Both the position numbers and the translations under genes were made by a program. A model generated the notes under the pieces. That model was not told the DNA's origin. It saw nothing but the letters and a program-made list of their open reading frames with translations, and ran no database searches. A DNA stretch of 64,000 nt. Origin: Bacteroidota bacterium. Lineage in GTDB: Bacteria > Bacteroidota > Bacteroidia > Bacteroidales > UBA4417. This document shows positions 1 to 64,000 of the stretch, piece by piece; positions within the stretch are counted from its first letter, which is position 1, and every line of letters begins with the position of its first letter. The stretch lies in the NCBI GenBank assembly GCA_013376995.1, contig JACAAZ010000016.1, forward strand, positions 1-64,000, read 5' to 3'.

Positions 1-9
1 ATTCTCATC

Positions 10-72
10 AGTCTTCATCCATTTCTCTTCAATCTTCATTCATTTCTCTCCAATCTTCATTCATTTCTCTCC
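10..72. repeat. Three tandem copies of a 21-bp unit
   Basis: Three adjacent 21-bp units lie at 10-30, 31-51 and 52-72. The second and third are identical and the first differs at a few positions. The unit is pyrimidine-rich (core TCTTCATTCATTTCTCT). No frame crosses the array without stops, so it looks non-coding. It sits at the window edge downstream of the Omp28-like gene and may continue to the left. Confidence 0.85.
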
Positions 73-122
73 TGACATTATTCATTACCTGATTGTCAAC
101 ATCAATTTCTTTCAGGTTTTAA

Positions 123-176
123 GAAAATAAAAGAATGCCTTTGATCTTCAAGCTATAAGCCTGTCGTCAAAGGCAT
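123..176 (-). terminator. Probable terminator of the Omp28-like gene
   Basis: A perfect 10-bp inverted repeat (135-144 and 167-176, arm ATGCCTTTGA) with a 22-nt loop lies 37 bp past the stop codon of the minus-strand gene. On the minus strand it is followed by a T-rich stretch (TTCTTTTATTTTCTT). Stem plus T-rich tail fits a Rho-independent terminator, although the loop is long. Confidence 0.6.
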
Positions 177-213
177 CCTTCATTTTAATGAGCTGTTGCG
201 TATAGCAATACTC

Positions 214-2331
214 TTAGTGAATTACTGCGAGCTGCTTTGCTGAAATCAGGGTATTTCCATCCATGAGTATATAGGAATAATTCCCGGGAGTCCATCCATT
301 AGTATTAACCTTCAATTGAGTATCGCCTGGATGTACAGCCATAGTACTGATCTTCCTGCCTTGCATATCAACAAACAGCATGGTCATATCTTTTCTGATA
401 TTATTGAGTGGAAGTATTGTGTATGTATTACCTGGATTTGGATAATTCTGGCCCATTATAGCAGCAACGGCTTTATCGAATTCAATGCCAGTATGATCTC
501 CGTTAAACCATTCATACACCAGCTGTATGATCTTGTTTCTTACAGTTACTGTACTTAACATTTCAAATCCAACTCCGAAATAAACGCTCTTATAACCATT
601 CTTTTCAACACGCAAAGCAGCCCGCTTGGTATTCAGGCCCTTATACAAAAAGATAGGAACGGCTGGACTAATTGTATCAATCTGGTCAGGGTACATATTC
701 CCGGCATATACATCAGTGACCGTTGAATTTCCTGCAGTTCCGAAGATAGTATCACTAACAACTGCAGTTATCTGGTTATTGGCAGAGCTACCATCATCGA
801 TCCACCTGGCAGAAAGATAGTTGGTATAGAGATCCTGGGTAATTGCATCTCCATTGGAACCGGATGCCCCGCTCATGACATCCCAACCCACATCCTGCCC
901 AGCAACCAGTACATTGTGACCGGCATCCATCAGCGACTTGAGAGCCGTTGCTTCATCATCCTTAAATGCCGGAAATGTCCAGGCAACATTGAAATAAATA
1001 TTATTTACTTCAGTCATGGCATCATTATTAAAAGCTTTCACCATCATCGTAGCTGACATAGCACTGCTGGTAGTACATCCTGCCTGTGTTAATCCGTCAA
1101 GATAAACTCCCTGGTATTGAGTTGTTTCGGGCCCGCCACTTCCATTAACCACAAGGTCAGTAATTCCGGATATCACAGTCAGATCAAGTATCTTTGGAGG
1201 GGCTGCGGGATAGGTAACTGATGCCATTGACAATCTATAGGTGCCAACGGCAGCTGTTGAACCAGGAATAATGGAAACCGAAAAATCCTTGGCTTCATTC
1301 TGATTCAGAGCAACTATTGCAGTATCAGTATATTGAGTACCATCTATGGTAAAACTCTTATTCCATCCGGAAACAGGATTTATCGGTTCCAGCGAAAACT
1401 TGTACAAACTCCCGGAAACAAGCGAACCTGTAGCCTGGCATGAAAAATCTGATGTAATACCATTATGTCCCAGTTTGAAATCAGAAGTGGTATTTACCTT
1501 TCCAATGTAACGGTTGCTGCCCCCAATAGCATTTACAACATCCCCTGAAAGAACTTCCTGGTGGCTTTCAGTAACATATGCGGCAACCTGGCAATGTTCT
1601 ACAATGCATGGAATGCTGTTGTAGGCAGCCGGAATAGTATATGTATATGTCCTGGTAACTAATGAACCCTGGGTAGTATTCGCAACAGGATCTCCCCATT
1701 GGCCTGTAACCAGGTAACGAAGCATGTGCATATGAACATAATTATTCCCGGCTCCGCCATTGGTTTGTGGACCCAGAACACTATCCTGTAGTAAGGCCAC
1801 ATTTATGTTATTGGTTGATAAAGAGCTGTTAGCCGTATAATACAATTCAACATTTACAGTAAGCAATCTTGTTGAGGGCTCATAAGATGTTTCTATTCCA
1901 ACATTTACCGGTGATGTTTGGGCAAGTATCTGGTTGGAAGCAGTCCCCCAGTTCGAACGTCCCATTGCCGTGCCATTGGTTGTCATACCAAGGCCGGGAA
2001 ACACATGACGATTAACTGTACCTGAAGGATATCCTGTCAAGCCGGTCTGTGCGGCAAGTGCATCACCAAATGGAGTCCGGTAATCAGGCTCACTTCCGCT
2101 GGGAACAGCATAACTACCCTGGTGAATATTGATCAGCACAACTCTCCCGGGATTTGCATCTGCAATACCCTGGGCAATTCTATGTCCATCCGGGCAATAT
2201 TGGCAATGAATCCCGGTAAATTCTTCCAGGACTACATTTTTCCCCTGGGGATCAGTACTAACAAGAGTTTGAGCCATCAACCCCATGGTAATGGTTAAGA
2301 TCAAAATTGGAAGGAGTAATAGTTTTCGCAT
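214..2331 (-). CDS. Omp28-like secreted protein with thioredoxin-type CxxC and T9SS type A sorting domain
   Basis: A 705-residue secreted protein. It has a signal peptide (residues 1-20, ending MGLMAQ). Directly after it comes a thioredoxin-like segment, EEFTGIHCQYCPDGH (about 36-50), with a C-x-x-C pair; this arrangement is known from the Omp28-related outer-membrane protein family of Bacteroidota. The segment to about residue 270 fits that family. A central beta-rich region of about 350 residues is not assigned. The C-terminus (about 625-705) looks like a T9SS type A sorting domain: GQNYPNPGN, then a FVDMQGRKI strand, then a PGNYSYIL strand. The protein is therefore probably exported and attached to or released from the cell surface. 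It is monocistronic, with a terminator behind it and a divergent promoter region shared with znuA. The redox function is inferred from the CxxC only. Confidence 0.8.
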   Translation of the reverse strand: MRKLLLLPILILTITMGLMAQTLVSTDPQGKNVVLEEFTGIHCQYCPDGHRIAQGIADANPGRVVLINIHQGSYAVPSGSEPDYRTPFGDALAAQTGLTGYPSGTVNRHVFPGLGMTTNGTAMGRSNWGTASNQILAQTSPVNVGIETSYEPSTRLLTVNVELYYTANSSLSTNNINVALLQDSVLGPQTNGGAGNNYVHMHMLRYLVTGQWGDPVANTTQGSLVTRTYTYTIPAAYNSIPCIVEHCQVAAYVTESHQEVLSGDVVNAIGGSNRYIGKVNTTSDFKLGHNGITSDFSCQATGSLVSGSLYKFSLEPINPVSGWNKSFTIDGTQYTDTAIVALNQNEAKDFSVSIIPGSTAAVGTYRLSMASVTYPAAPPKILDLTVISGITDLVVNGSGGPETTQYQGVYLDGLTQAGCTTSSAMSATMMVKAFNNDAMTEVNNIYFNVAWTFPAFKDDEATALKSLMDAGHNVLVAGQDVGWDVMSGASGSNGDAITQDLYTNYLSARWIDDGSSANNQITAVVSDTIFGTAGNSTVTDVYAGNMYPDQIDTISPAVPIFLYKGLNTKRAALRVEKNGYKSVYFGVGFEMLSTVTVRNKIIQLVYEWFNGDHTGIEFDKAVAAIMGQNYPNPGNTYTILPLNNIRKDMTMLFVDMQGRKISTMAVHPGDTQLKVNTNGWTPGNYSYILMDGNTLISAKQLAVIH

Positions 2332-2360
2332 GGCTGAATTTATGTGATTGGTTTATAAAT

Positions 2361-2368
2361 CAAAGTTA
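2361..2368 (-). promoter_or_regulatory. Candidate -7 box (TAACTTTG) of the Omp28-like gene
   Basis: On the minus strand TAACTTTG matches the Bacteroidota sigma-ABfr -7 consensus TAnnTTTG, 29 bp upstream of the start codon. No convincing -33 TTTG was seen, so support rests on the -7 element and its position. Confidence 0.35.
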
Positions 2369-2478
2369 GTATTATTCGCTTGTATATTCCAGTAAATCCA
2401 ATTTTTCTGGCAGACATTTTCAATCCATTAGTTTTTGGCATTCATTAACAGCAAGCAACAGGAATATACTTCCTGAAT

Positions 2479-2514
2479 TTTGAATTTTCGGGTCTGCCCG
2501 AATCACTACCTTTG
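2479..2514 (+). promoter_or_regulatory. znu promoter with embedded palindrome (candidate metal-regulator operator)
   Basis: TACCTTTG at 2507-2514 matches the Bacteroidota -7 consensus TAnnTTTG, and TTTG at 2479-2482 could be the -33 element (spacing slightly long). Between them lies a perfect inverted repeat, TTCGGG-TCTG-CCCGAA (2487-2502), ending 4 nt before the -7 box. A repressor bound there would block RNA polymerase. Because the downstream operon is a metal importer, a Fur/Zur- or DtxR/MntR-type repressor is the natural candidate. That identity is inference. Confidence 0.5.
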
Positions 2515-2535
2515 CAACAGAATAAGACATGAACT

Positions 2536-3402
2536 GTGACTCATAAGTTTTTATTAGCTTTTATTTGCTTGTTGGCGCTGGCACCGGGCTGTTCACGAAA
2601 TGCCAGTAACAGCAGACAGTCAGCCATTACAGTAAGTATACTTCCGCAGAAGTTCCTGGTTGAACGGATATGCAGGGATAAATTCCAGGTAAATGTCCTT
2701 CTCCCGCCAGGTGCAAACCATGAAACCTTCGAACCTACTCCAAGGGATATGGCCTCACTTCAAGGAGCCAAACTTTATTTCTCGGAAGGATACCTTGATT
2801 TTGAACTTTACTGGCTTCCCAGGTTCGCAGATTCTCAGCCTGGCTTAAAGATAATCAATACCAGTGAAGGCGTTGATCTGATCTATAGCAACCATGATTC
2901 AGGGGCCAAAGCAGGCAAAGGAATTGACCCCCATACCTGGCTTAGCCCCGGAAACGCGAAGTTACAGGCGAAACACATTGCAGATGCGCTCATTTTGGCA
3001 GATTCGGGGAATCATCAATTTTACCTGGAAAATCTTCACAACTTTGAGAATCTTGCTGATTCTGTTGACAGGGAGATAAAGAAATTACTTGGAAACCTTA
3101 AGAATAAATCATTCCTCATCTTCCACCCTGCACTGGCATATTTTGCTAAAGAATATGGATTGGAGCAGATCTGTATTGAAGATGAAGGCAAAGAACCTTC
3201 TGCTGAAAGAATTAAGGGGATAATTGATGAGGCAAAAGCTAAACAAATCAAGCTCATCTTCGTATCCAAAGAGTTTGACACACGTAATGCCGAGGCAATT
3301 GCCGCTGAAATCCATGGAAAGATCATCGTTTTTGATCCCATGTCAGATGATTGGGCAGCCAACCTCATCCACCTGGCTCAATTAATGGCAGAAAACCAGT
3401 AA
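2536..3402 (+). CDS. znuA: ZnuA-type zinc/manganese-binding lipoprotein of an ABC importer
   Basis: A 288-residue cluster A-I metal-binding lipoprotein that captures Zn2+ or Mn2+ in the periplasm for the ABC importer encoded by the next two genes. The N-terminus is a lipoprotein signal ending LAPGC (lipidated Cys19). Metal-ligand motifs of the family are visible: GANHETFEP (His62), DPHTWLSP, FHPALAYFAKEYGL and FDPMSDDW, giving the usual His-His-His-Asp set. A long His/Asp-rich loop, common in ZnuA proteins, is absent, so zinc versus manganese cannot be settled. The start is GTG at 2536; the nearby ATG at 2529 is out of frame and soon stops. The gene is first in a znuA-znuC-znuB operon, 22 nt behind the TACCTTTG box. 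Confidence 0.85.
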   Translation: MTHKFLLAFICLLALAPGCSRNASNSRQSAITVSILPQKFLVERICRDKFQVNVLLPPGANHETFEPTPRDMASLQGAKLYFSEGYLDFELYWLPRFADSQPGLKIINTSEGVDLIYSNHDSGAKAGKGIDPHTWLSPGNAKLQAKHIADALILADSGNHQFYLENLHNFENLADSVDREIKKLLGNLKNKSFLIFHPALAYFAKEYGLEQICIEDEGKEPSAERIKGIIDEAKAKQIKLIFVSKEFDTRNAEAIAAEIHGKIIVFDPMSDDWAANLIHLAQLMAENQ

Positions 3403-3442
3403 TTTTGCTACTGATTTTCGATTTTTACCACAATTGATATTC

Positions 3443-4210
3443 ATGACTAAACTTCTAAAATTCAACAATGTTTCAGCAGGTTACGACCGTGAGGTTGTGC
3501 TTCGCGATGTGAATTTTGAAGTTAATGATAATGATTTCATTGGTGTTATTGGTCCAAACGGCGGGGGCAAAACTACCCTGATCAAATTGATACTGGGATT
3601 GTTGAAACCTCTTCAAGGCACTATAGAACGGATGGAGGGAAGCAACGGTAATTTTGCAGGCTACCTGCCCCAGCAATCACTTATCGACCGAAAATTCCCG
3701 ATCACCGTGCTTGACATCGTTCTTTCAGGCCTGATGTCTGAAAAAAATGGTATTGCAAGGTACACCCAGGCCGATAAAAACAAAGCCCATGAATTGCTAG
3801 ATCGCATGGGTATTAGCAAACTCGCCTCCCGCACATCGATGGAATTATCCGGGGGACAATTGCAGAGAGTTTTTATCAGCAGGGCCCTGATATCCTCACC
3901 AAGGTTATTAATCCTGGACGAACCAAACACCTATGTTGACAATCGGTTTGAAAGTGACCTTTACCAGTTGCTTGGCGAATTGAACAAGTCCATGGCCATC
4001 ATGATTGTATCTCATGATGTTGGCACCATCTCTTACTTTGTGAAAACAATTGCCTGTGTGAATACCTATCTCCATTACCATTCATCAAACATTATTACGG
4101 AAGAGCAACTGGCAGGATATAATTGTCCGTTGCAAATTATCACTCACGGTGATGTACCGCACACTGTTCTGCAAAAACACGATCATTTACACGAGCATCC
4201 CCATGACTGA
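3443..4210 (+). CDS. znuC: ZnuC-type ABC transporter ATPase with His-rich tail
   Basis: A 255-residue ATPase that powers the metal importer. Visible motifs are Walker A (GPNGGGKTT), Q-loop region (YLPQQS), ABC signature (LSGGQLQRV), Walker B (LLILDEP) and the switch histidine (IVSHDVG). The start is set at ATG 3443; an in-frame TTG at 3434 would add three residues. The last ~21 residues are unusually histidine-rich (HTVLQKHDHLHEHPHD), which suggests metal contact on the cytosolic side. The stop codon overlaps the start of znuB by 8 nt (4203-4210), indicating translational coupling. The gene lies 40 nt behind znuA. Confidence 0.9.
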   Translation: MTKLLKFNNVSAGYDREVVLRDVNFEVNDNDFIGVIGPNGGGKTTLIKLILGLLKPLQGTIERMEGSNGNFAGYLPQQSLIDRKFPITVLDIVLSGLMSEKNGIARYTQADKNKAHELLDRMGISKLASRTSMELSGGQLQRVFISRALISSPRLLILDEPNTYVDNRFESDLYQLLGELNKSMAIMIVSHDVGTISYFVKTIACVNTYLHYHSSNIITEEQLAGYNCPLQIITHGDVPHTVLQKHDHLHEHPHD

Positions 4211-5048
4211 TCCCCTCAGCTTCATATTCAGCTATGATTTCCTGAGGCATGCCGTGGAGGCTGCCTTCCTGGCAAGTATTTCCTGTGGTATCATAGGTTC
4301 GTATATTGTGTCGAGGAGGATGGTATTTATCAGCGGGGGGATCACACATTCATCTTTCGGGGGAATCGGTTTAGGATATTACTTCGGAGTGCATCCTCTT
4401 CTTGGAGCAGCACTATTCAGCATCCTGTCTGCAATCGGGATCCGCATAACTTCAAGGAAGAGTGAAATCCGTGAAGATTCTGCTATCGGTATTCTATGGT
4501 CGCTCGGAATGGCTATCGGGATCATTTTCATATTCCTAACTCCGGGATATGCACCCAACCTCATGACTTACCTCTTCGGAAGCATCCTTACTGTTACGCC
4601 TACCGACCTATGGCTAATGACGGCACTTGCAGTTGTAACATCGCTTGTTTTTATATTGTTCTACAGGACAATCCTTTACGTTTCATTCGACGAAGAATAT
4701 GCTCGTTCGCATAACGCACCTGTAGAAACTGTAAACTACCTGCTTTTGATATTGATCTCACTGGCGATTGTACTGCATATCAGGGTTGCAGGGATCATAC
4801 TGGTAATTTCCTACCTGACCATTCCGCAAACGACTGCAAACCTCTTTGTAAGTGACCTTAGAAAAATCATTCTTTACTCGATCCTGATCAGTTTTCTCGG
4901 ATCCCTATCAGGCCTTGCATTATCGTTCTACTTGAATATTCCTTCAGGTGCCACAATCATATTTGTATTTGTATTGATCTTCCTGGTAGCAAGACTGGCA
5001 AGAACTCTCAGGAACCGTTCTCTGATGAAACAATCTTTGGAAGGATAA
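4203..5048 (+). CDS. znuB: ZnuB-type metal ABC transporter permease
   Basis: A 281-residue integral membrane permease of the ABC-3 family, forming the Zn2+/Mn2+ channel with ZnuC. The sequence is hydrophobic throughout, with about eight or nine predicted helices. The family segment SRRMVFISGGITHSSFGGIG near the N-terminus and the region with ISYLTIPQTTANLF fit the family. The start is chosen at ATG 4203, inside the end of znuC; an upstream in-frame ATG at 4149 would overlap znuC by 62 bp and add a non-membrane extension, so it is less likely. It is the last gene of the operon and converges on the LysM gene 17 bp away. Confidence 0.88.
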   Translation: MTDPLSFIFSYDFLRHAVEAAFLASISCGIIGSYIVSRRMVFISGGITHSSFGGIGLGYYFGVHPLLGAALFSILSAIGIRITSRKSEIREDSAIGILWSLGMAIGIIFIFLTPGYAPNLMTYLFGSILTVTPTDLWLMTALAVVTSLVFILFYRTILYVSFDEEYARSHNAPVETVNYLLLILISLAIVLHIRVAGIILVISYLTIPQTTANLFVSDLRKIILYSILISFLGSLSGLALSFYLNIPSGATIIFVFVLIFLVARLARTLRNRSLMKQSLEG

Positions 5049-5049
5049 G

Positions 5050-5073
5050 CCAGGTGTCCATATTTCTACCTGG
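5050..5073. terminator. Weak hairpin between convergent znuB and LysM genes
   Basis: A 6-bp inverted repeat (CCAGGT 5050-5055 / ACCTGG 5068-5073) spans the 17-bp gap between two convergent genes and overlaps the LysM gene's stop codon. It has no T-tract, so a bidirectional terminator role is only suggested by position. Confidence 0.3.
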
Positions 5074-7075
5074 ATTCCACCCACTTATAATCATTCAAAT
5101 GAATAATCCTGTAAGATTGGTTCTGGAATCCATCAGCATTATTCCTTGAGTAATACCGGAAGTTAGTCTGAACACCTTCTATATTCATGTTTTTGAGGCA
5201 TGAATTGAAGTCAGGACCATAATTCATAAGCGCATTAAAGAAATACCAGCCGATATCAAAGCCAAGAAATGCCTGCTTATCTAGAAGTGGTTCTATGTTG
5301 TACTTGGCTCTGTATTGCTTTACAAAGCGGTTTACGGCTTCTGAATTATAATCGATATAATACTGGGTAACCTCATGATAATCAAGCTTTGACAGGAACT
5401 CAGTTTCTATACCTAATGTCTCCCATCCCGGAAGGCCAAGAAGGGTAATATTCTGATTTTTGTTTGCGGCATTCAGCAATGAAACAAAACTCGGAATCAT
5501 CGACCTGTTATCGGAAAACATTAATACTACGTTGTGATTGCTTTCAGAAAGATTTTTGGTGATGCCGGCAAAGGACTCAACGGTATAATTAACTTCCTTG
5601 ATATGCAACGTAGAAAGGCTGTCACTTTTCTTGAGATTCTTCAAGAAAACAGCTGATAATGCAGCAGTCTCTTTAGTGCCATTGCGGCAAATTATAACAT
5701 TTGCACCCTTATAATTTCGCAGGAGGAAGGACGCCAGGCCGGAAAGCATGGCCTCTTCTGTAGATTGTGCCATATACACGAATGGATTCCCGGCGACAAG
5801 CTTGTCACGCCTCGACAAAGGGTTGATTATCTTTACTTTATTCTTAAGGGCATAGCGTGAAGCCACATCAAAACTCCTGGCGAAAACAGGGCCTATAACC
5901 AGGTCCATACCTGACAGGTCTATCTTCTTAAGAACTTTCCTGATCTTTAGGGTATCAGCTTCCTTATCGGCATCATATACATTAATATGCGCCTTAAATC
6001 CTTCCTTTTCCAATGAATCGGCAGCCATCAGGATTCCATTGTAAAACTGGAAAAAATCGTAGGATTTGAAATCGTCAACAGTTTTTGCAGAGGTTTCTGT
6101 TTGTGCAAAAATACTATCGGTATTCTCCAGGTCGAAAGGCAACAACAGGGCTATTTCATAGGTTCTGGAAAGGTTAGCTGCATTTTTGCAGGTATCAATT
6201 CCTTTAACATGGCTTTTCGCGTCCCTGTCAAATGGCTGAGTTTGTGGAGCCTTTTCAACTTCTTTATCAACTGAAGTTCTCCTTTCCATTCCAGGCCCTG
6301 GGTTCCCGGTTGATCCGCCTAAAGCCGGCACTTTAACTACCTGGTCTGTCTTCAAACCGGTTGAAACCTCAGGATTTAACCTTAAGAACTCTTCTTCTGA
6401 AATTCCATATTGCTTACTAAGGCTATAAACGGTCTGACCCATCTGTACAGTAATCTCCTTATATTCTCCGTGCGTCGGACTTTTCACAGTCTTCGGGTTG
6501 GTTTCAACTTCTTTTGGCTTTGATTCAGAAGCAGGTTGTGGAATGGTGATTTCCATTCCCTCCTTTAGGACTGTAAGTTCAGGATTGGCCTTTTGTAATT
6601 CTTCAACTGATATCCCAAACTGCTTTGAAATCCCGTACAATGTTTCCTGCTTCTTAACAAGATAAACTTTCCCCTTATCAGCTTTTGGTGGCGCAATTAC
6701 TTTATCGGGAGTTTTGGCTTTATTTTCAAGGACTGGGTTAGCTGGAGATATTTGTTTCGTATCGGCAGGTGTAGCATCTAAATTTTGAGGTTTTTGGGGT
6801 ATCCTTAATACCTGGTCCATCTTTAATCCTTCCTGCAAAGATGGATTCTCTGTAATTAGTTCTTCACGGCTTACGTTATAGGCTTTACAAATGGAAGTGA
6901 TAGTCTGGCCCTCCTGGACAAAATGCAGGTAATAGGGTTTCCCTTTATATTGCTCAACAACCGTGGATCTTTTAATCACAGCTTCCTGTGCAAATGCCCA
7001 ATTGCAGCTGAATAATACTAATATTATTACCAGCAAACGGGTACGACCTTTAAGCAATTCACCTATATTCAGCAT
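5066..7075 (-). CDS. Secreted triple-LysM protein fused to a type 1 periplasmic-binding-protein domain
   Basis: About 669 residues from the preferred start. The first ~28 residues form a signal peptide (LLVIILVLFSCNWAFAQ). Three LysM domains follow, at roughly 40-95, 135-185 and 205-255, each with a pattern like GQTVYSLSKQYGISEEEF and ending in IP or VP. They probably bind peptidoglycan. From about residue 300 the chain resembles the ligand-binding fold of branched-chain amino-acid ABC receptors (YEIALLLPFDL, DLVIGPVFARS, KIINPLS). No transporter genes are adjacent, so it is more likely an envelope or peptidoglycan-sensing protein than a transport receptor. An in-frame ATG at 7153 overlaps guaA by 10 bp but would put a second hydrophobic stretch in front; ATG 7075 gives a normal signal peptide. 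It lies downstream of guaA on the same strand. Confidence 0.75.
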   Translation of the reverse strand: MLNIGELLKGRTRLLVIILVLFSCNWAFAQEAVIKRSTVVEQYKGKPYYLHFVQEGQTITSICKAYNVSREELITENPSLQEGLKMDQVLRIPQKPQNLDATPADTKQISPANPVLENKAKTPDKVIAPPKADKGKVYLVKKQETLYGISKQFGISVEELQKANPELTVLKEGMEITIPQPASESKPKEVETNPKTVKSPTHGEYKEITVQMGQTVYSLSKQYGISEEEFLRLNPEVSTGLKTDQVVKVPALGGSTGNPGPGMERRTSVDKEVEKAPQTQPFDRDAKSHVKGIDTCKNAANLSRTYEIALLLPFDLENTDSIFAQTETSAKTVDDFKSYDFFQFYNGILMAADSLEKEGFKAHINVYDADKEADTLKIRKVLKKIDLSGMDLVIGPVFARSFDVASRYALKNKVKIINPLSRRDKLVAGNPFVYMAQSTEEAMLSGLASFLLRNYKGANVIICRNGTKETAALSAVFLKNLKKSDSLSTLHIKEVNYTVESFAGITKNLSESNHNVVLMFSDNRSMIPSFVSLLNAANKNQNITLLGLPGWETLGIETEFLSKLDYHEVTQYYIDYNSEAVNRFVKQYRAKYNIEPLLDKQAFLGFDIGWYFFNALMNYGPDFNSCLKNMNIEGVQTNFRYYSRNNADGFQNQSYRIIHLNDYKWVESR

Positions 7076-7143
7076 AGTAAGGCAACAAATTATTATCATT
7101 AAAGGCTTTGAATGAAAGCCTGTTCTATATTTTAACCTGGATT

Positions 7144-8673
7144 TTATTCCCATTCAATGGTAGCAGGCGGTTTAGAACTAATATCATAAACAACCCTGTT
7201 TACGCCCTTAACCTTATTAATTATCTCACTTGAAACATGAGCCAGGAATTCATAGGGCAGGTGTGACCAGTCAGCAGTCATGCCATCGGTTGAACCAACA
7301 GCCCTTAATGCTACTACATTTTCATAGGTCCTTTCATCTCCCATAACGCCTACTGAATGAACGGGCAATAATATGGTGGCTGCCTGCCATACCTGGTCAT
7401 AAAGGCCATATTGCTTGAGGCCGTTTATGAAGACATGGTCAGCATCCTGCAACGTTTTCACTTTGTCATCAGTAACTTCACCGAGGATGCGGATACCTAA
7501 ACCTGGTCCGGGGAATGGATGGCGATTGAGAATGGAGGGATCAAGCCCTAAAGCCTTCCCTACTCTTCTAACCTCATCCTTAAACAAGCTCTTAAGTGGT
7601 TCTATAACCTTTAATTTCATGGTTGCAGGAAGGCCTCCGACATTATGATGAGATTTGATGGTAGCCGAAGGGCCTTTAACTGAAACAGATTCAATTACAT
7701 CAGGATAAATTGTACCCTGGGCAAGCCATTTTACATCTTCAATACGGTGGGATTCAGTATCGAAAACATCGATAAAAGTCTTACCGATGGATTTACGTTT
7801 AAGTTCAGGATCTGAAATCCCTTTCAAATGATCAAGGAACAGGCTTCTTGCATCTACACCCGTAACATTCAGGCCCATATGCAGGTAAGAATCCAACACA
7901 TCTGAAAATTCATTTTTCCTAAGCAGGCCGTTATCAACAAAAATACAATGCAACTGAGGGCCTATAGCTTTATGAAGCAGTAAAGCGGCTACAGAAGAAT
8001 CCACTCCTCCTGACAAACCTAGTACTACCTTATCATCCCCAACTTTCTGCCTTATCCAGGCAACAGTACTTTCGACGAACAGGTCCGGCGTCCATGATTG
8101 GGAGCAGCCACAAATATCAACTATAAAGTTTTTCAACAATATCATACCTTCGGTGGAATGGTAAACTTCCGGGTGAAACTGTATCCCGTAGGTTTTCTCA
8201 TCCCGGATACTGAATCCGGCAACTTCCACATCCCTTGTACTGGCAATAATTTCAAAGTCAGACGGAACTTTCCGGATGGTATCACCATGTGACATCCATA
8301 CGGTGCAACCCGGGGTCATTCCCTGCAGAAGTTCATTTTCCGAATGAATAAACTCAAGGCTGGCCCTGCCATACTCCCTGGTATTGGAAGGTATTACTTC
8401 TCCCCCATTGCATTGCGAAAGGAACTGGGCCCCGTAACAAACTCCCAATAAGGGCACTTTGCCTTTTATGGCTGTGAGATCGGGAACCGGTGAATTTTCA
8501 TCACGAACGGAAAATGGACTTCCGGAAAGGATTACACCTTTGACGGATGAAGTGATTTCCGGGAAATGATTGAAGGGATGGATTTCGCAATATACATTCA
8601 GTTCACGTACCCTCCTGGCAATGAGTTGGGTATATTGCGAACCGAAATCCAGGATAAGAATGGTTTCTTGCAT
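7144..8673 (-). CDS. guaA: GMP synthase (glutamine-hydrolysing)
   Basis: A 509-residue cytosolic enzyme converting XMP, ATP and glutamine to GMP, the last step of guanine nucleotide synthesis. The N-terminal class I glutamine amidotransferase shows [17 protein letters not shown], nucleophile Cys79 in GVCYGAQ, and the His/Glu pair in QFHPEVYHS. The ATP pyrophosphatase domain has the P-loop [10 protein letters not shown], and the C-terminal dimerisation domain ends KPPATIEWE, as is standard for GuaA. Length is normal. A TAnnTTTG box lies only 4 bp in front of the ATG. Confidence 0.97.
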
Positions 8674-8677
8674 GGTA

Positions 8678-8685
8678 CAAAGATA
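8678..8685 (-). promoter_or_regulatory. Candidate -7 box (TATCTTTG) directly before guaA
   Basis: On the minus strand TATCTTTG matches TAnnTTTG and is followed by TACC and then the guaA ATG. If used, transcription would start at or within a few bases of the start codon, giving a leaderless or nearly leaderless mRNA. No clear -33 box was found. Confidence 0.35.
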
Positions 8686-8777
8686 GGAAGAATGGAATGA
8701 CGAATTCCACAGTATCTATGCACAATGCGTTCAGGGATAAAGAATAATTTTCCCGAAAAGAGTCGACTTTTATGCAA

Positions 8778-9497
8778 TTAACTCATCGGATGCAGCAGGA
8801 AATCAATATCCTCCTTGCTTTCATATTCAACGGGAACCGTATGGTACCTGAAAACCCTCATAGGCCTGCTTCCTTTGAGAAAAACATGACCGAATTCGTA
8901 TTGCAGGGCACAGGCCTCACGAAGTCCTACTACTGTAATATTCCTGTTGATCTCAAGGAATTCCAGTATCCGTTGCTCACGGGTTTCTCCCCCGTGATCG
9001 TCAGGATGAACATCGAGGTAATGCGGGTTGATCTGGAAAGGAACCAGGTTTAATGTATCGAAACTTGCCGGATAGGCAATAGGCATGTCGTTGGTAGTTT
9101 TCATACTTGGGCAGGCAACATTGGAACCTGCACTCCAGCCAAGAAAAGGCGTTCCATCCATAACTTTGTTCCTGATCGGGGCCATGATTCCTTTTTCATG
9201 CAGAAGCTGGACAAGGCGGAAAGTGTTACCTCCGCCAATAATGATGCAACTGCTTTCTTCGACTGCCTTAACAGGATCAGGCATATGATGGATGGACTCC
9301 AGTTCGCAACCCAGCTGGGCAAATACCAGCTTCACCCTTTCAGCGTATTCGTTAAAGTTTATGGTAACACCGGCATAAGGAATAAACAGGCATTTCTTTA
9401 TTTCAAATTTTACGAGGAATTCCTTGATCAGTCTGCGAGGCCATCCCAGGTATTCTTCTCCGGCGTTTGTCGAATTGCTTAAAAGCAGTAATTTCAT
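8778..9497 (-). CDS. pepE: Peptidase E (Asp-specific dipeptidase, family S51)
   Basis: A 239-residue cytosolic serine peptidase that cleaves N-terminal Asp-X dipeptides. Using ATG 9497, the catalytic set known from Salmonella PepE (Ser120, Asp135, His157) maps to Ser122 in GWSAGSN, Asp137 in TTNDMPI and His159 in INPHYLD, with conserved spacing. The GGGNTF loop and the DDHGGETREQRI segment are also typical. ATG 9515 would add six residues (MEQFDA); the family normally begins with a form of MELLLLSNS, so 9497 is preferred. The gene is divergent from the DMT permease gene. Confidence 0.92.
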   Translation of the reverse strand: MKLLLLSNSTNAGEEYLGWPRRLIKEFLVKFEIKKCLFIPYAGVTINFNEYAERVKLVFAQLGCELESIHHMPDPVKAVEESSCIIIGGGNTFRLVQLLHEKGIMAPIRNKVMDGTPFLGWSAGSNVACPSMKTTNDMPIAYPASFDTLNLVPFQINPHYLDVHPDDHGGETREQRILEFLEINRNITVVGLREACALQYEFGHVFLKGSRPMRVFRYHTVPVEYESKEDIDFLLHPMS

Positions 9498-9537
9498 TGC
9501 ATCAAATTGCTCCATGTCTCGTAGATTGTTTACTTGT

Positions 9538-9545
9538 CAAATATA
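9538..9545 (-). promoter_or_regulatory. Candidate -7 box (TATATTTG) of pepE
   Basis: On the minus strand TATATTTG matches TAnnTTTG in the short divergent region between pepE and the permease gene, 40 bp upstream of the preferred pepE ATG. No -33 element was confidently identified. Confidence 0.35.
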
Positions 9546-9566
9546 GATAAATACCGGAATTAAACC

Positions 9567-10448
9567 TTGAGTATCGTACAAAAGGATAAAAAAGCTATGC
9601 TGATGCTCTGGCTTGCATCAGCGATCTGGGGATTTGCCTTTGTTGCCCAGCGTGAGGGCATGAAATACATCGGGCCTTTTACTTTTAACGGGATCCGTTT
9701 TGCTATTGGAAGTTTATCCCTCATTCCGCTGCTATGGCTTCTTCCAAAGGATGAGACTAAAGCGGTCATCCCGGGATTCTCCAGATTGAAAGGCGGACTA
9801 CTGGCAGGAGTTATTCTTTTTGCAGGTGCATCGCTTCAACAAGCCGGGATGATCTGGACAACAGCGGGGAAAGCAGGATTTATTACCGGATTATATGTTA
9901 TCCTGGTGCCTTTTATAGGCATATTCATAGGCCAGGTGATCGGAAGAAATGTATGGATCGGTGCATTGCTTGCGGTGGCGGGGCTTTTTCTCCTGACTAT
10001 CAACGATCATTTTACGATTGACAAGGGTGATTTTTTAGTCTTGTTGAGTGCCTTCTTTTGGGCAATTCATGTCCAGTTGATCAATAAACTTGTGACAACG
10101 CTTGAGCCCCTAAGGCTAGCAATCATTCAGTTTGCTGTTTGTGCAATACTGAGCCTTTTTACAGCGGGCTTGTTTGAAACCATTCAAATGAATACAATCA
10201 TACAGGCTATTATTCCTTTGCTTTATGGCGGCCTTGCCTCCGTTGGAATTGCCTATACCTTGCAAGTATTTGCACAGCGCCATGTTCATCCTGCAATTGC
10301 TTCAATAGTATTGAGTTTTGAGACTGTTTTTGCAGCTATAGGGGGATGGCTCATATTGAATGAAAGTCTGAGCATCCGAAGCCTGGCCGGTTGTTTAATG
10401 ATGCTGGCGGGGATTTGGATTGTCAAGGTTAAAAGGAAGTCGCTGTAG
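9567..10448 (+). CDS. EamA/DMT-family permease (10-TM drug/metabolite transporter type)
   Basis: A membrane protein of about 293 residues with ten predicted helices in two EamA repeats. The first repeat carries ASAIWGFAFVAQREG near the N-terminus; the second contains SAFFWAIHVQLINKL and ends with a helix followed by a short basic tail (KVKRKSL). This family exports amino acids, nucleosides or other metabolites; the substrate cannot be read from sequence. The start is uncertain: the frame opens with TTG at 9567 and the first in-frame ATG is 9597, which would put the first helix at the very N-terminus. It is divergent from pepE and converges on the small membrane protein gene at 10618. Confidence 0.8.
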   Translation: MSIVQKDKKAMLMLWLASAIWGFAFVAQREGMKYIGPFTFNGIRFAIGSLSLIPLLWLLPKDETKAVIPGFSRLKGGLLAGVILFAGASLQQAGMIWTTAGKAGFITGLYVILVPFIGIFIGQVIGRNVWIGALLAVAGLFLLTINDHFTIDKGDFLVLLSAFFWAIHVQLINKLVTTLEPLRLAIIQFAVCAILSLFTAGLFETIQMNTIIQAIIPLLYGGLASVGIAYTLQVFAQRHVHPAIASIVLSFETVFAAIGGWLILNESLSIRSLAGCLMMLAGIWIVKVKRKSL

Positions 10449-10482
10449 ATTGGAAATTAATCGGGAAATTAGACTTGTTCGG

Positions 10483-10527
10483 GCGTTGAAAGGTTTGGCG
10501 TTGAGAGGTTCGGCGTTGAAAGAGTTT
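10483..10527. repeat. Three tandem copies of a 15-bp unit
   Basis: Units GCGTTGAAAGGTTTG (10483-10497), GCGTTGAGAGGTTCG (10498-10512) and GCGTTGAAAGAGTTT (10513-10527) follow each other in the convergent intergenic region. A perfect 12-bp palindrome, CGCCAGCTGGCG, lies just beyond at 10563-10574. No gene is visible here. Confidence 0.75.
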
Positions 10528-10603
10528 TGAGTAAATGATAATTGAATGACAATTGTATGATCCGCCAGCTGGCGAAAATGACTATTGAATGACTTTAGCC
10601 CTC

Positions 10604-10672
10604 ACCCCGCCTACTGCCTACTGCCTCCTGCCTGCTGCCCCAGCCCCCTGCTCCTTCCCTCCTATCTTCCAT
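10604..10672. repeat. Low-complexity CTGCC-rich tract running into a gene's 3' end
   Basis: A C-rich stretch built from imperfect 7-bp units (CTACTGC, CTCCTGC, CTGCTGC) overlaps the last codons of the minus-strand gene at 10618. It creates that protein's odd tail, GGKEQGAGAAGRRQ. The real gene may originally have ended earlier and been extended by repeat growth. Confidence 0.6.
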
Positions 10673-11154
10673 ACCATCATGCTGAGGCCTGTCGTAACTA
10701 CTAGCTGGGCAAGCAGAAACATAACCTCTCCTTCTTCAACAACGAATGCCCATGAGAATACTACCCAGTAAATCAGGTAGCATGCGATTTTACTTCCCAG
10801 GATAGAAAGAAACATGGACAGGAAAGGCTTCCCAAGCTTTTGAATGAAATAAAAGTAGAGGAGTACATTTAAACTCAATTCAGAAATAATGATAAGCATC
10901 TTTATAAAAAAAGGATGCCCTGAAAACAAGAATGAAAAAAGTGGCAAAGCTATGGCCAGCAGGTATGTATTGCTTCTTGATGTATAGAGTATCCCAATAA
11001 CCATCATGATCCGCATTGGTTCAAGGAAATAAACCGGCAATCTTGTTAAATGAGCTGCAGCCGGCACTAGAAGAACCAGTAGAATACCAGCGCAATCTAT
11101 TACAGCAGTCCTGATTTTATATTGAAAGGAGCCAGGTTGATATATACTTTCCAT
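10618..11154 (-). CDS. Small polytopic membrane protein, function unknown
   Basis: A 178-residue, very hydrophobic protein with five to six likely transmembrane helices and no recognised catalytic motif. The arrangement (a Pro-containing loop LTRLPVYFLEPMR, then compact helices) is reminiscent of ECF-type substrate-binding S components, but the similarity is too weak to assert. The final ~14 residues are polar, Gly/Ala/Arg-rich and encoded by a low-complexity repeat. No ATPase or EcfT partner is nearby. Its direct neighbours are a convergent DMT permease gene and, upstream on the same strand, a large secreted protein gene. Confidence 0.6.
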   Translation of the reverse strand: MESIYQPGSFQYKIRTAVIDCAGILLVLLVPAAAHLTRLPVYFLEPMRIMMVIGILYTSRSNTYLLAIALPLFSFLFSGHPFFIKMLIIISELSLNVLLYFYFIQKLGKPFLSMFLSILGSKIACYLIYWVVFSWAFVVEEGEVMFLLAQLVVTTGLSMMVWKIGGKEQGAGAAGRRQ

Positions 11155-11182
11155 AACTTTTCCTATGTATGTTTAAAGAGCA

Positions 11183-11210
11183 AACACCATGCTTTATCGG
11201 ACATGGTGTT
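11183..11210 (-). terminator. Hairpin downstream of the hydrolase-containing giant gene
   Basis: A perfect 9-bp inverted repeat (AACACCATG 11183-11191 / CATGGTGTT 11202-11210) with a 10-nt loop lies between two minus-strand genes. On the minus strand it is followed by TGCTCTTT, only weakly T-rich. It could end the giant gene at 11332 or lie in the leader of the gene at 10618. Confidence 0.4.
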
Positions 11211-11331
11211 ATACTCACTGACTGGAATTCCCAGTTTTATTGGTAAAAGGGTTCCCGATTAGGGCATTTTATTCAGCAGGACTGCAAGATAGCCAGAATT
11301 AACAGACCTGCTGCAGCCCAGTCAATAATCA

Positions 11332-14300
11332 TCATGGACGTTGAATATGAACCAGTGCAGTAGAATTATTATCGATCAATGCCATATCCGAACCATCCAC
11401 AACTCCATCGCCATTCACATCTTCAGCAAAGTAACCGTGTAATAATGATGTACTGGCATTATCAATTACAGCCATATCTGATCCGTCAACTGATCCATCA
11501 TGGTATGCATCACCACCATAAATCAGGCAAATTGATCCGACCAATCTCAAATTATTTCCATAAGCCTGCGATATACTGGTACTGAAGTCAAAACTAACTG
11601 GTCCTGCAAGGCCAAAATTAACAGGATTTGAACTCCAGGTCTCAACACTGTTGCGATGTTTTACAACAATATAATATGAACCCGTTATACTTCCGGGAAT
11701 TGTATTTATCAGCAGGTTTCCAACAGTGCTCAAATTGATATTGCTGAAGGTATATGCTAAATCATAAGGTGCTGCAGACTGGTGTAATTCAATAGTAACC
11801 TGATCAGCTATACCGGCACCAAACTGAGGACCTGAGGTGCCTTTAGCCTGGTTCATCACTCCCGCATCCGCATACAAACCTTCAAGATACAACTTCACAT
11901 TCAGGGACTTTGTAAAAGAAGCAGTGGCTTCGTTGGAATAGGGAGAATTACCTCCTGCATTATATGCGCAAACACGGTAGGTGTAAGATGAGAATTTGGC
12001 ATTCACTTTCGTCCATTCCTGGGCAAAAAATACAGCAACCCATTCGGAAATCTCGGTTTCATGACCCAGGCAGCTGTGGGTGGCACCAGGTATTATGTGT
12101 AGCTCACTGGTAATTCCTGTAGCTGTTAACGTATCATATAGATCTATACTGTTCTGAGGAAGAATGGTAACATCAGCGTCACCATGCACCAATATGGTTG
12201 GAATATCTGTTGGTTGAAGGTATGGATAGACCCATCCTCTCATTTCAGGTTCAAGCCCTCCCCAAAGGGTGGCGTTAGCAATCAATCCTGACTTATCCCA
12301 TGGGGTTGTGAGATACATGTTTTCGGGTGGATATTGTGCAGTAGGATCCGGGCCATCAAACTGGCAAACTGTCTGGGCAGTCCTTCCCCCAGCAGAACCT
12401 CCGGCGATGAAAATCAGGTTTGGATCAACGTGATATGCTGCTGCATTTGCTTTTATCCAATTGATTGCAGCATTGGCATCCCTGGCAGCATCCTGCAATG
12501 CCGGGAATTCTGAAGCCTGAGTTGGCATTGAAGATCCATCCCTCAAACGGTAGTCAATGGAGATACAAACATAACCGCGCTTGGCAAAGCGGGTGCAATA
12601 ATCAACAATATATCCCTGGGTCCTGTAAGAACCGGTCCTGAATCCTCCACCATGTATCCAGATGATAACTGGCCTGCCAAGGGTATTATCCCCGGTTGGT
12701 TCATACTCATCAAGGTACAAAGAAGTAGGAGTGCCCTGATAATTGATTACATCGGCAAACTTAATCCCTGAATTTACAGTAACGTTTGCGAACCTGTTGG
12801 CTGCAACAAAGTTTGAAGGAGACAACAAAGTTACCTGGTCGGTTGCTACTGTTGTACTTGCGCCTGTGGTACCAACCAATGCAAAAAGGCCATTGTTGGG
12901 TTTCCGCTCGATTTTGAATCCCAATTCATTGGAATTATTATCGGACCAACTCAAATTAACCTGGTTCGACCCTGAAGTAGCTGCTGTTAAATTATAGGGA
13001 GCTGCAAGGATTACAGAATAATTAATTGAATAAGTTGCAGTAGCGATTCCATTTGGTGCCGTTACAAGGATAGATGCTGTCCCGGGTAATCCGGATGGAT
13101 TTGTAATGCTTACTGTTGAGGCAGGCTGGGAAGGAGTAGCACTGATAGTTGGTATTGAAGTAGTTCCTGCCGGCAGTGACACATCATAACTCAGTATTGC
13201 CGGAGCAAATCCGGAAACCGTAGAACCATTAACAGCTAAATCACTCAATGAGGCATCATTTGCTGTATTCATAGTTAAACTCATATCATCTATATAGAAT
13301 AGCCCCTGTGAATTTGTACCGGTGTTTGCTACACATCTTAACCTGAGCAAGATGTTTTGGCTGTCATCATTAATATTGACAAAAACCTGGTTCCAAATTG
13401 CCGTGCTGCCATTCATAGGCGCAGGATCCGTTGCCAGCGTTGCCCATGAAGACCCTCCATCCAGAGATTTTTCAACATATAAATGAAGATGGTGTGAAGT
13501 GTCATTATCCAACACCCTGACATAGAACCCAAGTATTCCAGCTGAATTGCATGGGGGTGTTACAAGAATACCCCCATCAAGAGGAGCTGTCCATTTAAAT
13601 TTAGGACAGGATAAGCCTGCTGTAAAAATGCCCACACCATTTGCTGTGGAATTACTGATATTGCCTGAATAAGACCAATTAGCCGGTGGGAAGTTCGCGA
13701 ATCCCTCTTTAAAATGATATGAAAGGCCTGTAGGTACAGAGAAAACAATGGAATAAGTTTTAGTTGTAATTCCATCCTGTGCCGTCACGACCACTGTACC
13801 TGTCCTCTCAACAAGAGTACCATTCAAATTAGTGGGTGGAGTAATGGTAGTTGTTGCTCCTGAGTTAGCCACGGATGCGACCATTAAAACATCAGTAACT
13901 TCTGAGGGCACAACAGTTGAATAATTGGTAATAGAGGGAGTAAAACCAGTTACCATAATACTTTGACTTCCACTGGCAGGCAACCATCTCAGATTATTGA
14001 GATTTGCATCATTTGATGGAGGTGCCAAAGTGAAAGAAACAGTATAGGTCATTTGTGTAGTTCCATCCTGGGCCGTAACAGTAATTGAGGTAGTACCAGG
14101 AAGAGAACCAGTAGGAGTAATATTCACTGTTGCAAGACCAAAATTTGGAGTTGCTGTAACAGTTGGGATGACAAGAGTTCCAAAGGGCAATTCCCTGGAA
14201 TACGTTAAAATGGAAGAAGAAAATCCATTAATAGTTGTACCATCAACTTTCAGATCGCTCAGCGTTGCATCTGTACTTAAGGCATTGGCAACAGTAGTAA

Positions 14301-15441
14301 ATAGTGAAGATTGAGTAGAACTCTGGTTCCCCGCTCCATCCTTGACAGGCCCGACAGCCAGGTAATACAACTGGGAATAATCAAGCTGGGAAGAAGGTGT
14401 AACTGTAATTACTGTCCTGGAATCATTGATAACGGCAGAGAAAGGAACACTTGTCCCTGAAGCATTCGTAGTTTTCAAAGATACAAGAGATGAAAGGTCT
14501 GCATTGGTTACAGGAGTTCCATCGGTCTTAAATATGGGTTCATTGAAGGTAATGGTAGGCTGAACTGTCCTCAAAACTGCAATGGCGCCGTTTGCAGGAA
14601 TAAATGTAGCCACTGGTGCTGCATTATCATATGCAACGGCATCTGTCCATGTAGTCGCAACCCGCAATCCATCCACGAGTGCTGAAGGGCCATTTGTTCT
14701 TTGCGTCAGCAGGACTGACTTCATACCGGCAGCATCCGTAGTTGAGAAATCTGCATAGGAAATGGTGGGAGCTGGTTCCGGCACTCCCAGTGCAGGGTTG
14801 ATAAACAAGTCAACATTATCATTGGTTGTACCTGCAACGAACGTATATTTATAAACAAGGAGGTAGGTGGTATTCAACTGGTAACTGAATGCTGTCCATC
14901 CAGCAGCCGGGGGGGTAGTCCCTTTGGCAATCCCGAAGGATATTCCTCCTGCACCATCTGATTTCACATAAACCCTGGCACGGACAACACTGGCTGTTCC
15001 GGAGGAACTCGCGTCAATCTTGTTCGCAAGAAAATACTCACCTGCAGTAGTAGCACTCGTGATTTTAACAAGGCAGGAAACATAGACGCTCCCTGTGGTG
15101 AGGGCAGATGTAACAAAAGGTTTGAAAGGATCCATTCCATCCGCCGGCCCGACAAATTGAGCTGCATTTCCTACACCTGAGCCCATGTATCCCGGGTAAA
15201 ACAGCCCTTCACTGGACACATTAAGTGGAACTGTTCCAGTCCCCTGCAGGGTATACCCGGGAGTTGGCGCAGCAGTAAGTGATGTACCAGCCGGGTAATC
15301 AAAATTATCGACCAGCAACTGACCCAAAACAATATTTGATTGGAACATTAAAAAGATGGCAACGATCAGCTGGCATGAAAGCCGGGCTATCCTCTTCTTA
15401 TTCAAGGGAAAAAACAAGTATTCAGTAGGATGTATTTTCAT
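11332..15441 (-). CDS. Giant secreted modular protein with alpha/beta-hydrolase apparently inserted in an Fn3 domain
   Basis: A 1369-residue exported protein. Approximate order: signal peptide 1-41; jelly-roll-like domain 42-270; SbsA-type Ig-like domain 275-385; two cadherin-like sandwiches 388-570; MAM-like domain 570-725; third cadherin-like sandwich 727-812; first part of an Fn3 domain 815-873; alpha/beta-hydrolase 874-1148; rest of the Fn3 (YTYRVCAYN...YSNEA) 1149-1178; C-terminal beta-domain plus two dockerin-like calcium loops 1180-1369. The hydrolase has the oxyanion motif HGGGF, nucleophile Ser1016 in GGSAGG, Asp1090 in HGDAD and His1122 in ATHSCLG, as in carboxylesterase/feruloyl- or acetyl-esterase families. 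It may deacylate polysaccharide side chains (inference). The first dockerin loop has lost some acidic residues (GDAYHDGSVD). No T9SS type A domain is present. The gene at 15632 encodes a paralogue lacking Fn3 and hydrolase. Confidence 0.85.
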   Translation of the reverse strand: MKIHPTEYLFFPLNKKRIARLSCQLIVAIFLMFQSNIVLGQLLVDNFDYPAGTSLTAAPTPGYTLQGTGTVPLNVSSEGLFYPGYMGSGVGNAAQFVGPADGMDPFKPFVTSALTTGSVYVSCLVKITSATTAGEYFLANKIDASSSGTASVVRARVYVKSDGAGGISFGIAKGTTPPAAGWTAFSYQLNTTYLLVYKYTFVAGTTNDNVDLFINPALGVPEPAPTISYADFSTTDAAGMKSVLLTQRTNGPSALVDGLRVATTWTDAVAYDNAAPVATFIPANGAIAVLRTVQPTITFNEPIFKTDGTPVTNADLSSLVSLKTTNASGTSVPFSAVINDSRTVITVTPSSQLDYSQLYYLAVGPVKDGAGNQSSTQSSLFTTVANALSTDATLSDLKVDGTTINGFSSSILTYSRELPFGTLVIPTVTATPNFGLATVNITPTGSLPGTTSITVTAQDGTTQMTYTVSFTLAPPSNDANLNNLRWLPASGSQSIMVTGFTPSITNYSTVVPSEVTDVLMVASVANSGATTTITPPTNLNGTLVERTGTVVVTAQDGITTKTYSIVFSVPTGLSYHFKEGFANFPPANWSYSGNISNSTANGVGIFTAGLSCPKFKWTAPLDGGILVTPPCNSAGILGFYVRVLDNDTSHHLHLYVEKSLDGGSSWATLATDPAPMNGSTAIWNQVFVNINDDSQNILLRLRCVANTGTNSQGLFYIDDMSLTMNTANDASLSDLAVNGSTVSGFAPAILSYDVSLPAGTTSIPTISATPSQPASTVSITNPSGLPGTASILVTAPNGIATATYSINYSVILAAPYNLTAATSGSNQVNLSWSDNNSNELGFKIERKPNNGLFALVGTTGASTTVATDQVTLLSPSNFVAANRFANVTVNSGIKFADVINYQGTPTSLYLDEYEPTGDNTLGRPVIIWIHGGGFRTGSYRTQGYIVDYCTRFAKRGYVCISIDYRLRDGSSMPTQASEFPALQDAARDANAAINWIKANAAAYHVDPNLIFIAGGSAGGRTAQTVCQFDGPDPTAQYPPENMYLTTPWDKSGLIANATLWGGLEPEMRGWVYPYLQPTDIPTILVHGDADVTILPQNSIDLYDTLTATGITSELHIIPGATHSCLGHETEISEWVAVFFAQEWTKVNAKFSSYTYRVCAYNAGGNSPYSNEATASFTKSLNVKLYLEGLYADAGVMNQAKGTSGPQFGAGIADQVTIELHQSAAPYDLAYTFSNINLSTVGNLLINTIPGSITGSYYIVVKHRNSVETWSSNPVNFGLAGPVSFDFSTSISQAYGNNLRLVGSICLIYGGDAYHDGSVDGSDMAVIDNASTSLLHGYFAEDVNGDGVVDGSDMALIDNNSTALVHIQRP

Positions 15442-15631
15442 GGTAATAGTAATTTCAGGATTATGAGTAAACCTTGGTTAATGGTCAGATTGGGTTTTGT
15501 TGATTTCTGATGTCTTTCCCGGTACCCCGCCCGTTTTCCTGCTACAGGAATTCATTCTCTAAGGGAAAGTAACAGGAATGGAGCCGGTAATTTTTATTCA
15601 TTATCCTGGCACCTCTCCTTTAATTCATTTC

Positions 15632-18481
15632 TTAATTTGGGCGGAAGACGTGTATTACAGCCGTTGAATTATTATCGATAAGGGCCATATCAGACCCATC
15701 AACAACGCCATCACCATTCACATCTTCTGCGAAATATCCTACCAGCAGTCCAGTGCTTGCATTATCGACATTAGCCATATCAGAACCATCTACAACACCG
15801 TCCTGGTTGGTATCTCCACCATAAACTGCATATACAGAGCCCATTGGTTTTAGGTTATCGCCGAATGCTTGTGTATTTGAGGTACTGAAATCATAGCTTA
15901 CAGGACCGGAACCTGCAAATGAAACAGGCGCTGAATTCCAGGTTTCCATGCTGTTTCTGTGTTTCAATACAACGTAATAGGAACCATTAAGGGCGCCGGG
16001 AATACTGGGTATGGAAACATTCCCTGATACATCCAGGTTTACGCCATTAAATACCATGGGAACGGAATTAAACAGCGTAATATCATAAGGAGCAACAGCA
16101 TCATGAAGTTCAACAGTCAACTGGTCAGCAACCGGGCTGGCGAATTTTGGAACAAAACCGACATCCATTGCCTGGTTCATGTTTCCGGTACCGGAGTTGT
16201 ACAATCCTTCGAGGTATATCTTAAGGTTAAGAGCTTTTACAGCCGGTGGGCCTTCTGTTAGGCTTACATCATCAATATAGAAAAGCCCCGTTGAATTATC
16301 TCCGGTTGTTGCACTTGCCCGGATACGGAGGTAAACCTGGGGACTGTTATCATTGATAGGCAAAACAACCTGGTGCCATTGTGTGATAGTAGCATACAGC
16401 GGCATAGGATCCTGGCTTACCAGTGTCCAGTCTGCATTGTTGTATGATTTCTCAACAAAAAGATGAAGGTTGCTAGCTGGATTTTTATCCAACACTTTAA
16501 CAAAAAACTGAAATGTTCCTGCTCCATTTGCTGCGGAAGTTGTCAATGTACCGCCATCCGTTGGCGAAAACCATTTAAATTTTGGTGTTGCATAAGTTAC
16601 TACAGAACCATAAAAACCCATACCGTTTGTTGCTGAAGAGCCAACCTGGGAAGTATTTGACCAGCCAGCCGGGGGCATGGTATTGAATCCTTCCTTATAA
16701 AGGTAAACTGTAGAAGAAGGACTTTTGCTGAAGGTTACATGGTAGGTGGAAGTGGTTATTCCATCCTGGGCTGTGCAAACAACAGTTGCAGTGCGTTCGG
16801 CAATAGTACCGGTAAGATTCACAGGCTGCGTTACCACGTATGTTGCAGGTGGGCATCCGCTTGCCGGGATTACAAAATCAGGTTCAGCATCAACTACCAG
16901 TGAGTTCGTTTCAACAGGCACTTCAATATTGTAGTCAAATATGGTAGTACTGAAATCCTTTACCCTGATATTCTGTTTGATCGGGTCCAACCCATTCGGC
17001 AACCATTTGATATAAGAGAGTTTTGAATTGGTACTTGGTGTATGATAAACAAAACTTACTGTATAAGTGTGCTGGGTGATCCCATCCTGTGCAGTGACCA
17101 ATACGGAAGTGGTTCCTGGTATCGCAGCAGCAGGAGTCACACCTACGGTTGCCAAAGGAAAATTAGGGGTGGCAGTTACTGCAGGTACAGCTGGCAAACC
17201 ATAGAAGACGGTATCATGATAAGTATAGATGGTTGGAGAGAAACCTGCTATGGTAGTTCCGTTAACTTTAAGATCACTGAGTGTGGCATCGTTGCTTAAT
17301 GCAGCAGGAATAGTAGTAAAAGTTGAACTCTGAGTGCCTGTCACGTTTCCGGCCCCATCCTCAACAGGCGCGATCGCCAGGTAATACAATTGATTGTTCA
17401 GCAATGCCCCTGAAGGGGTAACCGTGACAATGGTCTTCGTTGCATCAATGGTAGCTGTAAATGGAACAGCTGTCCCGGTGGAATTATTCAATTTTAAAGA
17501 AACCAGTGTTGTGAGGTCACTATTAGTGATATCCGTTCCGTCAGTTTTCTTTACAGGCTCATTGAAGGTTATGGTGGGGACAATGGATAACAGTACATTA
17601 ACGGACCCACTGGCCGGCACAAAGGTAGCGACAGGCGGAGTAACATCCTGCGTAACGGCGGCACTCCAGGATTGTCCAATCCTTATTCCATCTACCAGGG
17701 TAACAGGTGAATTTAATGCACCTTGCCTCAGTTGCACACATCGCTGACCTGTACCATCTGAGCCTGCATCTGTGGCTGTAGCATTAGGCGATGGCTCTGT
17801 TAGTGGAAATGCACCTGTTGCATCAAAGACGTAAAGATCAACCACGTCGTTTGCAGCTCCTGCAACGAATGTATACTTCATTACAACAAGATAGGTCGTA
17901 TTGAATGAATAATAGGTAGGGGTCCAACTTACGGGTGCTGTAGAAGATGAAGTACTCTTCGTAACTCCAAATACAAGATTTCCGGTGGATGCAGTGTCTT
18001 TCGCATATAATCGGCCTTTAAATACCGTTAACGATGCTCCAGTAGTTTCCTTGAAACTAAGAAAATAATCCCCGGCTCTGCTTGCTGCCGTCACTTTCAC
18101 CAAGGCGGAGATATAAACGCTACCTGAGCTGATTGTGCTGGTTAGCGTAAAATTCTTGAAGAGGTCCTGTCCGGTCGCGTTTTGTCCAAGGGAAGCACAT
18201 AATCCAATGCCCGAGGATGCATAACCAGGATAATACAAACCAGGTGACACTACCTGGATTGGGTTTGTATTATCTGAACCTTGCAAAGTCCAGTTACCCT
18301 GACCCACCAGGTTACCTGCCGGATAAACGAAATTCTCGTTACTATTATTGGGATCTAATTGGCCCCAACTCTTTATTGAGATGAGAATCAGCAGGACAAT
18401 CAAAAATAATAAAGGCAGAAAAGAATTTTTGTCCAACCTAAAATCAGTGGGTTTCAATTGAGAAGTATCATCTTTTTTCAT
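15632..18481 (-). CDS. Giant secreted modular protein, paralogue of the hydrolase-bearing neighbour
   Basis: A 949-residue protein with the same layout as its downstream neighbour minus the Fn3/hydrolase cassette. Order: hydrophobic export signal at about 20-41 after a long polar start, jelly-roll-like domain 45-275, SbsA-type Ig-like domain 280-390, two cadherin-like sandwiches 393-585, MAM-like domain 590-745 and the C-terminal module 750-949. The module ends with two well-formed loops, DTNQDGVVDGSDM and DVNGDGVVDGSDM, that match dockerin/EF-hand calcium loops. No catalytic residues were recognised, so binding or structural roles at the cell surface are most likely. The similarity covers nearly the full length and points to duplication followed by divergence. 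Confidence 0.8.
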   Translation of the reverse strand: MKKDDTSQLKPTDFRLDKNSFLPLLFLIVLLILISIKSWGQLDPNNSNENFVYPAGNLVGQGNWTLQGSDNTNPIQVVSPGLYYPGYASSGIGLCASLGQNATGQDLFKNFTLTSTISSGSVYISALVKVTAASRAGDYFLSFKETTGASLTVFKGRLYAKDTASTGNLVFGVTKSTSSSTAPVSWTPTYYSFNTTYLVVMKYTFVAGAANDVVDLYVFDATGAFPLTEPSPNATATDAGSDGTGQRCVQLRQGALNSPVTLVDGIRIGQSWSAAVTQDVTPPVATFVPASGSVNVLLSIVPTITFNEPVKKTDGTDITNSDLTTLVSLKLNNSTGTAVPFTATIDATKTIVTVTPSGALLNNQLYYLAIAPVEDGAGNVTGTQSSTFTTIPAALSNDATLSDLKVNGTTIAGFSPTIYTYHDTVFYGLPAVPAVTATPNFPLATVGVTPAAAIPGTTSVLVTAQDGITQHTYTVSFVYHTPSTNSKLSYIKWLPNGLDPIKQNIRVKDFSTTIFDYNIEVPVETNSLVVDAEPDFVIPASGCPPATYVVTQPVNLTGTIAERTATVVCTAQDGITTSTYHVTFSKSPSSTVYLYKEGFNTMPPAGWSNTSQVGSSATNGMGFYGSVVTYATPKFKWFSPTDGGTLTTSAANGAGTFQFFVKVLDKNPASNLHLFVEKSYNNADWTLVSQDPMPLYATITQWHQVVLPINDNSPQVYLRIRASATTGDNSTGLFYIDDVSLTEGPPAVKALNLKIYLEGLYNSGTGNMNQAMDVGFVPKFASPVADQLTVELHDAVAPYDITLFNSVPMVFNGVNLDVSGNVSIPSIPGALNGSYYVVLKHRNSMETWNSAPVSFAGSGPVSYDFSTSNTQAFGDNLKPMGSVYAVYGGDTNQDGVVDGSDMANVDNASTGLLVGYFAEDVNGDGVVDGSDMALIDNNSTAVIHVFRPN

Positions 18482-18711
18482 TGGATGGTGTTTTGAGGCT
18501 AATGCCGTTAATAATTGAGTCTTTGGTAGGGTAAAATTACCTTAGCATGTATCCCGAAGGGTTTCCTTTTAGTTCAAATAGGTTTCTTAAATGTTCAAAT
18601 CCGGATACTTGCCTTAACGTACACATAAACAAGGCATTGGTCATCCTGAAAATTCATCTGGATAATCTTGTTATCTGGCCAGGTTAATCTTGCCTGAAAA
18701 TAGTTTTGAGT

Positions 18712-18751
18712 AAAAAAAGGCATCAATGACAGATCTGCCATAGATGCCTTT
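18712..18751 (-). terminator. Rho-independent terminator of the PID-CTERM-like gene
   Basis: A perfect 9-bp stem (AAAGGCATC 18716-18724 / GATGCCTTT 18743-18751) with an 18-nt loop lies 22 bp past the stop codon. On the minus strand the stem runs directly into seven T residues. This is the clearest terminator in the window. Confidence 0.8.
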
Positions 18752-18773
18752 AAGGAAATGATGTTACGGTTGA

Positions 18774-19016
18774 TTAATCTTTATAAGATTGCCCTGCTTT
18801 CATAAATCTCCTGCTGCCGTATGCAGCACACAAGGCAATCAATATACTGATTCCACCATCGAGAGGTGCAGTGGCACCTGAAGGATTCTGGTTTCCCACT
18901 TGTCCATGTCCGGTACTTGGGGGATGTGGAGGCTCCTGTGCTGTAACCGGCTGTGCATATGCAAATGCTACAAAAAGGATTAATATGCTTAGGAATATGT
19001 TGAGTTTTCGTTTCAT
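18774..19016 (-). CDS. Short PID-CTERM-like surface protein
   Basis: An 80-residue protein with three parts: a signal peptide (1-26, ending PVTAQ), a Pro/Gly/Asn-rich linker, and a C-terminal tripartite signal made of APLDGG, a hydrophobic stretch (ISILIALCAAYG) and a basic end (SRRFMK). This resembles the short Bacteroidota proteins called PID-CTERM, whose tail is thought to be a sorting or processing signal (from memory of family naming). The gene starts 39 bp after the 1362-residue T9SS cargo gene on the same strand and ends at a strong terminator, so the two are probably co-transcribed. Confidence 0.7.
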   Translation of the reverse strand: MKRKLNIFLSILILFVAFAYAQPVTAQEPPHPPSTGHGQVGNQNPSGATAPLDGGISILIALCAAYGSRRFMKAGQSYKD

Positions 19017-19055
19017 AAGACTGGGTTTTTGATGTGGATATCCACTTTTGCAAAA

Positions 19056-22000
19056 TTACTTTACGATAATTTTTTCATTGCTGATCCCTTTGGAAGTGAT
19101 CACGCTAACGATATAGATCCCGGAATGTCCGCGAAGGTCAATGTGCGTTGCTTCGCCTGACTTTAACAGGTTACTGGCGATCATGCGGCCTTCCATATCA
19201 GTTACGTTTACCTTTCCAGTAAGAAGTTGTGCTGACAAAACTGTTAGAACACCATCCTGGGAGTATATCGTCCAGTTATTGGCAGCATCCGGATCCGCAA
19301 TGGAAGTAGCATCCTTGAAATGCAGCCTGAAACGGTTAGGGTCATCACCCGGAGCAGCTGTGAATGAGTAATCCGGATTGCTGTTCAGACGCTGAGAAGC
19401 ACCCGTCTTCAGATCCTCGAGTGTAACATAAATATTGGGAGAGATTGAATTTTCGGCAACCGATAAGGTATAGCTGGTATTTGCACCAACTTCGAGGTTA
19501 AGGGAAACCGGGTTATCCATGCTGTTGATTGGCATAGCATTAACTGAATATTTGGTAGAAGAAGCCTGTGTATACAGATTCGGCACTGCCGGGCCCCCAG
19601 CCAGTTTATAAGCATCCCATTGACTGTCAAAAGATGAAGTAGCGTCATCAATGAACCTTACAAAAGCTTCATCCTGATGGTTATTTCCTGTAACTTTCAA
19701 CCTGAGCAGGTTATCTACAGTCTGGGAACTTTTGTAGAAAGCAGATCCGCCATGAACGCGATCCTGAGTTTCGAGGGTTAAGGATGCCCCTGCTGCATTG
19801 GCTTTCACCATAAAGCCCTGCATCGCAGGAATGATACCATCTGTGAGACTTCCTGCCCCGGACACCCAAGTCAGATAGGTTTGGGTTGCGTTATCCCAAA
19901 CGTAGACTGCATTATCCAGGTTAGTATACTGTGTGCCAGTTACATTATCCCAGTCAATAGCAGAAGCATAGGGATTACCCAAAAAGTTAAATCCCTCCCC
20001 TTTACCGGCAGTATAGGTCAAAGCTGGTAAATCAACTCCTGTAGCAAGAGAGCCAGTATTCAATACTCCGGTGAATGATTTGGTAACATCAACCGGGTAG
20101 GCAACCATGTAACCTTTTCCGACAATGAAATTGTTCTCGAAGGAGGTATTCCAGCTTCCTGAATTGTTTCGTGTATTTATCCATTTATTGGTTACTTCAT
20201 CATAAGAATAGAAGTCATCAGTAGTGTTTGGAAGGTTAACGAATCCGGGCACAATTGCCTGGCTGTTAACCGGTGAAGAAATGTAATGATACATCTGGTC
20301 ACTGGCTGATGTATATTTTGTAAGGAAGCGTTCAACGATTGCTGTTCCGCTTACTGTTCCGCTGGTGATCACCGAGGCGCCGGACTTAATGGTGAGTGTA
20401 CCGGTTGAAATAGCCAGGTTATTGAGTGTGGCAGTGCTGTATAGTTCAACACCGGCAGCATTATTTACGGTAAGGGTACCATTAGCACCAAAAGACATGT
20501 TTCCTGTTCCGGTAATGGTTTGCACGGCAGTACCACTGAAGGTAAGATTGGTGGTTTTGGTTGCATTTCCAAAAGTAAGAGTTGCAGCAGATGCTACTGA
20601 GATGTTCCCTTTTACCACAATTCCACCCGAGAAATCCCAGTTTACAATACCACTGGTTACAGTATAATTATCGCAGGTAAATGGGTTACTACCCTGGTTA
20701 TTCTGGGTAATGGTTGGGGCATCATTCTCGAAATTGGCATAAGTACGGCCACTATAAGACGGGCCACCTGTTGTGGCTGTAAATTTGTAAAGACTTCCAG
20801 TATGAAAAACAACAGCAGATCCTGGATAACTTGCTCCAAAAGGATTAGCTCCACCGTTCTGAATATAGGTTGAGCCACTTTCAAAAACAACAGAACTGTT
20901 ATTAGTGGTTCCGAAGGCATTGCCTGAGAAGTTAGCACCGGCTGTGAATACTGACCCACCCTGGAAGATGATGGAACTTGCATCAACAGCTGTTAACCTG
21001 TGAGCTATGGACAAAACGTCCCCATTGAATGTAATGGAACCGGCAATATTCCCTGTGGTTCCAGTAGCTAATGCTATTGTAATGGTATTGGTAGTTGTGG
21101 TGGAACCAATGTTCAAAGCTGAGCCGGCAGCAATATCGAGATCTGCACCTGTACCTCCGCCTAATGAAAGGGTAACTGCAGCTGCTGACTGAAGTGTAAC
21201 TGCAGTATTGTTGGAGATAAGCATTTGACCGACAGTTTGGGTTGGAACATTGATGACTGTCAATGAACCTCCCAAATTGAATTGCATGATATCATTGTTG
21301 AATGGAGTAGTCCTTGCTGGGTTCCAGTTACCTGCAACTGTCCAATCATTACTGCTTGCGCCTGTCCATGTATACACTGTGGGAGGGGGAGTATTGGTCG
21401 TTCCTGTAGCAGAAGCCGGCATGGGAAGGGTTAAGTAGTTGAAAGTTTGACTATTCGCTCCATCATAACCGAACGGATAAATCCTGAAAGTGTACTGGGT
21501 TGTAGAAGCCAATCCTGAAATTACCTGTGAAGTTGCACTTCCTGATAATACAATTGCAGCTACTGTTCCTGTGCCTAAAGTATTACCAACAGTATAACCG
21601 GTTACATCGGAAGGTGGAGTTCCCGGAGCAGATGCACCAAGGCGCTGGAAGATGATATATCCATCAGCACCGGTAGCAGGTGTCCACGTCAGGTTCAGAG
21701 AAGAATAGTTTCCCGGAATAGGATTAACCGCAAACGATCCGGCAGGAGTTGTTGGCTCATCAGCCATTGTATAAAAATAAGATTCAGAAGATAATGTACT
21801 TCCAACATTATTGGTTGCATAGGCAGCATAGTAGATCTTAGTCTTGGGAGGAAGAGACGAACGCGTATGTGAGAAAATACCGGTTGCAGCAGTACCTTCA
21901 CTCAATAAATTATTAGAGATTGTTACACCGGAAGTTGTATTCCAAACTGTTCCCCTATCTGTAATAGCGCTACCTCCATCGGAAGTAATGTTTCCTCCAA

Positions 22001-23144
22001 GCACTGCAGTATTATTTGTTATGGATGTTGCCGTAGGACTTGTAACAACTGGAGCAGATGCGCTGCTAATAGTGGTGACTGAAGCCAGGACAGGTGATGC
22101 CTGCAAACTTGCTCCCGAATTACCTTCTGCGACAAAATAGACACTATAAGTGGTGTTGCTGGCAAGACCTGATACTGCGGCCATATACTCGGTAGCACCT
22201 GCTGCAGAAACGATTGAACCCTTTTCATTGGAAGCGACACTAGCACCACTTGCATTCTGCCCTGCTTTTACCTGGGCTGCTGTTGGAGCGGAAGCCCCGT
22301 TTGGCAATACGACGAAATAGGTAGTGCCCGGAGTATTAATATTCGTTTTTGCAGTAAAACCACTGGCTGTAGGATTCTCAGCTTTAGGCCAACCGCTGGT
22401 AAATGTAACGGGAACCTGTTGGACAAGGATATTATCCAGTGCCACGCTGGGCCGGCTACCACTTAATCCTGCAACATTTCTGTAAATCCAGCGAATTTGA
22501 ACAATCGGCTGATTTTCACAGGATGAAGGAAGTATTGCATTGAGGCCAGTTACAACATCAATTCCAGTTGTTCCGGTTGTCTGAGCAGTAGTTCCTGTAA
22601 TGTATTCTGCGGGAGAATAAGGCAGGTTGGTGAATGCCGTTGCACCGGTACCAACGCGGTACTGTAAAACTAAACCATTAGAAAAGTTAGTTGTACCGGT
22701 AGTTGCTCCGGTATATAGATTTCGGATAGTCATGGCATCAAAAGTAATTTTGATATTGCTGTTGCCAGTTGTATTGACTGCCAGACATAAAGCTACATCA
22801 AGGCTGGCAATACTCAGAAATCCAATTTTGCCATTATAATCATACGCCCCGGATCCGGTACTTGCTGCGGTACCCCCGGCAATAGTTTTATCACCAGTTG
22901 GAGCAGCAGTTCTTCCAGTTGCAGAGGGAGCTGAATTCGCAACAGTCCATCCTTGCCAGCCGGCAGGATAAACGGTTGTAGAACCTCCAAAACTTGAAAA
23001 GTTCTGAGAGTAAGGTAATGCCTGGGGAGCAGGCATGGTTTGAGCTTGCACACGAGAACTAAAAAGGATCATGGCCACAAGTATTCCTGTGGTCTGCAAT
23101 GCCAATATTAGCCATCTGAATGGTTTTGAGTAGACAGTTTTCAT
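19056..23144 (-). CDS. Giant Fn3-containing, beta-rich T9SS cargo protein
   Basis: A 1362-residue exported protein. It has a signal peptide (1-35, ending RVQAQ), then a MAM-like or jelly-roll domain at about 36-245. Three Fn3-like domains follow up to about 590 (for example AAVSGLASNTTYSVYFVAEG and SGLASTTQYTFRIYPFG). A Gly/Thr/Asn-rich region at about 595-960 (TWTGASSNDWTVAGNWNP, then repeats such as GNISVASAATLTFGN) looks like an autotransporter- or haemagglutinin-type beta-helix. A further beta domain (FNFLGNPYASAIDWD) is commonly seen before T9SS domains. The end (about 1290-1362) fits the T9SS type A signal (VNVTDMEGRMI, SGIYIVSVIT). No enzyme motif was seen; adhesion is a reasonable guess. 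Confidence 0.8.
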   Translation of the reverse strand: MKTVYSKPFRWLILALQTTGILVAMILFSSRVQAQTMPAPQALPYSQNFSSFGGSTTVYPAGWQGWTVANSAPSATGRTAAPTGDKTIAGGTAASTGSGAYDYNGKIGFLSIASLDVALCLAVNTTGNSNIKITFDAMTIRNLYTGATTGTTNFSNGLVLQYRVGTGATAFTNLPYSPAEYITGTTAQTTGTTGIDVVTGLNAILPSSCENQPIVQIRWIYRNVAGLSGSRPSVALDNILVQQVPVTFTSGWPKAENPTASGFTAKTNINTPGTTYFVVLPNGASAPTAAQVKAGQNASGASVASNEKGSIVSAAGATEYMAAVSGLASNTTYSVYFVAEGNSGASLQASPVLASVTTISSASAPVVTSPTATSITNNTAVLGGNITSDGGSAITDRGTVWNTTSGVTISNNLLSEGTAATGIFSHTRSSLPPKTKIYYAAYATNNVGSTLSSESYFYTMADEPTTPAGSFAVNPIPGNYSSLNLTWTPATGADGYIIFQRLGASAPGTPPSDVTGYTVGNTLGTGTVAAIVLSGSATSQVISGLASTTQYTFRIYPFGYDGANSQTFNYLTLPMPASATGTTNTPPPTVYTWTGASSNDWTVAGNWNPARTTPFNNDIMQFNLGGSLTVINVPTQTVGQMLISNNTAVTLQSAAAVTLSLGGGTGADLDIAAGSALNIGSTTTTNTITIALATGTTGNIAGSITFNGDVLSIAHRLTAVDASSIIFQGGSVFTAGANFSGNAFGTTNNSSVVFESGSTYIQNGGANPFGASYPGSAVVFHTGSLYKFTATTGGPSYSGRTYANFENDAPTITQNNQGSNPFTCDNYTVTSGIVNWDFSGGIVVKGNISVASAATLTFGNATKTTNLTFSGTAVQTITGTGNMSFGANGTLTVNNAAGVELYSTATLNNLAISTGTLTIKSGASVITSGTVSGTAIVERFLTKYTSASDQMYHYISSPVNSQAIVPGFVNLPNTTDDFYSYDEVTNKWINTRNNSGSWNTSFENNFIVGKGYMVAYPVDVTKSFTGVLNTGSLATGVDLPALTYTAGKGEGFNFLGNPYASAIDWDNVTGTQYTNLDNAVYVWDNATQTYLTWVSGAGSLTDGIIPAMQGFMVKANAAGASLTLETQDRVHGGSAFYKSSQTVDNLLRLKVTGNNHQDEAFVRFIDDATSSFDSQWDAYKLAGGPAVPNLYTQASSTKYSVNAMPINSMDNPVSLNLEVGANTSYTLSVAENSISPNIYVTLEDLKTGASQRLNSNPDYSFTAAPGDDPNRFRLHFKDATSIADPDAANNWTIYSQDGVLTVLSAQLLTGKVNVTDMEGRMIASNLLKSGEATHIDLRGHSGIYIVSVITSKGISNEKIIVK

Positions 23145-23533
23145 AATTGGGTTTTTGGTTTATTTCTTTGGGTTTTGGTGCAGTTTGGGAAGATAAATAT
23201 ATTAACGAATTTTCCTAAGAAGGTTACTCTATCGTTCACATGGGTTTCTTTAATAGTCTTTTGTAATTTCACCCGGGCTTTAGCCAAATAACAAAAAATA
23301 GGTATAAATAACTAATTTTCAATAATATAAGCCCTATTGACCCATATCGATTAAAAAAAGAAACCTAAAGAAAAACCTCCGGAAACCTTTACAAACCTAT
23401 ACCGGAGCGGTCAAATTACCCTGAGAAACAAGAGCTCATTTTCCCATTCCGGGAGGCAGGATTTGATGGCTTCTGTATTTCGTGATTATTTGCAAAACTG
23501 CCTGGCCTCAATCGGATTTATTTTAAAACTGAT
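23145..23533. other. 389-bp intergenic region, no gene seen
   Basis: This AT-rich region separates two minus-strand giants. Its right part is downstream of the T9SS cargo gene's start and should hold that gene's promoter; its left part lies after the stop codon of the beta-helix gene. No strong hairpin with a T-tract and no good TAnnTTTG box were found. The leader just before the 23144 start (CCAAAAACCCAATTATG on the minus strand) resembles that before 19016 (CAAAAACCCAGTCTTATG). Confidence 0.5.
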
Positions 23534-26500
23534 TCAAGGAGTTACTGAAAAGATAAAGAGGCTGCTGCTGACATCGATAACATCCAGGTCCAGGATGTTG
23601 ACTATGCCATTCCCGTCAATATCAGTTGCAAGGTAACCACTGGCAGAAGAAGAAATGTCATTATCAACTGAAAGCATATCGGCAAAATCCAAAACTCCAT
23701 CCTGGTTCACATCACCAGAGTATATCAACCATTTACCATCACCGGAAGGCTTAAGATTGTTGCCATATGCTTTTGAAACAGCATCAAAATTATAATTAAT
23801 GGTCGTAGCTGAAAATGAAACCGGGATAGCAGAACATGTTTCAATACTGTTGCGATGACGGACCGTAATATAATAGGAACCGCTTTTTGTATATGGCACC
23901 TGTAGACTTGAATTTCCGGCAGTACTCAGATTGACTCCTGGAGCAGAATATTCAATTACAGAGTATGAAGATGAGTTATGGAGTTCAACAGTAATTTGGT
24001 CTGCAACATTGCCAGGATAATGATCACCAGAGGAATCCTGGGCTTTTCGCATGGTTCCGTTAGTAAGGTAAAGTCCTTCTATTAAAACTCCGAGGTTAAG
24101 AGTTTTGAAGGCAGCAATAGTAACTGAAGCCTCATTGGAATAGGCAGAATTTCCGGCAGCACTATAAGCAGTTACCCTATAGGTATATGCTATCCCCGGT
24201 GTTAACCCAGTATTTGAATAGGTATTCACATTCGCACTAACTACTGCAATTTCCGAATAAGTACCGCTTCCCTCCTTTCTCTCAATCCTGAAACCTAATT
24301 CATTAGATGAATTGTCAGTCCAGGACAAATTAACCTGTGATGGGGGAACCGCCGTAGCTGTAAGAACTGAAGGAGCCAATGGCGGCAAAGTATATTCATG
24401 CGCACCAATATCGGGCAAGCCATTGTATAGAGGGTTTCCCCAATAATCAAATCCTCCGTTGTTTGATATCGAGGTCCCTTTATTAATGCAGGAGGAACCA
24501 GAGAGCAATTTGTAACCGTTAACACTACCAATCCCTGTGCCTCCGGTTCCGGCTCCGGCCAGTTTCGGATCTCCTGTCACTTTATGAGGATCGGAAGGCT
24601 CGGTAGAAGGATGGACCCCGTAAAAACAGTTGTAGTCAATGGTTCTGCTGTAACCGGATGTCCAGTCATAAGCAGCACTGCTGCTCAGATTGTAGATAAG
24701 GTTATTCTTAAAAGAATATACCCGGGCTCCTGAACCTCCATTGTTCCTCTCGGAAATAATGAGCGGAGATAAGGTCGACGGCACATACACTGTATTGTTG
24801 TAAACGAAGCAAGAGTTGACCGGGTAATTTATACAAAAAATATTGCCATGGTCATTCTGACTGATATTGTACCTGCAAACCACATTCACATCAGCCTGAA
24901 CCGTGCAGGTCCAGAACAAACCATGCGCATTGTCGTGGCTGTAACTATACTGCCAGTATGTGTTGGGTGAGCGAAGATCTGCATCATACAAACTTCCGTC
25001 ATAATCAGGTGAAAGGTTATTATATCCCTCGTTATACTGAAAAACAGTTCCGGAACAGGAGGCGGAAAATATTGTATTTCCTGTAATTGCAGTTGCTGTG
25101 TTAAAACAAACATTATGTTCTACAACACCACCTTCAAACAGCCTGATAATCATAGCATTTTTTGAAATATCTGAGATCGTGTTGTTCCTGATCACAGCAT
25201 TTGTAATCTTGATTGCATTCCATTGAGGGGTATAAGGATCAAAGCCGTCATCGGTAACACATTCGGTAATAATGCCCTGATTATCGCAAGAGGTGATAAC
25301 ACAATTTTCAACAAGGATATCATTAAAATGGGTGTCTGTTGTTGATGCATCCACAATTGCATATCCTATTCCTGAAGTTCGTTTATCACTCCTGTTTTGG
25401 CCTATGGACCCCTTGATATTATGAATATTCAGATTTCTAAGGTAAATATGATTGGCGGTTCCATAGTTCTCTGCTTCAATCCTTACCCCCCGGCGGTCAT
25501 CACCAACTGCAGCATCGTTTGTCACCTCCAGGTTGTTGATCTCCCAATATTGCTGGTTATACAAGTATACAACGCCTGTACCTGTCATTCCGTTTCCGTC
25601 AATAAGGGGTTTGTTTCCTGATCCGTACATGTCAATAATAATTGGGAAACCGGCACTGCCAGACCCTTTGGGATACAAGCGACCAGTCCATACCTGGCCA
25701 GCCTTGAAAAGTATCCTGTTATTGGCAGAAAAAGTGGTAGCATTAACTTTAGTCAGAGTTTTCCATGCAGTTACTTCTGAAAGGCCGGTATTTCCATCAC
25801 TGCCATTCAAAGCGTCAATATAGTATGTTATTTGAGGCGGGCTAAGAGTAGAAGCTGTTGCTTCATTTGAATAGGCAGAGTTCCCGCTTACGTTATATGC
25901 ATAAACACGATATGTATATGCAGTATTTGCCGTGAGCCCGGTATTAGAGTAGCTTGTAATATTAGGCCCAAGTGATGCTATCTCGCTATAAGATCCTGAA
26001 CCCGTTTTCCGTTCAATTTTGAAGCCTTCTTCATTGCTGGAAGCATCTACCCAACCAAGGTCAAGCTGCGTTTGGGAAACAGGAGTAACAACAAGGCCAG
26101 TTGGAGCTAAAGGCAGTGGCGGCGGTGCCGGCGTTGTAACTGAAGCTTCATTTGAATAATCAGAATTTCCAAATGTATTGTAAGCTCTTACCCTATAGGT
26201 ATAAGTTGTATTTGCCGAAGTTGTAAGATCGCTGTAGGATGCTACATTTGAGCCAACGACAGCAATTTCGCCATAGGTTCCGGATCCTGTTTTGCGTTCG
26301 ACCCTGAAGCCTGTTTCACTATCGGAATTATCAGTCCAGCTCAAATCAACATGTCCTGAGCTAAAAGCAGTAGCACTAAGGTTAGAAGGCGCTGCAGGCG
26401 TAGTTGAGGTAGCTGTAACTACTAGTTCAGGTTTGTTTGTTGCGGCTTCCCTGCTAGTAAAATTTATAGTGCCTGAAGTCACTGTAGCAGAATATACCAC

Positions 26501-26974
26501 AACGCTGATTATCTTATCACTACCGGCTAATTGGGACTGGACGTAGGAGGTAATATCCCATTCATAATATCCGGCAGCAGCCAGCAAGGATGTTGTAGCC
26601 ACAATTGTTCCTTCGGCAGGTGCATTGTTCCAGGTAATCCCCAATTCTGTCCAGGCATCGGAAACCTGGTGAATATTCATATCAACAGCTAAAGAAGTTG
26701 TGGCGTAGATCCTAAGGATTGCACTTGATGCAGCTGTAATACCTGATGTTGTCAGGTCAAACTTAATGTAAGCTTTCCTGAAATTGCTTGCGGTACCTTT
26801 CTTAACAAGCAATGGGTTTGCTGTACCATAATTCACGTTTGCATTTACATCGTGAATATATGAATCAGCCGAGGGATTAAAAACAACCTGAGCATTTGCC
26901 GGTACTAAGATACCTGAAAGAATAATGGCAGTATATAGTAAGATGCAGGACTTCCTGACCAAAATGTTCTTCAT
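23534..26974 (-). CDS. CBM96-like / Fn3 / right-handed beta-helix surface protein with dockerin-like C-terminus
   Basis: A 1146-residue exported protein. Signal peptide 1-28; DNRLRE/CBM96-like carbohydrate-binding domain 29-190 (YIKFDLTTSGI, WTELGITWNNAP, YEWDITSYVQ); two Fn3 domains at 195-378, each with a segment like LSWTDNSDSETGFRVERK; right-handed parallel beta-helix 383-860 (repeats such as VIRNNTISDISKNAMII); third Fn3 863-950; C-terminal beta-domain plus two dockerin-like loops (DVNQDGVLDFADM, DIDGNGIVNILDL) 958-1146. The beta-helix is a common fold for polysaccharide lyases and glycoside hydrolases acting on uronates, but no catalytic set was identified. The paralogue at 33292 has the same binding domain and beta-helix but ends in a T9SS type A domain instead. 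Confidence 0.8.
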   Translation of the reverse strand: MKNILVRKSCILLYTAIILSGILVPANAQVVFNPSADSYIHDVNANVNYGTANPLLVKKGTASNFRKAYIKFDLTTSGITAASSAILRIYATTSLAVDMNIHQVSDAWTELGITWNNAPAEGTIVATTSLLAAAGYYEWDITSYVQSQLAGSDKIISVVVYSATVTSGTINFTSREAATNKPELVVTATSTTPAAPSNLSATAFSSGHVDLSWTDNSDSETGFRVERKTGSGTYGEIAVVGSNVASYSDLTTSANTTYTYRVRAYNTFGNSDYSNEASVTTPAPPPLPLAPTGLVVTPVSQTQLDLGWVDASSNEEGFKIERKTGSGSYSEIASLGPNITSYSNTGLTANTAYTYRVYAYNVSGNSAYSNEATASTLSPPQITYYIDALNGSDGNTGLSEVTAWKTLTKVNATTFSANNRILFKAGQVWTGRLYPKGSGSAGFPIIIDMYGSGNKPLIDGNGMTGTGVVYLYNQQYWEINNLEVTNDAAVGDDRRGVRIEAENYGTANHIYLRNLNIHNIKGSIGQNRSDKRTSGIGYAIVDASTTDTHFNDILVENCVITSCDNQGIITECVTDDGFDPYTPQWNAIKITNAVIRNNTISDISKNAMIIRLFEGGVVEHNVCFNTATAITGNTIFSASCSGTVFQYNEGYNNLSPDYDGSLYDADLRSPNTYWQYSYSHDNAHGLFWTCTVQADVNVVCRYNISQNDHGNIFCINYPVNSCFVYNNTVYVPSTLSPLIISERNNGGSGARVYSFKNNLIYNLSSSAAYDWTSGYSRTIDYNCFYGVHPSTEPSDPHKVTGDPKLAGAGTGGTGIGSVNGYKLLSGSSCINKGTSISNNGGFDYWGNPLYNGLPDIGAHEYTLPPLAPSVLTATAVPPSQVNLSWTDNSSNELGFRIERKEGSGTYSEIAVVSANVNTYSNTGLTPGIAYTYRVTAYSAAGNSAYSNEASVTIAAFKTLNLGVLIEGLYLTNGTMRKAQDSSGDHYPGNVADQITVELHNSSSYSVIEYSAPGVNLSTAGNSSLQVPYTKSGSYYITVRHRNSIETCSAIPVSFSATTINYNFDAVSKAYGNNLKPSGDGKWLIYSGDVNQDGVLDFADMLSVDNDISSSASGYLATDIDGNGIVNILDLDVIDVSSSLFIFSVTP

Positions 26975-27094
26975 AATCTGTAGTTATTCTAGTTTGGATT
27001 GGTTTTATTTGAGTTTTACATGGACGCTCAGGCTTCGTCTTCATTTCTGCTATTCCCAGTCATAAATAGTTCGAAAATGAGGCTAACCTTCAGA

Positions 27095-28228
27095 TTAATT
27101 GAATTTTATTGCATTGTATACTTCTGTGTTCACTTTGACCTTTGTTTTCCTGACTGCTTCACCAATGTATTGTTCATAGTAATTGTCGATAAACCTGCTC
27201 CTGACAATGCCCCTGCATTTCTCATATGACCGGAAACCAAGAGTTTGCTTATTGTTTACAGAAATAATCAGCAACACATTCCCTGTTTCCAGTATCTTGC
27301 TGCAACTGTGATTTCCTAATTTCAATGCAACCTGTTTAACAAGTGCCTTTTCCGTATTCTCTTCTTCGGGAGAATAAACCGAATCATTGAAAACCACTCT
27401 ATCCATCCTGCATTCTAAACCAGCAGGAAACTTCCATTTCAATAATCCAGCACTATCGGCAGGTTCAATTCCGCTGATAAAAAGCCTTCGAACCGTATCG
27501 GCAACTAACATCGCAAGCTTCCTGATACCAGGATCCTCATCATCATTGTATGAAATCCTGTAAACCGAACAACTTGTAATATTTCCAGCTTTGTAAAGGC
27601 TATCCCTATCCCTTTCATAAAGGCCGGCAAGGAAAGCATCATCCATTTTGTGCTCGTTCGCTGCCAGCTTTTCCTTCAATTCATTCACCATATTGCTGAA
27701 GCGATAGCTGAAATAAACATCCTCCGAGTATTGCACAGGCCCGTAAATCACCTCATTTTTCGCCTTAGCCTTCAATCTCCTGGCATTTTCCTTTTCCAGC
27801 GCTGCAAGGAAATCAGTATATCCAATTTCCGCAGCTATGCCATTCTTAATGGCAAGCATTTGCTGGACCTTGATACTTACGATCGTATCCAGCGTTTTCC
27901 GCTTTAACAGTTCTGCAGGGGTAGGCCCTTCGTAACTGCGCTCCCAGAATCCACTATCATACGCCGAATTGAACTCTCTTCTGTATTTCTGTATGACTGA
28001 ATACCGTAATTGATTTGCTCGTTGAATAAATTCACTTCTCAGAACAGGGTATTGATCAACATAACCAACAACTATAGAATCAGGCTCAGCTGCATAACCA
28101 ACGCAAGATAAAAATGCCAGGATCTGAACAAGCAGATTTCTCCTGAGTCCTTTTATGTTGCAAACCAGCAAAAACAATTTCGGATGAGAGTCCCGACTTT
28201 TCAGATGCAACTTAACGTATTGATTCAT
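27095..28228 (-). CDS. SurA/PpiC-like periplasmic foldase-type protein
   Basis: About 377 residues from ATG 28228 (an in-frame ATG at 28252 would add eight). A hydrophobic signal segment (LLVQILAFLSCVGYAAEPD) suggests export. The following helical region (IVVGYVDQYPVLRSEF, then a stretch ending LDTIVSIKVQQMLAIKNGI) resembles the N-terminal chaperone part of SurA/PrsA parvulin foldases. A recognisable parvulin (PPIase) core is weak or degenerate, so chaperone activity without isomerase activity is possible. The gene is divergent from susC, so it may help fold SusC, SusD or other exported PUL products (inference). Confidence 0.55.
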   Translation of the reverse strand: MNQYVKLHLKSRDSHPKLFLLVCNIKGLRRNLLVQILAFLSCVGYAAEPDSIVVGYVDQYPVLRSEFIQRANQLRYSVIQKYRREFNSAYDSGFWERSYEGPTPAELLKRKTLDTIVSIKVQQMLAIKNGIAAEIGYTDFLAALEKENARRLKAKAKNEVIYGPVQYSEDVYFSYRFSNMVNELKEKLAANEHKMDDAFLAGLYERDRDSLYKAGNITSCSVYRISYNDDEDPGIRKLAMLVADTVRRLFISGIEPADSAGLLKWKFPAGLECRMDRVVFNDSVYSPEEENTEKALVKQVALKLGNHSCSKILETGNVLLIISVNNKQTLGFRSYEKCRGIVRSRFIDNYYEQYIGEAVRKTKVKVNTEVYNAIKFN

Positions 28229-28468
28229 AATACAACTTCTCCATCTACTCATCCAAAGATCGGGATAAAAATACAGTTGAAAAAAGAGAATGAAGTTTCA
28301 GCAGTTTGCAAATTGGTTTCTCCAATGTTCATTTTTATTTTTTTACATCTGAAATTGGCAAATTTTTAATTCTTAACATTATCCTCCTTTATTTCAGGCT
28401 TTTCTATAATCGGACAATAGAGTAACTCAGATGAACGATTCAGAAACCAGATAACTACATCCGGGGAT

Positions 28469-28476
28469 TACATTTG
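28469..28476 (+). promoter_or_regulatory. Candidate -7 box (TACATTTG) of susC
   Basis: TACATTTG matches the Bacteroidota consensus TAnnTTTG, 45 bp upstream of the preferred susC ATG in the divergent intergenic region. No clear -33 TTTG was found about 20 bp further upstream; activated PUL promoters often lack one because a regulator binds there. Confidence 0.3.
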
Positions 28477-28521
28477 GTCCGAAAAATAGTTTCACAATAC
28501 TGTAACACAAATCGAGTGCTT

Positions 28522-31500
28522 ATGAAACTGAATAATATACGGGTACTTTTTCTGCTGTTCCTGTCATTTGGCGGACAATTGTTATACGCCCAGATCTCGA
28601 CAATTAAGGGAACCGTCACATCGGATGAAGATGGGAGTACAATTCCCGGCGTTAACGTTGTTATTAAAGGTACGACTCACGGCGTAACCACCGATATCGA
28701 CGGGAAATATGCGATACAGGCAAGTCCTTCAGATTTCCTTGTCTTCTCATTCGTTGGTTACCAGCAAGTTGAAAAGAAAGTTGGCAATTTAGCTTTCTTC
28801 AATCTTAGCCTGAAACCTGAAGTCAAAGCATTGGATGAAGTTGTTGTGGTAGGTTACGGTAGCAAGAAAAAAAGTGACCTGATCGGATCTGTCAATAGTG
28901 TCAGGACTGATAAGATGGTTGCCAAAGCATCAACCGACCTCCAGGGTATGCTTAAAGGAGTGGTCGCCGGTTTGCTGGTGACGACCGGCAGTTCCCGGCC
29001 CGGCGGATCCTCAAGCCTGCTCTTGCGCGGAACAAATTCATTACTGGGAGGTACCGGGCCACTGTATGTTGTTGATGGTATACCTGTCAATTCAATTGAT
29101 GACATTAATGCCAATGATATTGAGACTATCAGTGTCCTGAAGGATGCCTCTGCCCAAGGTATATACGGAGCACGAGCATCCAATGGAGTCATTCTGATCA
29201 CAACCCACCGGGGTTCTGATACCAAGGGTAAAATAAATATCTCGTATAACACCCTTATCAGCATTCAAAATGTTAAGCCCAATTTCGAGGTCTATTCACC
29301 TGAAGAATATATGCAGGTAAGGCGTGAGGCTTACAGGGCTAATTATGCAACAGCAGCAAACGGATATACCGGCGATTACAAACCGGATTCCTTGATTTTT
29401 ACTCCTTTTGAACTGGAGAGCATAAAAAACAAGAATTATGTCAACTGGATGGACCTGGCCTTTAAGAAAAACGTCCCCCTTGTAAAGCATGACATCAGTA
29501 TTAGTGGAGGTAATGAGAAGACCAAGTATGCTGCATCTCTTGGTTATTATAACCAGGATGGCGTTCGTTACAGCTCTGATTATAAAAGGTATACCGGGAA
29601 ACTTGCCCTGGACCAGAAGGTTAACAAATGGCTAAATACCGGGATATCTGCTTATTATGCGAATTCTTTGCAACACCAGGAAACCAATAGCTGGGTTGAT
29701 TTCATAACCTTCTCCCCTATTGCCAAGCTTTATGATGATAACGGGGACCTTATCCAATACCCTCTTGGTGATATGAAATCCATTAATCCCCTGATCTGGG
29801 AAAACACCCGGAGTTATGCTGTTACAAGCAACAGGGGAATGTATATCGGTTACCTTGAAATATCACCCATCAAAGGGTTAAAATTTAAAACTACCGCCAG
29901 CATGGATCTGACGTCTAAGGAATATGATACATTCCTTTCTAAACAGGATCCCAGCAGTGTGTTGGGAAAAGGTTATGCATCTGCTCTTTTCCTGGATCAA
30001 CGAAGCTATCTTCTTGAAAACATGCTCACCTATGAAGCCAAACTCAATAATGGTCACCGCTTTGATGTTACGCTGCTTCAAAGTGCCGATAAGAGGCAGA
30101 CTACTTCCACAACTACCTCGGCAACATCTCTTGGAAATGATTTTTTCGGTATTAATAGCCTTGGGTCAGCATTAGAATCCACAACAGCCCGAGATAAAGA
30201 AAAGCATTATATCCTGTCATTCATGGGCAGGATAAACTATGTGATCAATGAAAAATACCTGCTCAATTTCACGCTCCGTTCTGATGGTTCTTCCGTTTTT
30301 GGAGCTAATAACAAATGGTCATATTTCCCTTCTGGTGCCATAGCATGGAATATGCATAAGGAGAATTTTCTCAAATCAGTCAAATGGATCAACGAATCAA
30401 AACTACGACTGAGTTATGGCCAAATCGGGAATGAAGCAATTTCTCCCTACGGCAGCTTGTCCACTGCAGTAAATATGTTTTATGTAAGTAACGGAACTCC
30501 TATTGCAGGTTACCTGCCAAGTACAACACTTCCAAATCCAAACCTGAGATGGGAAACATCAACTACCTATAATATAGGCTATGATTTCTCGCTCTTCAAC
30601 CAGAAGTTGAATGGCTCCATAGATGTATATAAGCGAATAACTACTGACCTATTGACAAAAAGGACCATCCCTGCAAGCTTGGGATATACCAATATGTATT
30701 TTAATCTTGGGGAGATCCAGAACAAGGGTGTTGAAATTACCCTTAACAGTTATATAGTATCCAATGACAAATTTACGTGGCAGGTAGGCGCTAATTTTAC
30801 GCTCAACAGGAACAAGCTTACAAAAGGTGTATTGCAGGATTCAGCAGGAAGGTACATAGATGATGTTGCGAATAAATGGTTCATTGGCAAGTCAGTTAAC
30901 GTATACTACGATTACCAGTCAGATGGCATATGGCAGACAAGTGATATACTGGATTCATTAAATAAATACAGTATGCCGAAAGCCCGTCCGGGTGATGTAA
31001 GGATCAGGGATGTAAGCGGTCCCAATGGTGTGCCTGATTCAACCATTACTGTTGACGACAAGGTAATTATCAACAAGGATCCGAAATGGATTGCTTCGTT
31101 CAGCACATCGCTTGCTTACCAGGGCTTCGAATTGTCTGCTGATGTATATATTCTCAGGGGAGTAACCAAGAGCAATCCTTTTATGTCAGACTTCAACGAT
31201 GGTGGCACTTTACAGGGAACGCTCAACGGGATTAAGCGCGATTACTGGACCCCTGAGAATGCATCCACTTCCTGTTTCCGACCCAATGAAACCTCAGTCT
31301 CGCCCTATATAGCGAGCCTGAATTACCAGGATGCATCATACATCAGGCTATCAAATATCACTTTAGCTTACTCTTTGCCGCAAAACTGGATATCTTCCCT
31401 GAAGATCAGCAGGTTCAAAATGTATGTCCGCGCCGACAACCTATTTACCATTACCAAATTCATGTCAATGAGTACTGAAACAAATCCGGATTCTTACCCG

Positions 31501-31542
31501 GAAACTGTGAACTACATCTTCGGAATCAACATGAATTTCTAA
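28522..31542 (+). CDS. susC: SusC/RagA-type TonB-dependent outer-membrane transporter
   Basis: About 1006 residues from ATG 28522; the frame also opens at TTG 28474, but ATG 28522 gives a clean signal peptide (1-24, ending LLYAQ). Next comes a carboxypeptidase-regulatory-like domain (IKGTVTSDEDGSTIPGVNVV), the TonB-box-like segment LDEVVVVGYGSKKKSDLIGS, the plug domain (LYVVDGIPVNSIDDIN, SVLKDASAQGIYGARASNGV) and a long TonB-dependent beta-barrel ending IFGINMNF. These features define the SusC family, which imports oligosaccharides through the outer membrane together with its SusD lid. susD follows after 22 nt. Substrate cannot be read directly; nearby uronate genes suggest glucuronate-containing oligosaccharides. 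Confidence 0.95.
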   Translation: MKLNNIRVLFLLFLSFGGQLLYAQISTIKGTVTSDEDGSTIPGVNVVIKGTTHGVTTDIDGKYAIQASPSDFLVFSFVGYQQVEKKVGNLAFFNLSLKPEVKALDEVVVVGYGSKKKSDLIGSVNSVRTDKMVAKASTDLQGMLKGVVAGLLVTTGSSRPGGSSSLLLRGTNSLLGGTGPLYVVDGIPVNSIDDINANDIETISVLKDASAQGIYGARASNGVILITTHRGSDTKGKINISYNTLISIQNVKPNFEVYSPEEYMQVRREAYRANYATAANGYTGDYKPDSLIFTPFELESIKNKNYVNWMDLAFKKNVPLVKHDISISGGNEKTKYAASLGYYNQDGVRYSSDYKRYTGKLALDQKVNKWLNTGISAYYANSLQHQETNSWVDFITFSPIAKLYDDNGDLIQYPLGDMKSINPLIWENTRSYAVTSNRGMYIGYLEISPIKGLKFKTTASMDLTSKEYDTFLSKQDPSSVLGKGYASALFLDQRSYLLENMLTYEAKLNNGHRFDVTLLQSADKRQTTSTTTSATSLGNDFFGINSLGSALESTTARDKEKHYILSFMGRINYVINEKYLLNFTLRSDGSSVFGANNKWSYFPSGAIAWNMHKENFLKSVKWINESKLRLSYGQIGNEAISPYGSLSTAVNMFYVSNGTPIAGYLPSTTLPNPNLRWETSTTYNIGYDFSLFNQKLNGSIDVYKRITTDLLTKRTIPASLGYTNMYFNLGEIQNKGVEITLNSYIVSNDKFTWQVGANFTLNRNKLTKGVLQDSAGRYIDDVANKWFIGKSVNVYYDYQSDGIWQTSDILDSLNKYSMPKARPGDVRIRDVSGPNGVPDSTITVDDKVIINKDPKWIASFSTSLAYQGFELSADVYILRGVTKSNPFMSDFNDGGTLQGTLNGIKRDYWTPENASTSCFRPNETSVSPYIASLNYQDASYIRLSNITLAYSLPQNWISSLKISRFKMYVRADNLFTITKFMSMSTETNPDSYPETVNYIFGINMNF

Positions 31543-31564
31543 TCCTGATAAATCTGTGAATAAA

Positions 31565-33190
31565 ATGAAAATCAATAAGATATATTTTTTTGGCGGGCTT
31601 CTCCTTGTACTCTTATCCTGGGGATGTACAGATTTCCTCAAAGAAGAGAATCCATCGGAAGTAACCACTGATTTCCTCTATCATACCAAAGATGGCCTGG
31701 AATCAGCAGTGGTTGGATTGTACAATATTGACAGGGCAATGGCAGATGATGACGAGAGCAAGGACTTTTCAGTGATCATGGGGGATTGCGGAACTGATAT
31801 TGACTTTATGAGGGCGGCCTTGAACCAGGCAGTCTCACGTTATCGCCCCGATTTAAATTTTGCCTCCCAGACAACTGTCAGAAACTGGTGGAAAAAGGAA
31901 TACATGATCATTGAGCGGGCAAACAGCATTATCACGTTTGGCAGTGCTACGGATATTCCTGACAAAGACAAGAAGAAAATTCTTCGAGAAGCTTACATCC
32001 ACCGCGCGAATTCCTATTTCTGGCTTGTTCGTAAATTTGATAATATCTGGCTCAACCTGGAACCGACCACTGCTGGCAACTTTGAAAACCGGGAGTTCAA
32101 GGTCGCTTCACAAGAGGATGTTTACAAAGTAATTATCTCCGATCTTGACTCAGCCATTAGTTATTTTGATGGTGACTGGACTGTAAGGGCCGGCCAATAT
32201 GGCCTTGGCACTGCTCTTTTCCTGAGAACGGATGTAGCATTGTGGCGGCAGGATTATCAAACGGCTGCTACGCTTGCAGAAAAACTGATCACAGAAGGGC
32301 CCTACAAACTGGCTGATCCTTCAGCCATCTTCACAAGGGATGGCAGGGATAATACCAGCGAAAGCATCTTTGTAATGCAATTTGATGAATTCGCTACAGG
32401 CGGTGCCGATGTCGGCACTACGGGTCCTTCGGGACACAGGCTGCCACTAGTTTTTACTCCCTATTACAGCCTGATACCCGGCATGGTAATGGCCTCTGAT
32501 TTTGGAGGTTATGGATGGGGACGCGTTCATCCCAATGAATACCTTCTTAACCTTTACAACCCTTCTACTGACAAAAGGTGGGATAGCTGGTGGCAACATT
32601 ACTATATTTTCAACAACAAAGCCTTTGATTTTTCTTCAGTAACCTATCAATTGGGAGATACTGCCAAGTATGGTGAAGGAAGCCAGTTGACCGGGACAAA
32701 TTTCTTCAAGAATGCAGAAGTCGGTTGCAAAAAGTATTTTGATTGGGTGAAGTTGCCTAATGCAACCCGTTCTTTCAACAATCTTTACATCTATCGATTT
32801 TCAGAGGTGTACCTGATGGCTGCAGAAGCCAACTGGAGGCTTGGCAATGAAACAAAGGCGCTCCATTTCATCAACGAATTGAGGAAGAGCAGGATATCTG
32901 CTGCTGATCCAAACAGGGAACTAACAAGTTTTGACCTCGAGACCCTTGTTGAAGAACAAGCCAGGGAACTTGCATTTGAAGGAAGGCGCTGGTTCTTCCT
33001 GAAACGAATCGGAGAACTGGTTGACAGGGTCCGCGAGCATGGCGGACTTACAATGTTCAAGGGAATTATTGCTACCGATCCTGCCTGGTATTCGGCAAGG
33101 ACTAACATCAAGGAATTCCACGTAAGATGGCCGATTCCTCAGGAAGAAATTGATGCGATGAAAGGATTCCCTCAAAATGAAGGGTATTAG
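31565..33190 (+). CDS. susD: SusD/RagB-type glycan-binding lipoprotein
   Basis: A 541-residue outer-membrane lipoprotein that forms the lid of the SusC transporter and binds the glycan. The signal ends LLSWGC, giving a lipidated cysteine, and is followed by TDFLKEENPSEV, typical of the family start. The TPR-like helical body (REAYIHRANSYFWLVRKFDN) and the C-terminal segment with ELAFEGRRWFFLKRIG and RWPIPQEEID are standard SusD signatures. ATG 31565 is preferred over the in-frame GTG at 31556. It is 22 nt behind susC and 101 nt ahead of the beta-helix gene, probably in one transcript. Confidence 0.94.
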   Translation: MKINKIYFFGGLLLVLLSWGCTDFLKEENPSEVTTDFLYHTKDGLESAVVGLYNIDRAMADDDESKDFSVIMGDCGTDIDFMRAALNQAVSRYRPDLNFASQTTVRNWWKKEYMIIERANSIITFGSATDIPDKDKKKILREAYIHRANSYFWLVRKFDNIWLNLEPTTAGNFENREFKVASQEDVYKVIISDLDSAISYFDGDWTVRAGQYGLGTALFLRTDVALWRQDYQTAATLAEKLITEGPYKLADPSAIFTRDGRDNTSESIFVMQFDEFATGGADVGTTGPSGHRLPLVFTPYYSLIPGMVMASDFGGYGWGRVHPNEYLLNLYNPSTDKRWDSWWQHYYIFNNKAFDFSSVTYQLGDTAKYGEGSQLTGTNFFKNAEVGCKKYFDWVKLPNATRSFNNLYIYRFSEVYLMAAEANWRLGNETKALHFINELRKSRISAADPNRELTSFDLETLVEEQARELAFEGRRWFFLKRIGELVDRVREHGGLTMFKGIIATDPAWYSARTNIKEFHVRWPIPQEEIDAMKGFPQNEGY

Positions 33191-33291
33191 AGGGGGTACC
33201 CTGGAAAACCAAGGCTCAGAACCAAATCAAATGGCTTTAATACTGTCGCCTTGCCTTATGAAATGAAAATAACAGTAAGCAAAAGCAATTC

Positions 33292-35649
33292 ATGAAAAGA
33301 ACAACTTATCTAAGAGTGTATACACTGGCATCCGGCAAATTCATTTTCATACTTGCTGCATTATATTTTTTGGGTACTCAGCATGGTCATGCTCAAGTAC
33401 AATTCACCCCGACCGACGACTGTTACATTTATGCTTCCGGTCCTAAAGCTGCTGACCCATACGGACTTATTGACCCTGATACGCTCAAAACCCGGAAAAG
33501 TGTATCAAGCGATCAGTTTACCCGCGAAACATACGTTAAGTTCAACCTTGGGAATCTCGATACAACTTATATCTCTGCAAAAGTTAAACTCTATGGAATT
33601 GTTGCCGAAGCCAAGAAAGTGCAGGTATTTTACACCGATACTGCATGGTCAGAATTAACACTTACCGGGAATACCCGCCCACCCGGAACCTATATTAACG
33701 ATTTGCTTCTTGTCGCCGGAGAAGGATATTATTCCTGGGATGTTACCAACTATATGAATTCTGCCCTTGCCCGGGGCAAAAAGGAAATAGCTTTCATCTT
33801 TAAGGATGTAGCCGGTGCCGCTTCTACCCTGGATACCCGTTGGCATTCCAAGGAAAATGCATCCGGAAATCCCCCTCTGCTTGAATTAATACCCGGTCAA
33901 CCGGCAATTCATCGTATTGGAGCTTATTATGTCGATGACCTGCTGGGCAATGATAACAATTCAGGTGCATCTCCTCAATTAGCTCTTAAAAGCCTGGAAA
34001 AGATAGACAGCCTCTATTTTGAAGCCGGCGATTCTATTCTTTTCAGATCCGGAGGTACCTGGCAGGGGCAACTCAGTTTTAAAGGAAGTGGAAAAACAGG
34101 CAAACCAATCATCGTAGCAAAATATGGAAGCGGCACCAATCCCAGGATTGAAGGAATGGGATTATTCCAGAATACGGTTCAACTGACAAACCAGAAATAC
34201 ATTGAAATCCAGGACCTTTCAATTTCCAACCTGGGTACAGCCGTTGATTTTAGAAGAGGTATCTACATCCAGGGCGATGATATGGGTGCTGTTACGCACA
34301 TTTTTCTCAGGCGCCTGGAAGTATCTGATGTAAATGGAAGTATGGATGGAGATGTTTCCAAGAATAATGGCGGGATCATATTCGAGATCACTGGTTCTGG
34401 AACTCCAACCTTCTTTGACACACTCGTGATGGAAAATTGTTACATACATGATGTTGACAGAACCGGAACAGCCATCCTGTCCTCCTGGGATACAAGGACC
34501 TCAACAACAGATGGTGACTGGACTCCCAGCAAGAATGTTATTTTCAGGAACAACACCTTTGAAAATACAGGTGCCAATGCATTAATTGTCAGGGTATCTT
34601 TCCGTCCGCTCATCGAGCATAACCTTTTTACACATTGCTCTACTAAAGGCTCAGGAAACGCAAGTTTTAGCTTCAATACAAATTATGCAACCTGGCAATA
34701 TAATGAAGCCTGCTTAACTGTATATAATTCGGGTGATGAAGATGCAGGAGGATTCGACTCCGATTACAACTCAAAGTTTACAACCATACAGTACAATTTC
34801 AGCCACGACAATGGTTATGGTGCCTTACTGGTTACCGGAGGTCCTGGTAATGCATTTAACGATGGCACAGTAATCAGGTACAATGTGCTTGCAAATAATG
34901 GTGATCATGTGATCAGGACTTCCGGTGGAGCCACAAATACTTCAATTTACAACAATACAGTCTATTGCAGGGTTGGATTGTCGAATATTTCACTTGCCTG
35001 GCATAAAAGCTGGGAAGGATATTCATCCAACACGAAATACTATAACAACATATTCCAGGTAATGGGCCCAGGAGCGAATTTCGACCTGGGATCAAGCACA
35101 GGAAACCTATTTGACTACAACATCTTCTTCAGTCCATCTATTACAAATGAACCTGCTGACGCCCATAAACTAAGTCTGAATCCTTTGCTCATTGCTCCTG
35201 ATTCAATAGGTTCTCTTTCTGACAGTATCTCCAGTTACGGTATACGGAAATTTTCCCCGGCCATTAATTCCGGGATGTCAGTTCCTGGCAGCCCCATGTT
35301 TGATATACAGGGAAATGCTGTACCAACGTACGGCATTCCGGACAGGGGGGCTATTGAATACACCGGCCCTACTGCAATTGAGGAGAATGAATCATTGTCA
35401 AAAATTGACGTCCACCCTAATCCTGCACATGATTTTCTATTTATTAACCTGAAAATGCTTCCGAAAGGTGAAACTGAAATTGGTTTTTATTCATCAGAAG
35501 GCAGGCTCTGTTATATTGAGAAAATTGAAAACAACACCGGGGAAGCAAGAATCAACATTGCTAAAGCAAAACTGAAGCCTGGAATCTATATTTTGAAGGT
35601 TTCATCAAAGGATTCTGTTCATTTAAACACCCAGGTAATCATCGATTAA
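33292..35649 (+). CDS. CBM96-like / right-handed beta-helix T9SS cargo protein
   Basis: A 785-residue secreted protein. Signal peptide 1-34 (GHAQ); DNRLRE/CBM96-like binding domain 35-200 (ETYVKFNLGNLD, YYSWDVTNYMNSAL); right-handed beta-helix 208-690, starting YYVDDLLGNDNNSGAS and containing motifs such as NVIFRNNTFENTGANALIV; T9SS type A sorting domain 695-785 (KIDVHPNPAHDFL, PGIYILKVSS). The fold and PUL position make a polysaccharide lyase or hydrolase plausible, and CBM96 domains are known to bind alginate-type uronates, but no catalytic residues could be assigned. It shares its first two modules with the protein at 23534. It lies in the likely susCD transcript. Confidence 0.82.
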   Translation: MKRTTYLRVYTLASGKFIFILAALYFLGTQHGHAQVQFTPTDDCYIYASGPKAADPYGLIDPDTLKTRKSVSSDQFTRETYVKFNLGNLDTTYISAKVKLYGIVAEAKKVQVFYTDTAWSELTLTGNTRPPGTYINDLLLVAGEGYYSWDVTNYMNSALARGKKEIAFIFKDVAGAASTLDTRWHSKENASGNPPLLELIPGQPAIHRIGAYYVDDLLGNDNNSGASPQLALKSLEKIDSLYFEAGDSILFRSGGTWQGQLSFKGSGKTGKPIIVAKYGSGTNPRIEGMGLFQNTVQLTNQKYIEIQDLSISNLGTAVDFRRGIYIQGDDMGAVTHIFLRRLEVSDVNGSMDGDVSKNNGGIIFEITGSGTPTFFDTLVMENCYIHDVDRTGTAILSSWDTRTSTTDGDWTPSKNVIFRNNTFENTGANALIVRVSFRPLIEHNLFTHCSTKGSGNASFSFNTNYATWQYNEACLTVYNSGDEDAGGFDSDYNSKFTTIQYNFSHDNGYGALLVTGGPGNAFNDGTVIRYNVLANNGDHVIRTSGGATNTSIYNNTVYCRVGLSNISLAWHKSWEGYSSNTKYYNNIFQVMGPGANFDLGSSTGNLFDYNIFFSPSITNEPADAHKLSLNPLLIAPDSIGSLSDSISSYGIRKFSPAINSGMSVPGSPMFDIQGNAVPTYGIPDRGAIEYTGPTAIEENESLSKIDVHPNPAHDFLFINLKMLPKGETEIGFYSSEGRLCYIEKIENNTGEARINIAKAKLKPGIYILKVSSKDSVHLNTQVIID

Positions 35650-35659
35650 AAATTTGAAT

Positions 35660-37078
35660 ATGCGTATCTTAACTATTAACATCTTCCTTTTCCTCTGCTT
35701 GCTTATCAGCATTTCTTGCCATACCCAAAAGAAATCCTTCACGCCTGAAAATAAAGTAGTTGAAACTAAGAAATGGAGTAAGGTAAATGGAGAAGTAAAG
35801 TATTCTGACTGGGTAAAATGCAATGCTACAACTATTGATCAGTTGCCCGGGTTTAAAAGTGAAAAAGAAGCTGAGTTCAGCAGGTTTGGAGGGGATCTTG
35901 CCACCAAGGAGAATTCAACCGGCTATTATTATACAAAAAAAATCGGTTCAAAATGGTGGATTATTGATCCGGATGGATACGGATGCTGGAATGTAGCAAT
36001 GAATGGTGTAAGACCAGGAAATTCTGAACGAAACGAATCTGCTCTGATTTCCAGGTACACTACTCCGGAAAAATGGATACTTAAAACTGAAAAAGATCTG
36101 CTTGAAATGGGTTTTAACGGAGCAGGTTGCTGGTCTGACACAAGGCTTATCCAGTATGCAAACAAAGAAAATGCTCAATCCTTAAGTTACACCCTGATCA
36201 GCAATTTCTACGCAAATTATTCAAGGCAGAGAAAAAAAATCAAGACTGATGATATTTCCTTTGCAGTCTTTGATCCCGCTTTTTTGGCATCGTGTGAAGA
36301 ACAGGCTCAGAAGCTAAGTGAAACAAGCAGCGACCCAAATCTATTCGGTCACTTTTCGGATAACGAACTTCCATTCAACGAAAAAATACTTGACGAATAC
36401 CTGGCTTGTAAGGACGAATCAGACCCAAATCACCAGGCGGCTTTAAGTTGGCTTAAATCTCTGGGTATCAGTCAAAATCAATTAACTAATGATAATCGCC
36501 AGGCTTTCCTTGGTTTTGTAGCAGAAAAATACTTCAGTATTGCTTCTGAAGCTATCCGAAAGTTCGATCCAAATCATTTATATTTGGGCAGCCGCCTTCA
36601 TGGTAAACCCAAACATACTGAATCAATTGTAAAGGCTGCCGGCAAATATTGCGACATCATTTCAATCAATTACTATGGTCAATGGGAGCCTGCCCAGAAA
36701 CATTTTGACCAATGGAAATCCTGGGCAGATAAACCCGTTCTTATCACCGAATTTTATACCAAAGGTGATGATTCCGGGATGGCAAATAATTCCGGTGCCG
36801 GTTGGAGAGTAAAAACGCAGGATGACAGGGGGATATTCTATGAAAACTTCTGCCTCAAATTACTCCGGATGGATAATTGCGTTGGATGGAACTGGTTCAG
36901 GTATATGGACAATGACCCGACTGACGAAACCGCTGACCCATCGAATAATGATTCCAACAAGGGAATTGTTAATAATCTCTACGAATATTACACTCCCCTG
37001 ATCAATCACATGCAAAGGCTCAATTTGAACAGATACAGGCTGATACGTTACTTTAAGAAGAATGAGATCAATGGATAA
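35660..37078 (+). CDS. Agarase-like TIM-barrel glycoside hydrolase lipoprotein
   Basis: A 472-residue lipoprotein from ATG 35660 (an in-frame TTG lies at 35654), only 10 bp after the upstream stop. The signal ends LLISISC, so Cys is lipidated and the enzyme is probably surface or outer-membrane anchored. Body motifs resemble agarase-type (GH50/GH42-like, clan A) enzymes: WWIIDPDGYGCWNVAMNGV at the barrel entry, GHFSDNELPF with a probable acid/base Glu, NHLYLGSRLHG, and PVLITEFYTKGDD with a probable nucleophile Glu. The precise GH family is uncertain. It probably cuts the backbone of the PUL's target polysaccharide. Confidence 0.7.
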   Translation: MRILTINIFLFLCLLISISCHTQKKSFTPENKVVETKKWSKVNGEVKYSDWVKCNATTIDQLPGFKSEKEAEFSRFGGDLATKENSTGYYYTKKIGSKWWIIDPDGYGCWNVAMNGVRPGNSERNESALISRYTTPEKWILKTEKDLLEMGFNGAGCWSDTRLIQYANKENAQSLSYTLISNFYANYSRQRKKIKTDDISFAVFDPAFLASCEEQAQKLSETSSDPNLFGHFSDNELPFNEKILDEYLACKDESDPNHQAALSWLKSLGISQNQLTNDNRQAFLGFVAEKYFSIASEAIRKFDPNHLYLGSRLHGKPKHTESIVKAAGKYCDIISINYYGQWEPAQKHFDQWKSWADKPVLITEFYTKGDDSGMANNSGAGWRVKTQDDRGIFYENFCLKLLRMDNCVGWNWFRYMDNDPTDETADPSNNDSNKGIVNNLYEYYTPLINHMQRLNLNRYRLIRYFKKNEING

Positions 37079-37112
37079 CCGGTAGAAACCGATAAAACTT
37101 ATTTACCAGGAT

Positions 37113-40100
37113 ATGTCCAGAATCATTTTAGCTGCAATTCTTTTCTTACTTGTCGGGAATCTCTCATTCAGCCAGGGAAACGGGTTCTTCTTCCGGCACC
37201 TGAGCACAAATGACGGCCTGTCGCACAATTCTGTCTATTCAATTGAACAGGACAACTACGGCTTTATCTGGATCGGAACAAGAAGTGGCCTGAACCGCTA
37301 TGACGGGTATTCCTTCAAAACCTACAACAACAATAATAGCAATCTTAAGAATGCTTACATAAATGACATCTTCAGGGATTCGAAAGGCCGTATTTGGGTC
37401 GGTACACAGGAGACCGGCCTGAGTCTTTACAACTTTGCTTCTGATGATTTTACAACCTTTGCATTTAACCCTTCCGACCCTAATAACCTGAGCAGGAATA
37501 ATATTCAAACTATTGCAGAGGATTCCAGGGGCAGGATATGGGCAGGAAGCCATGAGGATGACCTTTATTGGGTGAATGAAACTAAAGGCACACTTGTAAG
37601 GGTTAATCTTAAGCAAAAGTTGCCTCCAGGGAGCAGCTTTGAGAGAATCAACACTATATTTTTTGAAAGTGATTCCCTTCTATGGCTAGGTACACTCAGC
37701 GGATTATATGCATACAACCAATTCAGCGGAAAAGTCAGGCAGGCGATCAGTGTAAACGGAAACATTGATACCAGGGTTTTGTGCATGTTCAATGAAAATC
37801 AATCCCGGCTTTGGTTAGGAACTAACACCGGTATTGTGATCTTCGACAAAAAGAACAGGCGTATTGAATCAATCAATACTTCCAATTCAGCACTTTCAAA
37901 TGACCTGATTCTTGATATTGAACGCTTGCCTGACGGCAGGGTTATGATTGCCACCGACGGCGGAGGCATCAATATTTATGACCCTTCGGATGGTTCAATT
38001 ACCCAACTGGTAAGCGACCCTAACAATCCGAACAGCCTGAGCAATAATTCGATCTACGAAATTTTCATTGACCGTTATAAAGGATTATGGGTTGGAAATT
38101 ACCTGGGTGGCATTAACTATTATAGCGAATATGACTGGAAATTTGTCCCGATCAAACACCAGATTGATGATAAGGAAAGCTTATCCGACAACCATGTCCG
38201 TTCATTTTTCCAGGATAAGGAAGGAAAAATCTGGATTGGCACATTGAGCGGGCTTAATTCCTATGACCCTGGTACCGGCAAATTCAAATATTTTGCGCTT
38301 GACAAGAAAGAAGCCAGTACCAGGTTCAATGCCGTTCTTGCCATTCATGAAGATAAGGAAGGTCAGCTTTGGGTTGGCACTTTTGGTGGAGGCATTTATA
38401 TACTCGACCGCACCCGCAGCCACATCAGGAAGTTCAATCATCCGGATGACCTTACCAATTCCCTTGACAAATCAAGCATATACGCAATATCTGAGACCAG
38501 CAACAACAGGCTATGCATTGCCAGCCTGGGAGGAATTTACATACTCAATAACAACACGGGGAAACTTAAAAGATATTCTACATCTAATTCCCGACTTTCC
38601 AACAATACAGTAAAAGTTATCTGCCGCGACAGGAAAGGAAATTTCTGGCTTGGAACAAACCAAGGACTTGATTATTTCAACCCGGATACGGAGGATATGG
38701 AGATATTCCTGCATTCAAACAGTGATACTACTTCCCTAAGCAATAACCGTATATTGAGCATGGTCGAGTCCAGGGATGGAAATCTTTGGATCGGGACAGA
38801 AGGCGGGGGAATCAGCATTTTAAATCCACTTACCAGGAAATTCAAAACCGTTTCTTCAAAGGATGGCCTTCCGGATAATGTAATTAATGCAATTATTGAA
38901 GATGATAACGGGCTTTTCTGGTTATCAACCAACAAGGGATTGGTTCAGTATGAGCCTATCTCAGGAAAGATAAAAATGTACACGGTTGCTGATGGCTTGC
39001 AGGGGAATGAGTTCAGCCAGAATGCAGCTATCAAATCGAGGGATGGAAAGCTCTATTTTGGAGGAAGCAACGGATTCAACGCCTTCTTCCCCGGGAACCT
39101 TGTCAGTAATAAAAATAAGCCGCTTGTACTTCTGACAGATCTGTATATTTCAGGCAAACTGGTTAAATCAGGCACTGAGAACAGCCCTCTTTCAAATCAG
39201 CTTTTTCTTCTCGACAAGCTGAAGCTGACAAATGATGAATCCAATTTCGAGATACATTTCTCAGCCCTTGGCACTATAAATAACGGGAAGTTCCTTTATT
39301 CAATTTTCATGAAAGGGGTTGATAAAGGATGGAGTGAATACCGCGACATCCATTCAGCAAACTATGCCAACCTTCGTCCGGGGCTTTACACTTTCATGGT
39401 AAAAGCAATTAATAATGACGGAGTCTCGAGCCAAACACCAGCAGTGATCGAAATAAGGATACTCCCACCCTGGTGGAAATCCTGGTGGGCCTTTATCCTC
39501 TATAGCCTGCTCATATTTGGGTCCCTTATTTTATTCATGCGGCTGAATACCTCAAGGATGAAAGTTCAGCACCAACTTGAACTGGAAAGAAAGGAGAAAG
39601 AACAGATAGAAGAACTTAACCAGCTAAAACTGGGATTTTTCACCAATATTTCACATGAATTCAAAACGCCCTTAACACTAATAATGGGCCACCTTGACAA
39701 CCTGAAACACGCCGGAACCGAGAAGAAAGCAATGACAATCACCAATATCGAAAGAAATACACGAAGGCTTCTTTTCCTGATAAATCAACTGCTTGAGTTC
39801 CGCAAAGCTGAAAGCGGGCTTATGAAACTTATGGCCGGCAAAGGCAATATTGTCCTATTCCTTAGTGGAATCAAAGAGAGTTTCACAGACCTGGCCAGAA
39901 AGAAAAACATCACCTTCGAAATCCGGATCAAGGAACCGATTCCGGAAATCTGGTTCGATGCTGAAAAGATGGAGAAGATCATGTTCAACCTGCTTTCCAA
40001 TGCGTTTAAATATACATCTGAAGGTGGCTCCATTACTATTGAAATCCAATTGGGGGAATACAATGACAGCAAATTCAAAAGAGTGAGCGTCAGATTCCTG

Positions 40101-41222
40101 GAAATAAAGGTAATCGACACAGGCAAAGGAATTGATCCTGATGAGATTGGCCAGATTTTTGAAAAATTCTACCAGGGTAAAAACATTGATCTGCACAGCT
40201 CCAAAATTGACAGTTCAGGTATTGGACTAGCCTTTACCAAAAGACTTGTTGAACTTCACCATGGAAGTATCATGGCAACAAGTGAAGCAGGAGCAGGCAC
40301 GGTCTTTTCTTTAAAACTGCCCCTTGGAAAAGATCATCTGAAAGATAATGAGATAAAGGAAGAATCGAATTTCCAGTTTAAAAAGATGGATTTCCAGGAG
40401 ATATCTGATGCATATACTCCTGATGACAATCCTTCAAGGCCGGTATTGATTGACTTACCCAATGATCATCTACCCATACTGCTAATTGTTGACGATAATC
40501 CGCAGATATGCAAGGTCATTGAAGATAAATTCTCTTCATCCTTCAGGGTAATTTCTGCCAATAGTGGTATAGATGGACTTAAAAAAGCCACAGATCAGCT
40601 TCCTGACATCATCATCTCCGACATCATGATGCCCGGGATGGATGGTATTGAGTTTTGTAAGAGAATAAAGGAAGATCTCCTCACCTGCCATATCCCGGTG
40701 ATTCTGCTTACTGCCAAAAGCGGGGATGAGAACCTGATCATAGGTATGAAAACCGGGGCTGATGCTTACATTTCGAAACCTTATAACCCGGATATTCTGC
40801 AGGTAACGGTGTCAAACCTGGTTTCTAACAGAACCCTTCTAAAAAATAAATTCACAGGGGAGCCCAATTTTGTTCCTGCTGAAGTTGTGAGCAACAAGCT
40901 CGATGAACAATTCCTGACAAAAATCATTTCACTTATCGAAAACGATGTCGATTCTGATACCATCGATGTAACCAAGATCAGCAGGGAACTGGCGATGAGC
41001 AGGTCAGTGCTGTACAGGAAGCTGAAAGCCATAACCGGGAACTCAATTCAGGATTTTGTCAGGATAGTAAAACTAAGGAAAGCAGCCCGCTTATTACTCG
41101 ACACTAACGATCCTATCGCCGACATCTCCTTCCAGTCAGGTTTCTCCAACTCCAAACATTTCAGCACGGCATTCAGGAAACAATTCGGAAAAACTCCCAG
41201 CGAATACCGTATCAAAGCCTGA
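37113..41222 (+). CDS. Hybrid two-component regulator (sensor kinase, receiver and AraC-type DNA-binding domain in one chain)
   Basis: A 1369-residue inner-membrane one-chain regulator typical of Bacteroidota PULs. Signal peptide 1-20; about 14 propeller repeats (motifs like FIWIGTRSGLNRYDG) to ~690; Y_Y_Y domain ~735-785; one transmembrane helix at ~787-812 (WAFILYSLLIFGSLILFM); HisKA domain with phospho-acceptor His848 in ISHEFKTPLTLI; HATPase ~950-1065 (NAFKYTSEGG, GIGLAFTKRLVE); receiver domain ~1120-1235 with phospho-acceptor Asp1170 in SDIMMPGMDG; AraC helix-turn-helix ~1285-1369 (GFSNSKHFSTAFRKQFGKTPSEYR). The periplasmic part probably binds a PUL breakdown product, and the output would activate susCD and neighbours (family knowledge). 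Confidence 0.95.
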   Translation: MSRIILAAILFLLVGNLSFSQGNGFFFRHLSTNDGLSHNSVYSIEQDNYGFIWIGTRSGLNRYDGYSFKTYNNNNSNLKNAYINDIFRDSKGRIWVGTQETGLSLYNFASDDFTTFAFNPSDPNNLSRNNIQTIAEDSRGRIWAGSHEDDLYWVNETKGTLVRVNLKQKLPPGSSFERINTIFFESDSLLWLGTLSGLYAYNQFSGKVRQAISVNGNIDTRVLCMFNENQSRLWLGTNTGIVIFDKKNRRIESINTSNSALSNDLILDIERLPDGRVMIATDGGGINIYDPSDGSITQLVSDPNNPNSLSNNSIYEIFIDRYKGLWVGNYLGGINYYSEYDWKFVPIKHQIDDKESLSDNHVRSFFQDKEGKIWIGTLSGLNSYDPGTGKFKYFALDKKEASTRFNAVLAIHEDKEGQLWVGTFGGGIYILDRTRSHIRKFNHPDDLTNSLDKSSIYAISETSNNRLCIASLGGIYILNNNTGKLKRYSTSNSRLSNNTVKVICRDRKGNFWLGTNQGLDYFNPDTEDMEIFLHSNSDTTSLSNNRILSMVESRDGNLWIGTEGGGISILNPLTRKFKTVSSKDGLPDNVINAIIEDDNGLFWLSTNKGLVQYEPISGKIKMYTVADGLQGNEFSQNAAIKSRDGKLYFGGSNGFNAFFPGNLVSNKNKPLVLLTDLYISGKLVKSGTENSPLSNQLFLLDKLKLTNDESNFEIHFSALGTINNGKFLYSIFMKGVDKGWSEYRDIHSANYANLRPGLYTFMVKAINNDGVSSQTPAVIEIRILPPWWKSWWAFILYSLLIFGSLILFMRLNTSRMKVQHQLELERKEKEQIEELNQLKLGFFTNISHEFKTPLTLIMGHLDNLKHAGTEKKAMTITNIERNTRRLLFLINQLLEFRKAESGLMKLMAGKGNIVLFLSGIKESFTDLARKKNITFEIRIKEPIPEIWFDAEKMEKIMFNLLSNAFKYTSEGGSITIEIQLGEYNDSKFKRVSVRFLEIKVIDTGKGIDPDEIGQIFEKFYQGKNIDLHSSKIDSSGIGLAFTKRLVELHHGSIMATSEAGAGTVFSLKLPLGKDHLKDNEIKEESNFQFKKMDFQEISDAYTPDDNPSRPVLIDLPNDHLPILLIVDDNPQICKVIEDKFSSSFRVISANSGIDGLKKATDQLPDIIISDIMMPGMDGIEFCKRIKEDLLTCHIPVILLTAKSGDENLIIGMKTGADAYISKPYNPDILQVTVSNLVSNRTLLKNKFTGEPNFVPAEVVSNKLDEQFLTKIISLIENDVDSDTIDVTKISRELAMSRSVLYRKLKAITGNSIQDFVRIVKLRKAARLLLDTNDPIADISFQSGFSNSKHFSTAFRKQFGKTPSEYRIKA

Positions 41223-41562
41223 GCAATCAAGCTAATTTTAAAATCTGAATTTCTGCCCTCAACTCACGTATCTCAGAATCAAGAGCTAATGAAGCGCTTT
41301 TGCAATGTTTAACCCTGAATGAATGAATAAATCAGAAACCTAATTGAACAGTAAAGAAACCTTTCCACTTAGCCTGTATCCTAATTTAGCTATCAAATTA
41401 ACAGCGTATTATGGAAGCTACAAAAAAACGGCTGTTCTTCTGGCAATCATTCCTGCTACTGGCAATAGTAGCCATGATATTACTGATTATCTATCTCATG
41501 TAGGCGTTCAGCTCAAATTGCCAAATTGAATATTAAAACAAACAAGCAAAACATTTATAAAC
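41223..41562. other. 340-bp intergenic region between regulator and secreted-protein gene
   Basis: No terminator with a T-tract was seen after the regulator gene. The region contains one short reading frame for a possible 30-residue membrane peptide (41411-41503, listed separately) and must also hold the promoter of the gene at 41563. Confidence 0.5.
41411..41503 (+). CDS. Possible 30-residue single-helix membrane peptide
   Basis: ATG 41411 opens a 30-codon frame ending TAG at 41501-41503. The product would begin MEATKKRLFFWQ and continue as one hydrophobic helix of about 17 residues (SFLLLAIVAMILLIIYL). A basic N-terminus followed by a single helix is a typical layout for small membrane proteins. 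No ribosome-binding site is visible and chance occurrence cannot be excluded. Confidence 0.3.
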   Translation: MEATKKRLFFWQSFLLLAIVAMILLIIYLM

Positions 41563-43719
41563 ATGAAAAACAAGAGGCTTTGCCATTATGCATTATTGAT
41601 ACTGCTCTTTTTAGGCTTGTCTTTTAATCTGAAAAGCCAGGTAATGATGTATGATAATTTCGATTATCCTGCCGGCGATTCGATAATCTGGCACAATTGG
41701 CTGACCCAGCAAACAAACCTAACGAATGCTATCCTTGTGGCTAATGAAGGCCTTTCATACCCGGGTTATATATGTTCGGGAATTGGCAATGCGGCTTCTG
41801 TTGGAACAACCGGACAGGATGTTTTCAGGGGATTCATCAAGCAGACCCAGGCAGGGACCACGCTGTACATGTCATGCCTTGCAAAGGTAACATCAGCTGC
41901 TACCGGCGATGCATTCATAACTTTTAAGGAATCTGCAACCTCTCCTACAAACCTCAACTACAGGGGTAGGGTTTACGCGAAATTGCAGGGTTCAAACATT
42001 GCTTTTGGCATTTCTAAAGGAGCCATTACAGCTCCTGCAGTTGCTGATTATACTCCTGCAATTTATGATCTCAACACTACATACTTGCTTGTGGTAAAAT
42101 ATAAGATTATTGACGGACTGACCAATGACAGTGCCTTCCTTTTCGTAAACCCGGTTATTGGAGCCCCTGAACCAGCCCCGAGTGTCGAAGCAACTGATAT
42201 GTCCGCTACGGATGTTGGACTTGGTTCAGTAATGCTTCGTCAGGGAACTACAGGATCAGCACCTACCGTGATTGTTGATGGTGTGCGTGTTGCAAAGTCA
42301 TGGGACCTGCTGTTTAACGCAAGCAGTATTGCAACTCTCAACGACATAAAGGTGGACGGTTCTTCTGTTAACGGTTTCAACCAGAATATATTTACTTACA
42401 ATGATACTGTCCCTGCAGGCCAGCCAACAGTAACGGTAACTTACACCAAAACTGACTGGGCTTCGGCTGCAGTTTTAAGCCTGGCGCCTTCTGTTCCCGG
42501 AATCTCTACAATAACCGTTACTTCAGAAAATGGCTTAACAACTAACATATATACAGTACATCATGCCTATGCTTTCCATACTGTGACAGTTAGTGCCTCA
42601 CCTTCCAATATGGGAACCGTGAGCGGTGGTGGCGTTTATGGGGAAGGTTTGTCAGCAACCGTCACCGCTACCGCAGGGTCATCCTATATGTTTGTAAACT
42701 GGACACAAAACGGGAATATACTTAGCACTAACCCGGTATATACGTTTACCGTAGCCGGAGACATTGACCTGGTAGCCAACTTCGTCCAGGGATCGCTTTC
42801 AGTGACCGCTATGGCCTCGCCGCCCGATGGCGGTACTATCAGTGGTTCCGGTAGTTTCCCATACGGATCAACTGTTACCTTGAATGCTTTTCCCAATGAA
42901 GCCTACACATTCTATGACTGGACTGAGAACGGTACTGAGATCGGAACATCATCAACACTCGTTCTTACCAATGTAACAGCAAACCACAACCTGGTTGCAA
43001 ATTTCATGATCAAATCCTTCAGCATAAGTGCCACTGCCTCCCCGGTTAATGCAGGAACTGTTACAGGAGGAGCCACTTATAGCTACGGGTCAAATGCAAC
43101 ATTAACTGCAGCTCCAAACAGTGGTTACATTTTTCAAAATTGGACCGAAGGTGGCAATATCCTCGGAACTGACCCGGTTCTAATACTGACCAACATTACT
43201 TCAAACCATACTATTGTTGGAAATTTTATCCCCAGTGTTAATACCTTCACAGTCACTGGTATTCCTATGCCTGCTGAAGCAGGGATAGTACTAGGTTCAG
43301 GGAACGTAACCGGAGGAGGGAACGTCACACTAACTGCAGTTGCCAATCAAGGTTATAAATTCTATAACTGGATGGAGGGTTCCGACGTTTTGGGTATCGA
43401 TACAGTGCTTACATTAACGAATGTTGCGACAAATCATACCATCCATGCCAATTTCCTTTCAACTGTTGGGCTGAATGAATCAAGCAGCAATGCAATCAGC
43501 ATCTATCCTACAGTTAATACCGGAGTACTTCATATTGAATCGAACATTACCATTCGTTCAATCTATGTATTCGATGTGAATGGAAAAGAAATTAAAAAGT
43601 TGCAGCCAGTGGGCACTAGTTTAATTCTCAATACCTCTGGCTTTGCAAAAGGTCTTTATATTATAAAAATCCAAACCATAAAAGGTATCGAGACAAAGAA
43701 GTTTCTTGTTGTTGGGTAG
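41563..43719 (+). CDS. Secreted jelly-roll / InlB-type B-repeat T9SS cargo protein
   Basis: A 718-residue protein. Signal peptide 1-26 (LKSQ); jelly-roll-like domain about 27-250 (NFDYPAGD, GLSYPGYICSGIGNAA, LNTTYLLVVKY, VIVDGVRVAKSW), clearly the same domain that starts the giants at 11332 and 15632; one cadherin-like sandwich 255-340; four divergent InlB-type B-repeats 341-640, each of about 75 residues with GTVSGG...YG...A...G..F.NWTE...N..L..NF; T9SS type A domain 645-718 (ISIYPTVNTG, KGLYIIKIQT). No catalytic site was seen, so a carbohydrate-binding or adhesive role is likely. A terminator follows. Confidence 0.82.
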   Translation: MKNKRLCHYALLILLFLGLSFNLKSQVMMYDNFDYPAGDSIIWHNWLTQQTNLTNAILVANEGLSYPGYICSGIGNAASVGTTGQDVFRGFIKQTQAGTTLYMSCLAKVTSAATGDAFITFKESATSPTNLNYRGRVYAKLQGSNIAFGISKGAITAPAVADYTPAIYDLNTTYLLVVKYKIIDGLTNDSAFLFVNPVIGAPEPAPSVEATDMSATDVGLGSVMLRQGTTGSAPTVIVDGVRVAKSWDLLFNASSIATLNDIKVDGSSVNGFNQNIFTYNDTVPAGQPTVTVTYTKTDWASAAVLSLAPSVPGISTITVTSENGLTTNIYTVHHAYAFHTVTVSASPSNMGTVSGGGVYGEGLSATVTATAGSSYMFVNWTQNGNILSTNPVYTFTVAGDIDLVANFVQGSLSVTAMASPPDGGTISGSGSFPYGSTVTLNAFPNEAYTFYDWTENGTEIGTSSTLVLTNVTANHNLVANFMIKSFSISATASPVNAGTVTGGATYSYGSNATLTAAPNSGYIFQNWTEGGNILGTDPVLILTNITSNHTIVGNFIPSVNTFTVTGIPMPAEAGIVLGSGNVTGGGNVTLTAVANQGYKFYNWMEGSDVLGIDTVLTLTNVATNHTIHANFLSTVGLNESSSNAISIYPTVNTGVLHIESNITIRSIYVFDVNGKEIKKLQPVGTSLILNTSGFAKGLYIIKIQTIKGIETKKFLVVG

Positions 43720-44050
43720 AAAGTCAATTAACCGATTTTCTATTTTGGATAAGTCCCGGGTAATACCGGGACTAACTTTTTCCACACTACTGATTACCAA
43801 TATGTTGTATTTAAGCATCATTTAAAGAAGGCTATGATTGGTTTAACCAGAAACTTCTTTGAACTGTGTAGAAACCAGTATGCATACTTTAAATATCTAA
43901 TTTTATAATCGTATCATAATTAACCTTTTTGAGATCTGAATACTTAAATCGAAACCCAAAAACAAGCTGCTTATAGAAATTGAAAACAGGCTTTTCATTG
44001 CCCGTATTTTGATTCAAATAAAATTAATAGAACGTTTCAACACCTAAAAC
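43720..44050. other. 331-bp intergenic region with terminator at its start
   Basis: The left end carries the terminator at 43752-43781. The rest is AT-rich and should contain the promoter of the gene at 44051, but no clear TAnnTTTG box was found. No coding frame is apparent. Confidence 0.5.
43752..43781 (+). terminator. Rho-independent terminator after the B-repeat protein gene
   Basis: A perfect 8-bp GC-rich stem (AGTCCCGG 43752-43759 / CCGGGACT 43766-43773) with a 6-nt loop is followed by AAC and five T residues. It lies 32 bp past the stop codon. Confidence 0.75.
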
Positions 44051-45565
44051 ATGATAAGAATGAAAAAACTGTTACCTCATCTCTTAGTATTGATGATACT
44101 GATCTGCATTACAGGCTCCATTTCAGCCCAATCGTATCATTTCAAGGAAGGATTTGCCACAAATACACCTCCTACCGGGTGGGTCATGACGAATGTTTCC
44201 TATTCAACCACGCACAATCATGATTCCCTTACTGGGGTTTATGCAGCCAAGATGAAGCCGAATGAATCCTTTGTCATGTTCAAAGCTCTGAACACAGCTG
44301 CAGACCTTGCATTCTTTATCCAGGTAAGGGATACAACAGTTGCCGATAATTTCCATTTTTTGATTGAAAAGTCCACTAACAAAGTTGACTGGACCCAGAT
44401 TGGAATTGATCCCTGCAATATGCTTGATGATTCGACATGGCAGCCTGTAACTATACATGTTAATGACGCAGCACCAGAACTCTACATCCGTTTCCATGCT
44501 ACAGCAGTTGGTGGTACCAATACTTTAGGCCTGGCATATGTGGATGATATTAGTGTTACTAAGCTTGAAGCTAATCCAAGCGATGCAACCCTGATTGATT
44601 TTTCATATAACGGAATCCCGGTTCCTGGATTTACAGCAGCCACTCTTACTTATAATATTGAAGTCCCTTATAGTGTTGAACATGCTACTGTAGCCGGTTC
44701 ACCAAATAATGCTTCAGCTACTGTTGCTATCACTCAGCCTACCAACTTGCGCGGTTATGAAGCTGACAGGACAGGTACAGTTACGGTAACGTCTGCCGAT
44801 GGCACCACGGTAAAATCGTACAAGATCATTTTCACTGTATCCGATTATATTTACAAGATTGGTTTTTCGAACACGGGTGACGGCGTTATGCCACTTTCAG
44901 GCTGGAGAGGGGGATATACCTATACTTCTATTACTATTCCGTTAGGGAACCATGGTACATTTCCAGGTGATGCTGCTTTAAAATTCATGAGAGGCCAGCC
45001 AGACAAGATCGGCTACCTGAATACGGCAAAATATATTAAATCAGATACTCTTTCTTTCTGGCTTTCTGTGAGCGACCCGGATGGCGTCGAACAATTGAGA
45101 GTTGAGAAAAAGGTTCTTGGAGGAGTTAGTGTGCCTCTTGGTATTATTACTTCGGCTGATATGAGCAGCAGTGAATGGAAGCTATTTACCTACCCGATTA
45201 AGGAAGACGACAGCTGTGAAATAATTTTGACTCCTACTCTCACAGCCGAAGGCATCACCAGGATCTGGATTGATGACCTTGCAATGAAAGGTAAGCATGT
45301 TAGCGGGCTTTCAGTTCCTGATGCTGACAAAATCCAGAGTATTTCCGTATTCCCAAATCCAGCGTCTGACCAGTTATTCTTCAATACAAAGGGTGAAAAT
45401 TATAATTCCCTGACTGTATTTGATTTTGCCGGAAATAGGATATACAATAAGGAAATAAGCCGCAAAACCACCGGGATAGATGTTTCTGCACTTCAACCAG
45501 GCATATACCTGATCCGGTTTGAAGGGATAACAAAAACAACTTGCGCAAGGTTTGTAAAAGAATGA
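44051..45565 (+). CDS. Secreted MAM-like T9SS cargo protein
   Basis: A 504-residue protein. Signal peptide 1-26 (GSISAQ); MAM-like/choice-of-anchor domain 27-175 (YHFKEGFATNTPPTGW, FLIEKSTNKVDW, LGLAYVDDISVT), homologous to the central domains of the giants at 11332 and 15632; a cadherin-like sandwich 178-265; a second MAM-like region 268-415 (YIKSDTLSFWLSV, IWIDDLAMKG); T9SS type A domain 420-504 (ISVFPNPASDQL, PGIYLIRFEG). No enzyme motif was recognised. A small inverted repeat without T-tract (CCTAAA/TTTAGG, 45567-45583) follows the stop. It is placed between the PUL and the uronate cluster. Confidence 0.78.
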   Translation: MIRMKKLLPHLLVLMILICITGSISAQSYHFKEGFATNTPPTGWVMTNVSYSTTHNHDSLTGVYAAKMKPNESFVMFKALNTAADLAFFIQVRDTTVADNFHFLIEKSTNKVDWTQIGIDPCNMLDDSTWQPVTIHVNDAAPELYIRFHATAVGGTNTLGLAYVDDISVTKLEANPSDATLIDFSYNGIPVPGFTAATLTYNIEVPYSVEHATVAGSPNNASATVAITQPTNLRGYEADRTGTVTVTSADGTTVKSYKIIFTVSDYIYKIGFSNTGDGVMPLSGWRGGYTYTSITIPLGNHGTFPGDAALKFMRGQPDKIGYLNTAKYIKSDTLSFWLSVSDPDGVEQLRVEKKVLGGVSVPLGIITSADMSSSEWKLFTYPIKEDDSCEIILTPTLTAEGITRIWIDDLAMKGKHVSGLSVPDADKIQSISVFPNPASDQLFFNTKGENYNSLTVFDFAGNRIYNKEISRKTTGIDVSALQPGIYLIRFEGITKTTCARFVKE

Positions 45566-45733
45566 CCCTAAAATATATTTAGGATCAGCCTGCAAAAGAC
45601 TTTAGCATTTGAGCTATCAGTCACCATAATTATTGCTTAACAGGAATTTATCCCCAACAAAGCTGATACATTGGTTCAGAGTATCGACCTTCGTTTCAGC
45701 TTTTTTAGGACAATTGTTCCTAATCCGGTTACA

Positions 45734-47578
45734 ATGAAAAGAATCCTCATCCCAATTCTGCCTGCTCTGCTCCTGCTTCTTGTAAAAGGCGGATACAGCC
45801 AGGATGTTCTTATTCAGAACGTTCAGTCAAGGCATATTCAATCCCTTAACGGTAAATGGAATTACATCGTTGATCCTTATGAAATGGGGTACTATGATTA
45901 CAGGTATCTACCATATGACCAGAATCCCAAGCCGCAGGACAGGGCTTTTTATACCAATACCAAGCCTCGGGATAAAAGCGAAAGGATAGAATATGATTTT
46001 GACAAGTCCCCTACCCTGCTGGTACCTCGTGACTGGAATTCACAAAAGGAGAACCTGTTCTACTATGAGGGAACAATCTGGTACAAGAAATCCTTCGATT
46101 ATCCTTCACTGAAGGATGGAAACAGGCTCTTTGTCTATTTCGGCGCAGCAAATTATCGCTCAGATGTTTACCTGAATGGTAAGAAACTGGGAATGCATAA
46201 GGGCGGGTTTACTCCTTTCAATTTCGAAATAACAGGTTTGGTTAAGGAAAAGGATAATTTCCTGATCGTAAAGGTGGACAATAAACGAAAGGCAGAAGAA
46301 GTTCCGACGCTGAACACCGATTGGTGGAACTATGGGGGAATTACACGCGATGTTCAATTGGTGGAAACACCCGGCAATTTTATCCGTGATTACTTCCTAC
46401 AACTTGCCAAATCAAGCAATGACAGGCTTGCAGGTTATGTTCAGCTGGATGGCCCCGATATAGCTGGCAAGCCCATTGAGTTGAATATACCGGAACTGAA
46501 AACCCACCTGAACCTTACATCCAATTCCAAAGGATATGCAAAAATCGAAGTAAAAGTTGCATCGCTTAAATTATGGTCAACAGATAAACCGGTTCTTTAT
46601 AATGTTGAATTTTCCTCAGGAACTGACTTGGTAAAGGATCGAATTGGTTTCAGGACCCTTGAAACCAAGGGTGCCGATATTCTTTTAAATGGGAAACCGG
46701 TTTTCCTGAGGGGAATTTCCATTCATGAAGAAAATGCCATACGAGGGGGACGAGCCTATTCACGCGAGGATGCCCAAATGCTTCTGAACTGGGCAAAAGA
46801 ATTAGGTTGCAATTTCGTAAGGCTTGCCCATTATCCTCACAACGAGAACATCATCCGCCTTGCAGACGAAATGGGAATACTGGTATGGGAAGAAAACCCG
46901 GTTTATTGGACTATACAATGGACGAACCCGGAGACATTTGCAACTGCCTGCAACCAGCTAAAGGAGGTAGTTTCGCGAGATAAAAATCGTGCAGCAGTGA
47001 TCATCTGGTCAATGGCCAATGAAACACCTGTAAGCCCTGAAAGGAACAGCTTCCTGCACCGACTGGTTGACACAGCCCGTTCAATGGATGGTACCCGGTT
47101 AATCAGCGCAGCCCTTGAACAGCATTCAAGCCCTGACAATGAAATGATGAGGACGATTACAGACCCTTTTGCTGAATATGTTGATGTTGTGAGCTTTAAC
47201 CAGTATATAGGCTGGTATGACGGCCTTCCGGACAAATGTTCAAAGATCCAGTGGGTAATCAACCAGGATAAACCGGTAATTATTTCAGAATTGGGAGCAG
47301 ATGCACTTGGCGGTATGCATGGTGACAGCCTGACCAGGTGGAGCGAAGAATACCAGGAGTACTTTTACAAAGAGAACCTGAAAATGATCAGTAAGATTCC
47401 ACAACTTCGGGGAACAACCCCATGGATACTGGTTGACTTCCGCTCGCCAAGACGCGTATTACCCGGCATACAGGATGGATGGAACCGCAAGGGACTTATA
47501 TCTGAAACAGGGAACAGGAAAAAAGCCTTCTATATTTTACAGGATTTCTACAAAAAAATAAGTTTGAAATATGAATAA
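45734..47578 (+). CDS. Exported GH2 beta-glucuronidase
   Basis: A 614-residue enzyme from ATG 45734 (the longer frame opens at a TTG and would mask the signal peptide). Signal peptide 1-23 (VKGGYSQ). GH2 sugar-binding, Ig-like and TIM-barrel domains follow. Catalytic acid/base Glu430 lies in WSMANE and nucleophile Glu519 in ISELGAD. The tail GWNRKGLISETGNRKKAFY contains Asn584-x-Lys586, matching the N-x-K pair that binds the glucuronate carboxylate in known beta-glucuronidases, which supports glucuronidase over galactosidase. It should release glucuronate from PUL oligosaccharides in the periplasm. The stop overlaps the SDR start by 8 nt (ATGAATAA), so translation is coupled. Confidence 0.88.
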   Translation: MKRILIPILPALLLLLVKGGYSQDVLIQNVQSRHIQSLNGKWNYIVDPYEMGYYDYRYLPYDQNPKPQDRAFYTNTKPRDKSERIEYDFDKSPTLLVPRDWNSQKENLFYYEGTIWYKKSFDYPSLKDGNRLFVYFGAANYRSDVYLNGKKLGMHKGGFTPFNFEITGLVKEKDNFLIVKVDNKRKAEEVPTLNTDWWNYGGITRDVQLVETPGNFIRDYFLQLAKSSNDRLAGYVQLDGPDIAGKPIELNIPELKTHLNLTSNSKGYAKIEVKVASLKLWSTDKPVLYNVEFSSGTDLVKDRIGFRTLETKGADILLNGKPVFLRGISIHEENAIRGGRAYSREDAQMLLNWAKELGCNFVRLAHYPHNENIIRLADEMGILVWEENPVYWTIQWTNPETFATACNQLKEVVSRDKNRAAVIIWSMANETPVSPERNSFLHRLVDTARSMDGTRLISAALEQHSSPDNEMMRTITDPFAEYVDVVSFNQYIGWYDGLPDKCSKIQWVINQDKPVIISELGADALGGMHGDSLTRWSEEYQEYFYKENLKMISKIPQLRGTTPWILVDFRSPRRVLPGIQDGWNRKGLISETGNRKKAFYILQDFYKKISLKYE

Positions 47579-48422
47579 ACCCGGATTCGACGACCTCAAC
47601 AACAAAATTGTAGTAATTACCGGAGGAGCCGGCGTAATTGGAACTTCCATTGCAATAGGCCTTGGCTGGCTGGGAATGAAGACTGTAATTCTGGATATTG
47701 ATCCGGAAGCTGCCGGGAAAACGGCAGAAACGGTCCAGAAAACCACCGGGAGCCTTTCTTTTGGAATACCGGCAAATGTTCTCGATAAACAATCGCTCCA
47801 ATCAGCCAAAGAGGTCATCAACAAAACGATCGGAAAGATCGATTTCCTGATAAACGGTGCCGGGGGCAATTCTCCTAAGGCAACAACACAGGTGGAAGAG
47901 ATCCTGCCAACTGGCCTGGGACATCTCGAAGCAACTTTTTATGGCCTTGAGATGGAAGGATTTCAAAGAGTATTTGATCTCAATTTCATGGGCACCTTAC
48001 TCCCAACTATGGTTTTCACTGACGATATGCTTGCTGGTAAAAAAGGAGCGGTACTTAATATCTCCTCCTTGAATTCGTTCAGGCCTTTGACCAAAATACC
48101 AGCATATTCTGCCGCCAAAGCTGCAGTAAATAACTTTACAGAGTGGCTGGCTGTTCACCTGGCTAAAACAGGAATTCGCGTGAATGCCATATCTCCTGGC
48201 TTTTTCCTTACCAATCAGAACCGTTTTCTATTGATTGACGAAGAAACCGGCAAATTGAAACCCCGGGGGGAAAAAATCATCAACAATACACCTATGGGGC
48301 GCTTCGGTGAACCTGATGAACTTCTAGGAGCTGTTGCATACCTACTTTCCGATTGCTCCAGGTTTGTTACGGGGACTGTTCTGCTGGTCGACGGTGGCTT
48401 TAATGCATACAGCGGTGTTTAG
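47571..48422 (+). CDS. SDR oxidoreductase, probable D-fructuronate reductase / D-mannonate oxidoreductase
   Basis: A 283-residue short-chain dehydrogenase. Nucleotide-binding TGGAGVIG lies near the N-terminus, NGAGGNSPK follows, and the catalytic Ser-Tyr-Lys set is in NISSLNSF and YSAAKAA. SDRs of this size beside uxaC and a sugar kinase in Bacteroidota usually interconvert D-fructuronate and D-mannonate, replacing the unrelated UxuB. Reduction of an alginate-derived keto-uronate is the alternative. The coupled start inside the GH2 gene and the uxaC gene downstream favour the fructuronate role. The acidic residue at the end of beta-strand 2 (ILDIDPE) suggests NAD(H) preference. Confidence 0.75.
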   Translation: MNKPGFDDLNNKIVVITGGAGVIGTSIAIGLGWLGMKTVILDIDPEAAGKTAETVQKTTGSLSFGIPANVLDKQSLQSAKEVINKTIGKIDFLINGAGGNSPKATTQVEEILPTGLGHLEATFYGLEMEGFQRVFDLNFMGTLLPTMVFTDDMLAGKKGAVLNISSLNSFRPLTKIPAYSAAKAAVNNFTEWLAVHLAKTGIRVNAISPGFFLTNQNRFLLIDEETGKLKPRGEKIINNTPMGRFGEPDELLGAVAYLLSDCSRFVTGTVLLVDGGFNAYSGV

Positions 48423-48452
48423 ATTTTTTTTACTACAGAAAAGACTTCAACA

Positions 48453-49532
48453 ATGGGAATAAAACTTAAAACGGATTTTACCTGGTCCCTGCTGGTCCCA
48501 ACCAGCATGGGCATCAGGATTACTCCTGTTGATAGCCAGCCGGTTCATAGCAGCGATTTATTCAGGATGCAGGTTACCAGCGCTGAAACAAATGTTGCCA
48601 GCATCCCGGCTTGTCTCGGGCTCCCTGTAAAAGTACTCACCATCTTCGTGAAAGGTAGCCCGATAGCACAGATGATCAAAAACAACCTTGCTTCCAGGCA
48701 TATGGCTTACGAAGGCAAGGAAATTGCCCAGGATGGCCCATGGGGTTACAGGCACCAGTTTAACATAGCCGATAGCGGATTCGGATCCAGGGGGCCGAGA
48801 GTTCAGAATGACCGGGCAGGTGAAGTAGGGAGGCTCCTGAATGCAAGCCATTTTGACCTTGAAAGGATATTTGCGAAGGAAGGTGTCCAGGTGGTTCATT
48901 TGTCGGGACTTATTGCAGCCCTTTCGCCAGATACCAGTGCTTTCTGCCTGGAGCTTGCAAGGGTTGCAAAAAAGCATGGCACTTGTATATCCTTCGACCT
49001 GAACTACCGTGCATCGTTTTGGAAAGGCAGGGAAAAGGAATTACGCGAAATTTTTACGGAAATTGCCTCGCTATCGGATATACTGGTTGGGAATGAGGAA
49101 GATTTCCAGCTATGCCTCGGCATGGAAGGCCCGGAAGCCGGTGGCAAAAGCCTTGAGGCTCACATCGACAGTTTTAAAATAATGATTGCGCAGGCACAAA
49201 AAGCGTTTCCCGGAACTTCAGTATTCGCTACAACACTGCGTGAAGTTATCAACGCAAATCAACATCTCTGGGGTGCAATCCTTCGCGAAAGCAACTCCTG
49301 GCACGTTATTGAACCCCGTGAAATTCATGTACTCGATCGCATAGGTGGAGGAGATGGATTTGTCGGCGGCTTGATTCATGGATTCCTCAGAAGCTGGGAT
49401 GCTGAAAAATGCATGCAGTTCGGCTGGGCCAGCGGGGCATTGGCAACTACCTTCCTTACCGATTATGCACAACCGGCTGATGAGGAAATGGTTTGGAGTA
49501 TATGGGAAGGAAATGCCAGGGTGAAAAGATAA
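48453..49532 (+). CDS. kdgK: PfkB-family sugar-acid kinase, KDG-kinase-like
   Basis: A 359-residue cytosolic kinase. PfkB signatures: LDRIGGGDGFVGG with the catalytic Asp near the C-terminus, and ISFDLNYRASFWKG and DILVGNEEDFQLCLG, which resemble 2-keto-3-deoxygluconate (KDG) kinases. The N-terminus (WSLLVPTSMGIRITPVDSQ) lacks the usual FGEIMLRLS-type beginning of KdgK, and the acceptor-site part is diverged, so another sugar acid such as gluconate is possible. It lies 30 nt behind the SDR gene. The window contains no KDPG aldolase, which a KDG route would need from elsewhere in the genome. Confidence 0.72.
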   Translation: MGIKLKTDFTWSLLVPTSMGIRITPVDSQPVHSSDLFRMQVTSAETNVASIPACLGLPVKVLTIFVKGSPIAQMIKNNLASRHMAYEGKEIAQDGPWGYRHQFNIADSGFGSRGPRVQNDRAGEVGRLLNASHFDLERIFAKEGVQVVHLSGLIAALSPDTSAFCLELARVAKKHGTCISFDLNYRASFWKGREKELREIFTEIASLSDILVGNEEDFQLCLGMEGPEAGGKSLEAHIDSFKIMIAQAQKAFPGTSVFATTLREVINANQHLWGAILRESNSWHVIEPREIHVLDRIGGGDGFVGGLIHGFLRSWDAEKCMQFGWASGALATTFLTDYAQPADEEMVWSIWEGNARVKR

Positions 49533-49796
49533 ACAGCCCGGATCTATTGATAGCCTTAGTGCCCACAATAAGCATCATGCTTCCATGATCCTGATGAAAA
49601 AGTAAATCAAGTGAATTAAGGCTGTTGATCAACCATTTCTATTATAAATCCATGTGCTATAGCCGGCAGAGAATTTCTTATCTTTCGCAACTATGGTATT
49701 TCTGATCATAATACATAATTGAAAAATTGATAAGAGAAGAATCAACATAATTTAACAAATCACCGTTCATCAAAATAACCACTAGCCAGGAAGTCA

Positions 49797-51068
49797 ATGC
49801 TGTTCTATAACCGCGGATCCACTACTAATGAAATAAAGCCAGCGGAACTCCGTCAGGGCTTATACCAGGCGTTGGATCAACTGGGCAGCAAGAGGAAAGT
49901 CCTGCTGATTCCCCCTGATTTTACCCGGTTTCATTCCCAGGCAGGTATCCTGACCCGAATGGCCTGGGATTACTATGGGGATGCTGTTAAAGATATTCTG
50001 CCTGCTTTGGGTACACATGTTCCAATGACAGGACAGGAATTGGACATGATGTTCAGCGGAGTTCCACATAAGCTCTTCAGGGAACATAACTGGAGGAATG
50101 ATGTAATTACCCTGGGGGAAGTCCCTGTTGAATTTGTCAGGAAAGTATCCGGTAACCTGGTTGATTTTTCATGGCCGGCACAGGTAAATAAAATCCTGGT
50201 TGAAGGAAATTACGACCTGATCCTTTCACTCGGGCAGGTTGTCCCCCATGAAGTAATTGGAATGGCCAATTACAACAAGAATATTTTTGTTGGTACAGGA
50301 GGCAGGGAAGGAATAAATAAAAGCCACTTCCTGGGTGCAGCATTCGGAATGGAACGAATCATGGGCCGGGCAGATAACCCGGTTCGCAAAGTATTGAATT
50401 ATGCATCTGAGCATTTTGCATCTCATCTGCCAATCGTCTATGCCCATACAGTTGTCACCCGGGCTGAAGATGGCTCAATGAAAGTGAAAGGCCTGTTCAT
50501 CGGTGATAATGCAGATTGCTTTAACCTTGCTGCTGAATTATCCCTCAAGGTAAATTTCGAACTGCTGGATAAACCATTGCAAAAAGTTGTGGTCTATCTT
50601 GATCCATCCGAATTCAAAAGCACCTGGCTGGGGAATAAGAGCATTTACAGGACCCGCATGGCCCTGGCTAAAGATGCCGAACTTATCATACTTGCCCCCG
50701 GGCTGAAGGAATTTGGCGAAGACCGCGAAATTGACAGGCTGATCAGAAAATACGGTTACCGGACAACACCGGAAATCATGGATCAGGTTAAGCTTAACCC
50801 TGAGTTACAGCAAAATCTGAGCGCTGCAGCACATCTCATCCATGGTTCTGCTGAAAACAGGTTCTCGGTAACTTATTGCCCGGGGAAACTAAGTAAAGAA
50901 GAAATCGAAAGTGTTAACTTTAGTTTCGGTGACCTTCAGACTTATTCTCAAAAGTATGATCCGCATAAGCTTAAAGATGGGTTTAACGAGGTTAACGGTG
51001 AAGAAGTATTTTACATCTCCAATCCCGCATTGGGCCTTTGGGCCTGGGATCAAAGATTCAAGGACTAA
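49797..51068 (+). CDS. LarA-family (nickel-pincer hydroxyacid racemase/epimerase superfamily) protein
   Basis: A 423-residue homologue of lactate racemase LarA (~424 residues). Family motifs seen: PPDFTRFHSQAG (Asp41, Arg44), ALGTHVPMTGQE (His74), VVPHEVIGMAN (His151) and GTGGREGINKSHF. In Lactiplantibacillus LarA the last motif reads GGRK and its Lys184 is covalently bound to the nickel-pincer cofactor; here that position appears to be Glu171, with a lysine four residues later (Lys175). The superfamily includes a D-gluconate 2-epimerase, which would convert mannonate to gluconate, and its position between a sugar-acid kinase, pdxB and gnd suits such a substrate. Activity and cofactor use are unproven. 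pdxB starts 5 nt later. Confidence 0.7.
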   Translation: MLFYNRGSTTNEIKPAELRQGLYQALDQLGSKRKVLLIPPDFTRFHSQAGILTRMAWDYYGDAVKDILPALGTHVPMTGQELDMMFSGVPHKLFREHNWRNDVITLGEVPVEFVRKVSGNLVDFSWPAQVNKILVEGNYDLILSLGQVVPHEVIGMANYNKNIFVGTGGREGINKSHFLGAAFGMERIMGRADNPVRKVLNYASEHFASHLPIVYAHTVVTRAEDGSMKVKGLFIGDNADCFNLAAELSLKVNFELLDKPLQKVVVYLDPSEFKSTWLGNKSIYRTRMALAKDAELIILAPGLKEFGEDREIDRLIRKYGYRTTPEIMDQVKLNPELQQNLSAAAHLIHGSAENRFSVTYCPGKLSKEEIESVNFSFGDLQTYSQKYDPHKLKDGFNEVNGEEVFYISNPALGLWAWDQRFKD

Positions 51069-51073
51069 TTGAA

Positions 51074-52219
51074 ATGGATAAGGTGAAAATCATTGCTGAC
51101 GAAAATATCCCTTTCCTTAAAGGGGTTCTGGAGCCATATGCTGACATCACCTACATGAAAGGTGACAAAATAAACCATGAGACAGTTCAGCATGCTGATG
51201 CCTTGCTGATTCGTACCCGGACAACCTGTAACTCTTCCCTTCTCAAAAACACAGCTGTCAAGTTCATTGGAACGGCTACAATTGGATTTGATCACATTGA
51301 TACACAATTTTGTGATTCGAAGAAAATTACCTGGATCAACGCACCGGGTTGCAATTCATCATCTGTTCAGCAATACATAGCATCAGCCCTCATTGAATTA
51401 GCCAATCGATATAAAATCAGGCTCAAAGGCAAGACACTTGGAATCATAGGAGTTGGTAATGTAGGAAGTAAAGTAGAGAAGATTGGCAGAGCTTTAGGGA
51501 TGAATGTTGTAATGAACGACCCACCCAGGGCAAGAAATGAAAAGCATCATCATTTTGTCCCCCTGGAAGTCCTTGCCGCCAGTTCCGATATTATCTCAGT
51601 TCACGTGCCACTCAACTTGTCAGGCCAGGATAAAACAAAAGACCTAATTAACAATCAACTGATTAAGATCATGAAACCCGGTGCTTGTCTTATCAATTCG
51701 TCAAGGGGTGAAGTGGTAAACACCCTGGCGATTAAGCAAGCTCTTGCAAATGGTAACCTGGCTTTGGCAATTCTGGACGTTTGGGAAAAAGAACCGGCTA
51801 TTGACCTGGCCTTATTGAAGGCGGTATTTATTGGCACTCCGCACATTGCAGGATATTCCACTGATGGAAAAGCAAACGGGACTGCTATGGTAGTTCAGGC
51901 AATCAGCAGGAAATTCGGCTTTCCGCTTAATGATTGGTATCCATCCCAACTTCCGGTTCCCGATAGCATACAAATCGAACTTGACGGAACTGGGAAAAAC
52001 CTGGAAGATATATTGGCAGAAGTCCTTCCTAAAACTTATGACATCAGGACAGATGATAAAAACCTCCGCTCAGACCCGGGCAAGTTTGAGCAACTTCGCA
52101 GCCAATACCAGGTAAGGCGTGAATTTACTGCATATACCTTACATACTTCTAACCTTGAAGCCGCTGCAGTAAAAGTGTTAGCTGACCTTGGATTTAAACT
52201 CATTGAATCGAAAAAATAG
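51074..52219 (+). CDS. pdxB: 4-phosphoerythronate dehydrogenase
   Basis: A 381-residue D-2-hydroxyacid dehydrogenase, close to the ~378 of E. coli PdxB. It oxidises 4-phosphoerythronate in pyridoxal-phosphate synthesis. The NAD site is GIIGVGNVGSKV; catalytic Arg is in NSSRGEVV, Glu in WEKEPAID and His in GTPHIAGYSTDGK, the last being the PdxB-type signature. The extra C-terminal ~90 residues match the PdxB dimerisation domain. ATG 51074 is preferred over an in-frame start at 51038 that overlaps the LarA gene. It is unusual to find it in a uronate cluster, so another hydroxyacid substrate is conceivable. Confidence 0.87.
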   Translation: MDKVKIIADENIPFLKGVLEPYADITYMKGDKINHETVQHADALLIRTRTTCNSSLLKNTAVKFIGTATIGFDHIDTQFCDSKKITWINAPGCNSSSVQQYIASALIELANRYKIRLKGKTLGIIGVGNVGSKVEKIGRALGMNVVMNDPPRARNEKHHHFVPLEVLAASSDIISVHVPLNLSGQDKTKDLINNQLIKIMKPGACLINSSRGEVVNTLAIKQALANGNLALAILDVWEKEPAIDLALLKAVFIGTPHIAGYSTDGKANGTAMVVQAISRKFGFPLNDWYPSQLPVPDSIQIELDGTGKNLEDILAEVLPKTYDIRTDDKNLRSDPGKFEQLRSQYQVRREFTAYTLHTSNLEAAAVKVLADLGFKLIESKK

Positions 52220-52243
52220 TTTCCTGAATAATACAAATACATT

Positions 52244-53698
52244 ATGAATGAATTAGCAGACATCGGGCTGGTAGGGCTTGCAGTAATGGGAGAGAACCTG
52301 GTCCTGAATATGGAAAGCAAGGGATTTGTTGTTTCTGTATACAACCGCACCACTGAAAAGGTAGACCAGTTTTTGGCTGGAAGAGGAAAAGATAAAAAAA
52401 TCTTTGGCTGTCATTCGCTGGAGGAATTGACCCGCTCACTAAAGTCACCCCGGAAGGTGATGCTTATGGTTAAAGCTGGTAAAGCTGTGGATGACTTCAT
52501 CGAACTGCTTATTCCACACCTGGAAAAGGGAGATATTATCATTGATGGTGGAAACACCTTATACACTGATACTAACAGACGCACTAAATATCTAGAAGAC
52601 AAGGGCCTATTATACATCGGAACCGGTGTTTCAGGCGGGGAAGAAGGTGCACTTCTGGGCCCTTCCATCATGCCCGGGGGGTCAAAAGCGGCCTGGCCAT
52701 TTGTGAAACCTGTTTTCCAGGCGATAGCTGCCAGGGTAGCCGATGGAACGCCTTGTTGCGACTGGGTAGGTGAGAATGGTGCCGGGCATTTTGTAAAAAT
52801 GGTACATAACGGTATTGAATATGGAGATATGCAGCTTATCTGTGAAGCATACCAGATCATGAAGGAAGTTCTGGGGATGTCAGCGGATGAAATGCAAAAC
52901 GTATTCGCCGAATGGAATAAAGGCAGCCTGGAGAGTTACCTCATAGAAATTACCCGAGACATACTCGGTTTTAAAGACGAAGATGGTGGACCACTGGTCG
53001 ACAAAATCCTGGATACAGCAGGCCAGAAAGGTACAGGCAAATGGACAGGAATCGCTGCTTTGGACCTGGGAGTTCCCCTTACCCTGATTGGCGAAGCTGT
53101 TTTTGCCAGGATTGTATCTTCTCAGAAAGATGAAAGGGTAAATGCTGCAGGAAAGCTCACAATCCCTAAAATTGCCTTCAGCGGAAATAAGGAACAGTTT
53201 ATCAAGGATCTTGAAAACGCTTTATTTGCATCCAAAGTAGTTTCCTATGCACAGGGATATCTCCTGATGAAAAGTGCCGCCGGGGAATATGGCTGGAATC
53301 TCAATTATGGTGGAATTGCCTTGTTATGGCGAGGGGGATGTATCATACGTTCCGTCTTCCTTGGTAAGATTAAGGATGCATTTGAAAACAACCCGCAATT
53401 ACCTAACCTGCTGCTGGATCCATATTTCAAAGATAAAATACTGCAATCGCAGGAAGGCTGGCGAAGAGTTGTAACTACAGCGATTCAACTTGGCATATCC
53501 GTGCCGGCATTTTCATCCGCCCTTACCTATTTTGACGGATATCGTTCTGACAGGCTTCCGGCGAACCTCCTTCAAGCTCAGCGTGACTATTTTGGAGCTC
53601 ACACCTATGAACGCACTGATCGTCCGAGAGGAGAGTTTTTCCACACCAATTGGACCGGAAGAGGCGGAGAGACATCCTCATCTACTTATACGGTCTGA
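52244..53698 (+). CDS. gnd: 6-phosphogluconate dehydrogenase (decarboxylating)
   Basis: A 484-residue cytosolic enzyme converting 6-phosphogluconate to ribulose-5-phosphate with NADP. The cofactor loop is GLVGLAVMGENLVLNM; the active-site segment is GENGAGHFVKMVHNGIEY, with the catalytic lysine and conserved His-Asn. The C-terminal substrate-binding tail FHTNWTGRGGETSS is standard. Length is normal and no defect is seen. It follows pdxB by 24 nt, so it is probably in the same transcript. Confidence 0.96.
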   Translation: MNELADIGLVGLAVMGENLVLNMESKGFVVSVYNRTTEKVDQFLAGRGKDKKIFGCHSLEELTRSLKSPRKVMLMVKAGKAVDDFIELLIPHLEKGDIIIDGGNTLYTDTNRRTKYLEDKGLLYIGTGVSGGEEGALLGPSIMPGGSKAAWPFVKPVFQAIAARVADGTPCCDWVGENGAGHFVKMVHNGIEYGDMQLICEAYQIMKEVLGMSADEMQNVFAEWNKGSLESYLIEITRDILGFKDEDGGPLVDKILDTAGQKGTGKWTGIAALDLGVPLTLIGEAVFARIVSSQKDERVNAAGKLTIPKIAFSGNKEQFIKDLENALFASKVVSYAQGYLLMKSAAGEYGWNLNYGGIALLWRGGCIIRSVFLGKIKDAFENNPQLPNLLLDPYFKDKILQSQEGWRRVVTTAIQLGISVPAFSSALTYFDGYRSDRLPANLLQAQRDYFGAHTYERTDRPRGEFFHTNWTGRGGETSSSTYTV

Positions 53699-53776
53699 GC
53701 AGTATATTATGATTCTTGTATTATGATCCTGAAGGAACAATTATAATCTATTGGCAACCTATCAATCTATTTCGGA

Positions 53777-55078
53777 ATGAGAATCAGCCCAGGGAAAGAT
53801 CACCCATTTTCCGGTTTCCTGTCAGGTTTACTCCTGCTGATAGTGTTTGTTACCGCCGGGCAAGCCCAGGAAAATACAATAGCAATTTTTGGTTCTTCAG
53901 TTGCCAATGGATCAGGCGATACTACCGGCGCCGGTGGATATGCAGGCTTATTGTCAAGAAAACTTGCATTACAGCACTGGAATGTTATAAATGTTTCTCG
54001 GGGGGGCGACAATACTACTAAAATCCTTCCCAGGTTCGACAGCCAGCTCCTGCCCTTGCACCCTGCTTATGTTATCATTGGACTTTCATTGGGAAATGAA
54101 GGTATTGCCAACTCCTCGGAATTGGTAAGGAACAGGGTTTTTGAAAAGTACAGGAGCGGCATGCTGCAACTCATCCAGCTTTGCAGGAAGAACGGCATGA
54201 ACCCTATTGTAACAAACTGCTATGAGCGGAACGATTTTTTACCAGAGCAATATGAAGCTGTCAAACAGATGAACCTGATTATCAATACCTGGGATGTTCC
54301 CAGTGTAAACTTCCTGGGTCCCCTGGACAATGGTTCGGGAAACTGGTTAAGCGGTTTTGATCATGACAGGGCACATCCAAATTACAAGGGTCACCAGGAA
54401 TTATTCTACTCATTCGTTCCTTCATTATTCGATGCAATAAAAGCGGGGAAACCGGTTCCTCAAAAAATCAGGAGCAGTAGCTACATGGTTGTTTCTGGTC
54501 CGGAATCAATCTCCCCACTTTCCTTTATTCCTGATGACACAATACATTCTTTCTCCCTGTGTTTCTTGGTGAAAACCGGCAATGATGGGGTAATCGCAGC
54601 TATCATAGGAGATAAAAACTCCTATATCGAAGTCAAAAAAGGCAAGATAGAGTACCACGCAGTAAACGGAGAAATTCTCTCAACAGATACCACAAGTGAA
54701 AACAAAGGCTGGCAATACCTTGCAGTTTCCCATCAATATGCCTCAGGTCTGACCTTATTTTATGTGAATGGAAAACTTGCAGGCAAGGTTGCAGAACTTA
54801 TTGATCCAAAGAAGATGGTCATTGGAGGTAGTGCTGGTATCGAAGCCGATGGCGCGCCTCAAACTGCCGGGTACAAGGATGTATTGATTTACAGGTCAAC
54901 TCTTAACAGTGATGAAGTAAAGGCCTTATATTACAACCAACTACTGCAATCAAGCCTCGAAATATACGCTCCTCTTAACGATGCTGAATTCAAAGCCGGC
55001 ACATCAGCAACAAATTATGCACAAAGCCTTTCGAAACTAATCATTCAAGGCAACACCAATAAACATGCAGAGGAATAA
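53777..55078 (+). CDS. Secreted SGNH/GDSL hydrolase with LamG-like domain
   Basis: A 433-residue exported protein. Signal peptide 1-31 (TAGQAQ). The SGNH esterase domain (32-230) shows the four blocks: FGSSVANGSG with the nucleophile Ser, VSRGGDN with Gly, GLSLGNEG with Asn, and DRAHPN with the Asp-x-x-His pair. The remaining ~195 residues form a LamG/concanavalin-type sandwich (IHSFSLCFLV, WQYLAVSHQYASGLTLFYVNGK, YKDVLIYRSTLNSDEV). It probably removes acetyl, methyl or other ester groups from the PUL's glycan so that the glycosidases can proceed; the actual ester is unknown. It sits between gnd and uxaC with ~77-nt gaps. Confidence 0.82.
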   Translation: MRISPGKDHPFSGFLSGLLLLIVFVTAGQAQENTIAIFGSSVANGSGDTTGAGGYAGLLSRKLALQHWNVINVSRGGDNTTKILPRFDSQLLPLHPAYVIIGLSLGNEGIANSSELVRNRVFEKYRSGMLQLIQLCRKNGMNPIVTNCYERNDFLPEQYEAVKQMNLIINTWDVPSVNFLGPLDNGSGNWLSGFDHDRAHPNYKGHQELFYSFVPSLFDAIKAGKPVPQKIRSSSYMVVSGPESISPLSFIPDDTIHSFSLCFLVKTGNDGVIAAIIGDKNSYIEVKKGKIEYHAVNGEILSTDTTSENKGWQYLAVSHQYASGLTLFYVNGKLAGKVAELIDPKKMVIGGSAGIEADGAPQTAGYKDVLIYRSTLNSDEVKALYYNQLLQSSLEIYAPLNDAEFKAGTSATNYAQSLSKLIIQGNTNKHAEE

Positions 55079-55154
55079 AAACAAGTAAAACTGAATTAAC
55101 AAAATACCGACAGTTAATAAGATTGCACCTAAAACTACTAACACATTCAGGAAT

Positions 55155-56561
55155 ATGAAAGATTTTATGGATAAGGATTTTCTCCTGTCGAACGATACTG
55201 CAGCGAAACTCTATCATACTTATGCCCAACCCCAACCCATTATTGATTATCATTGTCACCTGGATCCCCGCGATATTGCAGCAGACACCTGTTTCGAGAA
55301 CCTTACCCGTATCTGGTTAAATGGCGACCATTATAAATGGCGTGCCATGAGGACCAATGGCATTCATGAACGCTACTGCAGCGGTGATGCTTCGGATAAG
55401 GATAAATTCATGAAATGGGCCGAAACAGTCCCGGCAACTGTAAAAAACCCGCTCTTCCATTGGACACACCTGGAACTCAGCAGGTATTTCGGGATAAATA
55501 AAATTCTGAATCCTCAAACTGCAGGCGCTATCTATGAAGAAGCCTCTGAAAAACTTCGGACACAAGAGTTTTCCGTCCGGAACCTGTTACGGAAAATGAA
55601 TGTTGAACTTGTCTGCACTACCGATGACCCCATCGATAACCTGGAATTTCATAAGAAAATACATGATGACGGATTCGAAATAAAAGTGGTTCCTGCATGG
55701 CGTCCTGATAAAGCAATGAGTATCGAAAATCCTGCAGCCTATAATATATACCTGTCAAAACTGGAAGCTTCTTTAAATAGCTCTATTCATAACTTTTACG
55801 ATATGATGGAAGCCTTGAAATCGCGCCATCAATTTTTCCATGATAATGGTTGCCGCCTCAGCGACCATGGATTGGATACCTTCTATGCAGAAGAATATAC
55901 TGAAGCTGATATCCGGTTCATTTTTCACAAGGTCAGGGAAGGTAAAACCCCTGATGCGGAACAAATTGCCAAGTTTAAGTCTGCTATGCTTTACCACCTG
56001 GCGGTGATGGACCAGGAAGCCGGCTGGGTACAACAGTTCCATGTAGGGCCGATGAGAAATAATAATACCGGTATGTTTAACAGTATCGGGCCGGATACCG
56101 GCTTTGATTCCATTGGTGATAAACCGGTAGCTCAGAGCATGTCCTGGTTTCTCGATAAGCTGGCTTTCAATAACAAACTGGCCAAAACCATACTGTACAA
56201 TTTAAATCCTGCTGATAATGAAGTGTATGCAACAATGATCGGCAATTTCCAGGATGGAACCACCCCCGGCAAGATACAGTGGGGTGCAGCATGGTGGTTC
56301 CTTGATCAGAAACCGGGCATGGAACGCCATCTTGAAACACTGTCTTCATTGGGCTTGCTGAGCCGATTCGTAGGCATGCTGACCGATTCAAGGAGCTTCC
56401 TTTCATTTCCAAGGCATGAATACTTCAGGAGAACCCTCTGCAATATGATCGGCAAAGACATTGAAAACGGGGAGATCCCGAATGATATGGACTGGATCGG
56501 AAACATGGTTGCAGATATTTGTTACCGCAATGCCCGGAATTATTTCAATTTCTGGAATTGA
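55155..56561 (+). CDS. uxaC: Glucuronate isomerase
   Basis: A 468-residue cytosolic enzyme (E. coli UxaC about 470) converting D-glucuronate to D-fructuronate, or galacturonate to tagaturonate. It belongs to the amidohydrolase superfamily: the metal-binding pair is in IIDYHCHLDPRDIA near the N-terminus, followed by TRIWLNGDHYKWRAMRTNG, VELVCTTDDPIDNLEFH, VVPAWRPDKAM, WVQQFHVGPMRNNNTGMF and LTDSRSFLSFPRHEYFRR, all typical of the family. ATG 55155 is used; 55167 is also possible. It supplies the substrate for the SDR, and the MFS gene follows after 49 nt. Confidence 0.96.
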   Translation: MKDFMDKDFLLSNDTAAKLYHTYAQPQPIIDYHCHLDPRDIAADTCFENLTRIWLNGDHYKWRAMRTNGIHERYCSGDASDKDKFMKWAETVPATVKNPLFHWTHLELSRYFGINKILNPQTAGAIYEEASEKLRTQEFSVRNLLRKMNVELVCTTDDPIDNLEFHKKIHDDGFEIKVVPAWRPDKAMSIENPAAYNIYLSKLEASLNSSIHNFYDMMEALKSRHQFFHDNGCRLSDHGLDTFYAEEYTEADIRFIFHKVREGKTPDAEQIAKFKSAMLYHLAVMDQEAGWVQQFHVGPMRNNNTGMFNSIGPDTGFDSIGDKPVAQSMSWFLDKLAFNNKLAKTILYNLNPADNEVYATMIGNFQDGTTPGKIQWGAAWWFLDQKPGMERHLETLSSLGLLSRFVGMLTDSRSFLSFPRHEYFRRTLCNMIGKDIENGEIPNDMDWIGNMVADICYRNARNYFNFWN

Positions 56562-56610
56562 CCATTCAAGTGATAAGGCTCCATAAATCATCAAAACCAG
56601 CTAAGAAATC

Positions 56611-57975
56611 ATGAAACAAAACAAGGAACTCATAAACAAGATTGGGAAATACCGCTGGGTTATTGTATCCCTTCTCTTATTCTCCACTACTATCAATTAT
56701 CTTGACAGGCAGGTTATCTCTTACCTGAAGGAGTTCTTTTGTTCGCCGGTTTCAACCGGTGGATTTGGTTGGACAAACACTGACTTTGCCTTCATAACCT
56801 CATTTTTTACCGGTTTCTATGCCGGCATGACGATCATTGCCGGCTGGGCAATCGATAAGATCGGCACCAAGCTGGGGCTGGCCATTTCACTGATCATCTG
56901 GTCCATTTTTGGAATGCTGAATGCACTTGCAGGATCTGTCATCGGAATCCACATAGCCATCCGAAGCCTGTTTGGTGTTGGTGAAGCCGGCAACTTCCCG
57001 GCATCCATCAAAACAGTAGCAGAATGGTTCCCAAAGAGAGAGAGAGCCCTGGCTACAGGTATTTTCAACAGCGGATCAAACCTGGGTGCTATGATTGCTG
57101 CCTTATTTGTTCCCTGGTGTATGGTAATGTTCGGCGACCAGCTTGGGTGGAAGATGGCTTTTGTAATTACCGGCGCTATAGGATTCATCTGGCTGATCTT
57201 CTGGTTCTGGCTTTATGAATCCCCAAAAAAACAGAAACGGCTTAAGGAAGCTGAGTATAAATACATTCACAGTGATGATGAAGACACTCCGCAATACTCA
57301 ACCAATGATGGAGATAAAGCTAAGGTCTCCTGGGGGAAACTGTTCAATTTCCGCCAGACCTGGGCATTTTTTGTTGGAAAGTTCATGACCGATGGAATAT
57401 GGTGGTTCTATTTGTTCTGGCTGCCCGATTACCTGAAAAAACAGTTCGGGATGACCAAATCAGAGGTCATGTGGCCAACATTCATTGTTTACGGAATCGC
57501 GATCTTTGGAAGCGTTTTTGGCGGAAGTATTCCGATGCTAATGATGAGAAAGGGAATGGCAGTATATAAGGCGAGGATGACTTCTATGTTGCTGATCGCA
57601 ATTGTGCCTTTGAGCGTATTATTTACGCAGTACTTTGGCAATGTAGCAGTTTTTGGTGGCAATGCTTCTACTCTTGCCATAATGGTGATCTGCCTGGGAG
57701 CAGCAGCCCACCAGGCCTGGTCGGCGAACCTTTTTACCACAGTCTCTGATATGTTCCCGAAGAAAGCTGTAGGCTCAGTGGTTGGTATAGGCACAATGGC
57801 AGGGGGTATCGGTGGAGTGCTTGTACAATTGCTTGCAGGCAGGCTGACAGATACCTTCAGCAGTACACCCAAAGTAGCCTATGGTATTATGTTCATCATT
57901 TGTGCCTTGAGTTATCTTTTGGCATGGACTCTAATGAAATTGCTGGTACCAAAACATAAATTGGTAAATATTTAA
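56611..57975 (+). CDS. exuT: MFS hexuronate-type permease (ExuT-like)
   Basis: A 454-residue inner-membrane transporter with twelve predicted helices, of the anion:cation symporter branch of the major facilitator superfamily. The first helix ends with TTINYLDRQVISYLKE, the typical motif of hexuronate/tartrate permeases. GWAIDKIGTKLGLAIS and SLFGVGEAGNFPASIKTVAEWFPKRERALATG segments, each characteristic of the family, follow. It should move glucuronate (or galacturonate) released in the periplasm into the cytosol for UxaC. It is the last gene of the cluster, followed by a terminator. Confidence 0.88.
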   Translation: MKQNKELINKIGKYRWVIVSLLLFSTTINYLDRQVISYLKEFFCSPVSTGGFGWTNTDFAFITSFFTGFYAGMTIIAGWAIDKIGTKLGLAISLIIWSIFGMLNALAGSVIGIHIAIRSLFGVGEAGNFPASIKTVAEWFPKRERALATGIFNSGSNLGAMIAALFVPWCMVMFGDQLGWKMAFVITGAIGFIWLIFWFWLYESPKKQKRLKEAEYKYIHSDDEDTPQYSTNDGDKAKVSWGKLFNFRQTWAFFVGKFMTDGIWWFYLFWLPDYLKKQFGMTKSEVMWPTFIVYGIAIFGSVFGGSIPMLMMRKGMAVYKARMTSMLLIAIVPLSVLFTQYFGNVAVFGGNASTLAIMVICLGAAAHQAWSANLFTTVSDMFPKKAVGSVVGIGTMAGGIGGVLVQLLAGRLTDTFSSTPKVAYGIMFIICALSYLLAWTLMKLLVPKHKLVNI

Positions 57976-58286
57976 AAAGAGATTTAAGGAAATTAATCAA
58001 GAGGTCCTCTCATCTGAGCTGGCCTCTTTTTCATTTCTATTTGAGTTATTTGTCCGATTTCCTGAATTCAGACACTTTGCAGGTTGTATATATTTAATTC
58101 GTGCTTATATTTATGGTTTAGAAGCATAAAAATCAAGCAATTTCCTTGTGATAAGATAGAAATGGATGCAAGAATTCTTTAAAGACTCTTTCTTAATATC
58201 CTTCAAGTAAATATTGGCAACACTCAATCTTTAGCTAGGATTTCTCTTCACCAATTATTTACCTGATTATCAATACTATAATTATC
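57976..58286. other. 311-bp intergenic region with terminator and no gene
   Basis: The left end holds the terminator at 57999-58031. The remainder is very AT-rich and should include the promoter of the 1789-residue gene; only near-matches to TAnnTTTG (such as TATATTTA) are present. No coding frame was recognised. Confidence 0.5.
57999..58031 (+). terminator. Terminator of the uronate cluster
   Basis: An 8-bp stem with two G-U pairs (AAGAGGTC 57999-58006 / GGCCTCTT 58021-58028) with a 14-nt loop ends in a run of T residues. It lies 23 bp past the MFS stop codon. Confidence 0.6.
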
Positions 58287-61200
58287 ATGAAACTTATTAT
58301 TCTTTTCATTCTTTTGCTATCAATTGGCGTCGTCCATGCAACCGGGCTTACCGGAACCTATAATATCCCGGGTGATTACAATACATTGGCTGCAGCTATC
58401 ACTGATCTCAATACTCAAGGAGTAGGCCCCGGAGGTGTAATCCTTAACCTGCTTCCCGGTAACCCGGAGACAGCGCCTGCCGGTGGATACTCAATCACAA
58501 CGCTCGGTGGAACCTCTGCAAACCCAGTTATCATTCAGGGAAATGGAAATACAATCACTGCATATTCGCCTCAGTTAGCAGGTGCACTTAATGATGCCAT
58601 TTTTAAGATCATCGGGGGGGATTATATCACCATCCAGGGATTCATAATGCAGGAAAACATTGCTAATACAATCACTACGGCAGCGTCAAATAACATGACA
58701 GAATTTGGCATTGCCTTGTTTTATACTACGTTTACAGATGGGGCAAAAAATATTACCATACAGAATAATACTATTTCCCTGAGCCGGCTGTACCAAAATT
58801 CATTCGGGATCTATTCCAATGTAAGGCACACAGCCACTAATGTTACTGCGGTTTCTGATATTGCCAGTATTCTCGGCTCTAACGACAACACAAAAATATA
58901 CAGCAATACCATTTCGGATGTCAACCAGGGAATAGTGATAGTTGGTTCAAATACCGGAACCTTTATGAACAAAGGAATCGACATAGGCGGTACTTCTCCT
59001 GCAACTGCTAACACCATCTATAATTACGGGCTCACCTCAAATTTCTCGGCATTTGTTTCTGTTTCAATTTCCGTAATGGGAATCAACCTCAACAACTGCT
59101 TGAATTCCAATATCTCATACAATTCGGTAAGTTGCCCCGGTTTAAATTCTTCCGGCTCTGTTTATGGGATTTATGCCCAGGTATCTGGAACCCTGCCTAC
59201 ATCCGGAGGGCCTTTTATGAACACATTCTCGCATAACAACCTTTCCATTAAAAGTGGCCTGGTAACGGGTAATGTTTACGGCCTGTTCAATGGTGTTGGA
59301 AATTCATTGATCTCCTATGATGAGAGTTACAATGACTTTAACAATATGGGACATAACGGAACCGCCCCTTCAGGAAGCCTCTATTGTCTTTATTCTTCCG
59401 GTGCCGGAAATGCACAAACCATCAATTACAACACCTTTACAAACCTCTCGCCTGCCACTACCGGTTCTGTATATATGATTTATTATAACTCCAGCCTGCC
59501 GCTTGCCAGTTCAACCCAAACTTTATCCTATAACTCAATAGTAACAGGATTCAATAAGCCCGGAGGAGGATCTGCAACCTATTGCATGTATTCCAATTCC
59601 AGTTCTGTCGCCGGAAGCACCAAAACGATTTCATTCAATAATTTCTCTAACATCACATTAACCGGTTCCACTGCACTCGTAGGATTTCAGGACACCGACG
59701 GAGGGTCGCCTGTGAAATCGATTCATGATAATACCTTAAGTAATGTGACAGGTGGATCAGGGACTATAACCGGCTTGAATTTCAATTATGGCTCTGCCAG
59801 CATCTACAATAATACCTTCAGTAATATCAGTGGGTCCGGAGCAATAAATGTAATGTCCTGCGGTGGCAGTAATGCTACTTCCCAGAATGTTTATTCAAAC
59901 AGTATTAGCGGAATCTCATCAACCGGAGCATCCGCTATTTACGGCATTCAATCCCTTGCCTCAGGCTCGGGAGCTATCTCTAACATATACAAAAATAAAA
60001 TCTGCAACATTTCAGGCTCCAATGCCAGCAGTGTAGTTTACGGCATCTATATATCTGCAGGTACTACTATCAATACTTACAATAATATGATCTCTGATCT
60101 GAAGTCACCTGCGGTTAATGCAGCCAATAACCTTGCAGGTATATACATTTCAGGAGGAACCACCAATAATGTGTTCTACAATTCAGTTTACCTGTCTGGT
60201 ACGAGCACAGGAGCAATATTTGGTAGCTCGGCACTTTATGCCTCAACCATCCCGGTTCTGGATATGCGGGATAATATTCTTGTCAACACTTGCATACCAG
60301 TAGGAGCTGCCGGATTTGCGGCCGCATTCCGCAGAAGTACAGCTACCCTGACTACCTATTCGAATAATTCAAATGCCAATTGTTTATATGCCGGCAGCCC
60401 GGGCCCAAATAATCTTCTCTACTATGATGGCACTAATTCCTGCCAGACGATGACTGCTTACCAGTCTGTTGTTTCGCCACGTGACATCCTTTCTTTCAGC
60501 GAACTCCCTCCGTTTATTGGGGGGATTTCCTGCTTTGATTTACACTTCCAACCGGTAATGAACAGTTTGTGCAGCAGTGGGGCAGTTTCCATTACATCGC
60601 CCATTTCCATCACAGATGATATTGATGGAAATATCCGCTCTTCGTTTCCCGATGTAGGGGCTGATGAATTTGAAAGTTATGAGTGTTGCCTTCCCCCTCT
60701 CAATTTCAATGCAACTATTATAAGTTCACAGCAAATCAATCTGACATATAGCCTGAATCCATCGAACGACAGTGTAATGATCGTTTGGAATACAACGGGG
60801 ATGTTCACGGCTCCTGTTGGCTCCCCGCTTGTGGGTAGCTCAATGGCGGGTGGAACAGTGCTTTCATACGGAATTGCAACATCGATTAGCCACACGGGTC
60901 TTACACCGGGAATTACTTATTATTATAAGGCTTTTTCGCGGCCAGGCAGCAGCTATTCCGCTGGTGTCACTGCATCAGGAATTCCTTCTGTAGCTCCACC
61001 TTCCGGATTATCAGCTAACGCAGTCAGCTCTTCACAGGTTAATCTTGCCTATACACTCAATCAACAGTCCAATAACGTGGTTATTGCCACCAATAACAGT
61101 CCTGCTTTCGGGAACCCTGTAAATGGAACTGCACTAAACCTGAATGATATAATTCCGGGTGGAGGCACAGTTATCTATACCGGCCCTGCCAATTCCTTCA

Positions 61201-63656
61201 ATCATAGCGGTTTAACAGCTGCCACTACCTATTATTACAAGATCTGGTCTTCGGATGCTTATGCTTATTATTCAACTTCGGGAGCCGCTGCAAATGCAAC
61301 TACCCAATGCAATGCAATTTCCAGTTTTCCATGGACAGAAAACTTTGATGCCGTAACTATCCCCGGATTACCTGCATGCTGGCAAAAAGGGAATACATCA
61401 TGGTTAACAACAAATAACAGTAATTCCAGCAATGATGCTGATGCACGCTCGGGTATCCAATTCCTGAGGGAGACCTACAGCGTATCCAATGAATTTATCT
61501 GGACACCAGGGTTTACCCTTAATGCCGGCATCTCCTATGACTTCTCGTTTTACTGGGCCGGTGATAATAAAGCAGGCTGGACAGGGGATGTATTCTGCAA
61601 TACAACCCAGTCCCCTACCGGGGCAACCCAGCTTTCTTCATTTGTCACAGCTTCAACAACCACGACCAAGATCTATTCGCAGGTTCTGAATACTTTCACT
61701 CCTCCAACCACAGGAACCTACTATTTTGCCATTAGGGTTACCGCCACATCGGCGCCCTGGTACCTGAGTTTTGACGACTTCAAACTGGAACCAACCAACA
61801 CCTGCTTTGTCCCGACAGCTATCGCAGCAACGAATGTTACCCAAAACAGTGCAACCCTTAGTTGGAATTCGACGGCCTCAAGTTGGGACCTTGAATATGG
61901 CCCTGCCGGATTTACACAAGGATCAGGAACACTGATTAATGCGGTCAGCAATCCATACACTTTAACAGGTTTGTCAGCAGGTACGGCCTATAGTTTTTAT
62001 GTCAGGTCCGTTTGCCCTGGCCCGACAACAGGCAATTGGTCACTATCAGCGAATTTTACCACAGAATGCGATTACGCGTACATCCCGTTTATGGAGAACT
62101 TCGATTTCTATACTGCGCCTTCAGTGGGTTGTGGTATGGTCGTGGATGCCAACTCAGACGGGAAGAAGTGGGCTACCTCTACAGGATCTGTTTATGATGG
62201 GGTAAACAAGCTATCTATAGGATATAGTGCCGCAGGAGTGCCAATGGACGATTGGTACTTTACCCGGGGATTGCACCTGATCATCGGGCAGGTATATACA
62301 ATAACTTTTTATTACCGGGCAGCCTTATCCTCTTTTCCTGAAAAGCTGGAGGTAAAATGTGGAAGCACGCGAACCCCTGCAGGAATGACAAGTAGCGCGG
62401 TTTTCAGCCAGGTTGGTTTTACCAATATGACATATAGTTATGGTATCGGGACATTTATTCCACCTTCAACCGGCACCTATTATTTTGGTTGGCACTGCTT
62501 TAGCGATGGTAATGAGGATGGTATTTATGTAGATCACATTCAAATTGAACTCCCGAATTTTCATCCGGTAGTTCCTGATTATCAGCAGGTCAGCAGTGCA
62601 GCCGGGACTACGACCTTTAATGTACTTGGCTATGATTACTGGAATGCCGGCAGTGACCAGCCCTGGTGCTCGGTAACGCAATCCGGTGGACCCGGGGATG
62701 GAATCCTGGTTGCAACTTATACAGAAAACAGCCTGGTTACGCAAAGAGAAGCACATATTACAGTTACAGGGATACCTTTTGTTGATCCACATGTTGTTTC
62801 TGTATTTCAGGCGGGTGCCGCTCCGAACCTGGCAGTTAGTCCTGTAAACCAGGTTGTTTCCGCTGCCCAGGGATCCGTCTCCTACGGAGTAACTTCAAAT
62901 AGCGACTGGACAGTCAGCTGTGATCAAGCCTGGTGTACAGTTAATTTATCAGGTTCGGGAAATGGGACCATTTCCGCCAATTTCACTGAGAACCCAACCA
63001 TTGATCAGAGGGTAGCAACCATTACCATAATTGCTGTTGGGGTAAGCCCGGTCGTTGTAACCTTAACGCAAAACGGGTCGAAAGCATTACACCTGAGCTG
63101 TTTGCTTGAGGGATTGTATGGAAGTGGTGGTATCATGCACAAAGCCCGGAACGGAGCATCTGAACAGTTTCCGGGTAACACTGCAGATCAGATAAGCATT
63201 GAACTTCATAATGCCTCTTCATACGGGACAATAGCTTTCACTGCAGGCGGAATTAACCTGAGTACTGCAGGTATGGCCAGCTGTATTTTGCCTGACAATC
63301 TGAGCGGGTCATATTATATTACCATAAAACACAGGAACAGCATTGAAACAACTTCATCTTTACCTGTTTCCTTTGCCGGCAGTTCAGTAACCTATGATTT
63401 TACTTCTGATGGACTGAAAGCATACAGTGGTAACATGAAACTTATGCCAGATGGTTTCTGGGTTCTTTTTGGAGGTGATGTGAACCAGGATGGTATTATA
63501 GATGCCGCTGACATGATTCTGATCGACAACCCTGCTGCTGAACTGGTTAACGGTTATTTACCGGAAGATGTTGATGGCAATGGGATTGTTGATTCCGCGG
63601 ATATCGACATCGTTGAAGGAAATGCATCCTTATTCATACGAAAATCAACTCCATAA
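58287..63656 (+). CDS. 1789-residue beta-helix / Fn3 / MAM-like / BACON surface protein with dockerin-like C-terminus
   Basis: Signal peptide 1-18. Right-handed beta-helix from about 30 to 800, built from Asn/Ser/Thr-rich rungs such as NITIQNNTISLS and KIYSNTISDVNQGIVIV. Two Fn3 domains 799-1005; MAM-like domain 1010-1172 (WTENFDAVTIPGLPACW to WYLSFDDFKLE); Fn3 1173-1262; second MAM-like domain 1263-1428; two BACON domains 1429-1596 (QPWCSVTQSG, SDWTVSCDQAWCTVNLSGSG); C-terminal beta-domain plus two dockerin-like loops 1598-1789 (DVNQDGIIDAADM, DVDGNGIVDSADI). BACON domains often bind glycans or mucin, so carbohydrate binding is likely; no catalytic residues were recognised. It lacks a T9SS type A domain. 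The C-terminus groups with the proteins at 11332, 15632 and 23534. Confidence 0.8.
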   Translation: MKLIILFILLLSIGVVHATGLTGTYNIPGDYNTLAAAITDLNTQGVGPGGVILNLLPGNPETAPAGGYSITTLGGTSANPVIIQGNGNTITAYSPQLAGALNDAIFKIIGGDYITIQGFIMQENIANTITTAASNNMTEFGIALFYTTFTDGAKNITIQNNTISLSRLYQNSFGIYSNVRHTATNVTAVSDIASILGSNDNTKIYSNTISDVNQGIVIVGSNTGTFMNKGIDIGGTSPATANTIYNYGLTSNFSAFVSVSISVMGINLNNCLNSNISYNSVSCPGLNSSGSVYGIYAQVSGTLPTSGGPFMNTFSHNNLSIKSGLVTGNVYGLFNGVGNSLISYDESYNDFNNMGHNGTAPSGSLYCLYSSGAGNAQTINYNTFTNLSPATTGSVYMIYYNSSLPLASSTQTLSYNSIVTGFNKPGGGSATYCMYSNSSSVAGSTKTISFNNFSNITLTGSTALVGFQDTDGGSPVKSIHDNTLSNVTGGSGTITGLNFNYGSASIYNNTFSNISGSGAINVMSCGGSNATSQNVYSNSISGISSTGASAIYGIQSLASGSGAISNIYKNKICNISGSNASSVVYGIYISAGTTINTYNNMISDLKSPAVNAANNLAGIYISGGTTNNVFYNSVYLSGTSTGAIFGSSALYASTIPVLDMRDNILVNTCIPVGAAGFAAAFRRSTATLTTYSNNSNANCLYAGSPGPNNLLYYDGTNSCQTMTAYQSVVSPRDILSFSELPPFIGGISCFDLHFQPVMNSLCSSGAVSITSPISITDDIDGNIRSSFPDVGADEFESYECCLPPLNFNATIISSQQINLTYSLNPSNDSVMIVWNTTGMFTAPVGSPLVGSSMAGGTVLSYGIATSISHTGLTPGITYYYKAFSRPGSSYSAGVTASGIPSVAPPSGLSANAVSSSQVNLAYTLNQQSNNVVIATNNSPAFGNPVNGTALNLNDIIPGGGTVIYTGPANSFNHSGLTAATTYYYKIWSSDAYAYYSTSGAAANATTQCNAISSFPWTENFDAVTIPGLPACWQKGNTSWLTTNNSNSSNDADARSGIQFLRETYSVSNEFIWTPGFTLNAGISYDFSFYWAGDNKAGWTGDVFCNTTQSPTGATQLSSFVTASTTTTKIYSQVLNTFTPPTTGTYYFAIRVTATSAPWYLSFDDFKLEPTNTCFVPTAIAATNVTQNSATLSWNSTASSWDLEYGPAGFTQGSGTLINAVSNPYTLTGLSAGTAYSFYVRSVCPGPTTGNWSLSANFTTECDYAYIPFMENFDFYTAPSVGCGMVVDANSDGKKWATSTGSVYDGVNKLSIGYSAAGVPMDDWYFTRGLHLIIGQVYTITFYYRAALSSFPEKLEVKCGSTRTPAGMTSSAVFSQVGFTNMTYSYGIGTFIPPSTGTYYFGWHCFSDGNEDGIYVDHIQIELPNFHPVVPDYQQVSSAAGTTTFNVLGYDYWNAGSDQPWCSVTQSGGPGDGILVATYTENSLVTQREAHITVTGIPFVDPHVVSVFQAGAAPNLAVSPVNQVVSAAQGSVSYGVTSNSDWTVSCDQAWCTVNLSGSGNGTISANFTENPTIDQRVATITIIAVGVSPVVVTLTQNGSKALHLSCLLEGLYGSGGIMHKARNGASEQFPGNTADQISIELHNASSYGTIAFTAGGINLSTAGMASCILPDNLSGSYYITIKHRNSIETTSSLPVSFAGSSVTYDFTSDGLKAYSGNMKLMPDGFWVLFGGDVNQDGIIDAADMILIDNPAAELVNGYLPEDVDGNGIVDSADIDIVEGNASLFIRKSTP

Positions 63657-64000
63657 CAATTTATTTAGTATTGCCTTTTTAGTCAACAAAGGAACCAATT
63701 AAGCTACTTCTAAACAGCAGGTTATTAATAGCAAAGGCAAATGTATACATCATTATTTCCTTGATTCTATAGGTAAAGACCATCTCTGACCTGATTCATT
63801 CGGATTTACAGACTGGATAAGTATCAGTTAATCTTTCCGAACATGAACCCAACGTTTATTGAAATGTTTTCCAGGTCAGATCTCGAAACCATTTCATGAT
63901 TCGGGAAACTGTAAAAATTATAGGCCTATCCAGAGCAAAATTTCATCCATTTTGTCAAATTCACCTCTGTATAAACCTGGGGAGCCAGAACCATCCCACT
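63657..64000. other. Right-end region, no gene seen
   Basis: No reading frame of useful length, RNA gene or strong hairpin was recognised. A short imperfect inverted repeat (CCTTT/AAAGG around 63675-63693) is too weak to call a terminator. A gene could begin beyond the window edge. Confidence 0.4.

Follow-up and report, generated by a model that had tools for sequence, protein, structure and literature searches.

Gene content of the locus

The window, i.e., the whole analysed stretch of 64,000 nucleotides, belongs to assembly G000 (GCA_013376995.1, Bacteroidota bacterium, Bacteroidales; UBA4417), whose completeness of 96.66% means that the absence of any single gene falls short of proof. Open frames were called and scanned against Pfam and NCBIfam with curated cut-offs, and genome-wide profile searches and Foldseek were also used. 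All genes of the cluster are located on the forward strand. The first one (45,734–47,578) encodes a beta-glucuronidase-like glycosidase with Pfam GH2 domains; its best NCBIfam match was PRK10150 beta-glucuronidase (273 bits, under the cut-off of 544), and the enzyme is a possible supplier of glucuronate. The end of this gene overlaps by 8 bases the start of a short-chain dehydrogenase (SDR) gene (47,571–48,422), whose product was predicted as a D-fructuronate reductase/D-mannonate oxidoreductase (NF006132, 368 bits, cut-off 281). It is followed by a PfkB-family kinase gene (48,453–49,532; Pfam PfkB at residues 145–333 only), a predicted D-gluconate 6-kinase, and by a gene for a LarA-superfamily (group 18) hexonate 2-epimerase predicted to act on D-mannonate/D-gluconate (49,797–51,068; NF052594, 655 bits, cut-off 500). 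A single transcript for the cluster is only putative because of the 264-base gap upstream of the LarA gene. The next genes encode a PdxB-like 4-phosphoerythronate dehydrogenase of the 2-hydroxyacid dehydrogenase type (51,074–52,219; NF001309, 432 bits, cut-off 434) and the decarboxylating 6-phosphogluconate dehydrogenase Gnd (52,244–53,698; TIGR00873, 774 bits, cut-off 427). The cluster continues with an accessory SGNH/GDSL esterase with a laminin-G-like domain (53,777–55,078; Pfam), glucuronate isomerase UxaC (55,155–56,561; PF02614, 1.2e-207; NF002794, 645 bits, cut-off 387), and an MFS sugar-acid carrier (56,611–57,975; PF07690; TIGR00893, 226 bits, below the cut-off of 395), which is likely responsible for hexuronate uptake.

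The SDR, kinase, LarA, Gnd, and UxaC listed in the initial annotation for positions 47,571–53,698 were all confirmed by the family scans, with the correction that UxaC lies outside this interval; the PdxB-like gene between LarA and Gnd had been overlooked. This gene is present in 14 of 20 relatives' loci, and its product might remove an inhibitor of Gnd. The GH2 and esterase genes have counterparts at equal positions in locus L055 (73% and 56% identity, respectively). A generic promoter/terminator scan yielded nothing informative, and a Bacteroidetes promoter pattern had 0 matches versus 2 expected.

Genome-wide absences and distribution of the gene set

Profile searches of the whole G000 genome gave 0 matches for UxuA and 0 for KDPG aldolase (Eda), and Zwf was not found genome-wide either. 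The controls for the UxuA and KDPG aldolase searches gave matches, and Thermotoga maritima was positive for UxuA, Zwf, Eda, and LarC. The initial annotation had noted that mannonate dehydratase and KDPG aldolase were missing from the window and had proposed searching the genome for uxuA and eda; the statement thus extends to the whole genome for UxuA and KDPG aldolase. A classical KDG route was rejected for the cluster since UxuA and Eda were not found in G000. The cluster contains the single Gnd match of the genome and, with no Zwf found, the proposed route would be the only evident feed for this enzyme.

In total, 149 genomes of the order were surveyed, 21 of which carry a LarA of the hexonate-epimerase type and 128 lack it. 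The loci of relatives (20 loci from 18 families of the order, the window's own locus excluded) were compared, together with 80 named LarA loci, including those of other phyla, whose gene content was counted within the fetched stretches. The cluster is not a chance arrangement, as its genes are again found side by side in the 20 relatives' loci, which represent 18 families, and in named loci from other phyla. A related SDR (42–67% identity) was found in 20/20 relatives' loci. As to conservation of the set in the absence of uxuA and eda, a further point raised by the initial annotation, UxuA or Eda adjoins the cluster in some relatives, where it would therefore not act as a substitute; UxuA also adjoins the cluster in Maribellus sp. 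YY47. Gnd was detected in 20 of the 21 LarA-positive genomes versus 19 of the 128 others (14/128 when full-length Gnd was counted), and in 47 of the 80 named loci within the fetched stretches. Full-length Gnd without Zwf occurred in eight genomes, seven of them LarA-positive and the eighth being G148. UxuA was more common in the LarA-positive genomes of the order (9/21 vs. 20/128, p = 0.007) than expected, which means that the route does not, as a rule, take the place of UxuA.

A putative non-dehydrating route and its alternatives

The cluster probably encodes non-dehydrating hexuronate catabolism from glucuronate to ribulose-5-phosphate via mannonate and gluconate. The GH2 enzyme would free glucuronate, the MFS carrier would import it, UxaC would convert it to fructuronate, and the SDR would reduce fructuronate to D-mannonate. 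The LarA-type enzyme would then invert C2, yielding D-gluconate, which the PfkB kinase would convert to 6-phosphogluconate, and Gnd would decarboxylate the latter to ribulose-5-phosphate with the formation of NADPH. The substrates, directions, and cofactors of all steps are predictions from gene content, family membership, conserved residues, absences, and co-occurrence. The route, as outlined by the initial annotation (LarA-type epimerase, gluconate kinase, and Gnd), is the best reading of the locus because searches for UxuA, Eda, and Zwf detected none of them, the lone Gnd lies in the cluster, the kinase co-occurs with LarA and Gnd, LarA retains the residues reported for T. maritima GntE2, and the arrangements in genome G148 and locus L111, described below, agree with it. 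Judged by the searches for UxuA and KDPG aldolase, it is the sole hexuronate exit found in G000.

The interconversion of D-mannonate and D-gluconate by the LarA-type enzyme was predicted from its sequence and fold. The catalytic residues (Asp, two His, and Lys) and the cofactor-binding residues are present in the window protein (D41, R44, H74, H151, K161, H177, and K281), align with D38, R41, H73, H154, K164, H180, and K287 of 4nar, and are invariant in 21/21 sequences. R41, K164, and H180 are given as cofactor-binding residues of GntE2 (PMC7583248). The signature residues E152 and V153 (loop, EV/S) and W277 (helix 11, W) are common with GntE1 and GntE2. A structure model (pLDDT 88.9) retrieved 19 Foldseek matches at E ≤ 0.001, all from the LarA superfamily, with T. 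maritima GntE2 (4nar) as the best one (2.3e-24); 4nar was the top PDB match both by sequence and by fold, with 24% identity in the structural alignment. GntE2 has been assayed on D-mannonate (PMC7583248). Unlike the LarA relatives without a catalytic histidine described in PMC12611868, the window protein retains this residue.

No NCBIfam kinase model reached its cut-off on the PfkB kinase. The KDG-kinase models NF041332, NF040938, and NF052444 scored 93, 43, and 28 bits (cut-offs 440, 400, and 400, respectively), and the aldolase/kinase fusion NF041633 scored 160 bits (cut-off 700); gluconokinase models gave no match among the Pfam and NCBIfam families listed for this protein. Among proteins of known structure, a KDG kinase (2afb) is its closest relative. 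An orthologue was found in 17 of the 149 genomes, namely in 16 of the 21 with LarA and in one of the 128 without it. In the latter (G148), where this LarA family was not found, the kinase is immediately upstream of Gnd, which fits gluconate as its substrate. The orthologue was not found in four LarA-positive genomes in which PFK and HAD genes occupy the kinase slot; among the 80 named loci, PfkB (≥60%) occurred in 26, PFK in 7, and both in none. In G006, which has LarA and Gnd, the orthologue was not found genome-wide, nor was PFK found in its 13.8-kb contig. Locus L111 (Acidobacteriaceae) contains the run LarA-UxaE-GntK-SDR with a GntK/IdnK-type gluconokinase (TIGR01313, 161 bits, cut-off 114), and L127, a second such locus, has a protein that bears the motif of this gluconokinase at the equivalent place.

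The same genes and end product would be expected if phosphorylation came first, i.e., if the kinase formed 6-phosphomannonate and the LarA-type enzyme epimerised it to 6-phosphogluconate. Activities of this kind were reported in Lactobacillus suebicus extracts, with no gene assigned (PMC6978723), and the action of group 18 LarA on a hexonate is only a hypothesis of a 2020 paper (PMC7583248). This order of steps is nevertheless unlikely, given the G148 kinase directly before Gnd, the gluconokinase beside LarA in L111, and the use of free mannonate by the assayed LarA relatives (PMC7583248).

A disguised classical route would agree with the similarity of the kinase to KDG kinases; it would need a KDG kinase, the enolase-family mannonate dehydratase ManD, and a differently folded enzyme that cleaves KDG or KDPG, and LarA and Gnd would be side branches. 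UxuA and Eda are also each present in 8 of the 80 named loci, and in L065, L068, L074, and L097 a gene resembling KdgK was seen but no PfkB of the cluster type, all within the fetched stretches. However, besides the missing UxuA and Eda, a search of G000 at 1e-8 revealed no further paralogue of the PfkB kinase. All 17 genomes with the kinase orthologue also have full-length Gnd, but only 8 of them have UxuA. Moreover, the KdgK-like paralogue of the order loci L027, L031, L033, and L037, and of five named loci, is additional to the cluster-type kinase, making such a route very unlikely. There is at best a slight chance that the LarA-type enzyme acts on another hexonate (e.g., an L-gulonate/L-idonate or altronate/allonate pair), with Gnd adjacent because of a different sugar acid. 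The KM of group 19 GntE1 for mannonate is high, and its authors suspected a different native substrate (PMC7583248); UxaE-type genes in 12 of the 20 relatives' loci suggest that galacturonate also enters. UxaE, however, interconverts tagaturonate and fructuronate (PMC6353982), which leads to mannonate again, and the mannonate-to-gluconate step is framed by UxaC and the mannonate-type SDR on one side and by Gnd on the other.

Nickel cofactor and comparison with known systems

LarB, LarC, and LarE are required for the synthesis of the nickel-pincer nucleotide (NPN) cofactor. In G000, LarC had no match, and the best LarE and LarB scores were 37 and 50 bits (cut-offs 150 and 175); this absence characterises the host rather than the protein family. 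Unexpectedly, all three were missing in 8 of the 21 LarA genomes of the order, G000 among them, and LarC was missing in 19 of 50 further, named genomes. Assembly gaps were rejected as the general cause (8/21 against chance, binomial 4e-6 and 6e-4 at 5% and 10% missing, respectively); in G000 alone, a single gap may have removed all these genes. The LarB/C/E genes are grouped together in several genomes, e.g., on contig C26 of G002. Decay of LarA in the genomes without LarB/C/E was also rejected, as the 17 positions checked were identical in both sets and no column separated them. PdxB occurrence showed no significant link with LarB/C/E status (7/8 without vs. 8/13 with, p = 0.34). It is conceivable, somewhat short of an even chance, that many bacteria dependent on the route are natural NPN auxotrophs that retain a full LarA operon with an intact catalytic site, repeatedly dropped all of LarBCE, and obtain the cofactor or its precursor from neighbours or make it by unknown enzymes. 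If so, NPN would be a community-shared cofactor like vitamin B12. In the open-licence literature searched, no description of LarA without LarB/C/E was found; the reverse case, larB, larE, and larC without larA, concerns about 15% of genomes (PMC11796402). How a nickel-pincer enzyme runs without detectable nickel-pincer biosynthesis genes is a testable question.

The proposed route, if correct, would be a redox-neutral way of using uronates that supplies both NADPH and pentose phosphate and needs neither Entner-Doudoroff enzymes nor Zwf. Such a route would be widespread (Bacteroidota, Ignavibacteriota, Planctomycetota, Verrucomicrobiota, and others, by record titles), and would provide a function for LarA-superfamily group 18 and for a PfkB clade resembling only KDG-kinase models.

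The first two steps, UxaC and the mannonate-forming reductase, are common with the classical UxaC-UxuB-UxuA-KdgK-Eda pathway, whose UxuA and Eda were not found in G000. The whole sequence from hexuronate through mannonate, gluconate (by a LarA-type 2-epimerase), and a kinase to 6-phosphogluconate and pentose phosphates resembles the GntE route of T. maritima, proposed by Rodionova et al. 2012, as cited in PMC6978723 and PMC7583248; it is not described in the accessible parts of PMC5673643, PMC5507952, PMC13274419, and PMC6353982. The idea of the route is thus not new; the novelty lies in the type of kinase, in a Gnd dedicated to the route, and in the fact that no other route was found. UxuA, Zwf, Eda, and LarC were all detected in T. 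maritima, whereas UxuA, Eda, Zwf, and LarB/C/E were not found in G000; the T. maritima kinase is called a gluconate kinase (PMC6978723), whereas G000 has a PfkB kinase, with Gnd within the cluster. LarAH groups 19 and 20 (GntE1 and GntE2) belong to the same superfamily and have the same residues and signatures, while the window protein falls into group 18. The galacturonate route of L. suebicus is similar in that mannonate enters as 6-phosphogluconate and proceeds to ribulose-5-phosphate in a redox-cofactor-neutral manner, feeding the phosphoketolase pathway (PMC6978723, the main text of which does not contain the words LarA or lactate racemase). In L. suebicus, phosphorylation precedes epimerisation, whereas in G000 epimerisation would come first.

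Gene cluster of the window and its genome

The window, bases 1-64000 of contig C8 of genome G000 (5.05 Mb, 43 contigs, 96.66% complete), contains a plus-strand run delimited by open frames and family scans: a GH2 glycosidase (45734-47578), an SDR (47571-48422), a PfkB kinase (48453-49532), a LarA-like protein (49797-51068), a PdxB-like dehydrogenase in the LarA/Gnd interval (51074-52219), Gnd (52244-53698), an SGNH esterase (53777-55078), UxaC (55155-56561), and an MFS carrier (56611-57975). The intergenic distances are, in order, -8, 30, 264, 5, 24, 78, 76, and 49 bases; the 264 bases upstream of LarA leave space for a second promoter. LarA (superfamily group 18, NF052594) is a predicted D-mannonate/D-gluconate epimerase, and the kinase a predicted D-gluconate 6-kinase.

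The initial annotation had reported no mannonate dehydratase or KDPG aldolase of the classical pathway in the window, and genome-wide searches agreed: UxuA (PF03786), KDPG aldolase (PF01081), and also Zwf (PF02781) were not found in G000, about 3% of which may be missing, with positive controls run alongside each search. Gnd (PF00393) is present in a single copy, that of the cluster. The kinase, used as a protein query, matched only itself at 1e-8, so no close KdgK paralogue was seen in G000. Its N-terminus is indeed diverged, as described earlier, and lies outside the Pfam alignment (residues 145-333 only); the nearest solved structure is KDG kinase 2afb.

Upstream of the cluster, a SusC/SusD-like pair (28522-33187) and two proteins bearing CBM96 (23537-26974 and 33292-35646) likely form a polysaccharide utilisation locus. 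Three very long frames (11332-15441, 37113-41222, and 19056-23144) are near-equal in length (1369, 1369, and 1362 aa), and the scanned portion of the frame at 11332-15441 gave esterase-type and fn3 matches. Directly 3' of the MFS carrier lies a 1789-aa frame (58287-63656) with no Pfam match within residues 1-738.

LarA protein and its cofactor genes

The PDB sequence nearest to the window LarA is 4nar, which is GntE2, assayed on D-mannonate (PMC7583248). The fold model (pLDDT 88.9) also gave 4nar as the top Foldseek match (E 2.3e-24, TM 0.77). The cofactor residues named for GntE2 (R41, K164, and H180; PMC7583248) and the catalytic residues align to conserved residues of the window LarA and are invariant in all 21 sequences of the order. 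For group 18, a hexonate substrate is put forward as an untested hypothesis in the 2020 paper (PMC7583248); further mannonate/gluconate epimerases were added in 2024 by PMC11770544, in whose accessible text no test of group 18 activity was found.

Among 149 sampled Bacteroidales genomes, LarC was present in 13 of the 21 with LarA (a weak, broken match in G143) versus 3 of the 128 without it, and LarE and LarB exceeded the cut-off in an identical set of 16 of the 25 genomes tested. None of LarB, LarC, and LarE was found in the LarA-containing G000, G022, G058, G072, G074, G096, G108, and G136, and no column of the LarA alignment divides these from the rest. LarC was detected in 31 of 50 genomes searched (three as fragments) among those of the 80 named loci, the best 80 of at least 578 confirmed relatives, and was not found in 19 (completeness not given). 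One of the 19 is Maribellus sp. YY47, which its record title does not call a MAG. On a quick 71-row LarA tree, in which 29 of the 68 inner branches were weak, the LarC label required 17 changes (shuffled mean about 22), with at least nine of them forced by well-supported branches; thus, LarC presence and absence interleave. Genomes without these genes may depend on salvage, an unknown biosynthesis, or another cofactor.

Co-occurrence and the kinase slot

In the fixed set of 149 genomes, LarA was found in 21 genomes of 18 family codes. Full-length Gnd occurred in 20 of these versus 14 of the 128 LarA-free genomes (19 when short Gnd-like matches are counted); the exception, G074, has a contig ending after PdxB, which cuts the operon. 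Zwf was found in 14 of 21 versus 18 of 128. The kinase orthologue (E<=1e-100) was present in 16 of 21 versus 1 of 128 (Fisher 3e-16) and UxuA in 9 of 21 (a fragment in G007) versus 20 of 128 (p=0.007), p-values that overstate independence since the genomes are kin. UxuA was not found in 12 LarA-containing genomes, G000 among them, and was present in nine, and its positive association with LarA shows that LarA is no general substitute for UxuA. Kinase orthologues accompanied Gnd in 17 of 17 genomes and UxuA in 8 of 17. Eight genomes had full-length Gnd without Zwf, seven of them with LarA and UxuA-free. In the eighth, G148 (locus L153), where neither Zwf nor an NF052594-family LarA was found, a kinase of 60% identity (8771-9844) is directly followed by Gnd (9853-11322). 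In G118 (L031, 6427-7264), two 143-aa Gnd fragments adjoin an intact Gnd, and one genome match has an in-frame stop; they look like a decayed duplicate.

The kinase lies inside or beside the operon in 11 LarA-containing genomes including that of the window, elsewhere on the LarA contig in G007 and G125, and on a different contig in G108, G112, and G043. It was not found in G022, G038, G074, and G136, whose kinase slot is taken by a PFK-family protein paired with a HAD-type hydrolase, scanned in G136 (PF00365 and NF010675, 352 bits, cut-off 273; HAD_2) and assigned in the other three by common sequence clusters. Its position suggests that this PFK could serve as the kinase of the route. The same pair occupies the slot in L046 (10665-12945), L029, L040, L044, L081, L092, L118, and L119; the PFK motif reads GGNDS, and the L046 protein matches a PPi-PFK model. 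G006 has an SDR-LarA-PdxB-Gnd operon (L028) and LarB/C/E; neither the kinase, sought genome-wide, nor PFK, sought in its contig, was found.

The best 80 of at least 578 confirmed relatives from a contig scan, taken as named loci, were titled Bacteroidota, Ignavibacteriota, Planctomycetota, Verrucomicrobiota, Acidobacteriota, Spirochaetota, Lentisphaerota, and others. Within their fetched stretches, many on short contigs, these best 80 contained Gnd (47), SDR at >=50% (40), UxaE (28), PdxB (25), UxaC at >=50% (25), UxuA (8), and Eda (8). Gnd was found in 30 of the 42 with more than 4.5 kb on both sides, and was not seen in the fetched stretches of Acidobacteriota and several Verrucomicrobiota loci. 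The nearest layout among the 80, L055 (an uncultured Bacteroidales bin), repeats the window order GH2-SDR-PfkB-LarA-PdxB-Gnd-SGNH-UxaC-MFS with one small extra frame. A PfkB kinase at >=60% was present in 26 of these 80 loci, PFK in seven, both in none, and a KdgK-like gene in 12. In L065, L068, L074, and L097, the KdgK-like gene occurs with no window-type PfkB in the fetched stretch, which argues against a strict link. Acidobacteriaceae locus L111 has a LarA-UxaE-GntK-SDR run with a GntK/IdnK-type gluconokinase over the cut-off; L127 has a similarly placed protein that carries the same motif. That three unrelated kinase families adjoin one epimerase type suggests a shared product, 6-phosphogluconate.

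PdxB-like enzyme and comparison with known routes

Of 20 relatives' loci, 14 include a PdxB-like gene in their LarA-Gnd cluster. Gnd is inhibited by 4-phosphoerythronate, which a proofreading phosphatase removes in Bacillus, according to PMC6449344; the PdxB-like enzyme could clear this inhibitor. It may instead serve PLP synthesis or be a 2-ketohexonate reductase.

For Thermotoga, a conversion of mannonate via gluconate to 6-phosphogluconate had already been proposed (Rodionova 2012, as cited in PMC6978723 and PMC7583248); in 2020, activity was demonstrated for two GntE enzymes (PMC7583248). The route predicted for the window cluster follows the same logic as that Thermotoga proposal. As far as the literature searches show, three things are new: the use of PfkB or PFK kinases together with a dedicated Gnd, genomes in which no other route was found, and a cofactor pathway missing from some LarA genomes.
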